From positions 2,682,134-2,746,133 of the forward strand of contig NZ_OY781884.1 of NCBI RefSeq assembly GCF_963677155.1: 64,000 nt of DNA. Reading direction: 5' to 3'. The stretch is from an uncultured Draconibacterium sp. GTDB taxonomy: Bacteria > Bacteroidota > Bacteroidia > Bacteroidales > Prolixibacteraceae. The notes under the pieces are model-generated. The model made no database searches. It was not told the origin of the DNA and saw nothing but the letters and a program-made list of their open reading frames with translations. Below are positions 1 through 64,000 of the stretch, piece by piece. The translations under genes were made by a program, and so were the position numbers. How positions within the stretch are numbered: position 1 is the stretch's first letter; each line of letters begins with the position of its first letter.

Positions 1-983
1 TCCAAAAAATAGAGAAGTTAGAGGAACGCCTGGCCCAATATCCTGAATTGTCAGCGTCCATTTCCTTGCTTAACCTGCTTAAATTTGCCAAACAAGCATT
101 TTATAATGGTCACGAGCGATATTACAGTGTGCCTAATAATCGCGAAAAAAACTTTATTCTGCAATATGCGGCAACGGGCGAAGAGAATGCCGGATTATTA
201 CATTCGTTTATAGATAGCACCCGGCAAATTACCCGAATCAGTATCCGGGTAAAAGATGTGGGCACCAAACGAATGGAAGAATTGTATACGCAGTTTAATG
301 CCGATATCGATTCAATATTTACTTCCGACAAATACGATGTAACCGTTACCGGTTCAAGTATCATTGCGTTTAAAGGAAACCAGTATTTGTTAAAGAACCT
401 TTTTTCGAGTTTAGGATTGGCTATTTTGCTGATATCTACATTTATGGCCATCATGTTCTCTTCGTGGAGAATGGTGGTTTTGTCGCTAACGCCAAACATT
501 ATTCCGCTGATTTTTACGGCGGCGATAATGGGATTTACAGGGATTCCGATAAAGGCATCTACCATTTTGGTATTTAGTATCGCCTTTGGTATTTCGGTTG
601 ATAATACGATTCATTTTTTGGCCAAGTACCGGCAGGAGCTAAATACTACTAACTGGGACATCCGGAAATCGGTTGTCATCGCATTAAAAGAAACCGGTGT
701 TAGTATGTTGTATACTTCGGTGGTACTGTTTTTTGGATTCGGAATTTTTACCATTTCCAATTTCGGAGGGACACAGGCCATGGGAATTCTGGTTTCGTTA
801 ACATTGTTAGTTGCCGTAACATCAAACCTAATATTACTGCCATCATTATTGTCGGGACTTGAGCGGCTTACAACAAACGAAGCCTTTAAAGAACCACTCC
901 TTCATATTTACGATGAAGAAGAGGATATTGAACTTGATGATCTGGAAATTGTTTCGGATGACGAATTAAATCTGAAAAAGTGA
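1..983 (+). CDS. RND/MMPL-family permease, C-terminal part (5' end outside window)
   Basis: The reading frame is open from base 3, so the start lies upstream of the window and only about 326 C-terminal residues are present. After a soluble stretch comes a cluster of hydrophobic helices (about nt 400-870) with the RND signature GISVDNTIHFLAKY around nt 588-630, an acidic residue in the fourth-helix region typical of proton-driven permeases. The tail is very acidic (runs of Asp and Glu, nt 910-970). Families of this kind (MMPL, PF03176) export lipids, hopanoids or small molecules through the inner membrane. The substrate cannot be read from the sequence. The stop codon overlaps the ATG of the following polyprenyl synthase (TGATG), so the two are probably translationally coupled, which may hint at an isoprenoid-linked cargo. 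That last point is inference. Confidence 0.85.
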   Translation, partial: QKIEKLEERLAQYPELSASISLLNLLKFAKQAFYNGHERYYSVPNNREKNFILQYAATGEENAGLLHSFIDSTRQITRISIRVKDVGTKRMEELYTQFNADIDSIFTSDKYDVTVTGSSIIAFKGNQYLLKNLFSSLGLAILLISTFMAIMFSSWRMVVLSLTPNIIPLIFTAAIMGFTGIPIKASTILVFSIAFGISVDNTIHFLAKYRQELNTTNWDIRKSVVIALKETGVSMLYTSVVLFFGFGIFTISNFGGTQAMGILVSLTLLVAVTSNLILLPSLLSGLERLTTNEAFKEPLLHIYDEEEDIELDDLEIVSDDELNLKK

Positions 984-1966
984 TGTATACCGTAGAAGAA
1001 CTTCAAAACAGAGTGAGTGCAGAAATTGAAAAGCGCTCGAAAGAACTGCTCAGTAATCAACCGGTAGAACTGTATGCACCCATAAAGTATTCACTTGATA
1101 TGGGCGGAAAACGTTTGCGTCCGGTGTTGGTTTTGCTGGCTTTTAATATGTTTTCTGAAGCTATAGAAAAGGCTATTTCGGCAGCAGTTGGTATTGAAGT
1201 CTTTCACAATTTTACGCTGCTTCACGATGATATAATGGACAAGGCGGATGTGCGCAGAAGCCGCCCCACGGTGCATAAACAGTTTAGCGAAAATGCAGCT
1301 ATTTTATCCGGCGATGCCATGGCTTTTCAGTCGTATCGGTATTTTCTTGAAGAACGGTCGGAAGCGCTGTCCGAAGTGCTGGAAGTGTTTAGTAAAACCG
1401 CTATAGAAGTATGCGAGGGGCAGCAGTTCGACATGGATTTTGAACAGCGAATGGATGTTACCGAAGAGGAATATCTGGAAATGATTCGTTTAAAAACGGC
1501 TGTTTTGTTGGCATGCAGTTTAAAAGTGGGAGCGCTTTTAGCCAACGCCCCCGAAAACCTGGCCAATCAATTATACGATTTTGGAATAAACCTCGGTCTG
1601 GCTTTTCAGTTGCAGGATGATCTGTTGGATACTTTTGGCGATCAGGCTGTTTTTGGAAAACAAATTGGAGGAGATATTCTGGCTAATAAAAAAACATTCC
1701 TGCTGATTAATGCCCTGACAAAAGCATCGGAAAATGAAAAAGCAACATTAACAAGCTGGATTGAAAAAACGGATTTTTATCCGAAAGAAAAAATTGCTGC
1801 TGTTACTGAGTTGTATCAGTCGATTGGAGTAAAAAATGTTGCCGAAGAAAAAGTAAATGATTTTTTCAACGAGGCTATCCAAATTTTAGATGATTTGGAT
1901 GTGCCGGGTACTTTGAAACAGCCACTTCGAAACCTTGCACACAAAATGCTTACGCGTAAATATTAA
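983..1966 (+). CDS. Polyprenyl (isoprenyl diphosphate) synthase
   Basis: Trans-isoprenyl diphosphate synthase, condensing isopentenyl diphosphate onto an allylic primer for quinone side chains or other isoprenoids; cytosolic or membrane-associated. Visible motifs are GGKRLRP near residue 41, the first Asp-rich motif DDIMD (residues 82-86) and the second, DDLLD (212-216), both needed for Mg-diphosphate binding. The length of 327 residues is normal. A Phe five residues before the first motif is a position known to limit chain length in related synthases, so a short or medium product such as GGPP is possible, but product length cannot be settled by eye. I chose the ATG at 983, overlapping the upstream stop, over the GTG at 980. 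Confidence 0.9.
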   Translation: MYTVEELQNRVSAEIEKRSKELLSNQPVELYAPIKYSLDMGGKRLRPVLVLLAFNMFSEAIEKAISAAVGIEVFHNFTLLHDDIMDKADVRRSRPTVHKQFSENAAILSGDAMAFQSYRYFLEERSEALSEVLEVFSKTAIEVCEGQQFDMDFEQRMDVTEEEYLEMIRLKTAVLLACSLKVGALLANAPENLANQLYDFGINLGLAFQLQDDLLDTFGDQAVFGKQIGGDILANKKTFLLINALTKASENEKATLTSWIEKTDFYPKEKIAAVTELYQSIGVKNVAEEKVNDFFNEAIQILDDLDVPGTLKQPLRNLAHKMLTRKY

Positions 1967-2011
1967 ATTGCTTCCTTCAGGTTAAATAAAGTTACAAAAG
2001 CTGGTTCCTAT

Positions 2012-2042
2012 CTTGGATAAAAACAAAACAATGCTAATTTTG
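2012..2042 (+). promoter_or_regulatory. Predicted Bacteroidota promoter of atpD-atpC
   Basis: TAATTTTG at 2035-2042 fits the Bacteroidota -7 consensus TAnnTTTG. CTTG at 2012-2015, exactly 19 nt upstream, fits the -33 element (TTTG). Transcription would begin near 2049, giving a leader of about 50 nt before the atpD ATG. Confidence 0.6.
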
Positions 2043-2093
2043 CTGGGTCTATAAAATTTTAATGAAAACGGGTTAAACCGGATTTAAATCTAA

Positions 2094-3605
<1,512 letters not shown>

Positions 3606-3622
3606 ACTCGAAAAGAAAAATC

Positions 3623-3865
3623 ATGCATTTAGAAATAATTACACCGGATAAAAAAGTTTTTGAAGGCGATGTTAGCCTGATCCAATTGCCCGGAAGCAAT
3701 GGTGGTTTTGAGATACTTAAAAACCATGCTCCAATTATTTCAACACTCGAAAAAGGAGTGCTGAAAATTAAGGAAACAAATGGTGAAGAGCAGCATTTTG
3801 ACGTTGACGGTGGTGTAATTGAAAATAAAGCAAATAAAATTATTGTACTTGTTGAATCGGCATAG
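3623..3865 (+). CDS. atpC: F1F0 ATP synthase subunit epsilon, short form
   Basis: Epsilon subunit of the F1 central stalk. The 80 residues cover only the N-terminal beta-sandwich domain (MHLEIITPDKKVFEGD at the start, then the conserved GGFEILKNHAPIIS segment). The C-terminal helical hairpin that inhibits ATP hydrolysis in the 130-140 residue enterobacterial form is missing. Short epsilon subunits are usual in Bacteroidota, so this is probably not truncation. The gene is co-transcribed with atpD and followed by a strong terminator. Confidence 0.95.
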   Translation: MHLEIITPDKKVFEGDVSLIQLPGSNGGFEILKNHAPIISTLEKGVLKIKETNGEEQHFDVDGGVIENKANKIIVLVESA

Positions 3866-3887
3866 TATAATTAATCTAAGATAGTTG

Positions 3888-3925
3888 AAAAGTCTCCGCA
3901 GAAATCTTCTGTGGGGACTTTTTTG
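3888..3925 (+). terminator. Rho-independent terminator after atpDC
   Basis: A 14-bp stem runs from AAGTCTCCGCAGAA to TTCTGTGGGGACTT, with two G-U pairs, a 3-nt loop and a run of Ts. It ends the atpD-atpC transcript. Confidence 0.85.
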
Positions 3926-3978
3926 TTCCATCAAGCCGGGTTCTCCAAAATTTCAATATCTTAGATACTTTGGAAAAG

Positions 3979-4965
3979 ATGAAGGTCAAATTTCTCGTAA
4001 TACGTTTTAGCTCCATTGGCGACATTGTGCTTACTACGCCGGTTGTGCGTGGTTTGAAGCAGCAGGTGGAGAATGCTGAAGTACATTTCGTCACCAAAAA
4101 GAAGTTTGCCAGTCTGGTTTATTCTAATCGTTATATCGATAAAGTCCACTTTTTCGAAGATAATATGGGAATGCTAATTCATGAATTGGCAAAAGAGAAC
4201 TACGATTATATTATCGATCTTCACAATAATTTCAGAAGCAATCAAATTAAGCGACGCCTGAAAATGCAGTCGTTTGCAGTGAATAAAATCAACTGGGAGA
4301 AGTTTCTGATGATTCGGTTTAAAATGAATCGCCTGCCCAATTTGCATATTGTAGACCGATACATGGAATCCGTTTCGGTTTTTGATGTAAAGAATGATAA
4401 CAAAGGCCTCGACTATTTTATCGATGAAACGACTTCTTTTAAACAGGATGATTTACCCGAAACTTTTCAGGATGGCTATGTGGCGTTTGTAATTGCCGGA
4501 ACTTATTTTACTAAGAAACTACCCGTTCATAGAGTCAGTGAAATCTGTCAGATGATTCCGTACCCCGTAATTTTGCTGGGCGGTAAAAATGAGTATGACG
4601 AAGGCGAAAAGGTGCTTTCGCAATCAAAAGGAAATGTGCTGAATTTTGCCGGAAAAATATCGCTTAACCAGTCGGCTTCGCTGGTGCGCGACTCGCGTTT
4701 GGTGTTAGCTAACGACACCGGGTTAATGCATATTGCAGCGGCTTTCAGAAAGAAGATCTATTCGTTTTGGGGAAATACCATTCCGGAATTTGGAATGGCC
4801 CCCTATCGGCCGGGAGAGTCGTCGGAAATTATGCAGGTAAACGATTTGAAGTGCCGTCCTTGTTCAAAGCTGGGACACCATAAATGCCCCAGGAAGCATT
4901 TTAAATGTATGGAAGACATTGATATTGAAAAGGCTGTTGAGTGGATCAATAAAAATTACTTATAG
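3979..4965 (+). CDS. Glycosyltransferase family 9 (heptosyltransferase-like)
   Basis: The protein begins with the GT9 hallmark VIRFSSIGDIVLTTPVVRGL, the nucleotide-sugar heptosyltransferase N-terminal motif. The second Rossmann domain carries LVLANDTGLMHIAAAF, the conserved donor-binding D-T/S-G-xxH motif of WaaC/WaaF-type enzymes. Members transfer heptose or related sugars to the lipid A core on the cytoplasmic face of the inner membrane; in Bacteroidota the exact sugar is often not heptose. A Cys-rich C-terminal stretch (CRPCSKLGHHKCP) is typical of this bacterial subgroup. I chose the ATG at 3979 over a TTG at 3970, because the conserved motif begins right after it. About 328 residues. Confidence 0.88.
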   Translation: MKVKFLVIRFSSIGDIVLTTPVVRGLKQQVENAEVHFVTKKKFASLVYSNRYIDKVHFFEDNMGMLIHELAKENYDYIIDLHNNFRSNQIKRRLKMQSFAVNKINWEKFLMIRFKMNRLPNLHIVDRYMESVSVFDVKNDNKGLDYFIDETTSFKQDDLPETFQDGYVAFVIAGTYFTKKLPVHRVSEICQMIPYPVILLGGKNEYDEGEKVLSQSKGNVLNFAGKISLNQSASLVRDSRLVLANDTGLMHIAAAFRKKIYSFWGNTIPEFGMAPYRPGESSEIMQVNDLKCRPCSKLGHHKCPRKHFKCMEDIDIEKAVEWINKNYL

Positions 4966-5168
4966 TCACTCTACTGTTGTTTTTTCTGAGAAGAAACTAA
5001 TTTGTGTTTTCCATTTCTTTCTGTGCTGTGTAATCAAAAATTTGACAGATATGAGACGTCATCTCTTTTTTAACAGTGGTTCTGGGGTTTGCTGTGGCTT
5101 TTACTGATTTACTTCATGTGCTGAGAATTCACAAAAGAGGCATAAAGTTTAGCTAAGGAATTTTGCCT

Positions 5169-5176
5169 TATCTTTG
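5169..5176 (+). promoter_or_regulatory. -7 box of rlmN promoter
   Basis: TATCTTTG fits TAnnTTTG. It lies 17 nt upstream of the ATG at 5193, so transcription begins near 5183. Any start at or before 5163 would fall outside the transcript, which fixes the rlmN start at 5193. The 227-nt gap before rlmN shows no other gene. Confidence 0.6.
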
Positions 5177-5192
5177 CAGCAAATTTACAGGT

Positions 5193-6215
5193 ATGAAGGA
5201 GCCATTATTCGGGAAGACATTAGGAGAATTGCAGGAGTTGGTTATTGAGCTGGGGCTGCCAAAGTTTACGGCTAAACAAATCACAGATTGGTTGTATAAA
5301 AAACAAATCAGCTCGATTGAGGAGATGACAAATCTTTCGAAAAAAGCCCGTGAGGTGCTGAGTGAGCGCTTTGAATTTGGCTTAACACCTTATACAAAAG
5401 TAAGTGCCAGCATTGACGGTACACGAAAATACTTGTTCCCGACAATCCAGAATAAATATATAGAAACAGCGATGATTCCTGAGCGCGACCGCAAAACGGT
5501 TTGTGTGAGTTCGCAGGTGGGATGTAAAATGGGATGCTTGTTTTGTTTTACCGCTAAGCAGGGATTTCAGGGGCAACTTTCAGCCGGCGAAATCATTAAC
5601 CAGATAAAAAGTATCGATGAGGTAGAAGCGATAAGCAACATTGTTTACATGGGGATGGGCGAACCTTTTGATAACCTTGAAGAAGTGTTAAAAAGCCTCG
5701 AAATCCTGACTTCGGAGTGGGGATTTGCCATGAGCCCGCGACGGATAACTGTTTCAACTATCGGAATCATTCCGGGTATGTTGACGTTCCTCGAAAAAAG
5801 TGAGGCACACCTGGCGGTAAGTTTGCACACGCCATTCCACGAAGAGCGCCAAAAGATTATGCCGGTTCAGGTGGCATACCCGATTGAAGAAGTAGTTGAA
5901 GAAATAAAAAGTTGGGACTTTGGCCGTCAGCGTCGTGTGTCGTTCGAGTACATTTTATTTGAAGATTTAAATGATTCGCAGAAGCATGTTGATGAGCTGG
6001 CCCGTCTGCTGAGTGGTTTAAAATGCCGCATCAATCTCATCCGTTTTCATCCGGTGCCGGGAACACCTTTGAAAAGTCCGGGAGAAAAAACCATTCAGCG
6101 TTTTAAAGATGCACTGAATAATAAGGGAATTATTACCACTATTCGTGCATCGCGCGGACAGGATATTTATGCCGCCTGTGGTTTGTTGTCAACTAAAGAG
6201 TTGGTGAAAAACTGA
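5193..6215 (+). CDS. rlmN: 23S rRNA (adenine-2503 C2)-methyltransferase / tRNA A37 methyltransferase
   Basis: Radical SAM methyltransferase that methylates C2 of A2503 in 23S rRNA and, in many bacteria, A37 of tRNAs. The [4Fe-4S] motif CxxxCxxC is at residues 111, 115 and 118 (GCKMGCLFCFTAKQG). The methyl-carrying Cys near the C-terminus is in DIYAACG (about residue 329). The N-terminal helical RNA-binding domain and motifs such as GMGEPF and SPRRITVST are present. At 340 residues it has normal family length. The start is the ATG at 5193, just after the predicted promoter; an upstream in-frame extension would overlap that promoter. It converges on the hydrolase gene downstream. Confidence 0.96.
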   Translation: MKEPLFGKTLGELQELVIELGLPKFTAKQITDWLYKKQISSIEEMTNLSKKAREVLSERFEFGLTPYTKVSASIDGTRKYLFPTIQNKYIETAMIPERDRKTVCVSSQVGCKMGCLFCFTAKQGFQGQLSAGEIINQIKSIDEVEAISNIVYMGMGEPFDNLEEVLKSLEILTSEWGFAMSPRRITVSTIGIIPGMLTFLEKSEAHLAVSLHTPFHEERQKIMPVQVAYPIEEVVEEIKSWDFGRQRRVSFEYILFEDLNDSQKHVDELARLLSGLKCRINLIRFHPVPGTPLKSPGEKTIQRFKDALNNKGIITTIRASRGQDIYAACGLLSTKELVKN

Positions 6216-6276
6216 ACGCAGATGACATTGAGTTTAAGGTGATCGAAGAAAACTGTTTTCTGGTTCTACATTTGTT

Positions 6277-7113
6277 TTAGCCCAATTCAGCTAAACTGAA
6301 TTTCTCATTTAATAGTATGCCTTTTTCTGTCTCCTGTACCGACGCACATTCCGTGTAATAATCGTGCTCAAAAAATAATATGTAATTCTTTTCTGTAGCT
6401 TCTTTCAAAAATTCGCCTTTTTCTTCCATTACTTTTACCGGATCAAGATCGTAAGCCGAAATCCACAGTAAAGGGATGTTGGCAGCTGTTGGAAACAAAT
6501 CCGAAGTATAAACAAACGAATGTTTTTCGGTGTGAAGAATGGGAAGCATTTGCCCCGGTGTGTGGCCATCGAACATTCTTATTTCGAAGCCAGGAAAAAA
6601 TTCCCCTTCTTTTTCAATCAGTTGTAATTTCCCTGATTCCATCATAAAATCCAACACCGGCCGATGATAAGCTGCTCGTTCGCGTGGGTTGGAGATTTTT
6701 GCATGTTCCCATTGTGTTTTGCTGCTCCACAAAGTGGCGTTCGGGAAAACAAGTTCCAGATTTCCTTTAACATTTTTCACTGCTCCGGTGCAATGATCCC
6801 AATGTAGGTGGGTGAAAAATACATCGGTAATATCAGTTGTTGAATAACCTTTCTCTGCTAATGATTTCTCCAATTCTACAACCGAGGTTACACCATTGTT
6901 TTTCAGGTGTTTTTCGGGGTAGTGATTCCCAATTCCGGTTTCAATAAGTATTTTCCGATTGGCAGTTTCAATCAACAGACAGCGCATCGTTAGTTGGGTA
7001 AAATTATCGTCGTTACATGGATAAACTTTGTTCCACAATACTTTCGGAATGGCACCAAACAAGGCCCCTCCATCGCAATGAAAATGACCGGCAGAAATCG
7101 GAATTAGCTTCAT
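6277..7113 (-). CDS. Metallo-beta-lactamase-fold hydrolase
   Basis: MBL-fold metallohydrolase of 278 residues. The zinc motif HLHWDH (residues 102-107, HxHxDH) is intact, followed by a His in DGHTPGQ and a late His in FEHD, as in lactonases and related hydrolases of the AHL-lactonase/MBL branch. No signal peptide is visible, so it is probably cytosolic. The substrate is unknown: quorum-sensing lactonase, arylesterase or another hydrolase are all possible. It lies 84 nt downstream of the DUF3810 gene on the same strand, so it may share that transcript. Confidence 0.85.
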   Translation of the reverse strand: MKLIPISAGHFHCDGGALFGAIPKVLWNKVYPCNDDNFTQLTMRCLLIETANRKILIETGIGNHYPEKHLKNNGVTSVVELEKSLAEKGYSTTDITDVFFTHLHWDHCTGAVKNVKGNLELVFPNATLWSSKTQWEHAKISNPRERAAYHRPVLDFMMESGKLQLIEKEGEFFPGFEIRMFDGHTPGQMLPILHTEKHSFVYTSDLFPTAANIPLLWISAYDLDPVKVMEEKGEFLKEATEKNYILFFEHDYYTECASVQETEKGILLNEKFSLAELG

Positions 7114-7197
7114 ATAAAAAGTTTAAAGTCAGAAATCGGAAGTTTTTACATCATTCCCTTTTCCAACTTTGTTTATGCGCTGTAAAAGTAAGTGAAT

Positions 7198-8376
7198 TTA
7201 ACGGGGCAGAAGATCATATCGTTGCTGAAAAGCTGAATCTAACGAAAAGTTCATAACATGGTCAACCACGCCGGTGTAATCTTTTATCCCTGATTTTATG
7301 TTGTTGTGTTTTAAATACGCATCGTTAAGTTTCGAAGCCGTTTTGTCCATGGTTGCATTGCGCAGCTTCTTCCAGTGTTCGCTTATTCTGTCGATATCAG
7401 CCTGCACTTCGGGCGAGATTTCAGCAACAAGATTTTTATAATCTTCCAAGCCCCGGGCTTGCCTGAAAAAATGAAATGAAATAAACAATTTAGCTGAATA
7501 CCGAATTTGTTGCGACGAACTGTGTGTGCAAACCAGCCACGAGTAAAAGTTGGCTTCGGCCTCGCTGGTAACACCAAGCTGATGCGCTTTTTCGTGCGCC
7601 AAAACAAATGGATATTCTATGGGTAAAACTTTTTTGTTTACATGAACTTCGTTAAAAAACGGCCCGAAATAACCGGTGATTCCTGATTTTGCATAAAAAC
7701 TGCTGAAAGTAATTTTTTTATCGGGGCGCTTGCCCATTGGATATTCGAACTGTAAAACCGGTGCCAGTTTTTGGTATGTTTCTTCAATTATGCGGTTGGT
7801 TTCAGCTTTGTTAATAGTGTCAAAATCGCAATGCAATTGGTTTAGCTCGGCAACATATTGGCGAATAAATTGCACAAATTCTTCCGTATCGGGGTTCCGG
7901 TCTTTTATTCCAAGCCGTTCGGGTAAAGGCGAGCGGAAATAGTTGAATCCCCATAACACATAAAACAAAATATATACTGAGGCAAGGATGTTGAGTAAAA
8001 ACTTCCCGGCAGCTTTCCATTTTATTCGTTTTGTTAGAATCCTGATAAACAAAACTGCAGGTGTTAAAATCAAAACGGTGTAAAAAATATCGTCAAGCGA
8101 AAAGGGAAAAAGGGAAGAAATGGTTGATAGTAGTGAAGCAATATATGGATAAATTCCTTGTGCATAGCATTTCTCTGCAACTTCAGGTTGCTGCCGCAGT
8201 AGAAGAGTAATTATAAAGGTAATCGCAGCTAATGCCGGAAAAATCAACCATTTATATTTCTGATTTATTTTCAATTTTTTCAGGTAAAGATACAAGACAA
8301 AATCAAAAGAACTAAAGTTTATTTTTGCCTCAATTCGTATTCTTTTTGATTTAATATAAGTAATTAAAGAATACAT
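7198..8376 (-). CDS. DUF3810 family membrane protein, putative zincin
   Basis: 392-residue protein with at least three N-terminal hydrophobic helices (about residues 43-60, 75-110 and 125-145), then a soluble domain containing HEKAHQLG (HExxH at 261-265) followed by EAEANFYSW. The HExxH plus downstream Glu arrangement is that of a zinc metalloprotease; the DUF3810 family (PF12725) is widespread in Bacteroidota, and its function is to my knowledge not established. The N-terminus is uncertain: residues 1-35 before the first membrane helix are not typical, but no other ATG is available. A possible -7 box (TAATTTTG) sits on this strand at 8404-8411. Confidence 0.8.
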   Translation of the reverse strand: MYSLITYIKSKRIRIEAKINFSSFDFVLYLYLKKLKINQKYKWLIFPALAAITFIITLLLRQQPEVAEKCYAQGIYPYIASLLSTISSLFPFSLDDIFYTVLILTPAVLFIRILTKRIKWKAAGKFLLNILASVYILFYVLWGFNYFRSPLPERLGIKDRNPDTEEFVQFIRQYVAELNQLHCDFDTINKAETNRIIEETYQKLAPVLQFEYPMGKRPDKKITFSSFYAKSGITGYFGPFFNEVHVNKKVLPIEYPFVLAHEKAHQLGVTSEAEANFYSWLVCTHSSSQQIRYSAKLFISFHFFRQARGLEDYKNLVAEISPEVQADIDRISEHWKKLRNATMDKTASKLNDAYLKHNNIKSGIKDYTGVVDHVMNFSLDSAFQQRYDLLPR

Positions 8377-8411
8377 TTGTTATAATTGTTTTTAGTTTAA
8401 AACCAAAATTA
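8372..8411. promoter_or_regulatory. Divergent promoter region (M19 dipeptidase / DUF3810)
   Basis: On the plus strand TACATTTG at 8372-8379 fits TAnnTTTG and lies 38 nt before the dipeptidase ATG; TTTG at 8345-8348 could be a loosely spaced -33. On the minus strand TAATTTTG (8411-8404) precedes the DUF3810 ATG by about 27 nt. The two -7 boxes face each other within 41 bp, so the promoters overlap. Confidence 0.45.
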
Positions 8412-8417
8412 TTTATC

Positions 8418-9632
8418 ATGATTACGGCACGCATTTTTTTGCTAATAGTTGGGGGACTGTTGGCAGGTTTAAATGGATTTTGTGAAGGTAAAGATGGAAA
8501 AGCAATGGAAGTGCATAAACGTGTAATAACAATTGATACACATTGTGATACGCCAATGGCACTGCTGGAAGGCGATTTGGATGTTGGAGTCGCAAACAAA
8601 GCGCCGGGAAGCCGGGTTGATTTTCCGAGGATGGAAGAAGGCGGATTGGATGCCATATTTTTTGCCGCATTTACCAGCCAGCGGGAACGCAATGATGAGA
8701 ATACACAGAAAGCCTACGAATTGGCTAACGAGATGATTGAGAAAACATACGAAGTTTGCAAAAAGTACAATAATATGGCTGAAGTGGCAACTACACCTGA
8801 AGATGTTGTTCGGCTGGAGAAGGAGGGAAAACGTGCTATTTACATTGGAATGGAAAATGGTTTCCCTTTAGGTCAGGAACTCGACAGGGTAGAAGAATTT
8901 TACAATAAGGGTGTTCGTTACATTACGCTTTGTCACTCGTCGAATAACGATGTTTGCGATTCCTCAACCGATAAAAACGGACCGGAATTCAACGGTTTGA
9001 GTCCATTCGGAAAGAAGGTTGTAAAAGAAATGAATCGGCTGGGAATGATGATCGATGTTTCGCATATTTCTGATAAATCGTTTTACGATGTGGTAGAACT
9101 GAGTAGAGTGCCGGTTATTGCTTCGCACTCGAGTGTGCGTGCGATAGCTCATCATAAGCGAAACATGACCGATGATATGATAAAAGCGCTGGCTAAAAAT
9201 GGTGGTGTAATTCAAATTTGTTTACTCGACGACTACATTAAAGACCCTGATACTACCACTGTTCGCTATCAAAAAGAACAAGAACTACGTAAAGTGTTTA
9301 ATACAAGCTTTGCAAAGATGAGTGATGAAGAACAGGCAGAAGTGCGGAGGCAGTGGCGGGAACTGGATGAGAAATATCCAAAGCAGTTACCAACCGTTGC
9401 TGATTGTGTGGATCATATCGATCATCTAAAAAAACTGGTTGGGATTGATTATGTGGGTATTGGGTCGGATTTTGATGGCGGAGGCGGATTGGCCGATTGT
9501 GCCGATGTTAGCCAAATGCCTAACATTACAGCCGAAATGCTAAAGCGTGGTTATACCGAAGAGGAGATTGCCAAAGTTTGGGGTGGGAATTTTTTACGCG
9601 TTTTTGCTAAAGTGATTGAGAATAAGCAATAG
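8418..9632 (+). CDS. Membrane dipeptidase, peptidase family M19
   Basis: Renal-dipeptidase-type zinc enzyme hydrolysing dipeptides, including D-containing ones. An N-terminal signal peptide (hydrophobic residues 5-20) suggests export to the periplasm or outer membrane. Conserved metal and active-site segments are IDTHCDTP (HxD at residues 42-44), GMENGFPL (bridging Glu), LCHSSNNDVCDS, DVSHISD, PVIASHSSVRAI and GIGSDFDGGG. The 404 residues include an insertion with a charged helix (about residues 275-315) common in Bacteroidota members. Transcribed from its own predicted promoter, divergently from DUF3810. Confidence 0.92.
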   Translation: MITARIFLLIVGGLLAGLNGFCEGKDGKAMEVHKRVITIDTHCDTPMALLEGDLDVGVANKAPGSRVDFPRMEEGGLDAIFFAAFTSQRERNDENTQKAYELANEMIEKTYEVCKKYNNMAEVATTPEDVVRLEKEGKRAIYIGMENGFPLGQELDRVEEFYNKGVRYITLCHSSNNDVCDSSTDKNGPEFNGLSPFGKKVVKEMNRLGMMIDVSHISDKSFYDVVELSRVPVIASHSSVRAIAHHKRNMTDDMIKALAKNGGVIQICLLDDYIKDPDTTTVRYQKEQELRKVFNTSFAKMSDEEQAEVRRQWRELDEKYPKQLPTVADCVDHIDHLKKLVGIDYVGIGSDFDGGGGLADCADVSQMPNITAEMLKRGYTEEEIAKVWGGNFLRVFAKVIENKQ

Positions 9633-9957
9633 TTGTAAATGTTCAGTGTGTTTTTACTCCCTGCAACCACTAATTAATAAAAGTAAAGAGGAGCAGACTT
9701 GTATCGTGGAGCAGATGCATATAGGGTTCTTCTTTATGTTCAAATAAGAAGCTAAAGTTTAAAATGTTGATTTCTAAATAGATTTGCATTTTTGGAGAAA
9801 CGATGTGAATAAATGCATTTTATTGTTAGTGAAATAATTTTAAGGTATTTTTGAAGTGAGTGTTAGGTTTAAAATAGTTTGTTTCAGGAGATAGTTGTGA
9901 TTTAAGTTGGCCTTTATTAAAACGCAACTCCTGTAACAAAAAAGATCCTAAAAAGTA
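9633..9957. other. Intergenic region upstream of the surface-protein locus
   Basis: AT-rich, with no gene seen. TAGATTTG at 9779-9786 matches the -7 consensus and could start a transcript with a leader of about 170 nt into the first giant gene. No terminator hairpin was identified after the dipeptidase gene. Confidence 0.4.
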
Positions 9958-12900
9958 TTGGTGACAAATTGTTACTATAACCCAATCAGGAAAATACTGG
10001 TGATTTTATTTGTAGGTATTTTCCTTGTCAATATGGAGACGAATTCGGCAGAATGTGTCAATGCTATTTCTTTGCCTGAAACGATCTTTCCAAATCTTGT
10101 GGTTTCCGAAGGCATGTCATCTTCTAATTTTCCTGAAAATAGTGTGAGTTTGTCCCCGTTGTTGTATCCACACGATATTATTCGCGAAACAGATGAAAAT
10201 GCTTGTACGGCTTATATTCAAACAGGATTAAATATTGACGATTCGAAGCACATTTTAAAGTCATTAAGCTGGGAAATGACAGGTGCATGTAGAGATAGGT
10301 CTGCCAAATCGGGCATAAATCAGATAGGAGCATATCTTTTCAATAAAGGATCGACAGTGATTACTTATAGCGGTATTTCTGTCAATAACGACCCCATTAC
10401 ATATAAATTTACGGTAACAGTTGTCGATAATCAGGTTCCACGGCTAGTTAGTTCGCCCGGACATATAACAGTTAGGAACCTGCCTGAAGAATGTTATGCA
10501 AATGTAAGTTGGACCGAACCTTCTGCTACCGATAATTGTGTAGCTCAGGATCAATTGATTTTTACCAGTAATTACAATTCGGGTCAGCAGTTTCCTGTTG
10601 GTTCAACCCTGGTTGAATATCGAATTAGCGATGGCGTAAATACGGCTGTTCATAATTTTACTGTAACCGTTATGGATACTGAAGCTCCTGAACTTGTTGC
10701 ACCACCAGTTTTGGAAAGCGAATGTGGAAAGCCAATACCGGATGCTTTTACAACCTGGGCGCAATTTGAGCAGGCAGGCGGAAGTGCGAGTGATAACTGT
10801 TCGGTAAACTACGGAAGTTTTAGATACGTGGGCCAAACCAGCAGCGGTATAACCTGCCCCTACATCGTAACCCGTACCTATAGTATTTCGGATAATGATG
10901 GTAACGTATCTGAAGTTAAGCATGTAATTCAGGTAACAGGAGAAGGAATGGCTTATGAAGCCAAAGCTGAATCCACCGAACCAGAAGTCCTTTTAGAACC
11001 GGGAGCAGAGACTCAGGCCGAGATCTTGTTCTCAAAAACAGATGTTAGTTGTAAAGGAAGCAGAACCGGGGCGGTTGACCTGACTGTAAATGGTGCGTCA
11101 GGAACATTGAGTTATGTGTGGTCAACGCAAAACGGAAGTGGCATTGTACAGGGGGCTGAAGATCAAAGTACCTTAAGCGATGGAGATTATACCGTAATGG
11201 TTTACGAGGATGGTGTTCGTTTATTGTCCTTCGATTTCAGCATTTTGGTATCCGATAATCAGGTACCGGTGTTAAATGCACCTGAAAATATTCAACGAAC
11301 TTGCGGACAAGCTATCCCGGCTGCTTATAGCACCTGGTCTGAATTCGCAAATGCAGGAGGTACAGTTAGCGATAACTGTCAGATTTATTATTCAACTTTC
11401 CGCCTGGCTTCCGAAACGCAAAGTAATCCGGATTGCCCTTATACAATTACCCGAACTTATGAGATTATGGATGTAAATGGAAACCGAGGTTTTGCAGAGC
11501 ATTTAATAACTGTTGAGGAAGCAGAGGTTGTTTTGAAATCGGGGATGGGAACGGCAGCAGTAATAACATCCACTGCAACAGGAGGTGACTGGGATCTTGG
11601 CAGTTCTTGGGTGGGAGGAGTAGTTCCTTTACCGACTGATGATGTTGAAATTGTCTCAGGAGCAACGATTACACTTACTGATGATCGTACTGTTGTGAAT
11701 ATTACAAATAATGGAACGCTCTTAATTGGAGATAACAATCTTCAGGTAGATGGAGATCTTGTAAACGATGGCACATTAACTGTTGGAGCCGGAACAATAA
11801 CCAGCTATGGCAATTGGACCAACAACGGGAGTTTTAACGCAGGAACCGGAACGGTTGAATTTACAGGTTCTACAAATGCTATCATCAGCGGAACTTCAGC
11901 GACTACTTTCAACAACTTTATTTTGGATAAGGGGGCAGATGTTACAACAGATTTGGCTGTTCAAAGTGACATTACAATCACAGATTTGACATTTGATTCA
12001 GGAGTCCTGGATATAGAGAATGGGACAACTGACATTGCAGATATTGCAAATCCGAACAATAGGATTCCCTCATCATCTGGATTACGAGTCTCAGGAGGGA
12101 GGTTAACAACTGGTTATTATTCAATTATAAATGAAGGATTAATAGAGGTTACATCAGGAGCAGCTGTTTTGGGAACAGGTAGTGGGAATAGCGTACATAC
12201 CCAGGTTGATGGAGCCTTTATCGTTTCAGGGGGAACGGTTGATATTGCTGGAAGATTAGAGAATACAGCAGGAGGAACATTGTCTGGATATCCATCTGGA
12301 ATAAATATTTCGGGAGGAATAATAACATTAGCGACTGCTGGAAATAATGAGAGTGGTACTGGGTCTCTTGATGTTACTACTAATGGTGCATTTAATTTCA
12401 CTGGAGGTACCGTAATTTTTGAAAATCCAAGTACGGCAGGAACAGCCCTTGATTTGGGATTGGTTGATGGAACTGGAAATGGGGCAAAGACGATTACCAA
12501 TGGGATTTTTCAATTTGGAAATAATAACACACCAATTGGCAGCATCTTTCATATTGATAGTGAAATTAAAATTCCTAATATCGTTACCTATTCCGGGAGT
12601 GCATTATTTCTTGCTATGCCCGCTGATGGAGCATCCTCGGTAGAATGTATTGATCAGGCAACAGAACCAACGCCTCCGGAGGTTACAGACAATTGCGGGT
12701 ACGTGATTACTCCTACAGGACCATTAACTGGCGGGAGTTTTAATGGCTGTGCAGAAACTAAAACTTATACCTATACTTATGAAGATTGCGACGGGAGTAC
12801 ACATGATTGGGTATATGCCTATAATATCGATGATAATACAGCTCCTGTTTTTGATGCAATTACACCATTCTCTTCACTGTGTAGCAGTTCAACTTTGGAT

Positions 12901-15900
12901 ACCGACATTCAAAGCTGGTTAAATGGAGTTACAGCAACAGACAACTGTGGAAACGTAAGCATCACAAATGATTATGATGTAGCAAACTCACCTGCTACCG
13001 GATGTGGACACATAACAATAACCTTTACGGCTACGGATGAATGTACAAACTCAATCCAGGTAACTCAAACGATAACAATCAACGACGATACTAATCCCAC
13101 GGCAAGTAATTTACCGTTAGTAACGGTGCAGTGTGCATCCGAAATTCCAGTGCCGGATCCTGATATCATTACTGACGAGGCCGATAATTGTACCGCAAAT
13201 CCGGTGGTAGCACATGTAAGTGATGTTTCAGATGGGAAAACGTGTCCGGAACTAATTAGACGAACTTATCGGGTGGCAGATGATTGCGGCAATGAAATTT
13301 TTGTAATGCAAACATTTGCTGTTGACGATAAAATCGCACCTGTAATAAATGACGCAATTGCTGAGACTACAGAGGAAGGATGCTCTATAAATGATGTCTC
13401 GGCACCTGTAACAACAGTTGCCGGGTTAGAAACTTTGGGACTAAGTATTTCCGACAACTGTACCGATAAGGCCTCGCTAACCGTTAGTTCGAATGATGTT
13501 GCGAGTGGAACATGTCCGTTGATAATTACGAGAACTTATACAATTGCCGATGCCTGTGGAAACGAAACAACTTATGATCAGGTGATTAATATGGTTGAAA
13601 ATACTCCACCTGTATTATCCGGTACGCCAGGTGATGATGAGATTGGTGTATTATGCGATGTTCCTCCCGATCCTCCTGAATTATACACAGAAGTTACTGC
13701 AACTGATAATTGCGATACTGATGTGGAAATAACTTTTGAAGAAACAAGCACACAAAAATTTGATAACTCTTATGAATCGGTTGTGTATACAATTACCCGA
13801 ACATGGACAGCTACTGACGATTGTGGTAACAGTACCTCTGAAACGCAAACTATTAACATGTTGTGTGAATATTGTTTTAATTTGAAAGACGATGATGGAG
13901 ATGGGCTCATTGATGAGAACGACCCTAAATGTCCATGTAGTACACCATCCTATAAACTCGACTGTAATGCTAATCAGTTCTATTATATACCCCCTGTCTG
14001 GCAAATGGATACAGCATACTCGGATACAAGATATACAGACCCTTCCAGTTTAGTTATTTCCACTCCTTATGGTACGGCAAATGTTACCGTACGAACAGCG
14101 GATAACAGTTTTAGTGGCACTTATACCGTTACTCAGGGAGCTGCTCAGATAATACCACTAACCCATAGTATTGTACAGACACCAAATAATAATACAATAG
14201 AATCCGACCGAGGCTTAATTGTTGAATCTGATCAGCTAATACAAGTGGTTTACCGATTGACAGCAACGAATAATAAACTATTGGTTACCATAAAAGGAGA
14301 GCAGGCGCTTGGGCAATGGTTTAGAGCAGGTAGTCAGACCAACGTTTGTGGAGATCCAAATACCGGAAAAAGAGAAAACCATTTTATTTCAGTAATGGCT
14401 GTGGAAGATAATACCAACATTACCTTCGATTTTACGACTGATATGAAAGGCTTGGGCAATACCGACTCTATAACACTTAATGCTGGAGAAACTTATTTAA
14501 TGATAGACGATGATAATAATAAAACAGTAAGCGGATCGTTAATTGTAGCCGACAAGCCAATTGCTGTTATGAGTGGTAGTCAGCACTCGCGCCAGTGTAA
14601 TGGCGATGGACGGGATGGAGGAGTCGATCAGTTAGTTCCAACCTGTGTAGTGGGATCGAACTATGTAGTTTCGCGTGGGGCCGATGATGATGATACAAGC
14701 CCATCAAACTACGCGGTTGTTGTTGGAATCACCAGTAACACCGACATAACCATCGATGGTGTTGATCTTGACACAACAATTGGTCCCGGCCAATATTATA
14801 CTTACAACATGCCAGGGCCTGATTACAGCAACCACTATATTCAAACCAGTAATCCTGCTTATGTTTATCAATTTGGTAGCTTGCAGAATAATGGAGAAAT
14901 TGGAATGGCTGTTGCTGGTCCGATTGATGGTTGTCGGCGTGGTGACCGTTATATCGATTTTTACAAATTCCCGGATGTAAATGTTAATAATACCACGTTT
15001 ATTATACCTAATACAGGATTGTCAAGTTTTACCTTAAATGGTAATAGTTATACAACCTATGCAGCGGCACAGTCGATTCCGGGGCTAAGCGATTGGTCTA
15101 CCGTTACCTTCGGGGAGGATGATCTTGAGCTATCGAATGTTGCTGAATCGGATGAATACTTTATTGCCTATCAGTTTGTTGGAGATGGTAATGGCGGTAC
15201 CATGGGCTACCTTACTAGTTTTAAAGATAAACTGGACGTTTTCCATCCGGAAACCGGGGAGAAAACATATGAGTATTTTGCCGGAAACGTATGTGGAGGA
15301 CAGCCGGTTGTGCATACCATTGATGCTTCCAGTTGTTCTGCAGAGAAATATATTAGTACGCTTGTTGGGAGTGAACATACCGAAGGTTATAAAATTTACC
15401 CAAACAGCTTAACTTTTGAATACACACCAGAAGATGGATTTACAGGAGAAGACAATATTACCGTAATTCTTGCAGATGGCAGTGGTTTAGCGCAGCCAGT
15501 ATGTATTAGCTTTTATGTTTGTGGAGAACCGCCAACAATCATTGATTGTCCGCAAGATATTGAAACAACAGTTAATGCAGGAGACTGCCTAACAAGTAGT
15601 ATTGATATTGGTACGCCAACTGCAACGGGGGGCTGTTCTGCTACCGATGTTTTAGTCATAACCAACGATGCACCTTCGCAGTTTCCTATTGGAACTACTG
15701 TTGTAACCTGGACTGTTTCCGACTCTTGTAACAATCAATCTACTTGCCAGCAAACCATAATCGTTAAAGATTCAGAACCTCCCACGTTTAGTGCTCATCC
15801 GTTTGAAGATTGTGTAGACCCTTTACATTGGGCAGCTTTTAACGCAAGCACTAATAGTGTTGATTATACCCCTAACTTTCCAAGTGCAGATTATTATTTA

Positions 15901-16215
15901 TTGCAATCAGGCGATACCGATTTGGATATTGACATGTCAACGTATTCTGACAATTGTTGTACAACAACAGATTCCTATTCCATTCGGTGGGAAATTGATT
16001 TTGATCAAGATGGTAATCTTCCCGGTTTGCCTAATATTTCAGGAAGCGGGCAGCCGTCGGAATATGGTAGTATTCATCTTTGGGGGGATGGTGTAAACTT
16101 TCAGTCGCGAATACATGATATTACCTATTGGATTACTGATTGTAATGGAAACGAAAGCGACCCGGTTAAAACTACTATAACAATTACACCACGACCGGAG
16201 ATTCTAAAACAATAA
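9958..16215 (+). CDS. Giant HYR-repeat surface protein 1 with IgGFc-binding-like domain
   Basis: Secreted multidomain protein of about 2085 residues. A short basic/hydrophobic leader (KILVILFVGIFLV) is followed by HYR/Ig-like modules (about 160-326), a SprB-like repeat (355-433), another HYR-like module, a Gly/Thr-rich beta-solenoid-like region (about 535-870), more HYR modules with recurrent DNC and DxCGN motifs, an EF-hand-like DDDGDGLIDENDPKC (about 1310), a long domain resembling the IgGFc-binding N-terminal family (about 1331-1760), a final HYR and a terminal module (about 1942-2085) shared with giant protein 2. It ends in TPRPEILKQ. No ordinary type IX C-terminal domain is visible. There is no ATG in the right place: the start is TTG 9958 or GTG 9961. 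Probably an adhesin or filament component. Confidence 0.85.
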   Translation: MVTNCYYNPIRKILVILFVGIFLVNMETNSAECVNAISLPETIFPNLVVSEGMSSSNFPENSVSLSPLLYPHDIIRETDENACTAYIQTGLNIDDSKHILKSLSWEMTGACRDRSAKSGINQIGAYLFNKGSTVITYSGISVNNDPITYKFTVTVVDNQVPRLVSSPGHITVRNLPEECYANVSWTEPSATDNCVAQDQLIFTSNYNSGQQFPVGSTLVEYRISDGVNTAVHNFTVTVMDTEAPELVAPPVLESECGKPIPDAFTTWAQFEQAGGSASDNCSVNYGSFRYVGQTSSGITCPYIVTRTYSISDNDGNVSEVKHVIQVTGEGMAYEAKAESTEPEVLLEPGAETQAEILFSKTDVSCKGSRTGAVDLTVNGASGTLSYVWSTQNGSGIVQGAEDQSTLSDGDYTVMVYEDGVRLLSFDFSILVSDNQVPVLNAPENIQRTCGQAIPAAYSTWSEFANAGGTVSDNCQIYYSTFRLASETQSNPDCPYTITRTYEIMDVNGNRGFAEHLITVEEAEVVLKSGMGTAAVITSTATGGDWDLGSSWVGGVVPLPTDDVEIVSGATITLTDDRTVVNITNNGTLLIGDNNLQVDGDLVNDGTLTVGAGTITSYGNWTNNGSFNAGTGTVEFTGSTNAIISGTSATTFNNFILDKGADVTTDLAVQSDITITDLTFDSGVLDIENGTTDIADIANPNNRIPSSSGLRVSGGRLTTGYYSIINEGLIEVTSGAAVLGTGSGNSVHTQVDGAFIVSGGTVDIAGRLENTAGGTLSGYPSGINISGGIITLATAGNNESGTGSLDVTTNGAFNFTGGTVIFENPSTAGTALDLGLVDGTGNGAKTITNGIFQFGNNNTPIGSIFHIDSEIKIPNIVTYSGSALFLAMPADGASSVECIDQATEPTPPEVTDNCGYVITPTGPLTGGSFNGCAETKTYTYTYEDCDGSTHDWVYAYNIDDNTAPVFDAITPFSSLCSSSTLDTDIQSWLNGVTATDNCGNVSITNDYDVANSPATGCGHITITFTATDECTNSIQVTQTITINDDTNPTASNLPLVTVQCASEIPVPDPDIITDEADNCTANPVVAHVSDVSDGKTCPELIRRTYRVADDCGNEIFVMQTFAVDDKIAPVINDAIAETTEEGCSINDVSAPVTTVAGLETLGLSISDNCTDKASLTVSSNDVASGTCPLIITRTYTIADACGNETTYDQVINMVENTPPVLSGTPGDDEIGVLCDVPPDPPELYTEVTATDNCDTDVEITFEETSTQKFDNSYESVVYTITRTWTATDDCGNSTSETQTINMLCEYCFNLKDDDGDGLIDENDPKCPCSTPSYKLDCNANQFYYIPPVWQMDTAYSDTRYTDPSSLVISTPYGTANVTVRTADNSFSGTYTVTQGAAQIIPLTHSIVQTPNNNTIESDRGLIVESDQLIQVVYRLTATNNKLLVTIKGEQALGQWFRAGSQTNVCGDPNTGKRENHFISVMAVEDNTNITFDFTTDMKGLGNTDSITLNAGETYLMIDDDNNKTVSGSLIVADKPIAVMSGSQHSRQCNGDGRDGGVDQLVPTCVVGSNYVVSRGADDDDTSPSNYAVVVGITSNTDITIDGVDLDTTIGPGQYYTYNMPGPDYSNHYIQTSNPAYVYQFGSLQNNGEIGMAVAGPIDGCRRGDRYIDFYKFPDVNVNNTTFIIPNTGLSSFTLNGNSYTTYAAAQSIPGLSDWSTVTFGEDDLELSNVAESDEYFIAYQFVGDGNGGTMGYLTSFKDKLDVFHPETGEKTYEYFAGNVCGGQPVVHTIDASSCSAEKYISTLVGSEHTEGYKIYPNSLTFEYTPEDGFTGEDNITVILADGSGLAQPVCISFYVCGEPPTIIDCPQDIETTVNAGDCLTSSIDIGTPTATGGCSATDVLVITNDAPSQFPIGTTVVTWTVSDSCNNQSTCQQTIIVKDSEPPTFSAHPFEDCVDPLHWAAFNASTNSVDYTPNFPSADYYLLQSGDTDLDIDMSTYSDNCCTTTDSYSIRWEIDFDQDGNLPGLPNISGSGQPSEYGSIHLWGDGVNFQSRIHDITYWITDCNGNESDPVKTTITITPRPEILKQ
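10431..12836 (+). repeat. Duplicated blocks A and B, copy in giant gene 1
   Basis: Block A (about 10431-11548) and block B (about 11811-12836) are near-identical at DNA level to 18481-19597 and 19801-20826 in the second giant gene. Stretches of over 100 bases are identical, for example from about 10487. The segment between the blocks (11549-11810) has diverged and differs in length. Confidence 0.9.
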
Positions 16216-16853
16216 GAAACATAATATAGAACGAACGTTGGAATGCTGGAGACCGAAGTTTTTGGATCTGTAAACATTAGCCGGGGAAGTACCGTTACTG
16301 TTACGCTACTGCGCGAATTATTCGCGTGGGTGGAAACCGCTACCGCATCATTGTATTGCATGACAGAGGAAACCCCTTAAAGGTTTAGGTTTCAAAAACT
16401 CTTGAAGGGTTTAGCAGAGCCGCCTGCCAATCCTTAGGCATTTCGCGAATCTTATAAGGAAATTAATTACTGATTTGTTGATGCAACCATTCGGGTGGGG
16501 CACAGTATTTGTTGCTATATTCTGTTTTCCAGTAAATTACAATAAGAAACCTGCTTTAGAAAAGAGTGATGATATTAGGTGAGAAAGGATCAGGCCTGAT
16601 CGGTATTGGTGTGAAGTGTTTTAAACAAAAAACGAAATACAACATTTTGAAGCTGATTAAAGTTATTAACATTTCCCAAATTGGGATAATTAACAAAGAT
16701 AATTCTGAAAGTACTGGATATTATAGGGTTTTGTGAATATCTTTTTGAGTAACACATAGTTGCATTTGTTAATAAAATATCGTAGTTTTCCATAGTTGTA
16801 AAGAGAAAACTCGTATCGTCATTAAAAGAATTGTTGTATTAGGGATATTTGTC
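16216..16853. other. Intergenic region between giant gene 1 and PorP/SprF gene
   Basis: No convincing gene. The segment at about 16301-16335 (GCGCGAATTATTCGCGTGG) is a dispersed motif seen again near 27166 and 28031. The last 78 bases (16776-16853) are an open extension of the following reading frame and encode a signal-peptide-like sequence. Confidence 0.6.
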
Positions 16854-17753
16854 TTGCTAATATCGCTTAGATGTGGTGCACAACAAGATCCTATTTTTAC
16901 TTCATATATGTATAATGGTCAGATAATTAATCCGGCCTATGCAGGAATGTGGGAGAAGATAGGTTTTACCACTTTAGTAAGAAAACAGTGGGCAGGGATT
17001 AACCGTTCGCCTCTGACTGAATACATTTCATTTCACTCACCTTTACGTAATGAAGCTGTTGGTGTTGGACTCAACATCATGAACGACACATTTGGTCGCG
17101 AAAAACGTTTAACCGTTCTAGGCGATTATGCCTACGAAGTGTACCTTTCGCGGCGTACACGTATGCGAATGGGTGTAAAATTCGGTTTTACCAATTATAA
17201 AAACCCGCTTACCGAATATATTCTATATCCGGATGGCAAGTACGACAGGGCTTTTGATGAAGATGTAGATTTATCATTTCTACCCAATTTCGGTTTCGGA
17301 ATATTTATTTATCAGGATTATTTTTATGCAGGATTCTCTATACCAAAGCTTATTGAAAACGATCTGAAAGAGAATTTCCATAACTATTCTACCAGTGCCG
17401 AGGTGCGTACCATTTACCTGAACGGTGGTTATGTATTTCCGCTTGATCCTTTTAATTATTTTGTGTTTAAACCCACATTGCTGGTTAAGGCGACCTGGGG
17501 TGTGCCACTACAGATTGATTTGGCAGCAAACTTTATGATTCGCGAAAAACTGTGGCTTGGTGTATTAGGGCGTACTGGTGGTGCCATCTGTTTTACCGGC
17601 AACTGGATGTTTAGTAACAAGTTTCGGGTGGGATTTGCAATGGACATAACAACAAACGAAATATATCCATATCAGAACGGAACCTTTGAATTTACTTTTG
17701 GTTTTGATGTGGACTTTTTTGGACGTAGTTACTTACGATCCAGATATTTTTGA
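16854..17753 (+). CDS. PorP/SprF family type IX secretion outer-membrane protein
   Basis: Outer-membrane beta-barrel protein of the PorP/SprF family (TIGR03519). The mature start QQDPIFTSYMYNGQIINPAYAG is the family hallmark, followed by RKQWAGINRSP and alternating barrel strands, ending in an aromatic residue (RSRYF). In Flavobacterium johnsoniae SprF is required for surface delivery of the adhesin SprB, and PorP/SprF genes commonly sit beside the T9SS cargo they serve. The coordinates use the first conventional start (TTG), but that leaves almost no signal peptide. The open frame upstream encodes VIKRIVVLGIFVLLIS, so the true start is probably near 16821, at ATT or another rare codon, or a base is wrong. 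It sits between the two giant genes. Confidence 0.9.
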   Translation: MLISLRCGAQQDPIFTSYMYNGQIINPAYAGMWEKIGFTTLVRKQWAGINRSPLTEYISFHSPLRNEAVGVGLNIMNDTFGREKRLTVLGDYAYEVYLSRRTRMRMGVKFGFTNYKNPLTEYILYPDGKYDRAFDEDVDLSFLPNFGFGIFIYQDYFYAGFSIPKLIENDLKENFHNYSTSAEVRTIYLNGGYVFPLDPFNYFVFKPTLLVKATWGVPLQIDLAANFMIREKLWLGVLGRTGGAICFTGNWMFSNKFRVGFAMDITTNEIYPYQNGTFEFTFGFDVDFFGRSYLRSRYF

Positions 17754-17980
17754 TGACGATATAAACTTTTTTAAGTGTTTTTACCCAAAAAACAAATATG
17801 TGATGAGAAAAAATGAAGAGATATTGACCGGATAGTAGAGTATTAAAAATTCAAAATCCGGTGTGTAGGAAAAACAAAAAGTAAGTTGTGGGAAGCAATA
17901 AGCTGCCCGTAATTTAATTTTTGGAACTGTAGTAATATAAATTTCTACAGGTGTGTTGATTAGACTCATATTAAAATGAA
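17754..17980. other. Gap before giant gene 2
   Basis: No gene and no clear terminator. An ATG at 17976 is out of frame with the giant ORF and stops after five codons, leaving only TTG codons (17981, 17987) to start the long frame. Confidence 0.5.
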
Positions 17981-20900
17981 TTGTTTGAGTTGATAAGAAT
18001 CCAACATAGCCGGACTTTGAAAATAGCCCTGTTGATTATGGCTGTTTATAGTATTATTATGGATGCGAAATCTGTGAATTGGAAGGATCGTACATTGGAA
18101 GCGATGAATCTTCTTGTGATTACAGAATCGTCAGTTCAGACTGATGCGGGTGTTGTTATGCCTTCATTTGAGAATGAAGCTGTGCCAATGATGCCTGATA
18201 GTTCTGGTTTCGTTTGTCCTAATGATATCATCACATATACCGATCTGAATTCATGTGCAGCATTAATCAGTAGTGGTTTAAATATTCTCGATGCTGAAAA
18301 TACTATCGTATCGCTAACCTGGCAAATGACTGGTGCAACCGAAGCCTCGTCGAATGGTTCCGGCATTAACCAAATTGGCAATTATACTTTTAACGAAGGA
18401 ACAACAGTAGTTACTTATCGCGGTGCAACTCTTTACAACAACTCAATTAACTGCACCTTTACTGTTACGGTTTCAGATAATCAGGTTCCACGGCTAATCA
18501 GCTCACCCGGACACATAACTGTTCGAAATAAGCCTGGAGAATGTTATGCAAATGTAAGTTGGACCGAACCTTCTGCTACCGATAATTGTGTAGCTCAGGA
18601 TCAATTGATTTTTACCAGTAATTACAATTCGGGTCAGCAGTTTCCTGTTGGTTCAACCCTGGTTGAATATCGAATTAGCGATGGTACCAATACGGCCGTT
18701 GATAATTTTACAGTAACCGTTATGGATACTGAAGCCCCTGAACTTGTTGCACCACCGGTTTGGGAAAGCGAATGTGGAAAGCCAATACCGGATGCTTTCA
18801 CAACCTGGGCGCAATTTGAGCAGGCAGGCGGAAGTGCGAGTGATAACTGTTCAGTAAACTACGGAAGTTTTAGATATGTGGGCCAAACCAGCAGCGGTAT
18901 AACCTGCCCCTACACCGTAGCCCGTACCTATAGTATTTCGGATAGCGATGGTAATGTATCTGAGGTTAAGCATGTAATTCAGGTAACAGGAGAAGGAATA
19001 GCTTATGAAGCCAAAGCTGAATCCACCGAACCAGAAGTCCTTTTAGAACCGGGAGCAGAGATTCAGGCCGAGATCTTGTTCTCAAAAACAGATGTTAATT
19101 GTAAAGGAAGCAGAACCGGGGCGGTTGACCTGACTGTAAGTGGTGCATCAGGAACATTGAGTTATGTGTGGTCAACGCAAAACGGAAGTGGCATTGTACA
19201 GGGGGCTGAAGATCAAAGCACCTTAAGCGATGGAGATTATACCGTAATGGTTTACGAGGATGGTGTTCGTTTATTGGCCTTCGATTTCAGCATTTTGGTA
19301 TCCGATAATCAGGCCCCAGAGCTAAATGCTCCTGAGAATATTCAACGAACTTGCGGACAATCTATCCCGGTTGCTTATTCCACCTGGTCTGAATTTGCCG
19401 ATGAAGGAGGAACAGTTAGCGATAACTGTCAGATTTATTATTCAAGTTTCCGCCTGGCTTCCGAAACGCAAAGTAATCCGGCTTGCCCCTATACAATTAC
19501 CCGAATCTATGAGATTACGGATGTAAATGGTAACCGTGGTTTTGCAGAGCATTTAATAACTGTTGAGGAAGCAGAGGTTGTTTTGAAATCGGGGATGGCC
19601 GGAACCATTACAGCCGTGGCAGACGGAGATTGGAATGTTGCCTCTACCTGGGACTGTAACTGCATACCTGCTTTTGATGATGATGTAATAATTCCTTCAG
19701 GTTATACCGTAACAGTTGATGCCGCAGCAGTTGCTAATAATATTACAATTGAGTCAGGTGGAACTCTTAATGGAGGCGTAAGCACATTACAAGTATATGG
19801 AAACTGGACCAATAACGGAACGTTTACTGCGGGAACCGGAACGGTTGAATTTACAGGTTCTACAGATGCTAGTATTGGTGGAAGCTCATCGACTGATTTT
19901 AATGCGTTTGTTTTGGATAAAGGATCAGATGTGGCAACTGATTTAGTTGTTCAAAGTGATATTACAATCTCCGATTTGACATTTACCAATGGAGTCCTGG
20001 ATATAGAGAGCGGAACAACAGATATTGTAAATATTGTTAATCCAGATAATACGATTCCATCAACATCAGGATTGAGAGTCTCTGGCGGAACGTTGACAAC
20101 CGGTTATTATTCAATTATAAATGAAGGCTTAATAGAAGTTACATCAGGAGCTGCTACTTTTGAAACAGGTAGTGGGAATAGCGTATATACCCAGGTTGAT
20201 GGAGCCTTTATCGTTTCAGGAGGAACGGTTGATATTGCTGGAAGATTAGAGAATACAGCAGGAGGAACATTGTCTGGATATCCATCTGGAATAAATATTA
20301 ATGGAGGAATAATAACATTAGCAACCGCCGGAAATAATGAGAGTGGCACTGGATCTTTAAATGTTACTACCAACGGTGCATTTAATTTCACCGGAGGTAC
20401 CGTAATTTTTGAAAATTCAAGTACCGCAGGAACAGCCCTTGATCTGGGATTGGTTGATGGAACAGGAACTGGGGCAAAGACGATTACCAACGGGATTTTT
20501 CAATTTGGAAATAGTAACACACCAATTGGGAGCATCTTTCATATTGATAGTGAAATTAAAATTCCTAATATCGTTACCTATTCCGGGAGTGCATTATTTC
20601 TTACTATGCCCGCTGATGGAGCATCCTCGGTAGAATGTATTGATCAGGCAACAGAACCAACGCCTCCGGAGGTTACAGACAATTGCGGGTACGTGATTAC
20701 TCTTACAGGACCAATAACTGGCGGGAGTTTTAATGGCTGCGATGGAACTAAGACTTATACCTATACTTATGAAGATTGCGACGGAAGTACGCATGATTGG
20801 GTATATACCTATACGATCGACGATACAACAGCACCAGGTATAACCGGAACAATCCCTGTAAGCACGGAAGAAGGCTGTGTTGCGGGAGATGTTTCAGCAG

Positions 20901-23900
20901 CTGTAACAACGGTAGCCGAACTTGAAGCTCTTGGTTTGACGATCACAGATGCCTGTACAACGGATGCAAATCTAAATGTCACTTCCAGCGATGCCTCAAC
21001 AGGCACCTGTCCTGTAGTTGTAACCCGTACTTATACCGTTACGGATGCCTGTGGCAACTCATCAACGTATGATCAGACAATTAATATTGACGATACAACA
21101 GCACCAGGTATAACCGGAACAATCCCTGTCAGCACGGAAGAAGGCTGTGTTGCGGGAGACATCTCAGCAGCAGTAACAACAGTAGCCGAACTTGAAGCTC
21201 TTGGTTTGACGATCACAGATGCCTGTACAACGGATGCAAATCTAAATGTCACTTCCAGCGATGCCTCAACAGGCACCTGTCCTGTAGTTGTAACCCGTAC
21301 TTATACCGTTACGGATGCCTGTGGCAACTCATCAACGTATGATCAGACAATTAATATTGACGATACAACAGCACCAGGTATAACAGGAACAATCCCTGAG
21401 AGCACGGAAGAAGGCTGTGTTGCGGGAGACATCTCAGCAGCAGTAACAACCGTAGCCGAACTTGAAGCTCTTGGTCTTACGATCACAGATGCCTGTACAA
21501 CTGATGCGAACCTGACGGTAAGCTTCAGTGATGCCTCAACCGGAAGCTGTCCGGTAGTTGTAACCCGAACCTACACAGTAACCGATGCCTGTGGCAACTC
21601 ATCAACGTATGATCAGACAATTAATATTGACGATACAACAGCACCAGGTATAACAGGAACAATCCCTGTGAGTACGGAAGAAGGCTGTGTTTCGGGAGAT
21701 GTTTCAGCAGCTGTAACAACAGTAGCCGAACTTGAAGCTCTTGGTCTTACGATCACAGATGCCTGTACAACTGATGCGAACCTGACGGTAAGCTCCAGTG
21801 ATGCCTCAACCGGAAGCTGTCCTGTAGTTGTAACCCGAACCTACACAGTAACCGATGCCTGTGGCAACTCATCAACGTATGATCAGATAATTAATATCGA
21901 CGATACTACAGTACCTGTCGCCCCATCATTAACATCTGTTTCAGAACAATGCGAATGGAATCCTACGCCGCCGATAGCTACTGATAATTGTTCAGGGGCA
22001 GTAACAGGAACACCATCTGTTTCATTTCCATACACAACAACTGGTACAACAACAGTTACCTGGACTTTTACTGATGACTGTGGTAATACATCTACGTCAA
22101 ATCAGGTTGTGACAATAATAGATAATACTTCACCAACCTGGGATTATTTTCCTCCTAACGTTTCTTACATTGAGTATGGTGGAGATACTACGGCAGCTAC
22201 CAATGGAATTGCTACGGCAACCGATAACTGTGTAACTCCAACGGTGACATATCGTGATTCGTTAAAGCAAGGAAATTGTCAGGGGAATTACACCATATAC
22301 CGGATATGGACAGCAAATGATACTTCAAGTTATTCTAGTCCAACACGAAGAATTCAAACTTTGTCGGTACTTGATACCAGCGACCCGATTTTAAATTGTA
22401 ACAGCTTTACTGTAGCATCTCCCGATGATATTCCAATTTCTGATGAGTTTGTGGGGATTGATGCAACCGATAATAGTGGTGTAGTTGATACTATTCTTGT
22501 ACTAAGCGAAGAATATTTTGGTTTAGGTAATGGTGCTGGATTCTGTCCTGATAGTGTTGTTCGAATTTATGAAGCATATGATGAGTGTGGGAATACTACT
22601 CAATGTACCCAAACAATTCGGGTTAGTGATGTCAGTACTTGCGATGTATGTCAGGATGAAGTACCATTTGAATTTGCCGATTTAAGTGGTGCTCCGGATA
22701 GTCTTTGGTTTTCAGAAGAAAAAAGAAGGGAAGGAATTTGTTGTAGTGTTACTCAGGATCCAGGAGAGGGACCTCCCCGATGTGTTTCATTCAATGTTTA
22801 TTTAGATGAAAACGCCGTAGGAATTATATTCAATATATATTCTGGAGCAGAACCACCCGGAGCTCTCTTTTATCAAATTGATTGCGGACCGGAAATTCCC
22901 GTTGGAGAGGTGGTGTGTTTGTCAGGAGGTAGGACGCATACCGTAACGTTCTGTAAGCCAGGATCAAATAAGAATATTTATTCCATTCAATCGATTCAGG
23001 GAGCTGTTACTACTGGAGATGTTATTGCGCGTTCCGATGAAACCTGTACGGATACAATTTCGGTGAGTGGATTGGAGTCTGCAACAGCAACATGGTCTGT
23101 TGTTTCTCCGAACGATCAAACCTTATTGCGTTATCTGGATCTGACTGATCCTGTTAGTGCTATCTTCAATCCAGACTCGCTTGCACCTGCAAATATTATC
23201 TATGAGGTTTGCGGAGTACTTTTGGGAACAAATGTTTGCAAGGATGGTAATCCTATTGAAGATTGCGCTACAGTTGTGGCGAATGCTCTTCCTGAAATTG
23301 AGGTAGGAGTAGACCGAACTTTGACTGCTCTTTGTGATGGAGATCTTCCGGTTATTAATGCAGAAATAACACCGGCAATTTATAATTATACATACGAATG
23401 GTATGATGGGCCTGACGGTACAGGAAGTATTATATCGACTTCGCCATCATGGCAACCTCCTTCTACCGGAACATATTCTCTGGTTGTAACAGAGTATGAG
23501 TCAGGAGTAGGATGTAACTCTTCGCTGCAAAACTTCATTATTGCGTATGATACAATTGGCCCGTCAGTACTTAGTCCGCCAGATACTTTATTTCTTGAAT
23601 GTAACGACCCTGATCGGGAAACATTAATACAACAATGGTTAGCCACGGCATCTGGTACTGAAGGTGATGGTTCAAGTGCAACAGTAGATAATGATTATTC
23701 GCCATTTTTTAATTATTGCGATGAAATAGTTCCGGTGGTATTTAGTTCCCAGGACACATGTGGCAATATGTCGAAAGATACTGCCTACATTAAAATAGAG
23801 GACACTACCGCTCCGGTAATTAGCACGGATGCAGTATCTCTGAAATTTGATTGTAGTACACTTAATCAGGATGATCATCCTGATTATGTTCTTTGGCTCG

Positions 23901-26839
23901 ATAATCAAGGGTATGCAGGAGCAACTGATGACTGTGATCCCAGTTTAACATGGACCGCTGATACCGCTTCAGTAAATTGGATAGGAAATGGAGCCAGAGA
24001 TAGCATTACCGTAACCTTTACCGTAACTGATGATTGTGGTAATTCAGATCAAACTACAGCTACTTTTACAATTGTTGACGATCAACCACCAACGATAAAT
24101 TGTCCTGCTTCGGTTGAAACTACAATCGCTCAGGATAGTTGTTCGAGCGATACCTTTGCCATTGGCCTTGTTACTGCTACCGATGTGTGTTCGGAACCTG
24201 AACTGGAATGGACATTATCGGGTGCAACCACGGGATCTGGTACTGGCCAGGTTAACGGGCAACGATTTAATGTTGGGGTAACAACTGTACGCTATATTGC
24301 AATAGATGCTGCGGGTTTAACCGATACCTGTTGGTTTTCGGTATGGGTAAAACACCCGGATGTACCTTTAGCCAATATCGTTTGTCCTCCCGATAGTGTT
24401 TGGCAAGCTGCCAACCCGGTGTCGTGTGATGCTTATGTTGAGCTTGATACGCTTGTATGGACCGATCCATGTAACGAAATCGATTCGGTATGGAATAACT
24501 CTGCATATGGAACTCCATCAGATGCCAGTGGAACATATCCGGTCGGTGAATACGAGTTTAAATGGTTTGTCCGCGATGTATCGGGAAGTATAGACAGTAC
24601 ATGTACAGTAAAAGTAGTTGTAGCCGATGTTGATCCGCCGGTGTTTACCTCTTGCCCTGATACCATTGAAGGAATTATTAACCTTGCTGATTGTGAGGTT
24701 ACCAATTTCCCACTTGAAGTTCCGGTGTGGAATGAGTATTGCGAGGTTGATACACTTTGGTATATCACACCAGTTACAAGTGCTACTACGCCAGCTACAG
24801 GAACGGGTTATGTACCTTCTGATTATCCGTTTAGTACGGGACAAACCCGTATTACATACGTATTGCTCGATCAGGGCGGCAACACCGATACCTGTTCGTT
24901 TATCATCTGGCCAAAACATGCAGATTTTGGGTCATTCACCAAAACCTGTCCGGCAGATAGTGTTTGGGAAGCTGCCGACCCGGTGTCGTGTGATGCTTAT
25001 ATAGCGCTTGATACGGTTGCCTGGGTTGATCCGTGTAAGGAACTGGATTCAATCTGGAATAATTCAATTTATGCCACTAGTCCATCGGATGCCACTGGAA
25101 CTTATCCGATTGGTGAACACGAGTTTAAATGGTTTGTCCGCGATGTATCAGGAAGTCTCGACAGCTGTGTGGTTAAAGTAGTTGTAGCCGATGTTGATCC
25201 ACCGGTGTTTACCTCTTGTCCTGATACTATTGAGGGAATTATTAACCTTGCTGATTGTGAGGTTATCAATTTCCCATTGCAAGTTCCGGTGTGGAATGAG
25301 TACTGCCAAGTTGATACACTATGGAGCATTACACCGGTTACAAGTGCAACTGCGCCGGCTTCAGGAACGGGTTATGTACCTTCTGATTATCCGTTTAGCC
25401 CGGGACAAACCCGTATTACTTACGTATTGCTCGATCAGGGAGGCAATACCGATACCTGTACGTTTATTATCTGGCCAAAACACGCAGACTTCGGTTCATT
25501 CACCAGAACCTGTCCTTCTGCTTCTGTAATAGAAACCGTAAATCCTGATTCGTGCGAAAGATATATTTCTCTTGATACGGTTGCCTGGGTTGATCCGTGT
25601 AAGGAACTGGATTCGATCTGGAATAATTCGGAGTATAGCACTAGTCCTTCTGATGCCAGCGGAACTTACCCGATCGGTACAACAACATTTAAATGGTATA
25701 TAAAAGATGTATCGGGTAGTATCGACAGTAGTTGTGTGGTTTCTGTAACGGTAAACGATTTACTTCCCGAGCTGGTGGTGCCTAATGATACTGTTGTTCA
25801 AGCCGATTTCGATAAACCATATGCTTCCGATATAGTCGTTAAGCTTCCTTATTTCTACGACAACTGCGATTCAACACTAACATGGAGAATGTGGGGCGCT
25901 ACCAATTATACGGTTGGCGATACGCTTGCCCCCGATATTTATGTCGTTCATTCACCCGATACCTTTAACCTGGGAGTTACCTACATTGAATATACCTTTG
26001 AAGATGGACAGGGTAATCGTTTGGTTGACACATTTACCATTACTGTTTTAGGGGCACCGGAAATCGACTGTCCATCTGATACGATCATTTATCTTGATCT
26101 TGTGGAGAACGATTGTGATGCGACTTTTGATCCGGGAGTATCCGAATTAATTGAAGGAGTGCCGCCTATCGACTGGGAATTTACGATTGTATACGCCGAT
26201 GGCAGACCTGATTCAACCGGAAGTTATACAAGTCCGGCACCGGGGGATGCGAACCCTATGGGAGAAATCGACTTCCCGTTAGGAGTAACTACAATATATT
26301 GGAGAGCCGAAAATGTTTCCGGTTACGATACTTGCTCGCATTGGGTAGAGGTAATTGATACCATTGCTCCAACAATGGATGCCGATCCGTATGAAGATTG
26401 TGTGGATATGATTGAATATGCCATTTATAATCCATCGAATCCGGATCCTTATTATCACCAGATTGATCCGAACCTGGAGAAAGCACCGAGCCCGGATTAC
26501 AGTACTTTCTATGCAGGCGATACATATCTCGACCTGACATCATTGGAAGACAATTGTTGCGATTCGCTTTCTATGGTTAATAGCCTAAGCTGGACGATTA
26601 CTTTCCAGAATTCAATAAATCCTATTGATGGAACTACCATCGTTAACCCTCCGATTAGTGGAACAGGGCAGCCATCAACGTATGGAGCCGATATAAAATT
26701 ATGGGGAGACGGGGTTGATTATACGGCAGTAACGCATACCATTATTTACCAGGTGACTGATTGTAATGGAAATGTAAGTGAAGAAATAGTGAGAGCGATA
26801 ACAATTACACCTCGTCCACATATTATTAAACAGAATTAG
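17981..26839 (+). CDS. Giant HYR-repeat surface protein 2
   Basis: Secreted protein of about 2952 residues, with no ATG start (TTG 17981 or 17987), then a hydrophobic leader (LKIALLIMAVYSIIM). Modules in order: HYR/Ig-like (about 169-335), SprB-like (362-442), HYR-like, beta-solenoid-like (541-877), four nearly identical 90-residue HYR-type repeats (947-1306), further HYR modules, a Cys-rich module with CC, IDCGPEI, CLSGG and FCKPG motifs (about 1560-1670), Ig-like domains, two and a half copies of a 188-residue unit (about 2135-2590), and a terminal module (about 2797-2952) homologous to that of giant protein 1, ending TPRPHIIKQN. Many regularly spaced Cys suggest disulfides and folding outside the cytoplasm. 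The likely role is adhesin or filament; no enzymatic motif is seen. Confidence 0.85.
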   Translation: MFELIRIQHSRTLKIALLIMAVYSIIMDAKSVNWKDRTLEAMNLLVITESSVQTDAGVVMPSFENEAVPMMPDSSGFVCPNDIITYTDLNSCAALISSGLNILDAENTIVSLTWQMTGATEASSNGSGINQIGNYTFNEGTTVVTYRGATLYNNSINCTFTVTVSDNQVPRLISSPGHITVRNKPGECYANVSWTEPSATDNCVAQDQLIFTSNYNSGQQFPVGSTLVEYRISDGTNTAVDNFTVTVMDTEAPELVAPPVWESECGKPIPDAFTTWAQFEQAGGSASDNCSVNYGSFRYVGQTSSGITCPYTVARTYSISDSDGNVSEVKHVIQVTGEGIAYEAKAESTEPEVLLEPGAEIQAEILFSKTDVNCKGSRTGAVDLTVSGASGTLSYVWSTQNGSGIVQGAEDQSTLSDGDYTVMVYEDGVRLLAFDFSILVSDNQAPELNAPENIQRTCGQSIPVAYSTWSEFADEGGTVSDNCQIYYSSFRLASETQSNPACPYTITRIYEITDVNGNRGFAEHLITVEEAEVVLKSGMAGTITAVADGDWNVASTWDCNCIPAFDDDVIIPSGYTVTVDAAAVANNITIESGGTLNGGVSTLQVYGNWTNNGTFTAGTGTVEFTGSTDASIGGSSSTDFNAFVLDKGSDVATDLVVQSDITISDLTFTNGVLDIESGTTDIVNIVNPDNTIPSTSGLRVSGGTLTTGYYSIINEGLIEVTSGAATFETGSGNSVYTQVDGAFIVSGGTVDIAGRLENTAGGTLSGYPSGININGGIITLATAGNNESGTGSLNVTTNGAFNFTGGTVIFENSSTAGTALDLGLVDGTGTGAKTITNGIFQFGNSNTPIGSIFHIDSEIKIPNIVTYSGSALFLTMPADGASSVECIDQATEPTPPEVTDNCGYVITLTGPITGGSFNGCDGTKTYTYTYEDCDGSTHDWVYTYTIDDTTAPGITGTIPVSTEEGCVAGDVSAAVTTVAELEALGLTITDACTTDANLNVTSSDASTGTCPVVVTRTYTVTDACGNSSTYDQTINIDDTTAPGITGTIPVSTEEGCVAGDISAAVTTVAELEALGLTITDACTTDANLNVTSSDASTGTCPVVVTRTYTVTDACGNSSTYDQTINIDDTTAPGITGTIPESTEEGCVAGDISAAVTTVAELEALGLTITDACTTDANLTVSFSDASTGSCPVVVTRTYTVTDACGNSSTYDQTINIDDTTAPGITGTIPVSTEEGCVSGDVSAAVTTVAELEALGLTITDACTTDANLTVSSSDASTGSCPVVVTRTYTVTDACGNSSTYDQIINIDDTTVPVAPSLTSVSEQCEWNPTPPIATDNCSGAVTGTPSVSFPYTTTGTTTVTWTFTDDCGNTSTSNQVVTIIDNTSPTWDYFPPNVSYIEYGGDTTAATNGIATATDNCVTPTVTYRDSLKQGNCQGNYTIYRIWTANDTSSYSSPTRRIQTLSVLDTSDPILNCNSFTVASPDDIPISDEFVGIDATDNSGVVDTILVLSEEYFGLGNGAGFCPDSVVRIYEAYDECGNTTQCTQTIRVSDVSTCDVCQDEVPFEFADLSGAPDSLWFSEEKRREGICCSVTQDPGEGPPRCVSFNVYLDENAVGIIFNIYSGAEPPGALFYQIDCGPEIPVGEVVCLSGGRTHTVTFCKPGSNKNIYSIQSIQGAVTTGDVIARSDETCTDTISVSGLESATATWSVVSPNDQTLLRYLDLTDPVSAIFNPDSLAPANIIYEVCGVLLGTNVCKDGNPIEDCATVVANALPEIEVGVDRTLTALCDGDLPVINAEITPAIYNYTYEWYDGPDGTGSIISTSPSWQPPSTGTYSLVVTEYESGVGCNSSLQNFIIAYDTIGPSVLSPPDTLFLECNDPDRETLIQQWLATASGTEGDGSSATVDNDYSPFFNYCDEIVPVVFSSQDTCGNMSKDTAYIKIEDTTAPVISTDAVSLKFDCSTLNQDDHPDYVLWLDNQGYAGATDDCDPSLTWTADTASVNWIGNGARDSITVTFTVTDDCGNSDQTTATFTIVDDQPPTINCPASVETTIAQDSCSSDTFAIGLVTATDVCSEPELEWTLSGATTGSGTGQVNGQRFNVGVTTVRYIAIDAAGLTDTCWFSVWVKHPDVPLANIVCPPDSVWQAANPVSCDAYVELDTLVWTDPCNEIDSVWNNSAYGTPSDASGTYPVGEYEFKWFVRDVSGSIDSTCTVKVVVADVDPPVFTSCPDTIEGIINLADCEVTNFPLEVPVWNEYCEVDTLWYITPVTSATTPATGTGYVPSDYPFSTGQTRITYVLLDQGGNTDTCSFIIWPKHADFGSFTKTCPADSVWEAADPVSCDAYIALDTVAWVDPCKELDSIWNNSIYATSPSDATGTYPIGEHEFKWFVRDVSGSLDSCVVKVVVADVDPPVFTSCPDTIEGIINLADCEVINFPLQVPVWNEYCQVDTLWSITPVTSATAPASGTGYVPSDYPFSPGQTRITYVLLDQGGNTDTCTFIIWPKHADFGSFTRTCPSASVIETVNPDSCERYISLDTVAWVDPCKELDSIWNNSEYSTSPSDASGTYPIGTTTFKWYIKDVSGSIDSSCVVSVTVNDLLPELVVPNDTVVQADFDKPYASDIVVKLPYFYDNCDSTLTWRMWGATNYTVGDTLAPDIYVVHSPDTFNLGVTYIEYTFEDGQGNRLVDTFTITVLGAPEIDCPSDTIIYLDLVENDCDATFDPGVSELIEGVPPIDWEFTIVYADGRPDSTGSYTSPAPGDANPMGEIDFPLGVTTIYWRAENVSGYDTCSHWVEVIDTIAPTMDADPYEDCVDMIEYAIYNPSNPDPYYHQIDPNLEKAPSPDYSTFYAGDTYLDLTSLEDNCCDSLSMVNSLSWTITFQNSINPIDGTTIVNPPISGTGQPSTYGADIKLWGDGVDYTAVTHTIIYQVTDCNGNVSEEIVRAITITPRPHIIKQN
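18481..20826 (+). repeat. Duplicated blocks A and B, copy in giant gene 2
   Basis: Counterpart of 10431-12836: block A about 18481-19597, block B about 19801-20826. The scattered differences are few compared with the divergent segment between the blocks, which points to recent duplication or gene conversion between two paralogues 8 kb apart. Confidence 0.9.
20819..21898 (+). repeat. Four tandem 270-bp repeats inside giant gene 2
   Basis: In-frame units at 20819, 21089, 21359 and 21629, each exactly 270 bp (90 codons) and beginning DDTTAPGITG. Units 1 and 2 are almost identical. Units 3 and 4 share their own variants (LTVS in place of LNVT). Each unit is one HYR-like domain with a conserved Cys pattern. 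Confidence 0.95.
24383..25760 (+). repeat. 188-residue repeats inside giant gene 2
   Basis: A 564-bp unit starts at 24383 and 24947, and a third, partial copy (first half) starts at 25511. Each full unit is two modules: one with DSVWxAA and DPCxExDSxWNNS motifs, the other with CPDTIEGIINLADCEV and VLLDQGGNTDTC. The DNA copies have diverged more than the 270-bp repeats, so this expansion is older. Confidence 0.9.
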
Positions 26840-26880
26840 AAGTATGAGAAGAGCAAACGACATAGAAAGGATATATCAGT

Positions 26881-26985
26881 TGTCATCTCGACGAGGTAAC
26901 GAGGAGAGATCTGTTGCAACAGAGCCACAAATGAACTGTCATCTCGAAGGAGGTACAACTGAGAGATCTGTTACTACAGAACAAC
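26881..26985. repeat. Two partial copies of the TGTCATCTCGA dispersed repeat
   Basis: Copies at 26881-26926 and 26937-26985 share TGTCATCTCGA and GAGAGATCTGTT. They lack the right-hand half (TTCGGAATGACA) found in the copies at 30444, 30664 and 31266. Confidence 0.8.
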
Positions 26986-27450
26986 ACGGGGAAGAAGCAG
27001 TGAAAAATTTTACCCCCCGTTTCGGCCTTACTCCGTACAACGGAGCTTGCAGCCTCAACTGTCCCCCTACTGGAAGGGGGACGAGTGGAGCTGGTGGCTT
27101 CGGAGAAGGCCCGGCGGAAGTCGGGGGGTACATTTATGCTTTTATTTCTTTAGCTTCCACGCTACCGCGCGAATCTTTTGCATGGAGTACAACCCAAAAC
27201 AAAGCAGAATCCCACGCGATAGTCCCGAAATTTCGGGAGCGTGGCAGCGATTTCCTGTCAAATTTAAACGCTTCAAGGTCTGCCAGACACTTGAAGGTTG
27301 GTTTAAAAGCGGACCAACAATCTTTAGGCGTTTCTCAAACCCTAAAGGTTTCAAAACAAGATTATACAAGCTCTGCCACCGTACGATTCCATCGCGCGGG
27401 TAATGAATTTGCCGATGGACGGGTTTCTGATACCGGAGGAATGAAAAAAT

Positions 27451-27580
27451 TTGCCGATTGTAGGTTTAGATTGCCAATGGGAGCAAATAATTTGCCGATT
27501 GACGCATTTAAATTGCCAATTGACGGCTTAAACTGCCGATTGACGCGTTTAAATTGCCAATTGACGGCTCAAATTGCCCG
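27451..27580. repeat. 21-bp tandem repeat
   Basis: About six alternating 21-bp units of the types TTGCCGATTGACGC and TTGCCAATTGACGG, separated by TTTAAA-like spacers. The 21-bp period keeps the frame open in the spurious ORF across it. Confidence 0.85.
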
Positions 27581-27655
27581 GGGAAGGGTCAATGCTACCT
27601 GGGGAGCAGTAAATATGCGGGTTTCAGAAATTGCTTATAGTGGCGTTTATCACCT

Positions 27656-27882
27656 CACCGCTGTAAACGCGGTCCCCTCTTCCTCAAAGGAGGAGAAACG
27701 ATCGTGCTGCGAAACATCTGCTTTATTCCAATACGTGGAAATGGAATACGAACATTTCTCCTCCTCACAGGAGGAGTACGTCCGCCAGCTGGCGGATGGG
27801 AGGTGGTGTTTGAATACCATTGGTATACCACCCCACCGCTGTAAACGCGGTACCCCCCTCCTTGAGGAGGGGAAACTGGATC
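27656..27882. repeat. Pair of CTGTAAACGCGGT elements
   Basis: Two related segments (about 27657-27703 and 27835-27882) each carry CACCGCTGTAAACGCGGT followed by a C-rich CCTCCT/AGGAGG inverted repeat and GGAAAC or GAGAAAC. The stretch between them has a further TCCTCCT/AGGAGGA hairpin. They look like dispersed palindromic elements. Confidence 0.65.
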
Positions 27883-28739
27883 TCGCGGCTAAGTTATTAA
27901 CAACAAAAGACAATAACCCGCCCTTAAAGAGGATAGCGGGTACGACAAAAAACGCCCGGCTTTCTGTACAGAAAACCATGGGCACAGGAGATAATAATTT
28001 ATTCCCATTCTTCCTGATTTCAAATCTGGCTACCGCGCGAATCTGTCGCGTGGATGAGAGGATTAACAAGCCATACGATGCAATCGTGCGGCAGCAACAA
28101 AAGACAGTGGGGGCTGGGGCAGTAGTAATATCAATAAAAACGATTGCCTATGAAACATGACTAAAAAGTTGAATCTTTTTGCCGAACAGAGTAGGTGGAA
28201 AGTATGGTTCTGTAAGGCGACTGTTTTCTCTTCAAAAGGGAGGCAGGCGGTTGCCCATGGCTAAAGAGAACCGTGGTGATTATTTTCTTTACAACAACAA
28301 TAAGTATTTAGGCGATACACTAAATGATCATCATGCGTACCTGAGGCCCGGCCATCTGTAATCGGAAATCAGGGGAAGTGCCATCAGTGGCATGCCCCCT
28401 TGATTTGGCAACCCAAAACCTCTGGCCATCGGCTAAACTTGAACTACAAAAGGAACAAGTTAGTGCGTTCTCCCTCTGTGAGGGAGATGTCCGGCTTCGA
28501 CGGACAGAGGGTGAGAAAATAAGATCCTCTAATAAAAGAGGATGATAATTAAACCAAACTTCTTCTGAAAAGCAGAAGAAAAGATTGAAATGATGAACAA
28601 ACCTTCTCGGTTTCGAGGAAATTTCTCTCCCTTTAAGGGCGAGTTCTGGCAGAGCAAAGTAAGGCCAGGGAGGAGGTGAATTGTTAACTAACCTCTTTTT
28701 ATGTAGAAGAGGATAAGTTAAAAATGAATTAAGCTAAAA

Positions 28740-28777
28740 TTGATTGACAATCAGCTAAACAGCAAAATGTCAATCAA
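28740..28777. repeat. Perfect 10-bp inverted repeat upstream of the 418-residue protein gene
   Basis: TTGATTGACA (28740-28749) and TGTCAATCAA (28768-28777) are separated by 18 nt, about 165 bp before the ATG. It could be an operator or an RNA hairpin. There is no T-run, so it is not a terminator. Confidence 0.5.
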
Positions 28778-28942
28778 CAAACAAAAACAAAACGTTCTGA
28801 AGTTTATTGAAAGAAGAATTGCCAGGAGCATGAACCGTTCTCCCTTGAAAAGGGAGATCCCGACGTGTCGGGAGAAGGTCTAAATCTCCACAGCATTTCC
28901 TGATTTAAACCAAAGAACAGCTAAACATTAAAATTTTAAATT

Positions 28943-30199
28943 ATGAAAAAGCAAATTTTAATTCTAACGTTTTTTGTTGCGGCTATTTTAGCCGGAACAA
29001 CAAGTGCGTTTGCACAACTTACAGCGAAGCCATATCAAACTGTTCCATCTGCTGTTCCTTCTACATTAATCCCAACTCCTTTTGGGAGCGGACTTTGTAC
29101 TGCAGATGAATTGCATCCAGTTCAAGGTCAGGTTTATACCTATACTGTTAATGCAACACCTCAGACAGATGTGAGATGGTTTGTGGTTAATAATAACGAT
29201 CTAGCTCCAGTAACTGCAGCTAATGATAGTTTATTAAGTGCAACAGGAGGTATTTTACCAAGTACCGATGCAAATATCGATCCTTCCGATGGAACAGGTG
29301 AATATATTTATGGTGATGGTTCTACTCCAATAACCGGATATAATATTAATCCAACAGCTGATGCTACAGGTCAATTTCATACAATTGATATTGCATGGAA
29401 ATATTTTGATGGTATAACGGATCAAGTTCTGCTCGTTGCTTATGCAGAAGACTCAATAGGTTGTACAAATAACCTGATTGTTTATAGAATTATTCCTGAG
29501 CCTGCATTTACAATTGACATTGCTGTCTTAAATGACGCTGGTGATAGTATTGCCGGACCTCTTGACCCTATTACTGGAGAATGTGTTTCTCCAATTGAGT
29601 CTGCAGTTTATTCCGGTTCAGGAACCACACCTGATGGAACTTTGACTGTTGATTATGGTGAAAACTGGATTTACTATGTAGTGAATGGTGCTAATTATTT
29701 TGATTCTTGGTTACCAGCATTCCAGATTTCATATGACGGAGGACATAGTGCAATAGAAGCGTCTTGGGCATATGCCTCAGTTGCAAATGACCCTGCAGCT
29801 ACTTGGAATACAATTGATGTATCAGGAGCATTTGGTACGGTGCCTGTTATGGCAGGTGGATCTGGTAATCCTGGAGATGGTAATCTTCCAGCAGCAGGTG
29901 GTGAGCAAATTGTAGTTAGAGTAAGGATAGACTATGGTACGGATTATGAGCATGATAATGCCACTGAATTGTTGCATTTTGCTGTGGATGGAGTTGCCTA
30001 TGATGGGGTTGGTTCAAGTGTTACTGATTGGTATGATGATGCTGCAAACTTTGGAGACTTGCATTATGCTACATGTGATGTTGACGGTTTCACTAATGAT
30101 AAAGTTGATTACGAAATTACTCCAAGACCTGAGATTGAGAATGCAATTACAACTGCAGGAGTTGACACTGAAACTAAAACAGGAGACGAAGCCAACTAA
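28943..30199 (+). CDS. Secreted Ig/PKD-like protein, 418 residues, with TPRP tail
   Basis: A clear Sec signal peptide (MKKQILILTFFVAAILAGTTSAFAQ) is followed by two or three Ig/PKD-like sandwiches. One holds the WFVV...LLVAYAEDSIGCTNNLIVY pattern, which recurs in the 236- and 1575-residue proteins downstream. The C-terminal region aligns loosely with the end modules of both giant proteins and contains YEITPRPEIEN followed by a Thr/Glu-rich extension. No enzymatic motif and no standard type IX C-terminal domain is visible. Gene order and architecture suggest a structural subunit of a surface assembly; that role is inference. ATG at 28943; no clear -7 box found upstream. Confidence 0.8.
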   Translation: MKKQILILTFFVAAILAGTTSAFAQLTAKPYQTVPSAVPSTLIPTPFGSGLCTADELHPVQGQVYTYTVNATPQTDVRWFVVNNNDLAPVTAANDSLLSATGGILPSTDANIDPSDGTGEYIYGDGSTPITGYNINPTADATGQFHTIDIAWKYFDGITDQVLLVAYAEDSIGCTNNLIVYRIIPEPAFTIDIAVLNDAGDSIAGPLDPITGECVSPIESAVYSGSGTTPDGTLTVDYGENWIYYVVNGANYFDSWLPAFQISYDGGHSAIEASWAYASVANDPAATWNTIDVSGAFGTVPVMAGGSGNPGDGNLPAAGGEQIVVRVRIDYGTDYEHDNATELLHFAVDGVAYDGVGSSVTDWYDDAANFGDLHYATCDVDGFTNDKVDYEITPRPEIENAITTAGVDTETKTGDEAN

Positions 30200-30443
30200 T
30201 AGTCATGAATTTTGCTTTTTCATAACCTAAGATATAGCGCAGAGCGCAATGAGCAAAGGGCATCGCTCCCTTTGCTCTTCGCCCTGGGCGATATCAAGTC
30301 AAGAGTGGTCTTCACTTCAAGCCAAAAAGGTTATGGAAAGGGAAGCAAAGGATTAAAGAAAAGATTCATACGTCGAATGACGGAGCACTTTGGCGAAAAG
30401 CCCGAAAGGGCATACGAAATAAACAGCGTTTCTAAATGGCGTT

Positions 30444-30545
30444 TGTCATCTCGAAGCTTCTTGTCATTTCGAGGAATGAAATGACGAGAAATCTTTAACA
30501 GCGGAGCAAAGGAGTTACGGATTCCTCTCTTCGTTCGGAATGACA
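30444..30545. repeat. TGTCATCTCGA dispersed repeat, full-length
   Basis: About 102 bp beginning TGTCATCTCGAA and ending TTCGGAATGACA, so the ends are imperfect inverted repeats. Internal motifs include GATTCCTC. Confidence 0.85.
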
Positions 30546-30663
30546 GATAACCGGAGAAACGCAAAGAATTTAAAATTAAAACACGATGAAATGTGAAGTA
30601 TATTATACATAACATATGGAAAGGCAATGCACCACCTAAAGGAAGGGGAAATCCTTATTTCAT

Positions 30664-30757
30664 TGTCATCTCGAAGGAGGGACGACTGAGAGATCTGCTA
30701 CAACAGAGCTCAGCAGTTACAGATTCCTCACCCGATGAATCGGAATTCGGAATGACA
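30664..30757. repeat. TGTCATCTCGA dispersed repeat, full-length
   Basis: About 94 bp: TGTCATCTCGAAGGAGG, CGACTGAGAGATCTG, AGATTCCTC, then TTCGGAATGACA. Same ends as the copies at 30444 and 31266. Confidence 0.85.
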
Positions 30758-31265
30758 AGGGCCAAAGGCAGTCCATTGCTAAATATGCGAGACGGGCCCC
30801 ATGGCCGTATTTCAGCAAATAGCCTCGCTATGGCCAATGGGCTTGTTACGCTTATTCAAAAATCCTCTGTGAGCCTTTGTGTGTACTCAGCGCTCTCTGC
30901 GGTAAAAGAAAAGAATACCACAGAAAGAGTACTGCACACAAGGCACAACAGAGCGATTTATGTACAAAATCTAACAAAGGCATTCCGCCAATACTGCACG
31001 GTTTATGTCCGAATGCAAGAGGAAAAGCCAATGATGGAAGAGTGGAATATTAGAATGCCGGACTGTCATCTTGAGTGTACCTGTTCCGATTAGAGCATCG
31101 GGAGTCGAAGGATAGAGCTGTAAAAAGTAGTGAATGAGGATAACCTTGAAGTGTTTAATGGATAAAAATTCCTTAGCATCTTTACGCTTTTACGAGAAAA
31201 AATGAATAGGCAATTTAACAGTTTAACAATAGCTAATAAAAGACAAACAAAAGAAGAAATAAAGC

Positions 31266-31349
31266 TGTCATCTCGAAGGAGGAGCGACTGAGACATCTGT
31301 AACAAGAGAGCTCTGAAGCAGAAGATTCCGCTCTGCGTTCGGAATGACA
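31266..31349. repeat. TGTCATCTCGA dispersed repeat, full-length
   Basis: About 84 bp with the same inverted ends and the CGACTGAGACATCTG core. It ends 38 bp before the ATG of the 236-residue protein and may therefore carry or separate its promoter. Confidence 0.85.
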
Positions 31350-31387
31350 ATTAAAAGCTTGCGGCCCGAAACCCGCAGCTAATAAAT

Positions 31388-32098
31388 ATGTACCGATTAA
31401 AACAACATATTATCCATTTTACTCTGGCAATTCTGCTGGCGGTGCTGGCTGTGGCGAATGCTACAGCTCAGATTGTTATTCAGGAATGTGATACGATGAC
31501 GTTTAGTGTAACCAGTCGGCCCAATATTCCGGAAACACATTTTGTGTGGGGAATTTATAATGCGTTGCCCGGTCCAACCGATGTGCTTGATCCGGCTACT
31601 ACACTTGATCCTGCATTGTACTTTGTTGACGGGCAATATGCAGGCAGTACGGTTAAGGTAAAAGGTTTAGTACCGGGAGAATATTACGTTCGTATTCATG
31701 TTTGGGACGAGGTATCGTGTACCGATAATATAGAAATGTATGTTATGGAAGTGCTGGAATCCGACCTCGATATGGAAGTTTACGCCGACTCGGTTTGTAT
31801 TGGCGATCCAACCAATGTGTACATTCGTTTTACAGGAATAGGACCATACACTGTTACTTACACTATCGGTGATGCTGAAACACCCAGTGTGTTTAATTTA
31901 AATGGCGAGGCCGTTGGGCCTGAGATTGCTATTCCAATAGTGGAAACGTTGCCGGTGGGCGAAACTACATTCTGGGTAATTAGTGTAGAAAACGGTTGTA
32001 AAGCCTACGAGTATTCGGAATCAGAACGGCCAAGTACGGGTATCGTTATTTTCCCGAAACCGGCTAGACAGCCGATTTATATAAAAGAGGAGAATTAG
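31388..32098 (+). CDS. Secreted PKD-like protein, 236 residues, with Pro-rich basic tail
   Basis: A signal peptide (hydrophobic residues 8-27, cleavage likely after ATAQ) is followed by two Ig/PKD-like domains: one with HFVWGIYN and a YYVRIHVWDEVSCTDN strand pair, one with VCIGDPTNVYIRFTGIGPYTVTY. The C-terminus, IVIFPKPARQPIYIKEEN, resembles the TPRP-plus-basic ends of the two giant proteins. No catalytic motif. The N-terminal domain pattern recurs in the 418- and 1575-residue neighbours, so I group the three as one secreted set. Function is not established; a structural or linker subunit is plausible. The start is the ATG at 31388. Confidence 0.75.
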   Translation: MYRLKQHIIHFTLAILLAVLAVANATAQIVIQECDTMTFSVTSRPNIPETHFVWGIYNALPGPTDVLDPATTLDPALYFVDGQYAGSTVKVKGLVPGEYYVRIHVWDEVSCTDNIEMYVMEVLESDLDMEVYADSVCIGDPTNVYIRFTGIGPYTVTYTIGDAETPSVFNLNGEAVGPEIAIPIVETLPVGETTFWVISVENGCKAYEYSESERPSTGIVIFPKPARQPIYIKEEN

Positions 32099-32871
32099 CT
32101 TTGAAAGGATTAATTTTAACGATTAAGGTTCAGTGACACTCCTTGTTTGGAGATTTGTCGAACAAAAAAGTGAAGTGGAACTAGTCCCGATCAAAGCATC
32201 GGGAATGAATGAGGAGGAAAAGATTGTAGTATGATGATTAACGATTTAAGATTGCAGAACGGAAGAAAGTTTTCAGTCGCAGTTAACAGTTTAACAATTG
32301 AGCAATTTAACAGTGGTGTAGTGAATGAGGAGGAGAAGATTGCAGAATAATGATTAACGATTTAAGATTGCAGAACGGAAGAAAGTTTGCAGTCGCAGTT
32401 AACAGTTTTACAATTTAGCAATAGAACAATTTAACAGTAGCGTAGTGAATGAGTGAACGATGAGGCAATGATCAGCGATCGACAGTAGTTTGGAGCAAGA
32501 CAAATAGAAAGATGATTTAGGATAAAAAAGAGAATGAGGGAACAGAGGCAAAAAGTATGATTAACGATTTAAGAATGAAATGGCAATATGCAAATAGCAG
32601 TAGGAAGGTTAAACCTTCAAATGTTTTATAACCTTTGAAGTGTTTTAAACTTACAGTGTTCTATATGCCTGTTGGAAATCAATTCGTAGTGTGTTTGTGT
32701 TTAGTATAAATTTATTACACAATGTGGTCACAAAGAAGAAAAACGGGAATAAAAAGGGCTTGCAGCTCGTAACAAAAATATGAAAAGACTGATGTACATA
32801 GTATTTTTTCTGCTGATGGCGGTCCCGACGCTATCGGTCGGGATTTCGCTGTGCTCAACAAATAAGTAAAA
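32099..32871. other. Intergenic region with tandem repeat
   Basis: No gene is supported. It contains a TCCCGAT/ATCGGGA hairpin (32185-32204), the tandem repeat at 32207-32452 and a TCCCGAC/GTCGGGA hairpin (32823-32843) just before the next gene. The motif CAGTTAACAGTTTAACAATT in the tandem units has relatives near 31210 and 37650. Confidence 0.65.
32207..32452. repeat. Tandem direct repeat of about 116 bp (two copies plus a partial third)
   Basis: Units start at GAATGAG (32207, 32323, remnant at 32447). Each contains ATGATTAACGATTTAAGATT, GCAGAACGGAAGAAAGTTT and CAGTCGCAGTTAACAGTTT. The copies differ by only a few bases and small indels. Non-coding. Confidence 0.85.
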
Positions 32872-35800
32872 ATGAAACGGCAGAAATACATACTGATGAT
32901 GATACTTCTGGTAGTGACCACGATGGTGATTGCCCAGGAGAGCTATGTCATCGATTCTGTATGTGTGGGGGCGGAACGTACTTATCGTCGCGATGGAGAA
33001 GCTGGTTATACGTATTATTGGGAAATTATCGACCGGCAGCTTAATGATACTATTCCGGTATTGGAAGTTCCTTTTGTGGTGGATTTGGGTAACGATACCA
33101 TCTACGGAAGCGAAAGCACCATTTTGTGGGATACCGATGGCGATTATGATATACGGGTTTATGTAACCAGCGAACATGGTTGTGATACTGTTGAGCAGGG
33201 TATTGTAAAAGTATTTAAAGAACCTTTTGTTTATGCCGGACCGGATGTTGTGCTTTGTAGCTTCGACGATTATACCTTGGTTGGCGATACTGCCTGGAAC
33301 CACAGCGCCATTTATTGGGGAAGCACCGGCGATGGAACATTCAGCGATGAATATAGCCTGCACCCTACTTATACTTTTGGCTCCACCGATATTCTGAAGG
33401 GTGAAGCTACCCTTTTTATTACTGCCGAAGGTTTAGCCGACAATGGTACCTGTATCCCGGCAGTAGATTCAGCAACGCTTATACTTAGTCCTTCTATAAC
33501 GATTGATAGTGCAGCTGTTCTGTGTTATGGGCAAACTGTTCCCGACTGGGAAAGCCAGGTAATATCGAGCCTTGTCGATAGTGTTTACATTTCAGAGCAT
33601 AAAACCGTGGGTGGTTGCGATTCTACATTAACGCTGACGGTAAGTATAATTGATGGTGGCCTCACGGAGGTTTATGAAACAGCCTGTGTAGAATATACCT
33701 GGATTGCTGGTAATGACAGCACTTATTACGAGTCGGGCACTTACGATTATAGCATCCAAGAAGGTGGATGTGCTGATACCATGCGCTTGCATCTTGTTAT
33801 TAGTCCGCCAATTTTATTAGATACTATCATTACTGATGTGCTTTGTTATGGAGACAGTAATGGCGCTGTTGATCTTGTGGTTGCCGGAGGTATCGAACCA
33901 TATACCTTCCTTTGGAGCAATGGAGAAACAACGCAGAACATCAGTGGTTTGTCAGCTGGTACATATACAGTAACCGTTACCGATTCTCTTGGTTGTGAAG
34001 CTACAATTGCGGTTGATGTTGCTGAACCTGCTGAGCTACAAATTGCCCTTGATACTGTAATAGATGTAACGCTTGCCGGTGCATCTACAGGAAGCATTGA
34101 GGTTAGTGTTGGTGGAGGAACACCGAATTACAATTACCAATGGATAAATGAAGCAGGAAATGTTGTTGGTACGGATGAAGACTTGATTGATCAACCAGCC
34201 GGAGAGTATATTATAACGGTACGCGATACAAATGGATGTCAGACTACTTTAACGGCTACCATTTTTCAACCATCATTGCTGGAGTTTGCTGACATCGACT
34301 CATTATGCCAGTTCTCTGTTGCTCCCGAATTACCCGATACCGCGTTAAACGGAACTCCGGGGTATTGGTTGCCGAATGCCATAAATACAGCAATAGCCGA
34401 CGATTTCCAGCATGTTTTCTACCCCGATTCGGGCTACCATGCAGAATCTTTTAACTTAACTATTACCGTTGTTCCTGCTATCGATCTGAATGTTGATCCG
34501 GTTGATCCGGGCTACGATCCAGAGCCGGTTGGAAGCATCTTTATGAATATAAACGGAGGAAACGAACCTTATACCATTAACTGGACCGGCCCCGATGGTT
34601 ATACTGCAAAATCTAAGGATATTGTCGACCTTCCTGCCGGAGATTATTGGGTGGAAGTAAGCGATAATATTGGCTGTTACGACAGCTTATCGGTAAGCTT
34701 GCGAGCCTTTGAGCCCGAGTTTAGCTGTCCGCCCGATACCCTGTTTGAGTGTCCGGATGTAACTCAATATCCTGCGGCAAACAATGTTGCTGAGTTTATA
34801 GCCATTGGCGGATATTATAATCCGGCTAATATAGTGGACAACATTACACATTCTGATAATCAGGTTTCAAGTGAGTACTGTTTAACTCTCGAACGTACCT
34901 ACGTAATTGAAGATATTTACGGTCGCTTCGATTCGTGTACACAAATCATAAATTTCCACGATACAATCCCGCCGTTACTTAATGCTCCTGAAGGCGATAC
35001 CGTTGAGTGTTATTCTTCTGCTTTTTCTACTTTCAAAGATTATGCTGATTTTATCGCGTCGGGTGTACCTGTGCCTTCCGATAATTGTGGAATCGATCCA
35101 TCGACTTTTACCGTTCGCGATACCTTGATTAATGTAGAACCCGGTCGTTCGGAGTTAATTTACTATTACAGCATTGCCGACCTTTGTGGAAACGTTGGCC
35201 GCGATACCACTTATTTCCTTGTTCTTGATAAGGAACCACCTGAAGTATTTTGTGCCGATATCACGGTTTATCTGGATGAAAATGGCACATATCATATAAC
35301 GGTACAGGATTCGGTTGCTATGGTCGACAGTGTGTTTGATAACTGTACGGCACCTGAAAACCTGAGGGTGGAAATAGAAGTGAATGAGATTACTTGCGAG
35401 GATATAGAATCGGGAACACAAGCCCGGATAGTAGTTTATGATGAGGTCGGACTTTCGGATGAATGTGTGGCAAATATTACCGTAGTTGATACCATGCCTC
35501 CGGTGGCGCTTTGTCGTCCGCTTACCATTTACCTCGACGAAAACGGACAAGCGGGCGTAACTGCCGAAATGGTCGATAACGGATCGTATGATAATTGTGC
35601 CGATGTAACGCTGGCAATCGACAGAACTGATTTTGATTGTGCGAACCTGGGAGATAACACAGTAACCCTTACTGTTACCGATGAATACGGATTACAAAGC
35701 ACTTGTGATGCAGTTGTAACGGTAATTGATTCTATCTCGCCACAAATAAGTTGTATTGGGCGCGATACGGTACAGCTAAGCGAAGAAGATGGAACCTATG

Positions 35801-37599
35801 CCTTAAGCTATGATATGCTTACCACTTCAGAGTTGGAAAATTGTGAGATTGTTAGTCGCGATTTAGATCGATACGTTCTTGATTGTGATGATATTGAGGC
35901 TAGCCCGGTAACCATTACTGCATTTGCTACCGATCAGAGTGGAAATATTGGTAGCTGTACCGTTGAGTTTGTTGTATTGGGTAATATACCTCCGAATGTA
36001 CTAAACGACTCGGCAATTACAGCGGTGAATGTGCCGGTAGAAATTCCGGTGACGCGAAACGATTACGACCTGAAAACAAACATTAATCTGGAATCACTCG
36101 GGGTTTTGGTTGGTCCGGGTCATGGTTCGGTAGTCATCGATAAAACTACAGGTTCGGCAATGTATACTCCAGACCGGAACTTTGTAGGATCCGATATATT
36201 CTACTATGAAATTTGTGACGATGGTATTCCTTGTAAGCCGGAGTGTGGACAAGCCATTGTGTTTGTAACCGTACTTCCTGCCAACGAGCCTCCTGTGGCT
36301 GTCGACGACTACTTTGAAGTGCCATGCGGCGAGTTGTTTGGAAATGTATTGTATGGCGACGATTTTGGAAATGGGGTAGATTATGATCCAGATGTTGGCG
36401 ATAAAATTACAGTAAGCCAGACACTGGTTACTCCGCCGGATAGTGGTGTGTTTAACTGGTTGGACGGCGATGGAAACTTTGAGTACATTCCGTTTGATGG
36501 ATTCTTCGGAACTGATAGCTTCGAGTATAGAATTTGCGACGATGGTATTCCTTCATCCTTGTGCGCCACCGCCTGGGTTCATATCACCCGTGTGCAGGAT
36601 AACGATTGCGATGGTGTTGCCGATGTTGATGATATTGATGATGATAATGACGGAATTCGGGATAGTATTGAGAATGGTGGTTACTGGCCAGAAGACGAGA
36701 TGGGACTGATCGATTCCGATCATGACGGAATACCGGATTACATGGACATCGACTCGGATAACGATGGAATACCGGATAATATTGAAGGTCAGGGCGAGCA
36801 CAATTACATTCCACCTACAGGAGTTGATTCGAACGGCGATGGCTGGGATGATGTATACGACGTAACAATTGGTGGTGTAATTACTTTCGACGAAGAGTTG
36901 ACCGATACCGATGGCGATTCGATGCCTGATTACCTGGATATTGACTCGGACAACGACGGTGTATTTGATATGATTGAAGGCCACGATGCCGACCACAATG
37001 GTATTGCCGATGTATTACGATGGTACACTGATGCCGACCACGATGGATTGGATGATGCTTATGATATCTATTATGGATGGGCCGAATATGGTAACGAGAT
37101 AGGTAGTAATGCGCCACTTCAGGATTTCGACGATGACGGAACACGCGACTGGCGCGATATTAACGATGAAGATGATGATTACCTGACAGTAAATGAGGAT
37201 CTGAACGGTAACGGCGATTACAGCGACGATGACCTCGATCTGGATGGTTATCCTGAATACCTGGATACCGAGCTGAATTGTGAGCTGTTTATTCCTGAAG
37301 GATTTTCGCCAAACGACGATGATGTTCACGACTTCTTCCAGATTTTGTGTATTCAGAAATATCCGAATGCCAAACTAATGATATTTAACCGTAATGGTGT
37401 GAAGCTCTGGGAAAAAGAACATTACGGGAACCTCGATGTTTGGGGAACTTACTACGATGCGTGGTGGTGGGGAACTTCTGAAAATGTACTTACTCTTGGC
37501 CGGGCAGGTGGATTGCCGGCTGGTAACTACATTTATGTACTGCTATTGAATGATGGAAAGGGTACGGTTAAAAATGGTACGGTGATGTTGGCGTACTAA
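32872..37599 (+). CDS. SprB-repeat surface protein with type B (CHU_C) T9SS C-terminal domain
   Basis: 1575-residue protein with a signal peptide ([18 protein letters not shown]). In order: an N-terminal PKD-like domain like those of the 418- and 236-residue proteins; SprB-type repeats (about 324-377 and 407-460, motif [16 protein letters not shown]); HYR-like modules (about 620-1040); two cadherin-like or Big-type modules ending in YEICDDG and YRICDDG (about 1040-1240); a run of calcium-binding thrombospondin type 3-like repeats ([18 protein letters not shown]; 1240-1466); and the gliding-motility-associated CHU_C domain (about 1467-1575: [33 protein letters not shown]). That domain directs type IX secretion of type B cargo, usually with a PorP/SprF partner, and one lies 15 kb upstream. 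Likely a cell-surface adhesin. Confidence 0.92.
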
Positions 37600-37774
37600 T
37601 AAGGATTATTGATCAAGGATGATAGAATGTAGTAAGCAGTTTTCAGTCTCAGTTTACAGTTTAACAATTCAACAGTATTCACAAAACCTTAAATAGCGAG
37701 CAAATCTACTGTGCCTTATGTGTCTACTGTGGTAAAAAAAACTTAGTGTCTTCGAGTCTTCGTGTCAATAATCA

Positions 37775-39004
37775 TTACAACGCTGCCTCAATATCGCCAA
37801 TAATATCAGCCACATTTTCAATACCTACTGAAAGGCGCATCATCCGGTCGTTAATACAGGCTGCAATACGTTCTTCTTCGGTAAACTCGGTATAAATTGT
37901 TGAGTGCGGGTGAATGATCAGCGATTTATTGTCATTCAGGTTAGTTGCCCGACGAATAATTTGAAGCTTATTCATAAACGCGTAACAGGTTGCTTTCGAT
38001 TCCAGCTCAAAACTCATTATAGTGCCGGGAATGCCATTAAAATATTTTTGTGCCAGCTCGTATCGGTTGTCTGTTTCCAATCCCGGGTAACTCACTGTTT
38101 TAATCCGGGAATGTGCTTTCATAAATTCGCCTAAAGCCAGGCAGTTCTGGTAGCATTTTTCTACCCGAAGTTCAAGAATGTCGAGCCCCTGAATTTGAAA
38201 GCGCGCAGTTTGTGGCGCCATGCTTCCTCCCGTATTTCGGTATACGTTCTTTCTTACTTTAACAAGAAAAGCATTGTCTTTAAATTTTTCGGTGTATGAT
38301 GTTGTATTTGGGTTTCTATTCCAATCGAAATTACCATGATCAACAATGGCCCCGCCAAACGAAGTAGCCCCACCAGAGATGTATTTTGTGGTCGACATCA
38401 CCTCGATATTTACACCAAATTTTCCGCCACGAAAAACATTGGGCGGAGTAATTGTGCTATCGGCAACTAAAACCAGTCCGTGTTTTTTTGCCACACGCGA
38501 CAACATTTCAATATCAGCAATGTCCAGTTGTGGATTAGTTACTGTTTCAAAATAAATGGCACGGGTATTTTTATCGATACGATTTTCAATTTCTGTTTCC
38601 GAACTTAAATCGCTAAAACGTGTTTCCAGTCCAAATTCCGAAAGCGTACTTTGTAGCAAAGCATAACTGTGTCCAAACAAACGATTTCCGGAAATAATAT
38701 TGTCGCCCGTTTTGGTAATCGCCATAATCGTATTTGTAATGGCTGCCATGCCCGAACTTACAGCAATTGCACCTTTGCTTTGGGTTAGTGCCTTAAGTTT
38801 TAACTCGAAATACTCCACCGTTGGGCTCGTTGTTCGCGAGTAAATATGGGCAATATAATCTCCCCTGAAATTGGCTTCGATCTGTTCGGCCGAATCAAAT
38901 TCGTAAGCTACCGATTCGTATAAAGGCATCTGCAGAGCCTTGTGTGGATCTTGCTTAGCGTAAGGTACATTTAATGCTGTAGTAGTAAATCCGGTTCTCT
39001 TCAT
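37775..39004 (-). CDS. Cys/Met metabolism PLP-dependent enzyme (trans-sulfuration family)
   Basis: Fold-type I PLP enzyme of 409 residues in the cystathionine gamma-synthase/methionine gamma-lyase/O-acetylhomoserine sulfhydrylase family. The PLP-binding Lys is in MSTTKYISGG (Lys207), the pyridine-nitrogen Asp in VLVADSTI (Asp182), and phosphate-site residues in IYSRTTSPT and SSGMAAIT. Which reaction it runs cannot be fixed by eye; lyase and sulfhydrylase members share these motifs. It is monocistronic and convergent with the surface locus. The start is the ATG at 39004. The 175-nt gap on its 3' side (37600-37774) contains only dispersed-repeat fragments. Confidence 0.88.
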   Translation of the reverse strand: MKRTGFTTTALNVPYAKQDPHKALQMPLYESVAYEFDSAEQIEANFRGDYIAHIYSRTTSPTVEYFELKLKALTQSKGAIAVSSGMAAITNTIMAITKTGDNIISGNRLFGHSYALLQSTLSEFGLETRFSDLSSETEIENRIDKNTRAIYFETVTNPQLDIADIEMLSRVAKKHGLVLVADSTITPPNVFRGGKFGVNIEVMSTTKYISGGATSFGGAIVDHGNFDWNRNPNTTSYTEKFKDNAFLVKVRKNVYRNTGGSMAPQTARFQIQGLDILELRVEKCYQNCLALGEFMKAHSRIKTVSYPGLETDNRYELAQKYFNGIPGTIMSFELESKATCYAFMNKLQIIRRATNLNDNKSLIIHPHSTIYTEFTEEERIAACINDRMMRLSVGIENVADIIGDIEAAL

Positions 39005-39531
39005 TTGTAATCTTTAAAGGCGTAAAAATAAGCTTTTGTATTACTTTCATGACTTGCTGTTATAAAATACCAGTTGAGAAAGCCTGATATTTGACATCCT
39101 CAAAACAATTCTAAAACATAAAAGTTTTTTTTATGCGGATACAATATGGTACAATAGTTGCAGTTTTAACTATGCATTTTAAGTTATAATTAAACAGCAT
39201 TTAATTAACACTTGTAAACCATGGCGCCCCACGCCATGGTTTTTTTATACTTTCTTTTCCTGATTATTTAAAACCGATTTTTCCTTTCCTGTAATTTTCT
39301 CCGCATTCCGTATGCTCCGCGGCGGGGGCGTTAATTAATTCTAAATGTTTAATGTGCTACAACAGGAGTCTGCCTGTCAGATAGTTAATGGGTTTTAGGG
39401 AAAAAGAAGACTTTTTTGAAATGTATTTTCTCTTAATAATCTACATTTTCACGTCTGATTCTATATCTTTAAAAAACAAATTCGGAAGTGTTCTTCGGAT
39501 TTGAAAGGCTAAAAAGAAAGGAGCCCAATCG
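39005..39531. other. Intergenic region before branching enzyme
   Basis: No protein gene. It contains a terminator-like hairpin at 39216-39247 with no plus-strand gene before it, a near -7 box TATCTTTA (39464-39471), and a Shine-Dalgarno-like AAAGGAG just before the leader ORF at 39532. Confidence 0.55.
39216..39247 (+). terminator. Orphan terminator hairpin, possible 3' end of a small RNA
   Basis: A perfect 11-bp stem AAACCATGGCG / CGCCATGGTTT with loop CCCCA, followed by Ts. The nearest gene on the left is on the opposite strand and begins at 39004, so the terminator would end an unannotated plus-strand transcript of at most about 200 nt. Confidence 0.7.
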
Positions 39532-39623
39532 ATGAAACGAGTAGATAAAAAAGCCCGTTTCATATAGGAGCATTATCATGCGAGTTCCATCTTATACCTT
39601 AAAAAACGAAAAACTTTAATAAG
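39532..39623 (+). promoter_or_regulatory. Leader element E1 upstream of branching enzyme
   Basis: Small upstream ORF ATG at 39532 (MKRVDKKARFI, stop ending at 39567), whose ATGAAACG start forms an 8-bp inverted repeat with CGTTTCAT. The conserved core CGAGTTCCAT is at 39581-39590. TTTAAT follows, three bases before the gene ATG. The core GAG is 42 nt from that ATG. Same architecture as the elements at 46046, 50471 and 50566. Confidence 0.7.
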
Positions 39624-41642
39624 ATGAAAAGATACCTGCCGAAGTTAGTTCAAAATGATAAATGGCTTGAGCCTTATGCCGGTGTTATTTCCGACCGAAT
39701 GATACTTGCTGATCGTAAAGAAAAAGAAATTACCGGCGACCGGTCGCTGGTCGATTTTGCTACCGGGCATTTGTATTTTGGTTTGCACCGAACCGAATCG
39801 GGCTGGGTAATTCGCGAGTGGGCCCCCAATGCAACGCATATTTATCTGGTTGGTACTTTTAACGATTGGCATGAAAATGTTGAGTACTCTTTCGCAAGTC
39901 TCGATCACGGTGTTTGGGAATTGCATCTGGCAGCCGATCAAATAGCGCATGGCGATTTGTATGCTTTAAATGTGCATTGGTCAGTAAACTTTGGAAAACG
40001 AATACCTGCCTGGGCTACGCGTGTTGTGCAGGACGAAAATACACACATATTTAATGCGCAGGTTTGGGCGCCCGAAAATCCATACGAGTGGAAGAACCCG
40101 GAGTTTCAGCGGGCTGATGAGCACCCACTGATTTATGAAGGGCATGTGGGTATGGCTGGCGAAGAAGAACGTGTGCATACTTACAATGAATTTCGTGAAC
40201 AGATGTTGCCGCGTATAAAAGCTAACGGCTACAATGTTATTCAGTTGATGGCGATTCCGGAGCATCCGTATTACGGGAGTTTTGGATATCATGTAAGCAG
40301 CTTTTTTGCTGCATCGTCGCGTTTTGGTACGCCCGAAGAATTGAAACAACTGATTGATGAGGCGCACGGAATGGGGATTGCGGTGATTATGGATTTGGTG
40401 CATTCGCATGCCGTAAAAAACGAAGTTGAAGGCCTCGGAAACTACGATGGCACACGTTACCAGTTTTTCCACGAAGGGGCAAAAGGTGAGCATCCGGCAT
40501 GGGATAGCTATTGTTTTAACTACGATAAAAATGAGGTGTTGCACTTCCTTTTGTCAAATATAAGCTACTGGCTCACCGAGTATAAATTTGATGGATTCCG
40601 TTTCGACGGAGTAACCAGTATGTTGTATTTTAACCATGGTTTGGAGATTGCATTTACCACATACGACGACTATTTTAATGCCAATGTCGACCATGAGGCA
40701 ACTACCTATTTTAAGCTGGCGAATAAGTTGATTAAAGAAATTAATCCGCGGGCACTGTCGATTGCCGAAGATATGAGCGGAATGCCCGGACTGGCCGCAG
40801 CAATTGAAGATGGTGGCTTGGGATTTGATTTCAGAATGGCAATGGGCGTTCCTGACTTCTGGATAAAAATGATAAAAGAAAAGTCGGACGACGAATGGGA
40901 GGTCGGCGATATTTTTTACCAGCTAACCTCGAAGCGAATGGACGAGCAGGTGGTAAGTTATGTCGAATCGCACGATCAGGCCCTGGTAGGCGATAAAACC
41001 ATCATCTTCCGGCTGATTGATAAAGAAATGTATTTTTCCATGCGAAAAGATCAGCAGAACCTGATTGTTGACCGTGGAATAGCACTGCATAAAATGATCC
41101 GACTGGCTACTGCAAGTACTGCCGGCGGTGCTTACCTTAATTTTATGGGTAACGAGTTCGGGCATCCCGAATGGATTGATTTTCCGCGGGTAGGAAACAA
41201 TTGGTCTTATCAGCATGCCCGGAGAATCTGGAGCATTGCCGAGGATCAGGATCTGAAGTATCATTGGATGTATGATTTTGATAAAGAAATGATTCAGCTG
41301 ATCAACCAGAATAAGATACTTTCTATTCCTCCGGTTGATCTGGTTTTGGAAAACAAGCCCGATAAGGTGTTTGCCTTCCATCGCGGACTGTTTTTGTTTG
41401 TTTTCAATTTTAATCCAACGCAGTCGTTTACCGATTACGGGATTCCGCTTGGTTCCGGGAAATATCAAATTGTTTTGAACACCGATTCAGGGCGCTTTGG
41501 TGGTCACGACCGTGTTGATGAGGAGATTAGTTACTATACCATGCCAAGCAAAGGAATGGATAGCCAGCATTATTTACGACTGTATTTGCCGGCAAGAACG
41601 GCTTTGGTGCTTAAAAAAGTGGATATCCCGAAAGTGAAGTAA
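39624..41642 (+). CDS. glgB: 1,4-alpha-glucan branching enzyme, GH13 (eukaryote-like subfamily)
   Basis: Transfers alpha-1,4 chains to make alpha-1,6 branches in glycogen; cytosolic. An N-terminal CBM48-type domain (WAPNATHIYLVGTFNDW, about residues 66-82) precedes the GH13 barrel. Catalytic residues are visible as Asp328 (DGFRFDGVTSM), Glu381 (SIAEDMSG) and the His-Asp pair 449-450 (VESHDQ), with MDLVHSHA as region I. At 672 residues, and with YFNHGL after the nucleophile motif, it resembles the plant/animal-type branching enzymes (GH13_8) common in Bacteroidota more than E. coli GlgB. It heads the glycogen cluster, directly abuts the GSCFA gene and is preceded by leader element E1. Confidence 0.93.
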   Translation: MKRYLPKLVQNDKWLEPYAGVISDRMILADRKEKEITGDRSLVDFATGHLYFGLHRTESGWVIREWAPNATHIYLVGTFNDWHENVEYSFASLDHGVWELHLAADQIAHGDLYALNVHWSVNFGKRIPAWATRVVQDENTHIFNAQVWAPENPYEWKNPEFQRADEHPLIYEGHVGMAGEEERVHTYNEFREQMLPRIKANGYNVIQLMAIPEHPYYGSFGYHVSSFFAASSRFGTPEELKQLIDEAHGMGIAVIMDLVHSHAVKNEVEGLGNYDGTRYQFFHEGAKGEHPAWDSYCFNYDKNEVLHFLLSNISYWLTEYKFDGFRFDGVTSMLYFNHGLEIAFTTYDDYFNANVDHEATTYFKLANKLIKEINPRALSIAEDMSGMPGLAAAIEDGGLGFDFRMAMGVPDFWIKMIKEKSDDEWEVGDIFYQLTSKRMDEQVVSYVESHDQALVGDKTIIFRLIDKEMYFSMRKDQQNLIVDRGIALHKMIRLATASTAGGAYLNFMGNEFGHPEWIDFPRVGNNWSYQHARRIWSIAEDQDLKYHWMYDFDKEMIQLINQNKILSIPPVDLVLENKPDKVFAFHRGLFLFVFNFNPTQSFTDYGIPLGSGKYQIVLNTDSGRFGGHDRVDEEISYYTMPSKGMDSQHYLRLYLPARTALVLKKVDIPKVK

Positions 41643-42674
41643 ATGGCTGAATTAAAATTTCAAACCATAGTAGATGTGCCACAATTTCAGTGGCAAACGG
41701 ATTACAAGAAGAAGAACCTGTTTATGGGCTCGTGTTTTACCGAAAATATTGGGGCAAAAATGGAAGCCCTGAAATATCCGGTCGACATTAATCCGTTTGG
41801 AATTTTGTATAACCCGCTTTCTGTTGCCAACGGGCTGCGGCTATTGCTCGAAAAAAAGCAGCTTTCGGCAGACGATCTTTTCGAGCACAACGGCCTTTGG
41901 CACAGCTTCAGTCATCACGGCCGTTTTTCGAATACGGAGCAAAATAAGGCGTTGGATGACATAAATACGCGTATTAAAAGCTCAGCAACTTTTTTAAAAC
42001 AGGCCGATTTTTTATTCCTTACTTTTGGTACCGCTTGGATTTATCGGTACAAAAAGAGTGGTGAACTGGTTTCGAATTGCCATAAAATTCCGGCTCGCGA
42101 GTTTGTGCGCGAACGTTTGTCGGTACAACAGATCGTTGAAGTTTATCGTGAATTGCTAACAAAAATATGGCAGATAAATCCTGACCTGAAAGTGGTGTTT
42201 ACCGTTAGTCCGATTCGTCATTGGAAGGACGGTGCTGTTGAAAATCAGCGAAGTAAGTCGACGCTTGTATTAGCTGTCGATCAACTTATTCAGGAGCTTG
42301 GTACTAAAAAATGTGCCTATTTCCCGTCGTACGAAATTGTGATGGATGAACTGCGCGATTATCGTTTTTATGCTGAAGATATGTTGCATATTTCGGAGGT
42401 AGCTATTAAGCATATCTGGTCGCGTTTTGAGGCGGCACTAGTTGGTGCTGAAAGTATTGAAATTGGCCGGGAAGTTCAAAAAATAAACAATGCTGTAAAG
42501 CATCGTCCAATCAACAAAAAATCCCTTGAATATTCCAAATTTCTCTTTAGTTTTCTTAACAAATTAGAGTTATTGGAAAAAAGGTTTCCGTATCTTAATT
42601 TAAAGTTAGAAAAAGAATATTTTAATGTACAGATTGAGGAATTTGGTGATGGCAACCAAACAATTATAAGTTAA
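41643..42674 (+). CDS. GSCFA domain protein
   Basis: 343-residue cytosolic protein beginning its conserved domain with LFMGSCFTENIGAKM, the GSCFA motif that names the family (PF08885, SGNH-hydrolase-like), followed by INPFGILYNP, FLTFGTAWIY and TVSPIRHWKDG. The Ser in GSCF and the late DxLHIS segment (EDMLHISEVA) resemble the Ser and Asp/His blocks of SGNH esterases. Substrate unknown. Its ATG directly follows the branching enzyme's stop codon, so the two are co-translated. The location suggests a role in glycogen or sugar-ester metabolism, which is inference only. Confidence 0.88.
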   Translation: MAELKFQTIVDVPQFQWQTDYKKKNLFMGSCFTENIGAKMEALKYPVDINPFGILYNPLSVANGLRLLLEKKQLSADDLFEHNGLWHSFSHHGRFSNTEQNKALDDINTRIKSSATFLKQADFLFLTFGTAWIYRYKKSGELVSNCHKIPAREFVRERLSVQQIVEVYRELLTKIWQINPDLKVVFTVSPIRHWKDGAVENQRSKSTLVLAVDQLIQELGTKKCAYFPSYEIVMDELRDYRFYAEDMLHISEVAIKHIWSRFEAALVGAESIEIGREVQKINNAVKHRPINKKSLEYSKFLFSFLNKLELLEKRFPYLNLKLEKEYFNVQIEEFGDGNQTIIS

Positions 42675-42747
42675 ATCTCTTAACTTAGTAGTGACAACTT
42701 CGTTGTAACGGCTGAACCAATACTCATTTTGCCAAAGTGTAAGTGAT

Positions 42748-44694
42748 ATGCATTACCTTGAATTTGATAAGGAACAGCTGGTAAATCTTGAATATTCGCT
42801 GTTCAAAGAAATATTACGATCAAACAGAGCTGGTTCTTATTTAAGTACCACGCTAAATGGCTGCAATACCCGAAAGTATCATGGTTTGCTGGTGTGCCCT
42901 ATTGAGAATTTTGGAGGTGAAAAACATGTATTGCTTTCATCGCTTGATGAAACAGTGATACAAAACGAGGCCGAATTCAACCTCGGAATCCACCGCTATA
43001 AAGGCGGAACCTACGAACCAAAAGGACACAAATACATCCGTAATGTAGAGTTTGATGCGATACCCAAAATAACCTACCGAGTAGGCGGAGTTGTGCTTAC
43101 AAAAGAACGGTTGCTGGTTGAAAAAGAAGAACAAATTCTGATAAAATACACGCTTGAGGAAGCTACATCGCCAACAACATTACGGTTAAAACCCTTTCTG
43201 GCTTTCCGAAATATTCATCAGCTAAGCAAGGCAAATATGTTTGTAAACCGCAAGGTTGGGAAGACCAAAAACGGGATAAAAACATGTTTGTACGAAGGCT
43301 ACCCTGATTTGTTTATGCAATGCAGTAAGGCGGTTGATTTTGTGGGAGTTCCCGATTGGTATTACGATATTGAATACCTGAAAGAGCTGAGCCGGGGATA
43401 CGATTATCTGGAAGACCTTTTTGTGCCGGGCTATTTTGAGTTTCCGATGAAAAAAGGTGAGTCGATTGTTTTTGCTGCGGGCTTGACAGAAGCCAATCCG
43501 GTGTCGTTAAAACAGCGATTTACCAAAGAGCAGAAGAAACGTGGAGGCAAAGAAACCTTCAACAGTGTTTTAGATCGGGCCGCTCACCAGTTTATTGTTC
43601 ACGAAGGTTACACTGCCGATATTATTGCCGGTTTTCCCTGGTACAATAGCATTACCCGGCAAACATTTGTGTCGCTTCCCGGATTGTGCCTCTCGTTTAA
43701 CGACCCGAAACTGTGCGAGAAAATACTCGATTCGTACCTTAAATATTTTAACGATGGTTTTTTCCCCGACCAAATCAAGGATAAAGAGCTGCAGTACAAT
43801 TCTGCCGACACATCGTTGTGGTTTATTTGGGTTATTCAACAGTATTTAAAGAAAAATGATAATCCAAAGTTGCTTTGGAAAACATATGGGGAAGTGATAA
43901 AACGCATCCTCAATGCCTATATCAGTCAGAAACGGGATGATGTAAAGGTGCTGCCAAACGGTTTAATTTATGCCGAAAAGAAAGATACAGCATTAACCTG
44001 GATGAATTCCAGTGTTGACGGAAAGGCAGTTTTACCGCGTGCTGGCATGCCGGTTGAAGTGAATGCCCTGTGGTTTAACGCCATTTGTTTTGCACTGGAT
44101 TTAGCAGACATGGCCGGTGACCATGAATTTATTTCGAAGTGGAAACACATGGTTAATAAAGTGGCGCAGTCGTTCCTGAAAACCTTCTGGAGCGATGGGC
44201 ATGGTTACCTGGCCGATGTGGTAAAAGATGAGCAGTGCGAATGGGCAGTGAGGCCAAATATGGTAATTGCTGTGGCCATGGATTATACACCGCTTACAAA
44301 AGAGCAACAAAAGCAGGTGTTAAGTGTGGTGAAGCGCAAGTTGCTAACAAATAGGGGGTTGAGAACATTGGCGCCTGATCATTTACGCTATTTTGGTAAT
44401 ATTAATGGAGGCCCGAAAGAACGGGAGCTGGCCGTGCATCAGGGAGCTGTTTGGCCCTGGTTGCTTCAGTTTTTTGTTGAAGCTTATTTAAAAATTCATA
44501 AGCGGGGAGGCTTACCGTTTGTGAAGCAGATTATGGAAAGTTTTGAAGCCGAAATGACAGAGCATTGTATCGGGAATATTCCGGAAATGTACGATGGCGA
44601 CCCGCCCCATGTTGGAAAAGGAGCTATCTCGCAGGCCTGGAATATTGCAGGTGTGTTGTATGCGCTCGATTTGGTGCAGAATTATACAGAATAA
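42748..44694 (+). CDS. Glycogen debranching enzyme (amylo-alpha-1,6-glucosidase type)
   Basis: 648-residue enzyme that removes alpha-1,6 branches from glycogen. The N-terminal domain carries SNRAGSYLSTTLNGCNTRKYHGLLV, typical of the bacterial/archaeal debranching enzyme N-domain (GDE_N). The C-terminal alpha/alpha toroid (GDE_C, GH133) carries TLPGLCLSF-like and WMNSSVDGKAVLPRAG segments, then HQGAVWPWLLQ. No signal peptide, so cytosolic. It follows the GSCFA gene after 73 nt and precedes the GT4 synthase by 48 nt, in the same operon. A weak -7-like TCATTTTG lies just upstream (about 42723). Confidence 0.9.
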   Translation: MHYLEFDKEQLVNLEYSLFKEILRSNRAGSYLSTTLNGCNTRKYHGLLVCPIENFGGEKHVLLSSLDETVIQNEAEFNLGIHRYKGGTYEPKGHKYIRNVEFDAIPKITYRVGGVVLTKERLLVEKEEQILIKYTLEEATSPTTLRLKPFLAFRNIHQLSKANMFVNRKVGKTKNGIKTCLYEGYPDLFMQCSKAVDFVGVPDWYYDIEYLKELSRGYDYLEDLFVPGYFEFPMKKGESIVFAAGLTEANPVSLKQRFTKEQKKRGGKETFNSVLDRAAHQFIVHEGYTADIIAGFPWYNSITRQTFVSLPGLCLSFNDPKLCEKILDSYLKYFNDGFFPDQIKDKELQYNSADTSLWFIWVIQQYLKKNDNPKLLWKTYGEVIKRILNAYISQKRDDVKVLPNGLIYAEKKDTALTWMNSSVDGKAVLPRAGMPVEVNALWFNAICFALDLADMAGDHEFISKWKHMVNKVAQSFLKTFWSDGHGYLADVVKDEQCEWAVRPNMVIAVAMDYTPLTKEQQKQVLSVVKRKLLTNRGLRTLAPDHLRYFGNINGGPKERELAVHQGAVWPWLLQFFVEAYLKIHKRGGLPFVKQIMESFEAEMTEHCIGNIPEMYDGDPPHVGKGAISQAWNIAGVLYALDLVQNYTE

Positions 44695-44742
44695 ACCAAA
44701 AACAATTGATTTTTTGGTGCAACCGGAAAATTAGAAGATCAG

Positions 44743-46035
44743 ATGAAGGTATTAATGTTTGGATGGGAATTTCCTCCTCATATCTCCGGTGGATTGGGGA
44801 CAGCTTGTTACGGGCTTACAAAAGGTATGGCAGAGATTGAAGATATTGACTTAACTTTTGTGGTTCCAAAGGCTTTTGGCGACGAAGATCAGTCGCGGTT
44901 AAAGTTGATTGGAGCCAACACTATTTCCGTAAACCGAACGACCTTTACTTTTGATGAGGGAAGAAAGACGATGGAATACCTCGAAGTAGATTCGCCTATT
45001 CTGCCTTACGTTACCGAAGATGAATTCTGGACATTAAAAAGCAAACGGTACACGTGCCAGACAAAATTTGTTGGAACCGATGAAAATTCAAAGATCGAAT
45101 TTAGTGGAGGCTACGGCCCTGATCTGTTAAAAGAAATTCGCGATTATGCGCTTGTGGCTCGTATGATTGCCGAAGATAATCCCTGCGACATTATTCATGC
45201 ACACGACTGGTTAACTTATCCGGCAGGAATTGCTGCCAGCAAGGCTAGTGGAAAACCATTGGTTATTCATGTGCATGCCACCGATTTCGACCGAAGCGGC
45301 GGTGATGTAAACCCAAGGGTTTATGCCATTGAGCGTGAAGGCATGGAGGCTGCCGATAAAATTATTGCGGTAAGCAATTTAACCCGAAAAATAGTTATCG
45401 ATAAGTACGGAATTCCGCCCGAAAAAGTGGTTACCGTTTATAACGCGGTTGAGTCGGTAAATCAAGAAAAAAGAACATTGCCGCCAAAAGGTGTAAACGA
45501 AAAAGTGGTTACTTTTTTAGGAAGGATAACCATGCAAAAAGGCCCCGGTTATTTTGTTGAAGCTGCAAACCTGGTGCTCAAAAAAGTGCAGAATGCACGT
45601 TTTGTTATGGCCGGTAGTGGCGACATGATGAACGAAATGATTGCGCGAACAGCAGCGCTTGGTATCGCCGATAAATTTCATTTTACCGGTTTTCTGAAAG
45701 GGAATGATGTAAATGATCTTTTTAGCATGACCGATGTATTTGTTATGCCATCGGTATCGGAGCCTTTTGGAATTGTGCCGCTTGAAGCCATGCAGTTAAA
45801 TGTTCCGGTAATTATTTCCAACCAGTCGGGGGTGTCTGAAATTTTAAAACATGCCATAAAAATCGATTTTTGGGATACTTATGCAATGGCCGATGCCATT
45901 TATGGGGTGTTAAATTATACCTCTTTGTCCGAGCATTTTAAAAGCGAGGGGAAGACCGAGGTGGAAGAATTGAAATGGACACATTCGGCTCGCGAAGTGA
46001 GAAAAATATACCTGGATACTTTGCAAAAGAATTAA
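44743..46035 (+). CDS. Glycosyltransferase family 4, glycogen synthase-like
   Basis: 430-residue GT-B glycosyltransferase. The N-terminal MKVLMFGWEFPPHISGGLGTA is the starch/glycogen-synthase type nucleotide-sugar glycosyltransferase start (GGLG loop). HAHDWLTYPAG and VHATDFDRSG follow, and the C-domain has the E-x7-E motif SEPFGIVPLEAM. It lacks the length of classical GT5 GlgA and belongs to GT4. Given its neighbours it most likely elongates alpha-1,4-glucan for glycogen, but the donor (UDP- or ADP-glucose) and acceptor are inference. The ATG is at 44743. Confidence 0.88.
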   Translation: MKVLMFGWEFPPHISGGLGTACYGLTKGMAEIEDIDLTFVVPKAFGDEDQSRLKLIGANTISVNRTTFTFDEGRKTMEYLEVDSPILPYVTEDEFWTLKSKRYTCQTKFVGTDENSKIEFSGGYGPDLLKEIRDYALVARMIAEDNPCDIIHAHDWLTYPAGIAASKASGKPLVIHVHATDFDRSGGDVNPRVYAIEREGMEAADKIIAVSNLTRKIVIDKYGIPPEKVVTVYNAVESVNQEKRTLPPKGVNEKVVTFLGRITMQKGPGYFVEAANLVLKKVQNARFVMAGSGDMMNEMIARTAALGIADKFHFTGFLKGNDVNDLFSMTDVFVMPSVSEPFGIVPLEAMQLNVPVIISNQSGVSEILKHAIKIDFWDTYAMADAIYGVLNYTSLSEHFKSEGKTEVEELKWTHSAREVRKIYLDTLQKN

Positions 46036-46045
46036 TTCAGAGATT

Positions 46046-46148
46046 ATGAAACAAACATGAATTTTCTTCATTTCAAATTCATAAATAAGGATGATTCAAA
46101 TTTATGTGAGTTCCATCGAATACAAACGACGTAAACAATTTTAATGAG
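46046..46148 (+). promoter_or_regulatory. Leader element E2 upstream of the GH57 gene
   Basis: Tiny ORF MKQT-stop at 46046-46060, then an inverted repeat (CATGAATTT with AAATTTATG, and TCATTT with GGATGA inside). The core TGAGTTCCATCGAATAC starts at 46107. TTTTAATGAG lies directly before the gene ATG. Core GAG to ATG is 41 nt; upstream-ORF ATG to core is 62 nt, the same as in element E4. Confidence 0.7.
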
Positions 46149-47477
46149 ATGAAATCAATTTGTTTATTTTTTCAAATACATCAACCGTTCAGGCACCGGC
46201 GTTACCGTTTTTTTGATATTGGTAACGATCATTATTATTACGACGATTATTCAAACGAAAGTATTATCCGAAATATAGCCGACAAAAGTTACTTGCCGGC
46301 CAATAGATTGTTGCTCGAATTGGCTAAAAAACTGGGCGATAAGTTCAAGGTGGCTTTTTCGATAACCGGTGTTGCTCTGGAGCAGTTTGAACTTTATGCA
46401 CCCGATGTTATTGAGTCGTTTCAAAAGTTGGCAAAAACCGGTTGTGTTGAATTCCTGGCCGAAACCTACTCGCATTCATTAAGTTCGTTAAAAGATATAC
46501 ATGCTTTTTCCGATGAGGTTAAAAAGCACGACGATCAGATTCTCAGATTATTCGGTCAGAAACCGCGTGTTTTTCGAAATACAGAAATGATTTACTCCGA
46601 CGAAATTGGTGAGAAGGTGGCCAAACTGGGTTATTCGGCCATGTTAACCGAGGGAGCCAAACACGTGTTGGGATGGAAAAGCCCCGATTTTCTGTATGTA
46701 AACGCCATTAATCCGCGGCTAAAAGTGTTAATGCGCAACTACAAACTGAGCGATGATATTGGATTTCGATTCTCAGACAAAAACTGGGATGAATACCCGT
46801 TAACAGCAGAAAAGTATGTTAGCTGGCTCGAAAACGTTGGTGAAAAAGAAGAGGTCATCAACTTGTTTATGGGCTACGATTCGTTTGGAACCCGACAGCC
46901 AAAAGAAGCCGGTATATTCGATTTCTTAAAAGCTTTGGCTGAACAGATCGTTAAAAGCGATAAGTTAAAGTTTTCAACTCCTTCCGAAGCTGTTGATGAA
47001 CTTCAGCCGATTTCGGTTGTTAGTGTTCCACATCCAATCTCGTGGTCCGATGAAGAGCGTGATCTCAGTGCCTGGTTGGGGAACGAGATGCAAAAAGAGG
47101 CCTTTGAAAAACTGTATGCCATGAAAGAGCAAATGACCCGGTGCACCGACAGTGTTCTTCAGAAGGATTGGAATTATCTGCAGGCCAGTGATCATTTCTT
47201 TTATATGTCGACTAAATTTTTTGCCGGAGGTGATGCGCATAAATCCTACAGCCATTTCGATTCGCCTTACGAGGCCTTTATCAATTATATGAATGTGCTG
47301 AGCGATTTTAAAATCCGATTAAATGCACATGTTCCGGAAAGTGAAGTGGAGAATGAAATTGCTTCGCTTCATCGTTTGCTTGAAGAAAAAGAAGAAAAGA
47401 TAAAAAGAATGGAAGCGGATTTGCGCCGTTTGCAAAAAACGAAAAAGCAAAAATCGGCTTTGCGAAAAAAGAAATAG
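46149..47477 (+). CDS. Glycoside hydrolase family 57 protein (alpha-amylase-like)
   Basis: 442-residue cytosolic GH57 enzyme acting on alpha-glucans. Conserved regions visible are LFFQIHQPFR at the N-terminus (His-x-His/Gln region I), the nucleophile Glu146 in FRNTEMIYS and the acid/base Asp244 in MGYDSFG. The last 50 residues are a charged coiled-coil or tail (ENEIASLHRLLEEKEEKIK and Lys-rich end), unusual for a catalytic domain and possibly for oligomerisation. Between the synthase and the phosphorylase, it probably trims or recycles glycogen-derived chains. Preceded by leader element E2, one of four copies of that element in the window. Confidence 0.88.
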   Translation: MKSICLFFQIHQPFRHRRYRFFDIGNDHYYYDDYSNESIIRNIADKSYLPANRLLLELAKKLGDKFKVAFSITGVALEQFELYAPDVIESFQKLAKTGCVEFLAETYSHSLSSLKDIHAFSDEVKKHDDQILRLFGQKPRVFRNTEMIYSDEIGEKVAKLGYSAMLTEGAKHVLGWKSPDFLYVNAINPRLKVLMRNYKLSDDIGFRFSDKNWDEYPLTAEKYVSWLENVGEKEEVINLFMGYDSFGTRQPKEAGIFDFLKALAEQIVKSDKLKFSTPSEAVDELQPISVVSVPHPISWSDEERDLSAWLGNEMQKEAFEKLYAMKEQMTRCTDSVLQKDWNYLQASDHFFYMSTKFFAGGDAHKSYSHFDSPYEAFINYMNVLSDFKIRLNAHVPESEVENEIASLHRLLEEKEEKIKRMEADLRRLQKTKKQKSALRKKK

Positions 47478-47547
47478 ACGATTTGTCGCTAACATTAAAT
47501 TCACTTAACGATAATTATAGAACAGACAATTTGTTGGAATGATAATC

Positions 47548-47581
47548 TATTTTTGCAGCTCGTTCTAAGTAAGTTAGAACG
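47548..47581 (+). promoter_or_regulatory. Promoter and dyad operator of alpha-glucan phosphorylase gene
   Basis: TATTTTTG at 47548-47555 fits the -7 consensus. Immediately downstream, 47561-47581, is a perfect dyad CGTTCTAA-5 nt-TTAGAACG covering the expected transcription start, a typical position for a repressor site. TTTG at 47530-47533 could serve as a -33, although the spacing is short. The ATG lies 50 nt farther on. Confidence 0.55.
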
Positions 47582-47630
47582 ATGGGCTTACCCAATGGGT
47601 ATAGTTTGTAATTAATAAAATGAGAAGAAA

Positions 47631-50204
47631 ATGGAAGAGAAAAAATTTATAAAGAACCCGGTTGTGGGAGAGCCGGTATGGAAACGGATTATTGTAGAAT
47701 CTAACGTTCCTGAAAGTCTTTCACCACTACGCGATCTTTCAAAAAACCTTTGGTGGGTTTGGAATTCAGAAGCACGGGAATTATTTCAGCAGATAGATGC
47801 GGAAATTTGGGAAGAATGCGCTCATAATCCAATTGTTTTGCTCGACCATGTAAGCTACAACCGTTTTAAAGAGCTGGAACGCGATGAAATGTTCGTAGCC
47901 CGAATGCACGAAGTAAATGCAAAGTTTAACCAATATCTTGATGAACGTAAAGAGCTTGCTGGTCCTGGGATCTCCTATTTTAGCATGGAGTACGGTTTGC
48001 ACGATAGCTTGAAAATATTCTCGGGAGGTTTGGGTATTTTGGCCGGCGACTACTTGAAAGAAGCCAGCGATATGAAAGTAAAACTGGTTGCCGTGGGTTT
48101 GTTGTATCGCTACGGATATTTTAAACAAACACTGAATTTACATGGTGAGCAAATGGCTGTTTACGATGCACAGCAGTTCTCGAAAATCCCCGTTCAGCCG
48201 GCATTGGATAAAAATGGCGAATGGGTGCGCGTTGAAGTACAATATCCGGGAAGGACACTAATTGGACGTGTTTGGCAAACCAATGTTGGCTCGGTAAAAT
48301 TGTATTTGCTTGATACCGACCATCATGAAAATAGCGATGCTGATCGTTTTGTAACCCATCATTTATACGGAGGCGACAACGAAAACCGTCTGAAACAGGA
48401 AATGTTACTTGGTTTGGGTGGTATTCAGGCATTGAAAAAGCTGGGCGTAGATTCAGATATTTACCACTGTAACGAAGGGCACGCAGCGTTTATTGGAATA
48501 CAGCGCATTGCCAACCTGATGGCTGAACAGAAGCTTAGCTATGCCGAGGCTAAAGAAGTTGTAAATGCATCAACAGTGTTTACAACACACACGCCGGTTC
48601 CGGCAGGGCACGATTCTTTTCATAAAGATATGTTCCGTCATTATATGAATTTTTTCCCCGAAAAGATTGGGCTGGCCTGGGAAGACTTTGAGATGTTGGG
48701 TAAGGCCAGGGCTGAAGAAGACCATTTTAATATGAGTTACCTGGCCAGCAATTTATCGCAGGGAATTAACGGTGTTAGTATGTTGCATGGCGATGTAAGT
48801 AAAACAGTGCTTAAAGATCTGTTTCAGGGCTTTCTGGAGGAAGAGCTGGAAATTGGCTATGTAACCAACGGAGTTCACTACCCAACCTGGACAGCACAGG
48901 AATGGAAAGACATTCATAAAAAATATTTTGGCGAAGAATTTCCAACCAATCAGCTGGATTTTGATGTTTGGAAGAATATCTATAATGTTCCAGACTATGA
49001 GATTTGGGAGTTGCGTAAGAAACTACGTCAAAAGCTTATAAATTATATTAAAGAGCGTTTTTCGGATAACTGGATTAAGCGTTCGGAAAACCCGAAATTG
49101 ATCAGTGAAATTTTGGGGAAACTGAATCCGAATACATTAACAATTGGTTTTGCGCGCAGGTTTGCTACTTATAAACGCGCTCATTTGTTATTCCGTGACA
49201 CCGAGCGTTTGGCAAAAATCGTCAATAACCCCGATCGTCCGGTACAGTTTATTTTTGCTGGAAAAGCGCACCCTGCTGATAAGGCAGGTCAGGATTTGAT
49301 AAAAAATATTGTGGAAGTATCCAAACGCCCGGAATTCCGTGGTAAAATTCTTTTCGTTCAGAATTACGACATCAACCTGGCAAAAATGCTGTTACAAGGT
49401 GTTGATATTTGGATGAACACACCAACACGTCCGTTAGAAGCATCTGGCACCAGTGGTGAAAAAGGTGTTATGAATGGTACGCTTCACTTCTCTGTTCTCG
49501 ATGGATGGTGGGTTGAAGGTTATCAGAAAGATGCCGGTTGGGCATTACCTGCCGAACGTGCTTACGATGTTCAGGATTTTCAGGATGAGTTGGATGCTGA
49601 AACTATTTACAATATTCTTGAAGAAGAGGTTGTGCCTGCTTATTATGGCCGTAACCAGTACGATATTCCTGAAAAATGGGTGGGATATGTAAAAAATACC
49701 ATTGCAAATGTTTCGCCAAACTTTACCACAGCGCGCATGATGCGCGATTACCAGGACCGTTATTATAATCCGCAATACGAGCGTTCTCAACGTGTGAATG
49801 CCGAAGGTTATAAACTGGCAAAAGAAATTGCTGACTGGAAAGCAAAAGTGGCTGCAAAATGGGATGGAATTCAGGTGAAAAACATCGAAATCATCGATGG
49901 TATTGCGCACACCATGGTATTGGGTGATAAGTATCCGGTAAAAGTATCGGTTGATTTAAATGGGCTGCAACCAGAGGAAGTTGGTGTGGAGCTATTAATT
50001 ACTGAAAGTAAAGACGACGGACAGGAAAGGATTGTAGATACAGTTGAATTTATTCCTGAAAAAAGCGAAGGTACATCTTGCTGTTATAAGCATACTATTT
50101 TGCCCGACCACCCGGGATCGTTCTCATACAGTTTTCGTTTGTATGCCAAACATCCGGAATTGCCACACCGTCAGGATTTCAGATTTATTAAATGGATCAG
50201 CTAA
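47631..50204 (+). CDS. glgP: Alpha-glucan phosphorylase, GT35
   Basis: 857-residue PLP-dependent phosphorylase releasing glucose-1-phosphate from glycogen or maltodextrin. The N-terminus has the DUF3417-type segment SKNLWWVWNSEARELF, followed by ISYFSMEYGLHDSLKIFSGGLGILAGDY, VTNGVHYPTW and the C-terminal active-site block PTRPLEASGTSGEKGVMNG, which contains the cofactor Lys and the GVMNG loop of the short GT35 clade rather than the GTSNMKFMLNG of the classical type. The final 80 residues (about 780-857) form an added C-terminal domain. Cytosolic. It has its own promoter and terminator, so it is an independent unit at the end of the glycogen cluster. Confidence 0.94.
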   Translation: MEEKKFIKNPVVGEPVWKRIIVESNVPESLSPLRDLSKNLWWVWNSEARELFQQIDAEIWEECAHNPIVLLDHVSYNRFKELERDEMFVARMHEVNAKFNQYLDERKELAGPGISYFSMEYGLHDSLKIFSGGLGILAGDYLKEASDMKVKLVAVGLLYRYGYFKQTLNLHGEQMAVYDAQQFSKIPVQPALDKNGEWVRVEVQYPGRTLIGRVWQTNVGSVKLYLLDTDHHENSDADRFVTHHLYGGDNENRLKQEMLLGLGGIQALKKLGVDSDIYHCNEGHAAFIGIQRIANLMAEQKLSYAEAKEVVNASTVFTTHTPVPAGHDSFHKDMFRHYMNFFPEKIGLAWEDFEMLGKARAEEDHFNMSYLASNLSQGINGVSMLHGDVSKTVLKDLFQGFLEEELEIGYVTNGVHYPTWTAQEWKDIHKKYFGEEFPTNQLDFDVWKNIYNVPDYEIWELRKKLRQKLINYIKERFSDNWIKRSENPKLISEILGKLNPNTLTIGFARRFATYKRAHLLFRDTERLAKIVNNPDRPVQFIFAGKAHPADKAGQDLIKNIVEVSKRPEFRGKILFVQNYDINLAKMLLQGVDIWMNTPTRPLEASGTSGEKGVMNGTLHFSVLDGWWVEGYQKDAGWALPAERAYDVQDFQDELDAETIYNILEEEVVPAYYGRNQYDIPEKWVGYVKNTIANVSPNFTTARMMRDYQDRYYNPQYERSQRVNAEGYKLAKEIADWKAKVAAKWDGIQVKNIEIIDGIAHTMVLGDKYPVKVSVDLNGLQPEEVGVELLITESKDDGQERIVDTVEFIPEKSEGTSCCYKHTILPDHPGSFSYSFRLYAKHPELPHRQDFRFIKWIS

Positions 50205-50256
50205 TCCCGCAGTGAAAATTGATATTATTTGCAAAAGCAAAAATAAAATACACAGA

Positions 50257-50284
50257 AAGGTGCTCGTTTGGGCACCTTTTTTTA
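50257..50284 (+). terminator. Rho-independent terminator after glgP
   Basis: Stem AGGTGC / GCACCT with an 8-nt loop, followed by seven or more Ts, about 55 nt after the glgP stop. Confidence 0.85.
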
Positions 50285-50409
50285 TTGTTGTTGGGGAGTG
50301 AAGCGATGCAACTTTAGTTTCAAAAAGCAGATGTTTTAGAAAATTGTATTTAGCGTCATTTTTACATTTCATTCAAACTATTATTTTTACATCGAAATGA
50401 AATTTCTTA

Positions 50410-50423
50410 TGAAACGCGTTTCA
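50410..50423. promoter_or_regulatory. 14-bp perfect palindrome upstream of XRE-cupin gene
   Basis: TGAAACGCGTTTCA is a perfect palindrome with a central CG, the form expected for a LacI- or HTH-type operator. It overlaps a small ORF starting at 50409 (MKRVSENRGGFHCRL, stop ending at 50456). It sits 260 bp before the regulator gene and just upstream of leader elements E3 and E4. Confidence 0.5.
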
Positions 50424-50470
50424 GAAAATCGGGGCGGGTTTCATTGCAGACTATAAAATAAAACAAACAG

Positions 50471-50569
50471 ATGAAACGAGCATGTGAACTAATTACACCT
50501 AAAAGGATAGTTAAAAATGTGCGAGTTCCATACGATACCCTAATAAAAAAAACAATTTTAATCGTATGA
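50471..50569 (+). promoter_or_regulatory. Leader element E3, first of a tandem pair
   Basis: A 32-residue ORF begins ATGAAACGAGCATG at 50471 and its TGA (50567-50569) overlaps the ATG of the next leader (ATGA). The core CGAGTTCCAT is at 50522-50531, 43 nt (from GAG) before that next ATG. TTTTAATCGT lies directly upstream of it. Confidence 0.65.
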
Positions 50570-50668
50570 AACGAGCATGAATTTTTATTCTTCAAATTCA
50601 CAAACAAGAAGAATTTAAATTCATCGGGAGTTCCATCGAATACAAATGAAACGAACAATTTTAATGAG
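50566..50668 (+). promoter_or_regulatory. Leader element E4 upstream of XRE-cupin gene
   Basis: Tiny ORF MKRA-stop (50566-50580), then a nested inverted repeat: ATGAATTT with AAATTCAT outside, ATTCTTC with GAAGAAT inside. The core GGGAGTTCCATCGAATAC spans about 50626-50643. TTTTAATGAG ends directly before the regulator ATG at 50669. Core GAG to ATG is 41 nt. Closest in sequence to element E2. Confidence 0.7.
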
Positions 50669-51244
50669 ATGAAAAACCGGAAAAAGATTGGTAATAAGAT
50701 CAAAGCGTTTCGCGAATTCAGGCAGCTTTCTCTAGCGGATTTAGCAATACAGGCAAATTTAGATGAAGCCCAGTTACAGCTTATTGAAGATGAGGGAAAT
50801 GTTCCTTCGTTAGGTGTGCTAATTAAAATATCGCGTGCGATGGGGGTACGTATTGGTACCTTTCTCGACGATCAGGAAACAATTGGACCGGCTCTGGTAA
50901 ATGCCGGTAAAGCCGAAGAAACGCTGAGTTTTTCTACCAAAGACGAAAGTACTCGTGAGCACCTGAATTTTTTCTCGCTGGCTCAGGCAAAAGCAGGAAG
51001 ACATATGGAGCCGTTTTTGGTTGAAATTGAACCATCGGAAGAGTCGGATTATAAACTGTCGTCGCATGAAGGCGAAGAGTTTATATATGTGCTTGAAGGA
51101 AGTATTGAGATTAATTACGGAAAAGAAGTTTACCTCTTGCAAAAAGGCGATACCATCTATCTTGATTCGGTTGTTGCCCACAATATTCACGCAGCCGGCG
51201 AACAGGCGGCCAAAATTCTTGCGGTAGTTTATACTCCCGTATAA
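50669..51244 (+). CDS. XRE-family transcriptional regulator with cupin domain
   Basis: 191-residue DNA-binding regulator. Residues about 8-62 form an XRE helix-turn-helix (IGNKIKAFREFRQLSLADLAIQ, with QLIEDEGNVPSLGVLIKISRAMG). Residues about 108-190 form a cupin barrel (SSHEGEEFIYVLEGSIEINYGKE, LQKGDTIYLDSVVAHNI), which usually binds a small effector. Such XRE-cupin proteins (PuuR/SutR-like) often control adjacent catabolic or acyl-CoA genes. It precedes the AMP-binding synthetase by 15 nt, so the two form an operon, a pairing frequent in Bacteroidota. It is preceded by two tandem leader elements and a palindrome, so its own expression looks heavily controlled. Confidence 0.9.
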   Translation: MKNRKKIGNKIKAFREFRQLSLADLAIQANLDEAQLQLIEDEGNVPSLGVLIKISRAMGVRIGTFLDDQETIGPALVNAGKAEETLSFSTKDESTREHLNFFSLAQAKAGRHMEPFLVEIEPSEESDYKLSSHEGEEFIYVLEGSIEINYGKEVYLLQKGDTIYLDSVVAHNIHAAGEQAAKILAVVYTPV

Positions 51245-51259
51245 TTTAAAAACAATTAC

Positions 51260-52912
51260 ATGCAGCTACTTGATTACACCTTAGGAAATATACTTGAGAA
51301 ATGGGCCTTCGAAACACCAGATAAAGATTTTATCGTTTATCCTGATCGTAACCTGCGGTTTTCGTATAAGCAGTTTAACGAGCGGGTAGACCGTCTGGCA
51401 AAAGGATTGCTTTTTATCGGTATTAAACCGGGAGATAAAGTAGGTGTGTGGGCTAAAAATGTTCCCGACTGGACCACGCTGATGTTTGCCACAGCCAAAA
51501 TCGGGGCTATTTTGGTAACCGTTAATACCAATTACAAATTAGCGGAACTGGAATACATCCTTAAAAATGCGGATATAAATTCGTTTTTTATTGTTGATGG
51601 ATACCGTGACAGTAACTACGTGAAGATGATATCGGAGTTGGTACCTGAGCTAAAAACACAACCACGTGGTAAGCTGAAATCAGAAAAATTTCCGCAGCTT
51701 AAGAATGTTGGATTTATAGGTCAGCAAAAACACCGCGGGATTTTTAGTACCGATGAATTGATGTTGCTCGGAAGCCATATCGATGATCTGGAACTGGAAA
51801 GTGTAAAGGTAGCTGTTAACTGCCACGATGTGGTAAATATGCAATTCACCTCGGGAACAACAGGTTTCCCAAAAGGCGTAATGCTTTCGCACCACAATAT
51901 CCTGAATAACGGATTTGCAACCGGCGAGTGTATGAAATACACCGAAGACGATCGTTTGTTGGTTTGCGTGCCCTTGTTTCACTGTTTTGGTTGCGTGTTG
52001 GCGGTTTGTGCCATTGTTACTCATGGAGCAACAATGGTATTTACCGAAGATTTTGATCCTTTGCTGGTGTTGGCTTCAGTACAAAAAGAAAGATGTACGG
52101 CGCTTTACGGTGTTCCAACTATGTTTATTGCCGAACTGAATCATCCTATGTTTGATATGTTCGATCTGTCGTCGTTACGCACAGGAATTATGGCGGGTGC
52201 ACTTTGCCCCATCGATACTATGCGCCAGGTGATGGATAAAATGAACATGAAAGACATTATTATCGTGTATGGCTTAACTGAAAGTTCTCCGGGAATGACT
52301 GCTACGCGTACACATAATTCGGTTGAAGTTCGGGCTACTACAGTTGGTTTTGAGTTTCCGAATGTTGAGGTGAAGATTGTGGACCCTGAAACCGGCGAAG
52401 AATGTAAACAGGGTGATCAGGGTGAAATTTGCTGCCGGGGTTATAATGTAATGAAAGGCTACTACAACAATCCTGAAGAAACCGCAAAGGTTATTGATGA
52501 TGAGGGGTGGTTGCACTCGGGAGATTTGGCGGTAAAAACCGAAGATGGATTTTATAAAATTACCGGGCGTATAAAAGATATGATTGTGCGTGGTGGCGAA
52601 AATATTTACCCGCGCGAAATTGAAAATTACCTGTATCGTTTGCCGCAAATCGAGGCGGTTGAAGTTGCAGGTGTTCCAAGCCAAAGATACGGCGAGGCTG
52701 TTGGAGCCTTTATTAAACTGAAAAAAGGTGAAACGCTCAGCGAGGAAGAGATTCTCGATTTTTGCCGGGGAAATATTGCCAGGTTTAAAATTCCGAAATA
52801 TATCTTTTTTGTTGATGAATTTCCGATGACCGCCAGTGGAAAGATTCAAAAGTACAAACTAAGCGAGTTGTCGGTGAAACTATGTAAAGATCAGGGTATA
52901 GAGATTATTTAG
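51260..52912 (+). CDS. AMP-binding acyl-CoA synthetase (acyl-CoA ligase family)
   Basis: 550-residue adenylate-forming enzyme activating a carboxylic acid to its CoA thioester through acyl-AMP. Motifs: [15 protein letters not shown] (ATP/AMP signature, about residues 197-211), [20 protein letters not shown] and the C-terminal hinge [20 protein letters not shown], with the catalytic Lys in [12 protein letters not shown]. The substrate could be a medium- or long-chain fatty acid or an aromatic acid; it cannot be read from the sequence. In an operon with the XRE-cupin regulator, which may sense the acyl product. No signal peptide. Confidence 0.9.
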
Positions 52913-53417
52913 GATAAGTCCAATTTGTTTTGTCTATAAGATTGCGCTATTTGATAGGTACAATCGAATAGGTTTTTGATCTTTTTAACAAGTTATAATC
53001 TGCAAGGGAAAAACAGAAAACACTATCATTTTTTATTCTCCTAACAATTTCAATTAGGGTTTCGTTGATTTTATCCTTATTTACTTAACAGTAGTAAATC
53101 GGCCGGACTCTGCTGTTTATAATTGTTGATTTTTATCATGTTTTTGGCATATAAAAAGCGCAATTTTCGCGGCTGTTCAGAAAAGCAGTTTTTTTATGAG
53201 TATTTAATTACCACTACGAAGGGTAATTGGATTAGACAGCACAGAGTTTTTTGAAGCCATTTGCAAAACGCAAGTGGCTTTTTTATTCGTGAAATTCAAA
53301 TTTCAAAAAACGTAGTGCATTGAAATAGGATTATTAATTAACCCGAATCGCTAAGCGCATCAGTATATTTGATTCAATTAACTATAAAACGATTTCCTGT
53401 TTTAATTAAGGTTATGC
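52913..53417. other. Intergenic region after the acyl-CoA synthetase gene
   Basis: About 500 bp without a protein gene. A good terminator lies at 53254-53286, unusually far (340 bp) from the preceding stop, so either a long 3' UTR or a small RNA is possible. No tRNA-like arms were recognised. Confidence 0.5.
53254..53286 (+). terminator. Rho-independent terminator
   Basis: Stem AAGCCATTTGC / GCAAGTGGCTT (one G-U pair), loop AAAAC, then six Ts. It is distant from the upstream gene, 340 bp after its stop codon. Confidence 0.8.
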
Positions 53418-53425
53418 TATATTTG
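53418..53425 (+). promoter_or_regulatory. -7 box of pyrH promoter
   Basis: TATATTTG fits TAnnTTTG, 24 nt before the pyrH ATG at 53450. It excludes an upstream in-frame start at 53369. A near -33 (TTTC, 53393-53396) is 21 nt upstream. Confidence 0.6.
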
Positions 53426-53449
53426 TGCATCAAAAAAACGCAAATAATC

Positions 53450-54160
53450 ATGGCAAAATACAAACGCATTCTACTAAAACTCAGCGGCGAGTCGTTGATG
53501 GGTGATCAACAATATGGAATAGATCAGCAACGATTAGGTGATTACGCTGAAGAAATTGCAACGATTGTAAAGTCGGGTGTTCAGGTTGGAATTGTAATTG
53601 GTGGCGGAAATATTTTTCGTGGATTAAGCGGTGCAGCTAAAGGTTTCGATCGCGTAAAAGGCGACCAAATGGGGATGCTCGCAACGGTAATAAACAGCCT
53701 GGCTTTAAACTCGGCTCTGGTGGGGCAGGGAATTAAATCGAAAGTACTAACCGCAATTCGTATGGAGCCTGTTGGTGAGTATTATTCGAAAGACAAAGCG
53801 GTTGAGGCTTTGGAAAGTGGCGAAGTCGTAATTATCTCCGGTGGAACCGGCAATCCGTATTTTACTACCGATACCGCAAGTGCACTGCGCGGAATCGAAA
53901 TTGAAGCTGATGTAATGTTAAAAGGAACCCGCGTTGACGGAATTTATACTGCCGATCCGGAAAAGGACAAAACAGCCACCAAGTTTGATAAGATCAGTTT
54001 CGACGAAATTTATAATCGTAACCTCCGAATAATGGATCTTACAGCTACCACATTGTGTAAAGAAAACAATTTGCCGATTTATGTTTTTAATATGGATCAA
54101 AAAGGTAATTTACAGAAAGTTATGAGTGGTGAAGATCTCGGGACTTTGGTTTATTGCTAA
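53450..54160 (+). CDS. pyrH: UMP kinase
   Basis: Phosphorylates UMP to UDP in pyrimidine nucleotide synthesis; cytosolic hexamer of the amino-acid-kinase fold. Motifs: KRILLKLSGESLMG at the N-terminus, VIGGGNIFRG, DQMGMLATVINSLAL, SGGTGNPYFTTDTASALR and DGIYTADPEKD. 236 residues, normal length. I chose the ATG at 53450: the open frame extends upstream, but the -7 box at 53418 and family length argue against a longer protein. frr follows after 107 nt, the conserved pyrH-frr neighbourhood, though frr appears to have its own promoter. Confidence 0.97.
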   Translation: MAKYKRILLKLSGESLMGDQQYGIDQQRLGDYAEEIATIVKSGVQVGIVIGGGNIFRGLSGAAKGFDRVKGDQMGMLATVINSLALNSALVGQGIKSKVLTAIRMEPVGEYYSKDKAVEALESGEVVIISGGTGNPYFTTDTASALRGIEIEADVMLKGTRVDGIYTADPEKDKTATKFDKISFDEIYNRNLRIMDLTATTLCKENNLPIYVFNMDQKGNLQKVMSGEDLGTLVYC

Positions 54161-54222
54161 GTTTTATTTATTTGAAATAGGAATAAATTGAGTGAAAAAT
54201 TTTTGTGAATTTATATTTTTTC

Positions 54223-54230
54223 TATATTTG
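54223..54230 (+). promoter_or_regulatory. -7 box of frr promoter
   Basis: TATATTTG, 37 nt before the frr ATG. TTTG at 54202-54205 is a plausible -33 with 17 nt spacing. Confidence 0.6.
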
Positions 54231-54267
54231 CTGACAGTCCACAGTTGTATAGACAGTGTTATTACCA

Positions 54268-54831
54268 ATGCAAGAAGAAGTAGAATTTATTTTAGATCAT
54301 TGTAGAGAGAAAATGGCAGCTGCCGTTGAACATCTTGAGAAGGAATTAGTTCACATCCGTGCAGGTAAGGCAAGTCCGGCAATGTTGGATGGAGTTCATG
54401 TGGAGTATTATGGTAGTCAAACGCCACTAAATCAGGTGTCTAATGTAAGTACGCCTGATGCACGAACAATTGCTGTTCAGCCTTGGGAAAAGAATTTGAT
54501 CCCGGAAATTGAGAAAGCAATTCAAAATGCAAATCTGGGATTGAACCCGGATAACAACGGCGAGATTATCAGAATTAATATTCCAATATTAACTGAAGAA
54601 AGACGAAAAGGTTTGGTAAAACAAGCCCATCAGGAAGGTGAACACGCAAAAGTTAGTGTTCGCGGAGCACGAAAAGATTCGAACGATAGCTTGAAAAAAT
54701 TATTAAAAGAAGGCTTGTCGGAAGATTTGGAGAAAGACGCAGAAGAGGAAGTGCAAAAAATGACTGATGATTTTGGTAAGAAGATCGAGGCCTTGGTGGA
54801 AGCTAAGGAAGAAGATATAATGACTATTTAA
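54268..54831 (+). CDS. frr: Ribosome recycling factor
   Basis: With EF-G, splits the post-termination ribosome. The 187-residue protein has the family's features: HLEKELVHIRAGKASPAMLDGV, YYGSQTPLNQVSNVSTPDARTI, the PWEKNLIPEIEKAI segment, NIPILTEERRKGLVKQAH and a helical C-terminus with VRGARKDSNDSLKK. The start is the ATG at 54268 rather than a GTG four codons upstream. A strong terminator follows, and the next gene is convergent. Confidence 0.97.
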   Translation: MQEEVEFILDHCREKMAAAVEHLEKELVHIRAGKASPAMLDGVHVEYYGSQTPLNQVSNVSTPDARTIAVQPWEKNLIPEIEKAIQNANLGLNPDNNGEIIRINIPILTEERRKGLVKQAHQEGEHAKVSVRGARKDSNDSLKKLLKEGLSEDLEKDAEEEVQKMTDDFGKKIEALVEAKEEDIMTI

Positions 54832-54885
54832 TTGTTTCTAGTTTTCTGTTTTCTGAACATTGTTTAATTGTTTTCATGGCTTTGA

Positions 54886-54913
54886 GGCAGCTTGTAGAAG
54901 CTGCCTTTTTTTT
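54886..54913 (+). terminator. Rho-independent terminator after frr
   Basis: Perfect 8-bp stem GGCAGCTT / AAGCTGCC with a 4-nt loop and eight Ts. Confidence 0.9.
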
Positions 54914-54922
54914 GCCCTAATT

Positions 54923-55492
54923 TTACTTCTTTCTGAAGTAATAGCTTTTTCGCTCCTCCTTTATATCAAATGTAAATACTTCTGATTGTGTTGAATAGAA
55001 CACCGAAAGTAAAGCAATATCGCCTGCGCAAAACAAGCTGTGTGTGCACATGATTAATGTAAACACATAAACAAGCGGATGGCTAAAAAAGATAATAATC
55101 CCAATAAGAGTGATAAGTTTTACAACTGCTAGCGGAGCAAGTGCAACAAAGGCAAACTGCCTGCGATTAAAAACATGGCGGTCGGCTTCGGCATAAAATA
55201 TAAATTTTTTGAAATAGGCTCCATATCGCACATTTTTTGCGCCCGCTAACTTTATAGCAATTCCATGCAGTAATTCGTGAATGATAACAAGCACCGTTAG
55301 GCAAAAAAGAATTGTTCCGATACTATACCAAAGTGGCTCGTAGATGCCCTTGAAACTAAAAACCAGAGCACGGGTAAATATGAATAAACCCAGCAGTACC
55401 ATAACGGTCTGGTAAACCATAAATCCTTTAACCAGCCAACCACCTTTTTCCAGTTGAGAAAGCACAAACGGCTTAATTTCATCATGTTCCAC
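54923..55492 (-). CDS. DUF3267 family membrane metalloprotease-like protein
   Basis: 189-residue protein with four or so hydrophobic helices and a zinc-protease motif in VIIHELLHGIAIKLAG (HExxH, about residue 68). DUF3267 (PF11667) proteins are membrane zincins related to site-2-type or SprT-like proteases; their substrates are unknown. The only conventional start is GTG 55492, but the frame stays open upstream and reads KNGEGYELLTEVEHDE, which looks like natural protein sequence. One added A in the A7 run near 55521-55527 would connect it to a TTG giving an N-terminus MKIKKNGEGYELL. A rare start codon or a base error is therefore possible. It is downstream of the flippase gene on the same strand. 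Confidence 0.8.
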   Translation of the reverse strand: MEHDEIKPFVLSQLEKGGWLVKGFMVYQTVMVLLGLFIFTRALVFSFKGIYEPLWYSIGTILFCLTVLVIIHELLHGIAIKLAGAKNVRYGAYFKKFIFYAEADRHVFNRRQFAFVALAPLAVVKLITLIGIIIFFSHPLVYVFTLIMCTHSLFCAGDIALLSVFYSTQSEVFTFDIKEERKSYYFRKK

Positions 55493-55544
55493 TTCTGTCA
55501 GAAGTTCGTAGCCCTCTCCGTTTTTTTAATCTTCAATCGATGGT

Positions 55545-56993
55545 TTATTCCTTTTCATACCGAATGATCTGATACAGATCTTTTAAATTAAAAAGCCTGA
55601 ACATTACCGCGAAAATTACCGAGCCTGCCAACATTGCAAGGTAGCCGTAAAACCATTGGCCGATTTGTTTCGAAACCAGCCCGACAACTATTACTGCTCC
55701 GGTAAAAAAAGCTAATTGGAAGATATACGAAATTTTGGGTTTTATCTTAAAAATGTAAAGGGCAAGACCGAGTTGCGTAAATCCTGTAAACAATTGGGTA
55801 GATAAACTTGCATAAGCTGAACCGTAAGCCATAAATCGCGGAATTAGCAGTAGATTAAGCACAATGTTCAATACCATTCCGCAAAAGGCCATAATATTTA
55901 GTTGTTTCAAACTGCCATTGGCAGTTAGTAAAGTACCAAAGATATAGGTACAGGTTATTCCAATAAATCCGGTCATCAGAATTCCCAGAATGCCTGAAGA
56001 ATGCTCTGTGCTTGAAGTGTATAGCGCGGCCATAATTTCGTTATCGTAGAAGATACTCGATACTGCAATAATAATTGCCGGCACAATTAAAAGTGTAAAC
56101 GAGAGTTTCACCATCTGACCAACATGCTCCTTTTGTTTGATCATTTTAGCAAAAATTGGCAACAGCAATCCGGCGAACAACAAACCAAACATCGATACGG
56201 CATCCAGTAAACGAAACGAGTGCGCATAAATACCGGCTTGCTCTTTCCCAATGGGATTAGGCAGCAAGCGTTCCAGCATTACAGAGTCAATACGGTTGTA
56301 AAACGACATCAGCAAAATAAGCAGTGCATAGGGATAAGATTTCCGCAGAAATACCCGAAAGAAAGAAAGATCGAACCGCACTTTTATGCGCCCCGATTTG
56401 GCAAGCACTACAACAAAAGTGGTTATGGCGGTCAGCATGTAAGCGACAGTCTGTATGTAAACGTACCATTCGATTGAAAAACGGATAGTTGTCCACGATG
56501 TAAATAGTAAAATGCTACATAAAACCAGCATAATACTCCGGTCTAAAACCGATATTAAACTATCGGTGCGGAATAGATGCAAAGCGCTGAGATTGGACCT
56601 CAGATAAAGCGTGAAAGAAATCAGAAATTGGTTGAATATTAAAAAGAAAAGCAGGTGAAACTGGATGTTATTGTACCCGATAATAGCCGCAATTCCTAAA
56701 CTGAATAGGGCATAAACAATGGATAAAACAAACTTCAGCCCAATGATATTGGAGAGGTGCTTTGGCAACAAAAAGTTATGCTGTGCAATATTACGGTTGT
56801 TATAGTTGGTGATCCCAACATCGAGCAAAATATTTAGCAACATCGAGAAGTTGAACAACGCGAAATACAGACCAAAAGTCTCGTCACCAACCGTGTTTTG
56901 CACCGTCCTGTCGATACCAAAAATCCACATCGGTTTTATCAGCAGATTCAGGAAAAGTAATAATATCAGGTTGGTTACAAATTTGCGTTTCAA
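55545..56993 (-). CDS. Polysaccharide flippase (MATE/Wzx/MurJ superfamily)
   Basis: 482-residue integral membrane protein with about 12-14 hydrophobic helices, beginning NLILLLFLNLLIKPMWIFGIDRTVQNTVG. That N-terminus and the length are typical of oligosaccharide or lipid-linked polysaccharide flippases in Bacteroidota. It would move undecaprenyl-linked glycans across the inner membrane for O-antigen, capsule or exopolysaccharide. No ATG: TTG at 56993 is the only conventional start, and the frame continues upstream as IQFKKHGVL, resembling the natural N-termini of homologues. It diverges from a GT4 glycosyltransferase, so the pair probably serves one surface polysaccharide. Confidence 0.88.
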   Translation of the reverse strand: MKRKFVTNLILLLFLNLLIKPMWIFGIDRTVQNTVGDETFGLYFALFNFSMLLNILLDVGITNYNNRNIAQHNFLLPKHLSNIIGLKFVLSIVYALFSLGIAAIIGYNNIQFHLLFFLIFNQFLISFTLYLRSNLSALHLFRTDSLISVLDRSIMLVLCSILLFTSWTTIRFSIEWYVYIQTVAYMLTAITTFVVVLAKSGRIKVRFDLSFFRVFLRKSYPYALLILLMSFYNRIDSVMLERLLPNPIGKEQAGIYAHSFRLLDAVSMFGLLFAGLLLPIFAKMIKQKEHVGQMVKLSFTLLIVPAIIIAVSSIFYDNEIMAALYTSSTEHSSGILGILMTGFIGITCTYIFGTLLTANGSLKQLNIMAFCGMVLNIVLNLLLIPRFMAYGSAYASLSTQLFTGFTQLGLALYIFKIKPKISYIFQLAFFTGAVIVVGLVSKQIGQWFYGYLAMLAGSVIFAVMFRLFNLKDLYQIIRYEKE

Positions 56994-57090
56994 AACACCG
57001 TGTTTCTTGAATTGTATCTAGAATTTGAATACTTAAAAGTAACAAATATTTGAACAGACTTTGTACATTTACGAAAAATCGATAGCACTT

Positions 57091-58215
57091 ATGGTTATTG
57101 CCGTAAATACTCGTTTGTTAATAAAGGGGAAGCTTGAAGGAATAGGTTGGTTTACTTATGAAACGCTAAAACGGATGACGATGAATCATCCGGAGCATGA
57201 GTTTATTTTTATATTCGACAGGCCATACAGCGATGATTTTATTTTTGCCGAAAATGTTACTCCGGTAGTTGTTGGGCCGCCAACACGTCACCCGGTTTTG
57301 TGGTATCTTTGGTTTGAATTCCGGATACCAGGAATCCTGAAAAAATACAAAGCTGATCTTTTCCTTTCACCCGACGGCTATCTTTCGCAACGCACTAAAG
57401 TTTCGCAATTGGGCGTTATTCACGACATAAACTTTGTGCATCGTCCCGATGATCTTCCCTGGCTAATAGCGAAATATTACAATCATTATTTTCCGAGATT
57501 TGCCCGCCTGGCTAAACGGATTGCCACAGTTTCGTTTTATTCGAAAGAAGATATTACCCGCTCGTTTAAAGTAGATTACGACAAGATTGATGTGGTTTAC
57601 GACGGAATAAACCAGATTTTTGAACCCATTTCAGAAGAAGATAAAACGAAGGTGCGTTCCATGTTTACAAATGGCGCAGAATATTTTCTGTTTGTTGGAG
57701 CTTTACATCCGCGAAAGAATGTTTGTGGCTTGCTAAAAGCTTTTGATGCGTTTAAAAGTGTTGTTAACAATACAACAAAGCTGGTAATTGTTGGGGGTGA
57801 AATGCATAAAACAGGAGATATTTTTGAAACCTACGAAAATATGCGCCACAAAGACGATGTGGTATTTACAGGGCGTGTTTCAACAGCCGATTTGCACGAT
57901 ATTTTTGGCGCAGCACTGGCACTTACTTTTGTGCCGTTTTTCGAAGGTTTTGGTATTCCGGTTGTGGAGGCCATGAGTGCCGGAGTACCTGTAATTTGCT
58001 CAAATACAACTTCTATTCCGGAGGTTGGTGGCAATGCGGTACTTTATGCCGACCCGTTAAAAATCGACCAGATAACCGATGCTATGATTAAGTTACACGA
58101 AGACTCCGATTTGCGTACCAGGTTGGTGGAAAAAGGTTTTCAGCAGAAAAATAAATTTAGCTGGGACGAAACAGCGCGTTTGCTGTGGATGAGCGTGGAG
58201 AAATCGCTTCAGTGA
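57091..58215 (+). CDS. Glycosyltransferase family 4
   Basis: 374-residue GT-B enzyme, probably cytosolic or peripheral. The N-terminal VNTRLLIKGKLEGIGWFTYETL and the donor-binding C-domain (VGALHPRKNVCGLLKAF, FFEGFGIPVVEAMSAGVPVICSNTTSIPE) are typical of GT4 (RfaB/mannosyl- or rhamnosyltransferase type). The sugar and acceptor are unknown; the divergent flippase suggests cell-surface polysaccharide assembly. I placed the start at the ATG 57091; an upstream TTG at 57061 would lie over a -7-like TACATTTA (57064-57071). The stop is 39 nt before rnhB. Confidence 0.88.
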   Translation: MVIAVNTRLLIKGKLEGIGWFTYETLKRMTMNHPEHEFIFIFDRPYSDDFIFAENVTPVVVGPPTRHPVLWYLWFEFRIPGILKKYKADLFLSPDGYLSQRTKVSQLGVIHDINFVHRPDDLPWLIAKYYNHYFPRFARLAKRIATVSFYSKEDITRSFKVDYDKIDVVYDGINQIFEPISEEDKTKVRSMFTNGAEYFLFVGALHPRKNVCGLLKAFDAFKSVVNNTTKLVIVGGEMHKTGDIFETYENMRHKDDVVFTGRVSTADLHDIFGAALALTFVPFFEGFGIPVVEAMSAGVPVICSNTTSIPEVGGNAVLYADPLKIDQITDAMIKLHEDSDLRTRLVEKGFQQKNKFSWDETARLLWMSVEKSLQ

Positions 58216-58254
58216 GCAGTTACAGTTTTCAGTTTTACAATTTGCCCGTTTTAA

Positions 58255-58866
58255 ATGAATAAACAAAAACTTCTTCCTTTTTACAACGAGAATACAATTG
58301 AAGCCGGTTGCGACGAGGCCGGGAGAGGGTGTCTTGCCGGACCAGTATTTGCCGCTGCGGTAATTCTTCCGTCCGACTTTGAGAATGAGCTGCTGAACGA
58401 TTCCAAAAAACTAAGCGAGAAACAACGTTATCACTTGCGTCCGCTTGTTGAAGAGCAAGCCCTGGCATGGGCTGTAGTCGCGGTTGATAATAAGGAGATT
58501 GATGAGGTAAATATTTTAAATGCTTCGTTTCTGGCGATGAACAGGGCGGTGGAGAAGCTTACCTCTGTACCCGAACATTTGCTGATTGACGGGAATCGAT
58601 TCAGAACGAAAGGAAAGATCCCCTACACCTGCATGATAAAAGGCGACGGACGATTTTATTCTATTGCCGCAGCATCGATTCTGGCAAAAACTTACCGCGA
58701 CGATTATATGGCAGAGATCCATCAGGAATTTCCATATTACGACTGGCACAAAAATAAAGGTTACCCAACTAAAAAACACCGGGCGGCAATTAAAGAGTAC
58801 GGTCCGTGCAAGTACCATCGTATGTCGTTTCGGTTGCTGGATGAACAACTTGCGATTGAATTTTAA
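58255..58866 (+). CDS. rnhB: Ribonuclease HII
   Basis: Removes RNA from RNA-DNA hybrids and single ribonucleotides from DNA. Catalytic acidic residues: Asp20 and Glu21 in [14 protein letters not shown], a further Asp in LLIDGNRF, and a fourth in KTYRDDYM. 203 residues, normal length. The start is the ATG at 58255. A hairpin immediately downstream (58899-58929) may end the transcript. Confidence 0.96.
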
Positions 58867-58898
58867 TCGATTGCAAGACTTTTGCTTCGTTCACGCTA

Positions 58899-58929
58899 GT
58901 GATAGTGTGACTTTGAGTCATACTATCAC
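58899..58929. repeat. 14-bp hairpin, left copy flanking the ECF module
   Basis: GTGATAGTGTGACT, loop TTG, AGTCATACTATCAC: one G-U pair, otherwise perfect. A near-identical hairpin lies at 61285-61315 on the other side of the sigma-factor module. No T-run, so it is not a classical terminator. Confidence 0.75.
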
Positions 58930-58978
58930 TCTAATTTCGAAAAATATTTTAACCTTCAGGCAACGTTTTTGATATCCC

Positions 58979-59551
58979 TTGCATTTTAAAAGTGAAAGCA
59001 AACAAAATAAGGTGCAACTTGAGAAGATAATTCATAAAGTAAAAAAGGGCGACCGACGAGCTCAAAAGCTATTGTTCGACAAGTATGTCGATCGGTTGTT
59101 TGCAGTTGCCCGCCGTTATGCGGTTAACGATGTTCTGGCCGAGGAAGCACTTTTTCAGGCATTTATGAAGATTTATACCAAATTGCCTGAGTTTCAATAC
59201 ATCAACGAGGCTGCGCTGATGGGATGGCTTTCGCGCATTGTTATTAACCAAACGCTGATGGACAGGCGAAAGGAACTAAGCACACTTTACAAAGTGGAAA
59301 TGCTGGATGAAGAACGTCATGAAACAAGTTGGATGGTGGAGATGGACGACGGAGCACTGATTGACCTGGTAAATGAATTGCCGGATGGATACAGAACCGT
59401 GTTTTTAATGAATGCTGTTGATGGTTATGCACACAAAGAGATTGCCGAAGTGTTGGGAATTTCGGAAAGTACATCACGGTCGCAATTTTTTAAAGCACGT
59501 AAATTTTTACAAAAGAAACTTGCACAGGATTATGGACAAGCTGGAACATAG
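58979..59551 (+). CDS. RNA polymerase sigma factor, ECF family
   Basis: About 190 residues with region 2 (GDRRAQKLLFDKYVDRLFAVARRYAVNDVLAEEALFQAFMKIY, then LMGWLSRIVINQTLMDRRK) and region 4 (LPDGYRTVFLMNAVDGYAHKEIAEVLGISESTSRSQFFKARKFL). It directs RNA polymerase to a stress or surface regulon. No ATG is available: TTG 58979 or GTG 59012. Its end overlaps the start of the next gene by 20 bp, the usual sigma/anti-sigma coupling. Confidence 0.92.
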   Translation: MHFKSESKQNKVQLEKIIHKVKKGDRRAQKLLFDKYVDRLFAVARRYAVNDVLAEEALFQAFMKIYTKLPEFQYINEAALMGWLSRIVINQTLMDRRKELSTLYKVEMLDEERHETSWMVEMDDGALIDLVNELPDGYRTVFLMNAVDGYAHKEIAEVLGISESTSRSQFFKARKFLQKKLAQDYGQAGT

Positions 59552-60212
59552 AATAAAAAAAGCCTTTGGTTCGAATGATCAGAAAACGTCATTCGCTGGT
59601 AAAGAGCAAATGTGGAGCAAGCTCGATTCCGAACTACACGGAAGAAAAGGAGTGGCTGCATTCTGGAGAATTGCTGCAGTTTTTCTGGGACTATTGCTTA
59701 CACTGGGAGTTGTAGCCTCGTTAAATAGCCGGGCAAAACAACATGCCGAAATAGAAACTGCAAGCCATGAAATCAATCGTTTACAAGTTCTGATCGATTC
59801 CTTGCAAACTTTGCCAACACAAGTAAGAACTGAAGTGCAGGTGGTTGAAAAGGAAAAAGTAGTTTACATAGACAGGATAGTGGAAAACAATGTTCCTGAT
59901 GAAACAATTAAATGGCAGCAGAATTACGAACAGACCATGGATTCATTGCAAACATTACAAGACAAAAATGCGGCATATAAAGTAGAAATAGAGCAGCTGA
60001 ATGAGGAATTACTTGCTTTAAAAAACCAGGTAGAAACGGAAAGTGCAGAGCCTGCTCAAGCCGCAAATCCTTTTGAGTTAAAAAGCGAGCGGATGGAACT
60101 GGGGCCTCAGCAAAAGCCGACTGTTAAATCGCCTGAAATGGAAATGAAAGTGTTCCAGAAAAACTTTATCGAGAACAGAAATAACCTGAACAGCACAATA
60201 TTTAAGAAATAA
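59532..60212 (+). CDS. Probable anti-sigma factor, single-pass membrane protein with coiled coil
   Basis: 226 residues. A short charged cytoplasmic N-terminus, one membrane helix (about residues 43-63, FWRIAAVFLGLLLTLGVVASL), then a long coiled coil in the periplasm (heptads through about residue 175). Topology and its 20-bp overlap with the ECF gene make it the likely membrane anti-sigma factor, although no classical zinc-binding or FecR domain is seen. The start is the ATG at 59532; the frame continues upstream only inside the sigma gene. Confidence 0.75.
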   Translation: MDKLEHRIKKAFGSNDQKTSFAGKEQMWSKLDSELHGRKGVAAFWRIAAVFLGLLLTLGVVASLNSRAKQHAEIETASHEINRLQVLIDSLQTLPTQVRTEVQVVEKEKVVYIDRIVENNVPDETIKWQQNYEQTMDSLQTLQDKNAAYKVEIEQLNEELLALKNQVETESAEPAQAANPFELKSERMELGPQQKPTVKSPEMEMKVFQKNFIENRNNLNSTIFKK

Positions 60213-60236
60213 GTTAACAAACTTCAATTAAAAGCC

Positions 60237-61262
60237 ATGAAAACAATTATTTCAATTTTACTCTTTTTAAGCCTTACTCTTTCAGCATCAGCCATGAATG
60301 GCTATTTTAAAGGCGACACGGTAAGATATAAGTTTGATAAAATGCTGATTGAGGTTGCCAGTACCAATGCATTAAACAAAACACTGCACAAAATGTCGAT
60401 GCAGGGTAGGGTAGAACAGATTCAAAAAGTGCTTGCAGAAATGACCATTGTCCCGCCTGCCGATGATGAAATGATTACCATTGGATTTCGCGACCAAAGC
60501 GAAGATATGTGGGTTTGGAACTTTAAAGAGATTGAGTTGTCGCGTAGCAAACGGAACACTAAAAGTCTGGTTGTTTTCGACGATGGAACCATTTTCGAAA
60601 AGGACTTTGGCCGCTACTGTATTTACTTTTCGTACCGTGCCATGGAAATGAAAATCTTTGTCGACGATTTGGATGATCTTGACTTTTTCCTTTCGGATGA
60701 GTTTGAAAAGAAAACGCAGGAATCTGAAGAGTTAATGAAAAAGGAATTTGGCGAGAAATACAAGAAAGGTATTATTGCCTGGCTCGATTTGCGCGATGAT
60801 GAAGTGAAAGCTTATTTTCAAAACAACAGTAAAAACCTTGATATGCTAATCATTTCAGGAGGAATCGGTTCGGGGTGGATTAAAAATACCTTTGTTTCGG
60901 ATATTAATTTTAGATTGGGAGTGTCGTTTAGCAAAAAAGGAGTATTTAAAAATTTGTACGCTATTGATTACAACATGATGTATGATTTCTCGGAATCCAA
61001 CGATAACAAGTTTTTTGAACTTAACCACTTTGTTTCGCTGGCCTGGGAACACAATTTTTCGGATGTTACGGGGCAGGACAAATGGTACGGTTTTTCAGTG
61101 GGGTATCTGGTGAAACGGAACAACGACTTTTTTAAGGATAACACATTTAGAGTGTCCGTCAATAAAAAGTTCAACGATACTTTTACGGTTAAACCTGAAC
61201 TATACTTTAACGACTTCTTCAAAAATGTATATCCCGGCATACGTTTGTCGGTGGCATTCTAA
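60237..61262 (+). CDS. Secreted outer-membrane-barrel-like protein of the ECF module
   Basis: 341 residues with a signal peptide (MKTIISILLFLSLTLSASAMNG). The N-terminal half is alpha/beta with many charges. The C-terminal third alternates polar and hydrophobic residues in strands (LYAIDYNMMYDFSES, KWYGFSVGYLVKRN, TFRVSVNKKFNDTFTVKPELYFND) and ends in Phe (RLSVAF), consistent with a small beta-barrel. Family not recognised. Placed 24 nt after the anti-sigma gene and inside the two flanking hairpins, it is probably co-regulated with the sigma factor, perhaps as sensor or output. Confidence 0.7.
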   Translation: MKTIISILLFLSLTLSASAMNGYFKGDTVRYKFDKMLIEVASTNALNKTLHKMSMQGRVEQIQKVLAEMTIVPPADDEMITIGFRDQSEDMWVWNFKEIELSRSKRNTKSLVVFDDGTIFEKDFGRYCIYFSYRAMEMKIFVDDLDDLDFFLSDEFEKKTQESEELMKKEFGEKYKKGIIAWLDLRDDEVKAYFQNNSKNLDMLIISGGIGSGWIKNTFVSDINFRLGVSFSKKGVFKNLYAIDYNMMYDFSESNDNKFFELNHFVSLAWEHNFSDVTGQDKWYGFSVGYLVKRNNDFFKDNTFRVSVNKKFNDTFTVKPELYFNDFFKNVYPGIRLSVAF

Positions 61263-61284
61263 AAACAAAAAACAATTCAAGCAG

Positions 61285-61315
61285 GTGATAGTATGACTCT
61301 AAGTCATGCTATCAC
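61285..61315. repeat. 14-bp hairpin, right copy flanking the ECF module
   Basis: GTGATAGTATGACT, loop CTA, AGTCATGCTATCAC. It overlaps the stop codon of the convergent phosphatidylserine decarboxylase gene by a few bases and matches the hairpin at 58899 in all but three positions plus the loop. Confidence 0.75.
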
Positions 61316-62280
61316 TCATTTGAAACAATAGCAATATCTTCACCCACTTTTACAGTGGTTTCCATTCCTTTTTTGGTGTTTGCAATCAAATCGTCATCAA
61401 ACGAAATGTTTCCTTTTTCAAACAGCAAAACCAATGTTGATCCGCCAAAAGCAAAGTAGCCTTTTTCCTCTCCTTTGTTTACTTTTGAACCAGCTTTGTA
61501 GGTCTGAATAATACTTCCAACCATAGTGGCGCCCACATCAACAATCAAAATATTTCCGTAATCTTCAGTTGAAAGTGTGCAGTGTTCGCGTTTGTTCTCG
61601 CAGAATATTTTCAGGCTTTTTTGTAAGGCCAACGGCGAAACCGAAAAGTAGTGCCCGTTAATTTTAACCGATTTGGAAGCTATTCCCGATGCTGGGAAAT
61701 GATAGCGGTGATAATCGGGTGGCGCAAGGCGAATTATAGCCATGGATCCGTCGTTATATTTTGAAGCCAGCTTTTTATCGCGTAGAAAATTTTGCAAGGT
61801 AAATTCTGAACCTTTTACAAAAAAAGTAGCGACATCGTTTAATGTCGGGAAAACCAGGATCTTTCCGTCGGCAGGAGAAACCAATTCATTACCTATCTTT
61901 CTTGCATTGGGTTTTAATTTCCGGTAAAAGAAATCGTTGAATGATTTGAATTTTGAAAGGTCTTCAATTTCAAATTCCTTTTTGTCGATGTGGTGCTCGT
62001 TAACAAAATCGTCAATTCGCCGTGCTGAGTAAGGCGTGTTCATGTACCAACCACCAATTGCCGAAACAATTTTGCGTTTAAACAACAAATGCAGGGCAGC
62101 TTTTCCTGTTGCCGATGAGTACAGCCATTTTAGCATTCCATCGCTGGGAACATTTTCGGTTTTAAGTTCCCCACTTGCTCTTTCAATATATTTTATGGTT
62201 TCCATTTTATTATCCGGCTCAACTTCTTTTTGGCAAGAAATAAAAGTAAAAAGAAGCAGTACCAAACTTATACGTTTCAT
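61312..62280 (-). CDS. Phosphatidylserine decarboxylase (type II-like) with lipoprotein-like N-terminus
   Basis: Converts phosphatidylserine to phosphatidylethanolamine. Conserved blocks: FKSFNDFFYRKLKP, SPADGKI, DYHRYHFP, FCENKRE, VGATMVGSIIQTY and the self-cleavage site GYFAFGGST, where Ser281 would become the pyruvoyl group. These match the clostridial/type II subfamily. Odd feature: the first 25 residues (KRISLVLLLFTFISC) form a lipoprotein-type signal with Cys16, while the family's usual N-terminus appears at Met26 (METIKYIERASGELK, ATG at 62205). Either the enzyme is exported as a lipoprotein or translation begins at 62205. rnhA lies 6 nt upstream on the same strand, so the two form an operon. 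Confidence 0.88.
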   Translation of the reverse strand: MKRISLVLLLFTFISCQKEVEPDNKMETIKYIERASGELKTENVPSDGMLKWLYSSATGKAALHLLFKRKIVSAIGGWYMNTPYSARRIDDFVNEHHIDKKEFEIEDLSKFKSFNDFFYRKLKPNARKIGNELVSPADGKILVFPTLNDVATFFVKGSEFTLQNFLRDKKLASKYNDGSMAIIRLAPPDYHRYHFPASGIASKSVKINGHYFSVSPLALQKSLKIFCENKREHCTLSTEDYGNILIVDVGATMVGSIIQTYKAGSKVNKGEEKGYFAFGGSTLVLLFEKGNISFDDDLIANTKKGMETTVKVGEDIAIVSNE

Positions 62281-62286
62281 TTGAAA

Positions 62287-62748
62287 TTATTCCGGTTTGT
62301 AACCTTCGTCAACCAGTAGTTTCGGTTTCATCGATGCTTCAACCGCCAGCTCATCGCAACGCTCGTTAAGCGGGTTGTTGGCGTGGCCTTTCACCCAAAC
62401 AAACTTAACTACATGCTTTTTATAGATCTCAAGAAAACGCATCCAAAGATCGGGATTTTTTTTGCCCTTAAAACGTTTCTTCACCCAATTAAAAACCCAG
62501 CCTTTTTCAACTGCATCGGCAACATATTTCGAATCGGTGTAAACGGTAACATCGCAGCCTTCAATTTTCAGCGACTCGAGTGCTACAATTACCGCCAGCA
62601 ACTCCATTCGGTTATTGGTGGTTAGTTTATATCCTTCTGAAAGCTCTTTGCGGTGAGGGCCTGAAAGTAACACAATTCCGTATCCTCCGTTTCCTGGATT
62701 TCCGCGGGCTGCACCATCGGTATATATTGTAATTTTTGGACGAGCCAT
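62287..62748 (-). CDS. rnhA: Ribonuclease HI
   Basis: Degrades the RNA strand of RNA-DNA hybrids. Catalytic residues: Asp11 (YTDGAARGNPG), Glu49 (NRMELLAV), Asp72 (VYTDSKYV) and Asp132 (RCDELA), with His122 in the KGHANNPLNE loop. 153 residues, standard bacterial length including the basic handle. First gene of a probable rnhA-psd operon. The start is the ATG at 62748. Confidence 0.96.
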   Translation of the reverse strand: MARPKITIYTDGAARGNPGNGGYGIVLLSGPHRKELSEGYKLTTNNRMELLAVIVALESLKIEGCDVTVYTDSKYVADAVEKGWVFNWVKKRFKGKKNPDLWMRFLEIYKKHVVKFVWVKGHANNPLNERCDELAVEASMKPKLLVDEGYKPE

Positions 62749-63429
62749 TTGTTGATTTGTATTTTGCTTACAAAATAGGGAGTATTATTCTAAATAAGCA
62801 AACAATGTTTTGCTTTAGGGATTTAAAAAACTTCAATGTTATCTTCTAATAATAGCATCTATCAATTTTCAAAATGTAAGTCAATAGAAGTTAAGCGAAG
62901 CCATAAGAAACATGCTTTTGCCCTATCGGGCCGATTTTACTTTTTGTCTTGAGACAATAAGTAAACAAAAAACTCAAGGCTGCGCCCGTCTCCCTCGGAA
63001 AAGCTACACGATGCCGTCTAAAATTTCTGAAACTCGTCGTACCTCCTCAGACATCAGTAATTTTTTAACGTCGTCACCGTTTGTTTTCCGGCTCACCGAC
63101 CGAGGCCAGGCTTCGATGTGGCTTTTCGATATGCGCGTACGTTACATTAGTCGAACGGCCTCTTTTGGGCTTTGCCCGCAGTTGAAATAAAACCTTAGTG
63201 AGAGCGGGAAGCTCCGAGGAAGCGAGGAGATCACCCGTCCGAACTTAGGTTTTGTGAAAACGAAGGGTAAAGATCAAAAGCAGCCTTGAACTTTGTGCAT
63301 ACTATTTGGTTCAAGCCAAATAGTTTGGCCGCCGGCCGGCAGAAAGTAAAATCGATTCCATGTGCTCCCAAAATGCCCTGAAATAAATTCAGGGTGACGT
63401 TTGTAGGGACTTCCCAAATATTTGGGAAA
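62749..63429. other. Intergenic region, no supported gene
   Basis: About 680 bp. A 92-codon frame (62912-63190) has Arg/Ser-rich low-complexity translation and no domain, so it is not called. The DNA resembles conserved Bacteroidota intergenic filler (CAAGGCTGCGCCC, CACCCGTCCGAACTTAGG), which I recall as widespread. A CTATTTGG/CCAAATAG inverted repeat at 63302-63321 could form a hairpin. Confidence 0.5.
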
Positions 63430-63462
63430 CAAAAAACCCCGTCAAAAATTGACGAGGTTTTA
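63430..63462 (-). terminator. Rho-independent terminator of the S46 peptidase gene
   Basis: Read on the minus strand: stem AACCTCGTCAA / TTGACGGGGTT (one G-U pair), then six Ts, starting about 20 nt after the peptidase stop codon. Confidence 0.85.
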
Positions 63463-63482
63463 GTTAATTATCTTGAATTCGC

Positions 63483-64000
63483 TTAGCGAATAATTGTCAT
63501 TTCATCGATCAGGTTTTGAGCTCCGGCATAAGTGTCAACAACCCAAAGAACAAAACGGATGTCAACGTTAATACAGCGTTGCAGATTTTCTTCAAAATCA
63601 AGGTCGCCACTCATGGCTTCCCAGTTTCCGTCGAAAGCAATACCAATCAACTCTCCTTTTCCGTTAATAACAGGACTTCCTGAGTTTCCTCCTGTGATGT
63701 CGTTGTCGGTGATAAAGCATGTGTGAAGTTTACCATCTTTGTCGGCATACTTGCCAAAGTCCTCATCCAACAACAGTTCTTTCATGCGTTTTGGCACATC
63801 AAACTCGTAATCGCCCGGAATTTCTTTTTCCAGGTAACCATCAGTTGTTGTGTAGTATTTGTATGTCACACCATCGCGTGGATCGTATGGCATTACCGTT
63901 CCGTAGGTTAAACGCATGGTTGAGTTGGCATCCGGGTAGAATTTCTTGTCAGGCTGCATTTCCATCAAACCGGCAACAAATAGTCTTCTTCCTTTTAGTA
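63483..64000 (-). CDS. Dipeptidyl-peptidase, family S46 (DPP7-type), C-terminal part
   Basis: The frame continues past the window end, so the gene is 5'-truncated; the visible sequence begins LKGRRLFVAGLMEMQPDKKFYPDANSTMRLTYG, a conserved S46 block. The catalytic Ser is in TGGNSGSPV. Eighteen residues later is Gly (AFDGNWEAMSGD): Gly at this position is the DPP7 pattern (hydrophobic P1), while DPP11 has Arg there (Asp/Glu P1). The C-terminal segment (NVDIRFVLWVVDTYAGAQNLIDEM) fits the family. S46 enzymes are periplasmic or surface exopeptidases that release dipeptides from oligopeptides, an important nutrient route in Bacteroidota. A terminator follows on the minus strand. Confidence 0.93.
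   Translation of the reverse strand, partial: LKGRRLFVAGLMEMQPDKKFYPDANSTMRLTYGTVMPYDPRDGVTYKYYTTTDGYLEKEIPGDYEFDVPKRMKELLLDEDFGKYADKDGKLHTCFITDNDITGGNSGSPVINGKGELIGIAFDGNWEAMSGDLDFEENLQRCINVDIRFVLWVVDTYAGAQNLIDEMTIIR

Follow-up and report, generated by a model that had tools for sequence, protein, structure and literature searches.

Copies of a ~100-bp element, probably mobile, at start codons in Draconibacterium and other Bacteroidota

The locus and the element family

The window, that is, the whole stretch of 64,000 nucleotides analysed from an uncultured Draconibacterium sp. (contig NZ_OY781884.1), carries three genes that are preceded by related sequences of about 100 bp. Copy 1 (CTT type; 39532..39623, + strand) lies at the start codon of a glycogen branching enzyme-like gene (39624..41642, +) with CBM_48, alpha-amylase catalytic and C-terminal domains; the 3′ end of the copy adjoins the new ATG of this gene at 39624. 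Copy 2 (CGA type; 46046..46148, +) is found at the start codon of a glycosyl hydrolase family 57 (GH57) gene (46149..47477, +). Three stacked insertions lie upstream of a gene for an XRE/Cro-type HTH and cupin protein (50669..51244, +): a decayed copy, the oldest at this gene (50409..50470, +), is directly upstream of a tandem pair made up of copy 3 (ACG type; 50471..50565, +), in which CATACGAT pairs with ATCGTATG, and copy 4 (CGA type; 50566..50668, +), which starts at the ATG ending copy 3. The preliminary description of this DNA had missed the decayed copy. It had reported the other four (the third as 50471-50569), together with a shared core, a core-to-ATG distance of 41-43 nt and small ORFs of 11, 4, 32 and 4 codons. 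All four are present; the core GAGTTCCATNNNATAC is matched exactly at 39582, 46108, 50523 and 50628, the distance measures 42, 41, 43 and 41 nt, respectively, and the small ORFs read from the window sequence as claimed.

Further copies, which the same description proposed to seek in this genome and other Bacteroidota, were found: 49 matches here (E ≤ 0.01), with matches in 66 of 100 genomes of relatives and in 17 of 394 sampled genomes from the rest of the phylum. Copy numbers are lower bounds, at most 39 candidates having been scored per relative and at most 10 per other genome of the phylum. The window copies are confirmed as members of a dispersed, widespread Bacteroidota family of ~100-bp elements, presumably mobile and mostly 70-110 bp long. 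The exact core occurs eight times in the whole genome, compared with none for a reversed-pattern control; with up to two mismatches the counts are 117 and 60, so looser core matches are mixed with chance. With up to three mismatches the window holds 25, which is near chance (shuffle mean 17.7; 25 reached by 7 of 100 shuffles). The genes downstream of the copies, named by reading their translations without a search, are of many kinds, including those for threonine synthase, ribosomal protein L15, PII protein, a SusC-like protein and LpxD.

Among viral contigs the 3′ pattern of the element has no match, while its 5′ pattern hit four contigs, one of which (L344) holds a real but decayed copy and three of which are chance by inspection. 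Plasmid and phage collections gave no match with one copy as query. Rfam 15, HEARO and omega RNA included, has no match over a copy in window positions 36000-54000 (E ≤ 5), and ten other element loci (E ≤ 1) gave one chance-level match, outside the copy. A literature search found no description of such an element.

Copies favour start codons. In this genome 37 of 44 classifiable copies start an ORF (of the 49, two stacked copies and three without ATG were dropped as unclassifiable). Among the matches listed for the named genomes (121 copies at 119 loci), 91 of 113 classifiable copies are at a start codon, three stacked and five cut copies having been dropped, as are 24 of 26 readable copies among the 27 listed for other genomes of the phylum. 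The share of 80-84% of classifiable copies compares with 28-33% of non-coding ATGAA(A) sites, a null in which genes were called by a simple longest-ORF rule.

Filled and empty sites at orthologous genes

Both filled and empty orthologous sites were found for five genes: XRE, GH57, KGOR alpha (KGOR below), branching enzyme and lpxD. An empty site reads flank, then ATGAA-gene, whereas a filled one reads flank, ATGAAACGAG...nnn, then ATGAA-gene. Comparison between species reveals that the upstream ATG, at the left end ATGAAACGAG of the element, is the old start of the gene, and that a second ATGAA, the new start, comes after the right end, ...ATnnn. Sites were scored with a script corrected by eye, using the 13 closest of 30 loci for XRE, GH57, KGOR and branching enzyme and all 30 for lpxD. 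KGOR is filled in six and empty in seven of the 13 closest genomes; the branching enzyme site of copy 1 is filled in five and empty in eight, and the GH57 site is filled once, the 12 other closest genomes having no copy. At lpxD, in another family of the phylum, seven of the 30 loci are filled, 20 empty and three unclear; the gene itself is present in 79 of 81 genomes of the genus sample. Among more distant GH57 orthologs, those of G020 and G017 have copies or remnants at the same start codon, and those of G004 and G032 have remnants. Among more distant KGOR orthologs, G007 has a CTT-type copy and G020 has a remnant.

The KGOR copies are all 97 bases long and agree with one another at 86 to 94 of 96-97 bases; by comparison, aligning the KGOR copy of G000 with nine other copies from this genome gives 68 to 82 matches in 90-95 positions, with 7 to 22 gap columns. 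Filled KGOR copies have the 9-base sequence GAGATGAAA at both ends. On a tree of 25 genomes, not all of whose nodes are strong (support 76-100 within the KGOR clade), KGOR copies are present in six and scarlessly absent in four members of one clade. Copies also stack head to tail at one gene, and the upstream copies of a stack can decay.

The filled and empty sites, the stacking and the scarless absence together point to a small non-autonomous mobile element of Bacteroidota with the target ATGAA, placed mostly at start codons, a reading to which we give a probability of roughly 0.88. One suggestion of the preliminary description, namely that a small mobile element targets start codons and duplicates ATGAAA, is borne out by the precise empty sites, the stacked insertions and the patchy presence. 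The family appears to be a mobile element that carries a replacement start codon, so that the gene keeps a start after each jump.

Two covarying helices and candidate movers

Two helices are evident in the element. P1 pairs the upstream ATGAAAC with GTTCCAT, and P2 pairs CATnnnAT with ATnnnATG at the gene start. In copy 1 the 5′ arm of P2, CATCTTAT (39588..39595, +), is the exact complement of the 3′ arm, ATAAGATG (39619..39626, +), which holds the branching enzyme start codon. The stem covariation that the preliminary description proposed to look for is present in both helices: the 19 own-genome copies contain 20 both-side-changed cells for P2 (7.3 when shuffled, 0/500) and nine for P1 (2.4 when shuffled, 0/500), and 96 model-aligned rows contain 174 (63.9 when shuffled, 0/500). 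The alignment of copies (A3) holds 81 of the 119 named-genome loci, fitted to the model; two of its rows (L118 and L119) overlap another copy on the opposite strand. By covariation, the internal stretch GTTnCATnnnAT is complementary to the left end of the element, ATGAAAC, as well as to its right end, ATnnnATG.

In most copies the variable triplet of the core is complementary to the triplet preceding the start codon, a relation that had also gone unnoticed. Among the matches listed for the named genomes, 88 of 121 copies pair at all three nnn positions, 20 are of the G.A type and 13 are neither; only these three pairs are free evidence in that set because the scan pattern fixes five of the eight P2 pairs. 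Window copies 2 and 4 (CGA/GAG) have G.A at two of the three. In 119 of the same 121 copies the base facing the fourth letter of ATGA is mismatched. P1 and P2 cannot both form fully since both use the same CAU, and the folding energy of single copies is mixed (z −5.2 to +1.4, seven copies). A target rule acting through nnn was rejected, as the left flanks in this genome mostly differ by eye from the nnn of the element; KGOR is an exception, with a matching GAG in its left flank. Likening the core to an integron attC site or to a group I intron was considered and dropped, because the junctions here are at ATGAA, not GTT.

We surmise that GTTnCATnnnAT serves as a guide that would fold the single strand and bring the two ends, or one end and an ATGAA target, to one cleavage site between ATGA and the following A. 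The element would leave as a joined circle and re-enter at another ATGAA. Its 3′ tail, A/T-rich and followed by ATG, would act as a replacement translation start region, which would make insertion nearly harmless.

The best guess for the mover, offered tentatively, is an HUH Y1 transposase (IS200-like or RAYT-like) acting in trans. Each of the 44 genomes with 10 or more matches has a Y1 gene, as do 41 of 57 others (Fisher 3.6e-5), a co-occurrence confounded by kinship and genome size. Outside the own genus the figures are 15/15 and 35/49 (p 0.014), and the link vanishes there at thresholds of at least one or at least five copies (p 0.26 and 0.29). At 30 Y1 loci (the best Y1 match of 30 genomes) the model gave only two weak matches, of 22.8 and 18.5 bits, and by eye no element-like ends are present at four of this genome's five Y1 loci. 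A scan of the same 34 loci for CATnnnAT/ATnnnATGAA found only one low-complexity palindrome; these loci, a minority of the Y1 genes in the 101 genomes, showed no element copy flanking a Y1 gene and no resident Y1 (tnpA) element with the same ends. L125 and L166 resembled the ends of a longer, autonomous relative and were rejected, as they carry a foreign small repeat inside.

A mover of another kind for the same mobile element, for instance an RNA-guided recombinase (IS110-like) or an RNA-level route in which the element inserts into mRNA close to start codons and is then copied into DNA, has a real chance of being right, if short of even. A guide stretch that is the complement of the joined ends is consistent with it, start-codon enrichment beyond ATGAA would fit an RNA-linked target, and the strand bias is absent, 22 of the 49 own-genome copies being leading and 27 lagging relative to an origin placed from GC skew (21 sample points). 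Of the 16 genomes without a Y1 match, seven also have copies, but few (1-6 matches), which may be old. Against such a mover, no copy examined has an internal gene, and five bases are few for a target of the IS110 kind.

The IS200/IS605 family and its gene-less derivatives (PATEs) resemble the element in keeping a short fixed target of 4-5 bases at the left end, in lacking inverted-repeat ends, in sealing the donor precisely, as the element seems to do, and in having a guide that base-pairs with the cleavage sites, as proposed for the element (PMC7290912; for IS608, PMC5934647). Here, insertion is 3′ of such a target, with an ATGAA boundary in the filled and empty pairs of five genes, and pairing of the putative guide, with covariation, is present in a layout unlike that of IS608: one common stretch for both ends lies 3′ of the first helix, whereas IS608 has guides 5′ of each hairpin. 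IS608 also differs in its replication-coupled lagging-strand bias; an IS605 set without this bias (10/22 leading) is given in PMC7290912. The strong start-codon preference and the want of a matching Y1 element at the loci checked further set our element apart from IS200/IS605.

REP/RAYT systems (REPtrons) share the many short structured copies per genome and a possible trans-acting single-copy Y1, whereas the REP is 20-40 bases (according to PMC3733652) and the element is ~100 bases and sits at start codons; the GT[AG]G foot is absent from the element alignment and no copy lies at the Y1 loci tested. As PMC6006769 describes them, Bacteroidetes subclass 2.6 Y1 genes are flanked by atypical structures with copies elsewhere, which from that description may resemble the element, and orphan Y1 proteins of subclass 1.2 (Y---Q--HH) are generally without IS ends. 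This genome encodes a protein with YIQNQEIHH (L341), a likeness to subclass 1.2. Classical MITEs are likewise non-autonomous, of high copy number and bounded by a direct repeat, but the repeat here is ATGAA in the compared pairs, empty sites in close kin are scarless, and terminal inverted repeats are absent, the left ATGAAACGAG and right TTTAATnnn not being inverted copies. The TAACTGA repeats of Beggiatoaceae and some Bacteroidetes also stand just before the start codons of many functionally unrelated genes; in the account given by PMC4679880 they are tandem heptamers, with no P1/P2-like structure and no insertion at the codon reported.

Loss, regulation and significance

The scarless absence could stem from slippage between short direct repeats, from exchange of sites between species or from repeated gain. 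That loss is non-enzymatic, entry being by transposition and exit by accident through replication slippage between the two ATGAA repeats, is a possibility we hold with some doubt. Direct repeats of at least 5 bases flank the element, reaching 9 at KGOR, yet the patchy scarless absence at more than one gene in one clade suggests a frequent process, although this is not a rate measurement.

It is improbable that the copies are a conserved cis-regulatory RNA leader, in which CAU would pair with the upstream AUG (P1) or the gene AUG (P2), translation of the small ORF or a ligand would switch the gene, and copies would be kept for their regulatory role. P1 and P2 do compete for the same CAU, and the 5′ arm of lpxD P2 is 96.9% identical over eight copies versus 50.5% for the interior; including a ninth copy (G548), whose pairing is lost, brings the arm to 91.7%. 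However, close species have no leader and no scar at the same gene, upstream copies in a stack decay, the downstream genes have no evident common pathway, the small ORF varies in length and sequence, and at lpxD some of the copies may have arisen by separate insertion within one subfamily, with P2 kept by family resemblance. As a main role it was rejected on the precise empty sites and the decay of upstream copies. RNA control of glycogen genes, a second suggestion of the preliminary description, is likewise unsupported, the downstream genes being of many kinds and the copies coming and going between close species; a regulatory effect of some long-kept copies is possible. Because the lpxD start-codon hairpin looks conserved, some copies, such as those at lpxD, may have become regulators. 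The third suggestion, an operator family, here taken as protein-binding sites in front of genes regulated together, found no support and is most improbable: the spacing to the ATG is fixed, but complementary changes in two helices and insertion exactly at ATG are unexpected of operators, and the empty sites disfavour it.

Returning to the mobile element, we consider it somewhat unlikely, but conceivable, that it represents a new class of minimal self-guided start-codon element: ~100 bases, gene-less, with an internal 12-base stretch that is the complement of its own joined ends, homing beyond the ATGAA letters (via mRNA, the transcription bubble or an orphan Bacteroidota Y1, e.g., subclass 1.2), giving the gene a new start, leaving without trace and sometimes kept as a translation-controlling hairpin (lpxD). 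The family would be a naturally occurring example of an element guiding its own insertion through base pairing, and if an orphan Y1 moves it, an enzyme without known ends and elements without an enzyme would be joined. The scarless turnover of copies between close species makes every such gene a natural experiment, ready to use, on how an altered start region affects translation. A mobile family at start codons across Bacteroidota would account for the variable 5′ leaders of genes in this phylum and for some of its mis-called starts.

Copies of the repeat and their pairing

The four copies in the window were originally described as sharing a common plan, and re-reading of the sequence confirms that plan as stated. 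The exact core GAGTTCCATNNNATAC occurs eight times in the 5.27 Mb genome, versus zero for the reversed control. With up to two mismatches there are 117 core matches, 30 of which, including all eight exact ones, were read; 19 were judged by eye to be clear copies (alignment A1) and served to build the covariance model R1. The additional copies for which such a model was to be used do exist. R1 gives 58 matches in the window's genome at E≤1, 49 of these at E≤0.01, and has matches in 66 of 100 relatives (67 of 101 counting the genome itself) at E≤0.01 and in 17 of 394 further genomes sampled from the phylum at E≤1e-4. Scanning named genomes with a sequence pattern yields at least 119 stretches; among the 80 listed are representatives of Draconibacterium, Maribellus, Mariniphaga, Sunxiuqinia, Puteibacter, Proteiniphilum, Petrimonas, and Saccharicrinis. 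The first of these is probably the genus to which the window belongs.

Read 5′ to 3′, the element consists of ATGAAACGAGCATG, a variable interior that is often a hairpin, CATGCGAGTTCCAT, nnnAT, approximately 24 A/T-rich bases, and ATnnn, followed by the gene's ATGAA. Helix P1 pairs ATGAAACGAGCATG with CATGCGAGTTCCAT, with one mismatch and two G·A pairs, while P2 pairs CATnnnAT with ATnnnATG; since both require the core's CAT, they compete for it. Joining the two ends gives ATnnnATG-A-AAC, to which GTTnCATnnnAT can also be read as complementary. Opposite the fourth position of ATGA, 118 of the 121 named-genome copies among the matches listed have C or A, one has G, and two have T, so that a mismatch is kept there in 119.

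Covariation in the stem, which the preliminary description wished to see examined, is found in both helices. Among the 19 clear copies of the window's own genome, both sides have changed in 20 cells of P2 (7.3 when shuffled) and nine cells of P1 (2.4 when shuffled), with 0/500 shuffles as high in each case. In 96 model-aligned rows, an alignment itself fitted to the model, P2 is paired in 93.7% of cells, with both-side changes at six of eight pairs, and P1 and P2 jointly show 174 both-side-changed cells versus 63.9 in shuffles (0/500 as high). Both helices are lost when the pairing partners are shifted along the sequence. Five of the eight P2 pairs are imposed by the named-genome pattern. At the remaining three, pairing is complete in 88/121 of the matches listed, 20/121 are of the CGA/GAG type with two G·A pairs, and 13/121 are neither. 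Computed folds of seven single copies are mixed (z −5.2 to +1.4). In one variant subfamily a TGAATGT...ACATTCA hairpin replaces the CATnnn arm, and another variant carries extra bases between GAG and GTTACAT (loci L300, L193, L136, and L216; L030 and L332).

Filled and empty start codons

Sites with and without a copy can be compared directly. The flank of KGOR alpha, ...ttttagag|ATGAAAG, is near-identical in both states (45 to 56 of 56–59 aligned bases, 18 comparisons), six of 13 genomes being filled and seven empty; for the branching enzyme these figures are five and eight of 13. The GH57 copy is confined to the window's genome among the 13 closest, and in two more distant relatives the same codon bears other copies. 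The XRE gene lacks any copy in two relatives (...catctt|ATGAAGAACC) and has a single old, decayed one in two. A further copy accompanies the remnant in four, and another four, including the window's genome, have three in succession: a decayed CTT-type copy, then the ACG and CGA types; G013 is ambiguous. In the window the decayed one (50409–50470) lies upstream of the tandem pair and is an old remnant that relatives in the inner clade also carry. For lpxD (flank tatatttttgtcg..|ATGAAAT), compared in another family of the same phylum, 7/30 sites are filled, 20/30 empty, and 3/30 ambiguous.

Wherever the two states are compared, the sole ATG of the empty site corresponds to the upstream one of the filled site. 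Genes whose second codon is not AAA, such as an rplO-like gene (ATGAAT), keep their own sixth base, which probably places the point of exchange inside ATGA|A, ± one base. Many of the lpxD loci (L435 to L464) have a TATATTTTTG box, the Bacteroidota −7 element, directly upstream of the original ATG; insertion here may thus be at or near the transcription start. At L305, L217, L125, and L166 the copies have in turn served as targets for other small palindromic repeats, which lie inside them. One viral contig whose genes resemble those of Mu (L344; IMGVR_UViG_3300011323_000053) has an ORF of 137 codons that begins at a decayed copy.

A tree of three genes from 25 genomes (2610 columns, midpoint root) orders the inner clade as G029, G034, G008, G005, G006, G010/G002, G024, and G030/G000, the last being the window's genome (supports 76 to 100). 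The KGOR copy is present in G029, G008, G006, G010, G030, and G000 and absent without a scar in G034, G005, G002, and G024. The six copies, each 97 bases long, are mutually identical at 86 to 94 of 96–97 aligned bases; against the G000 KGOR copy, nine others from the window's genome reach 68 to 82 matches in 90–95 bases and need 7 to 22 gap columns. One gain and four losses is the simplest reading, with exchange between species or repeated gain a possible alternative.

In 464 kb of the window's genome, 121 of 327 called genes begin with ATGAA and 318 more such sites lie outside called genes; starts thus represent 28% of non-coding ATGAA sites (33% for ATGAAA). By comparison, 37 of the genome's 49 copies stand at an ORF of 60 codons or more (seven do not, two are stacked, and three lack an ATG), as do 91 of 121 named-genome copies at the 119 loci listed (22 not at an ORF, three stacked, five cut). 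The excess is large in both sets (p below 1e-11), and true targeting and selection against other sites fit it alike. The first 81 named loci include 16 copies that do not stand at such an ORF. For 11 of these, an ORF of 90 or more codons begins on the same strand no further than about 600 bases downstream; all 16 lie outside ORFs of 120 codons or more.

Candidate mover and possible regulatory role

The element resembles IS200/IS605 (PMC5934647) in that its target is short and fixed, its ends are not inverted repeats, it has guide pairing, and its loss leaves no scar. Against this resemblance, the guide layout differs and the copies show no strand bias, although such a bias is likewise absent from one IS605 set in PMC7290912. 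A HUH Y1 transposase gene is present in 44/44 genomes with at least ten matches versus 41/57 others (p 3.6e-5), and outside the genus in 15/15 versus 35/49 (p 0.014), both comparisons being confounded by kinship; outside the genus the association disappears at thresholds of one or five copies (p 0.26, 0.29). It also counts against the resemblance that no shared ends were found at the Y1 loci checked. Y1 subclass 1.2 is characterized in PMC6006769 as a low-copy group of Bacteroidetes and Cyanobacteria generally without IS ends. The window's genome encodes a 141-residue Y1 protein with the signature of that subclass, YIxNQxxHH (L341, G000:C1:1765000-1767000), and our guess would be that it is the element's missing enzyme. 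Its gene adjoins a dapF-like gene and has no IS ends by eye; a near-identical protein is encoded in G030 (L296).

The downstream genes have no evident common theme, which renders the glycogen-specific control proposed earlier unlikely. Eight lpxD copies were compared, from six of the seven filled loci plus G242 and G302 of the wider phylum search; the untranslated P2 arm is 96.9% identical versus 50.5% for the interior. Pairing is lost in a ninth copy, that of G548, and its inclusion brings arm identity to 91.7%. Either there is a reason for the hairpin's persistence, or these copies are in part separate insertions. Some copies may have a regulatory after-life.
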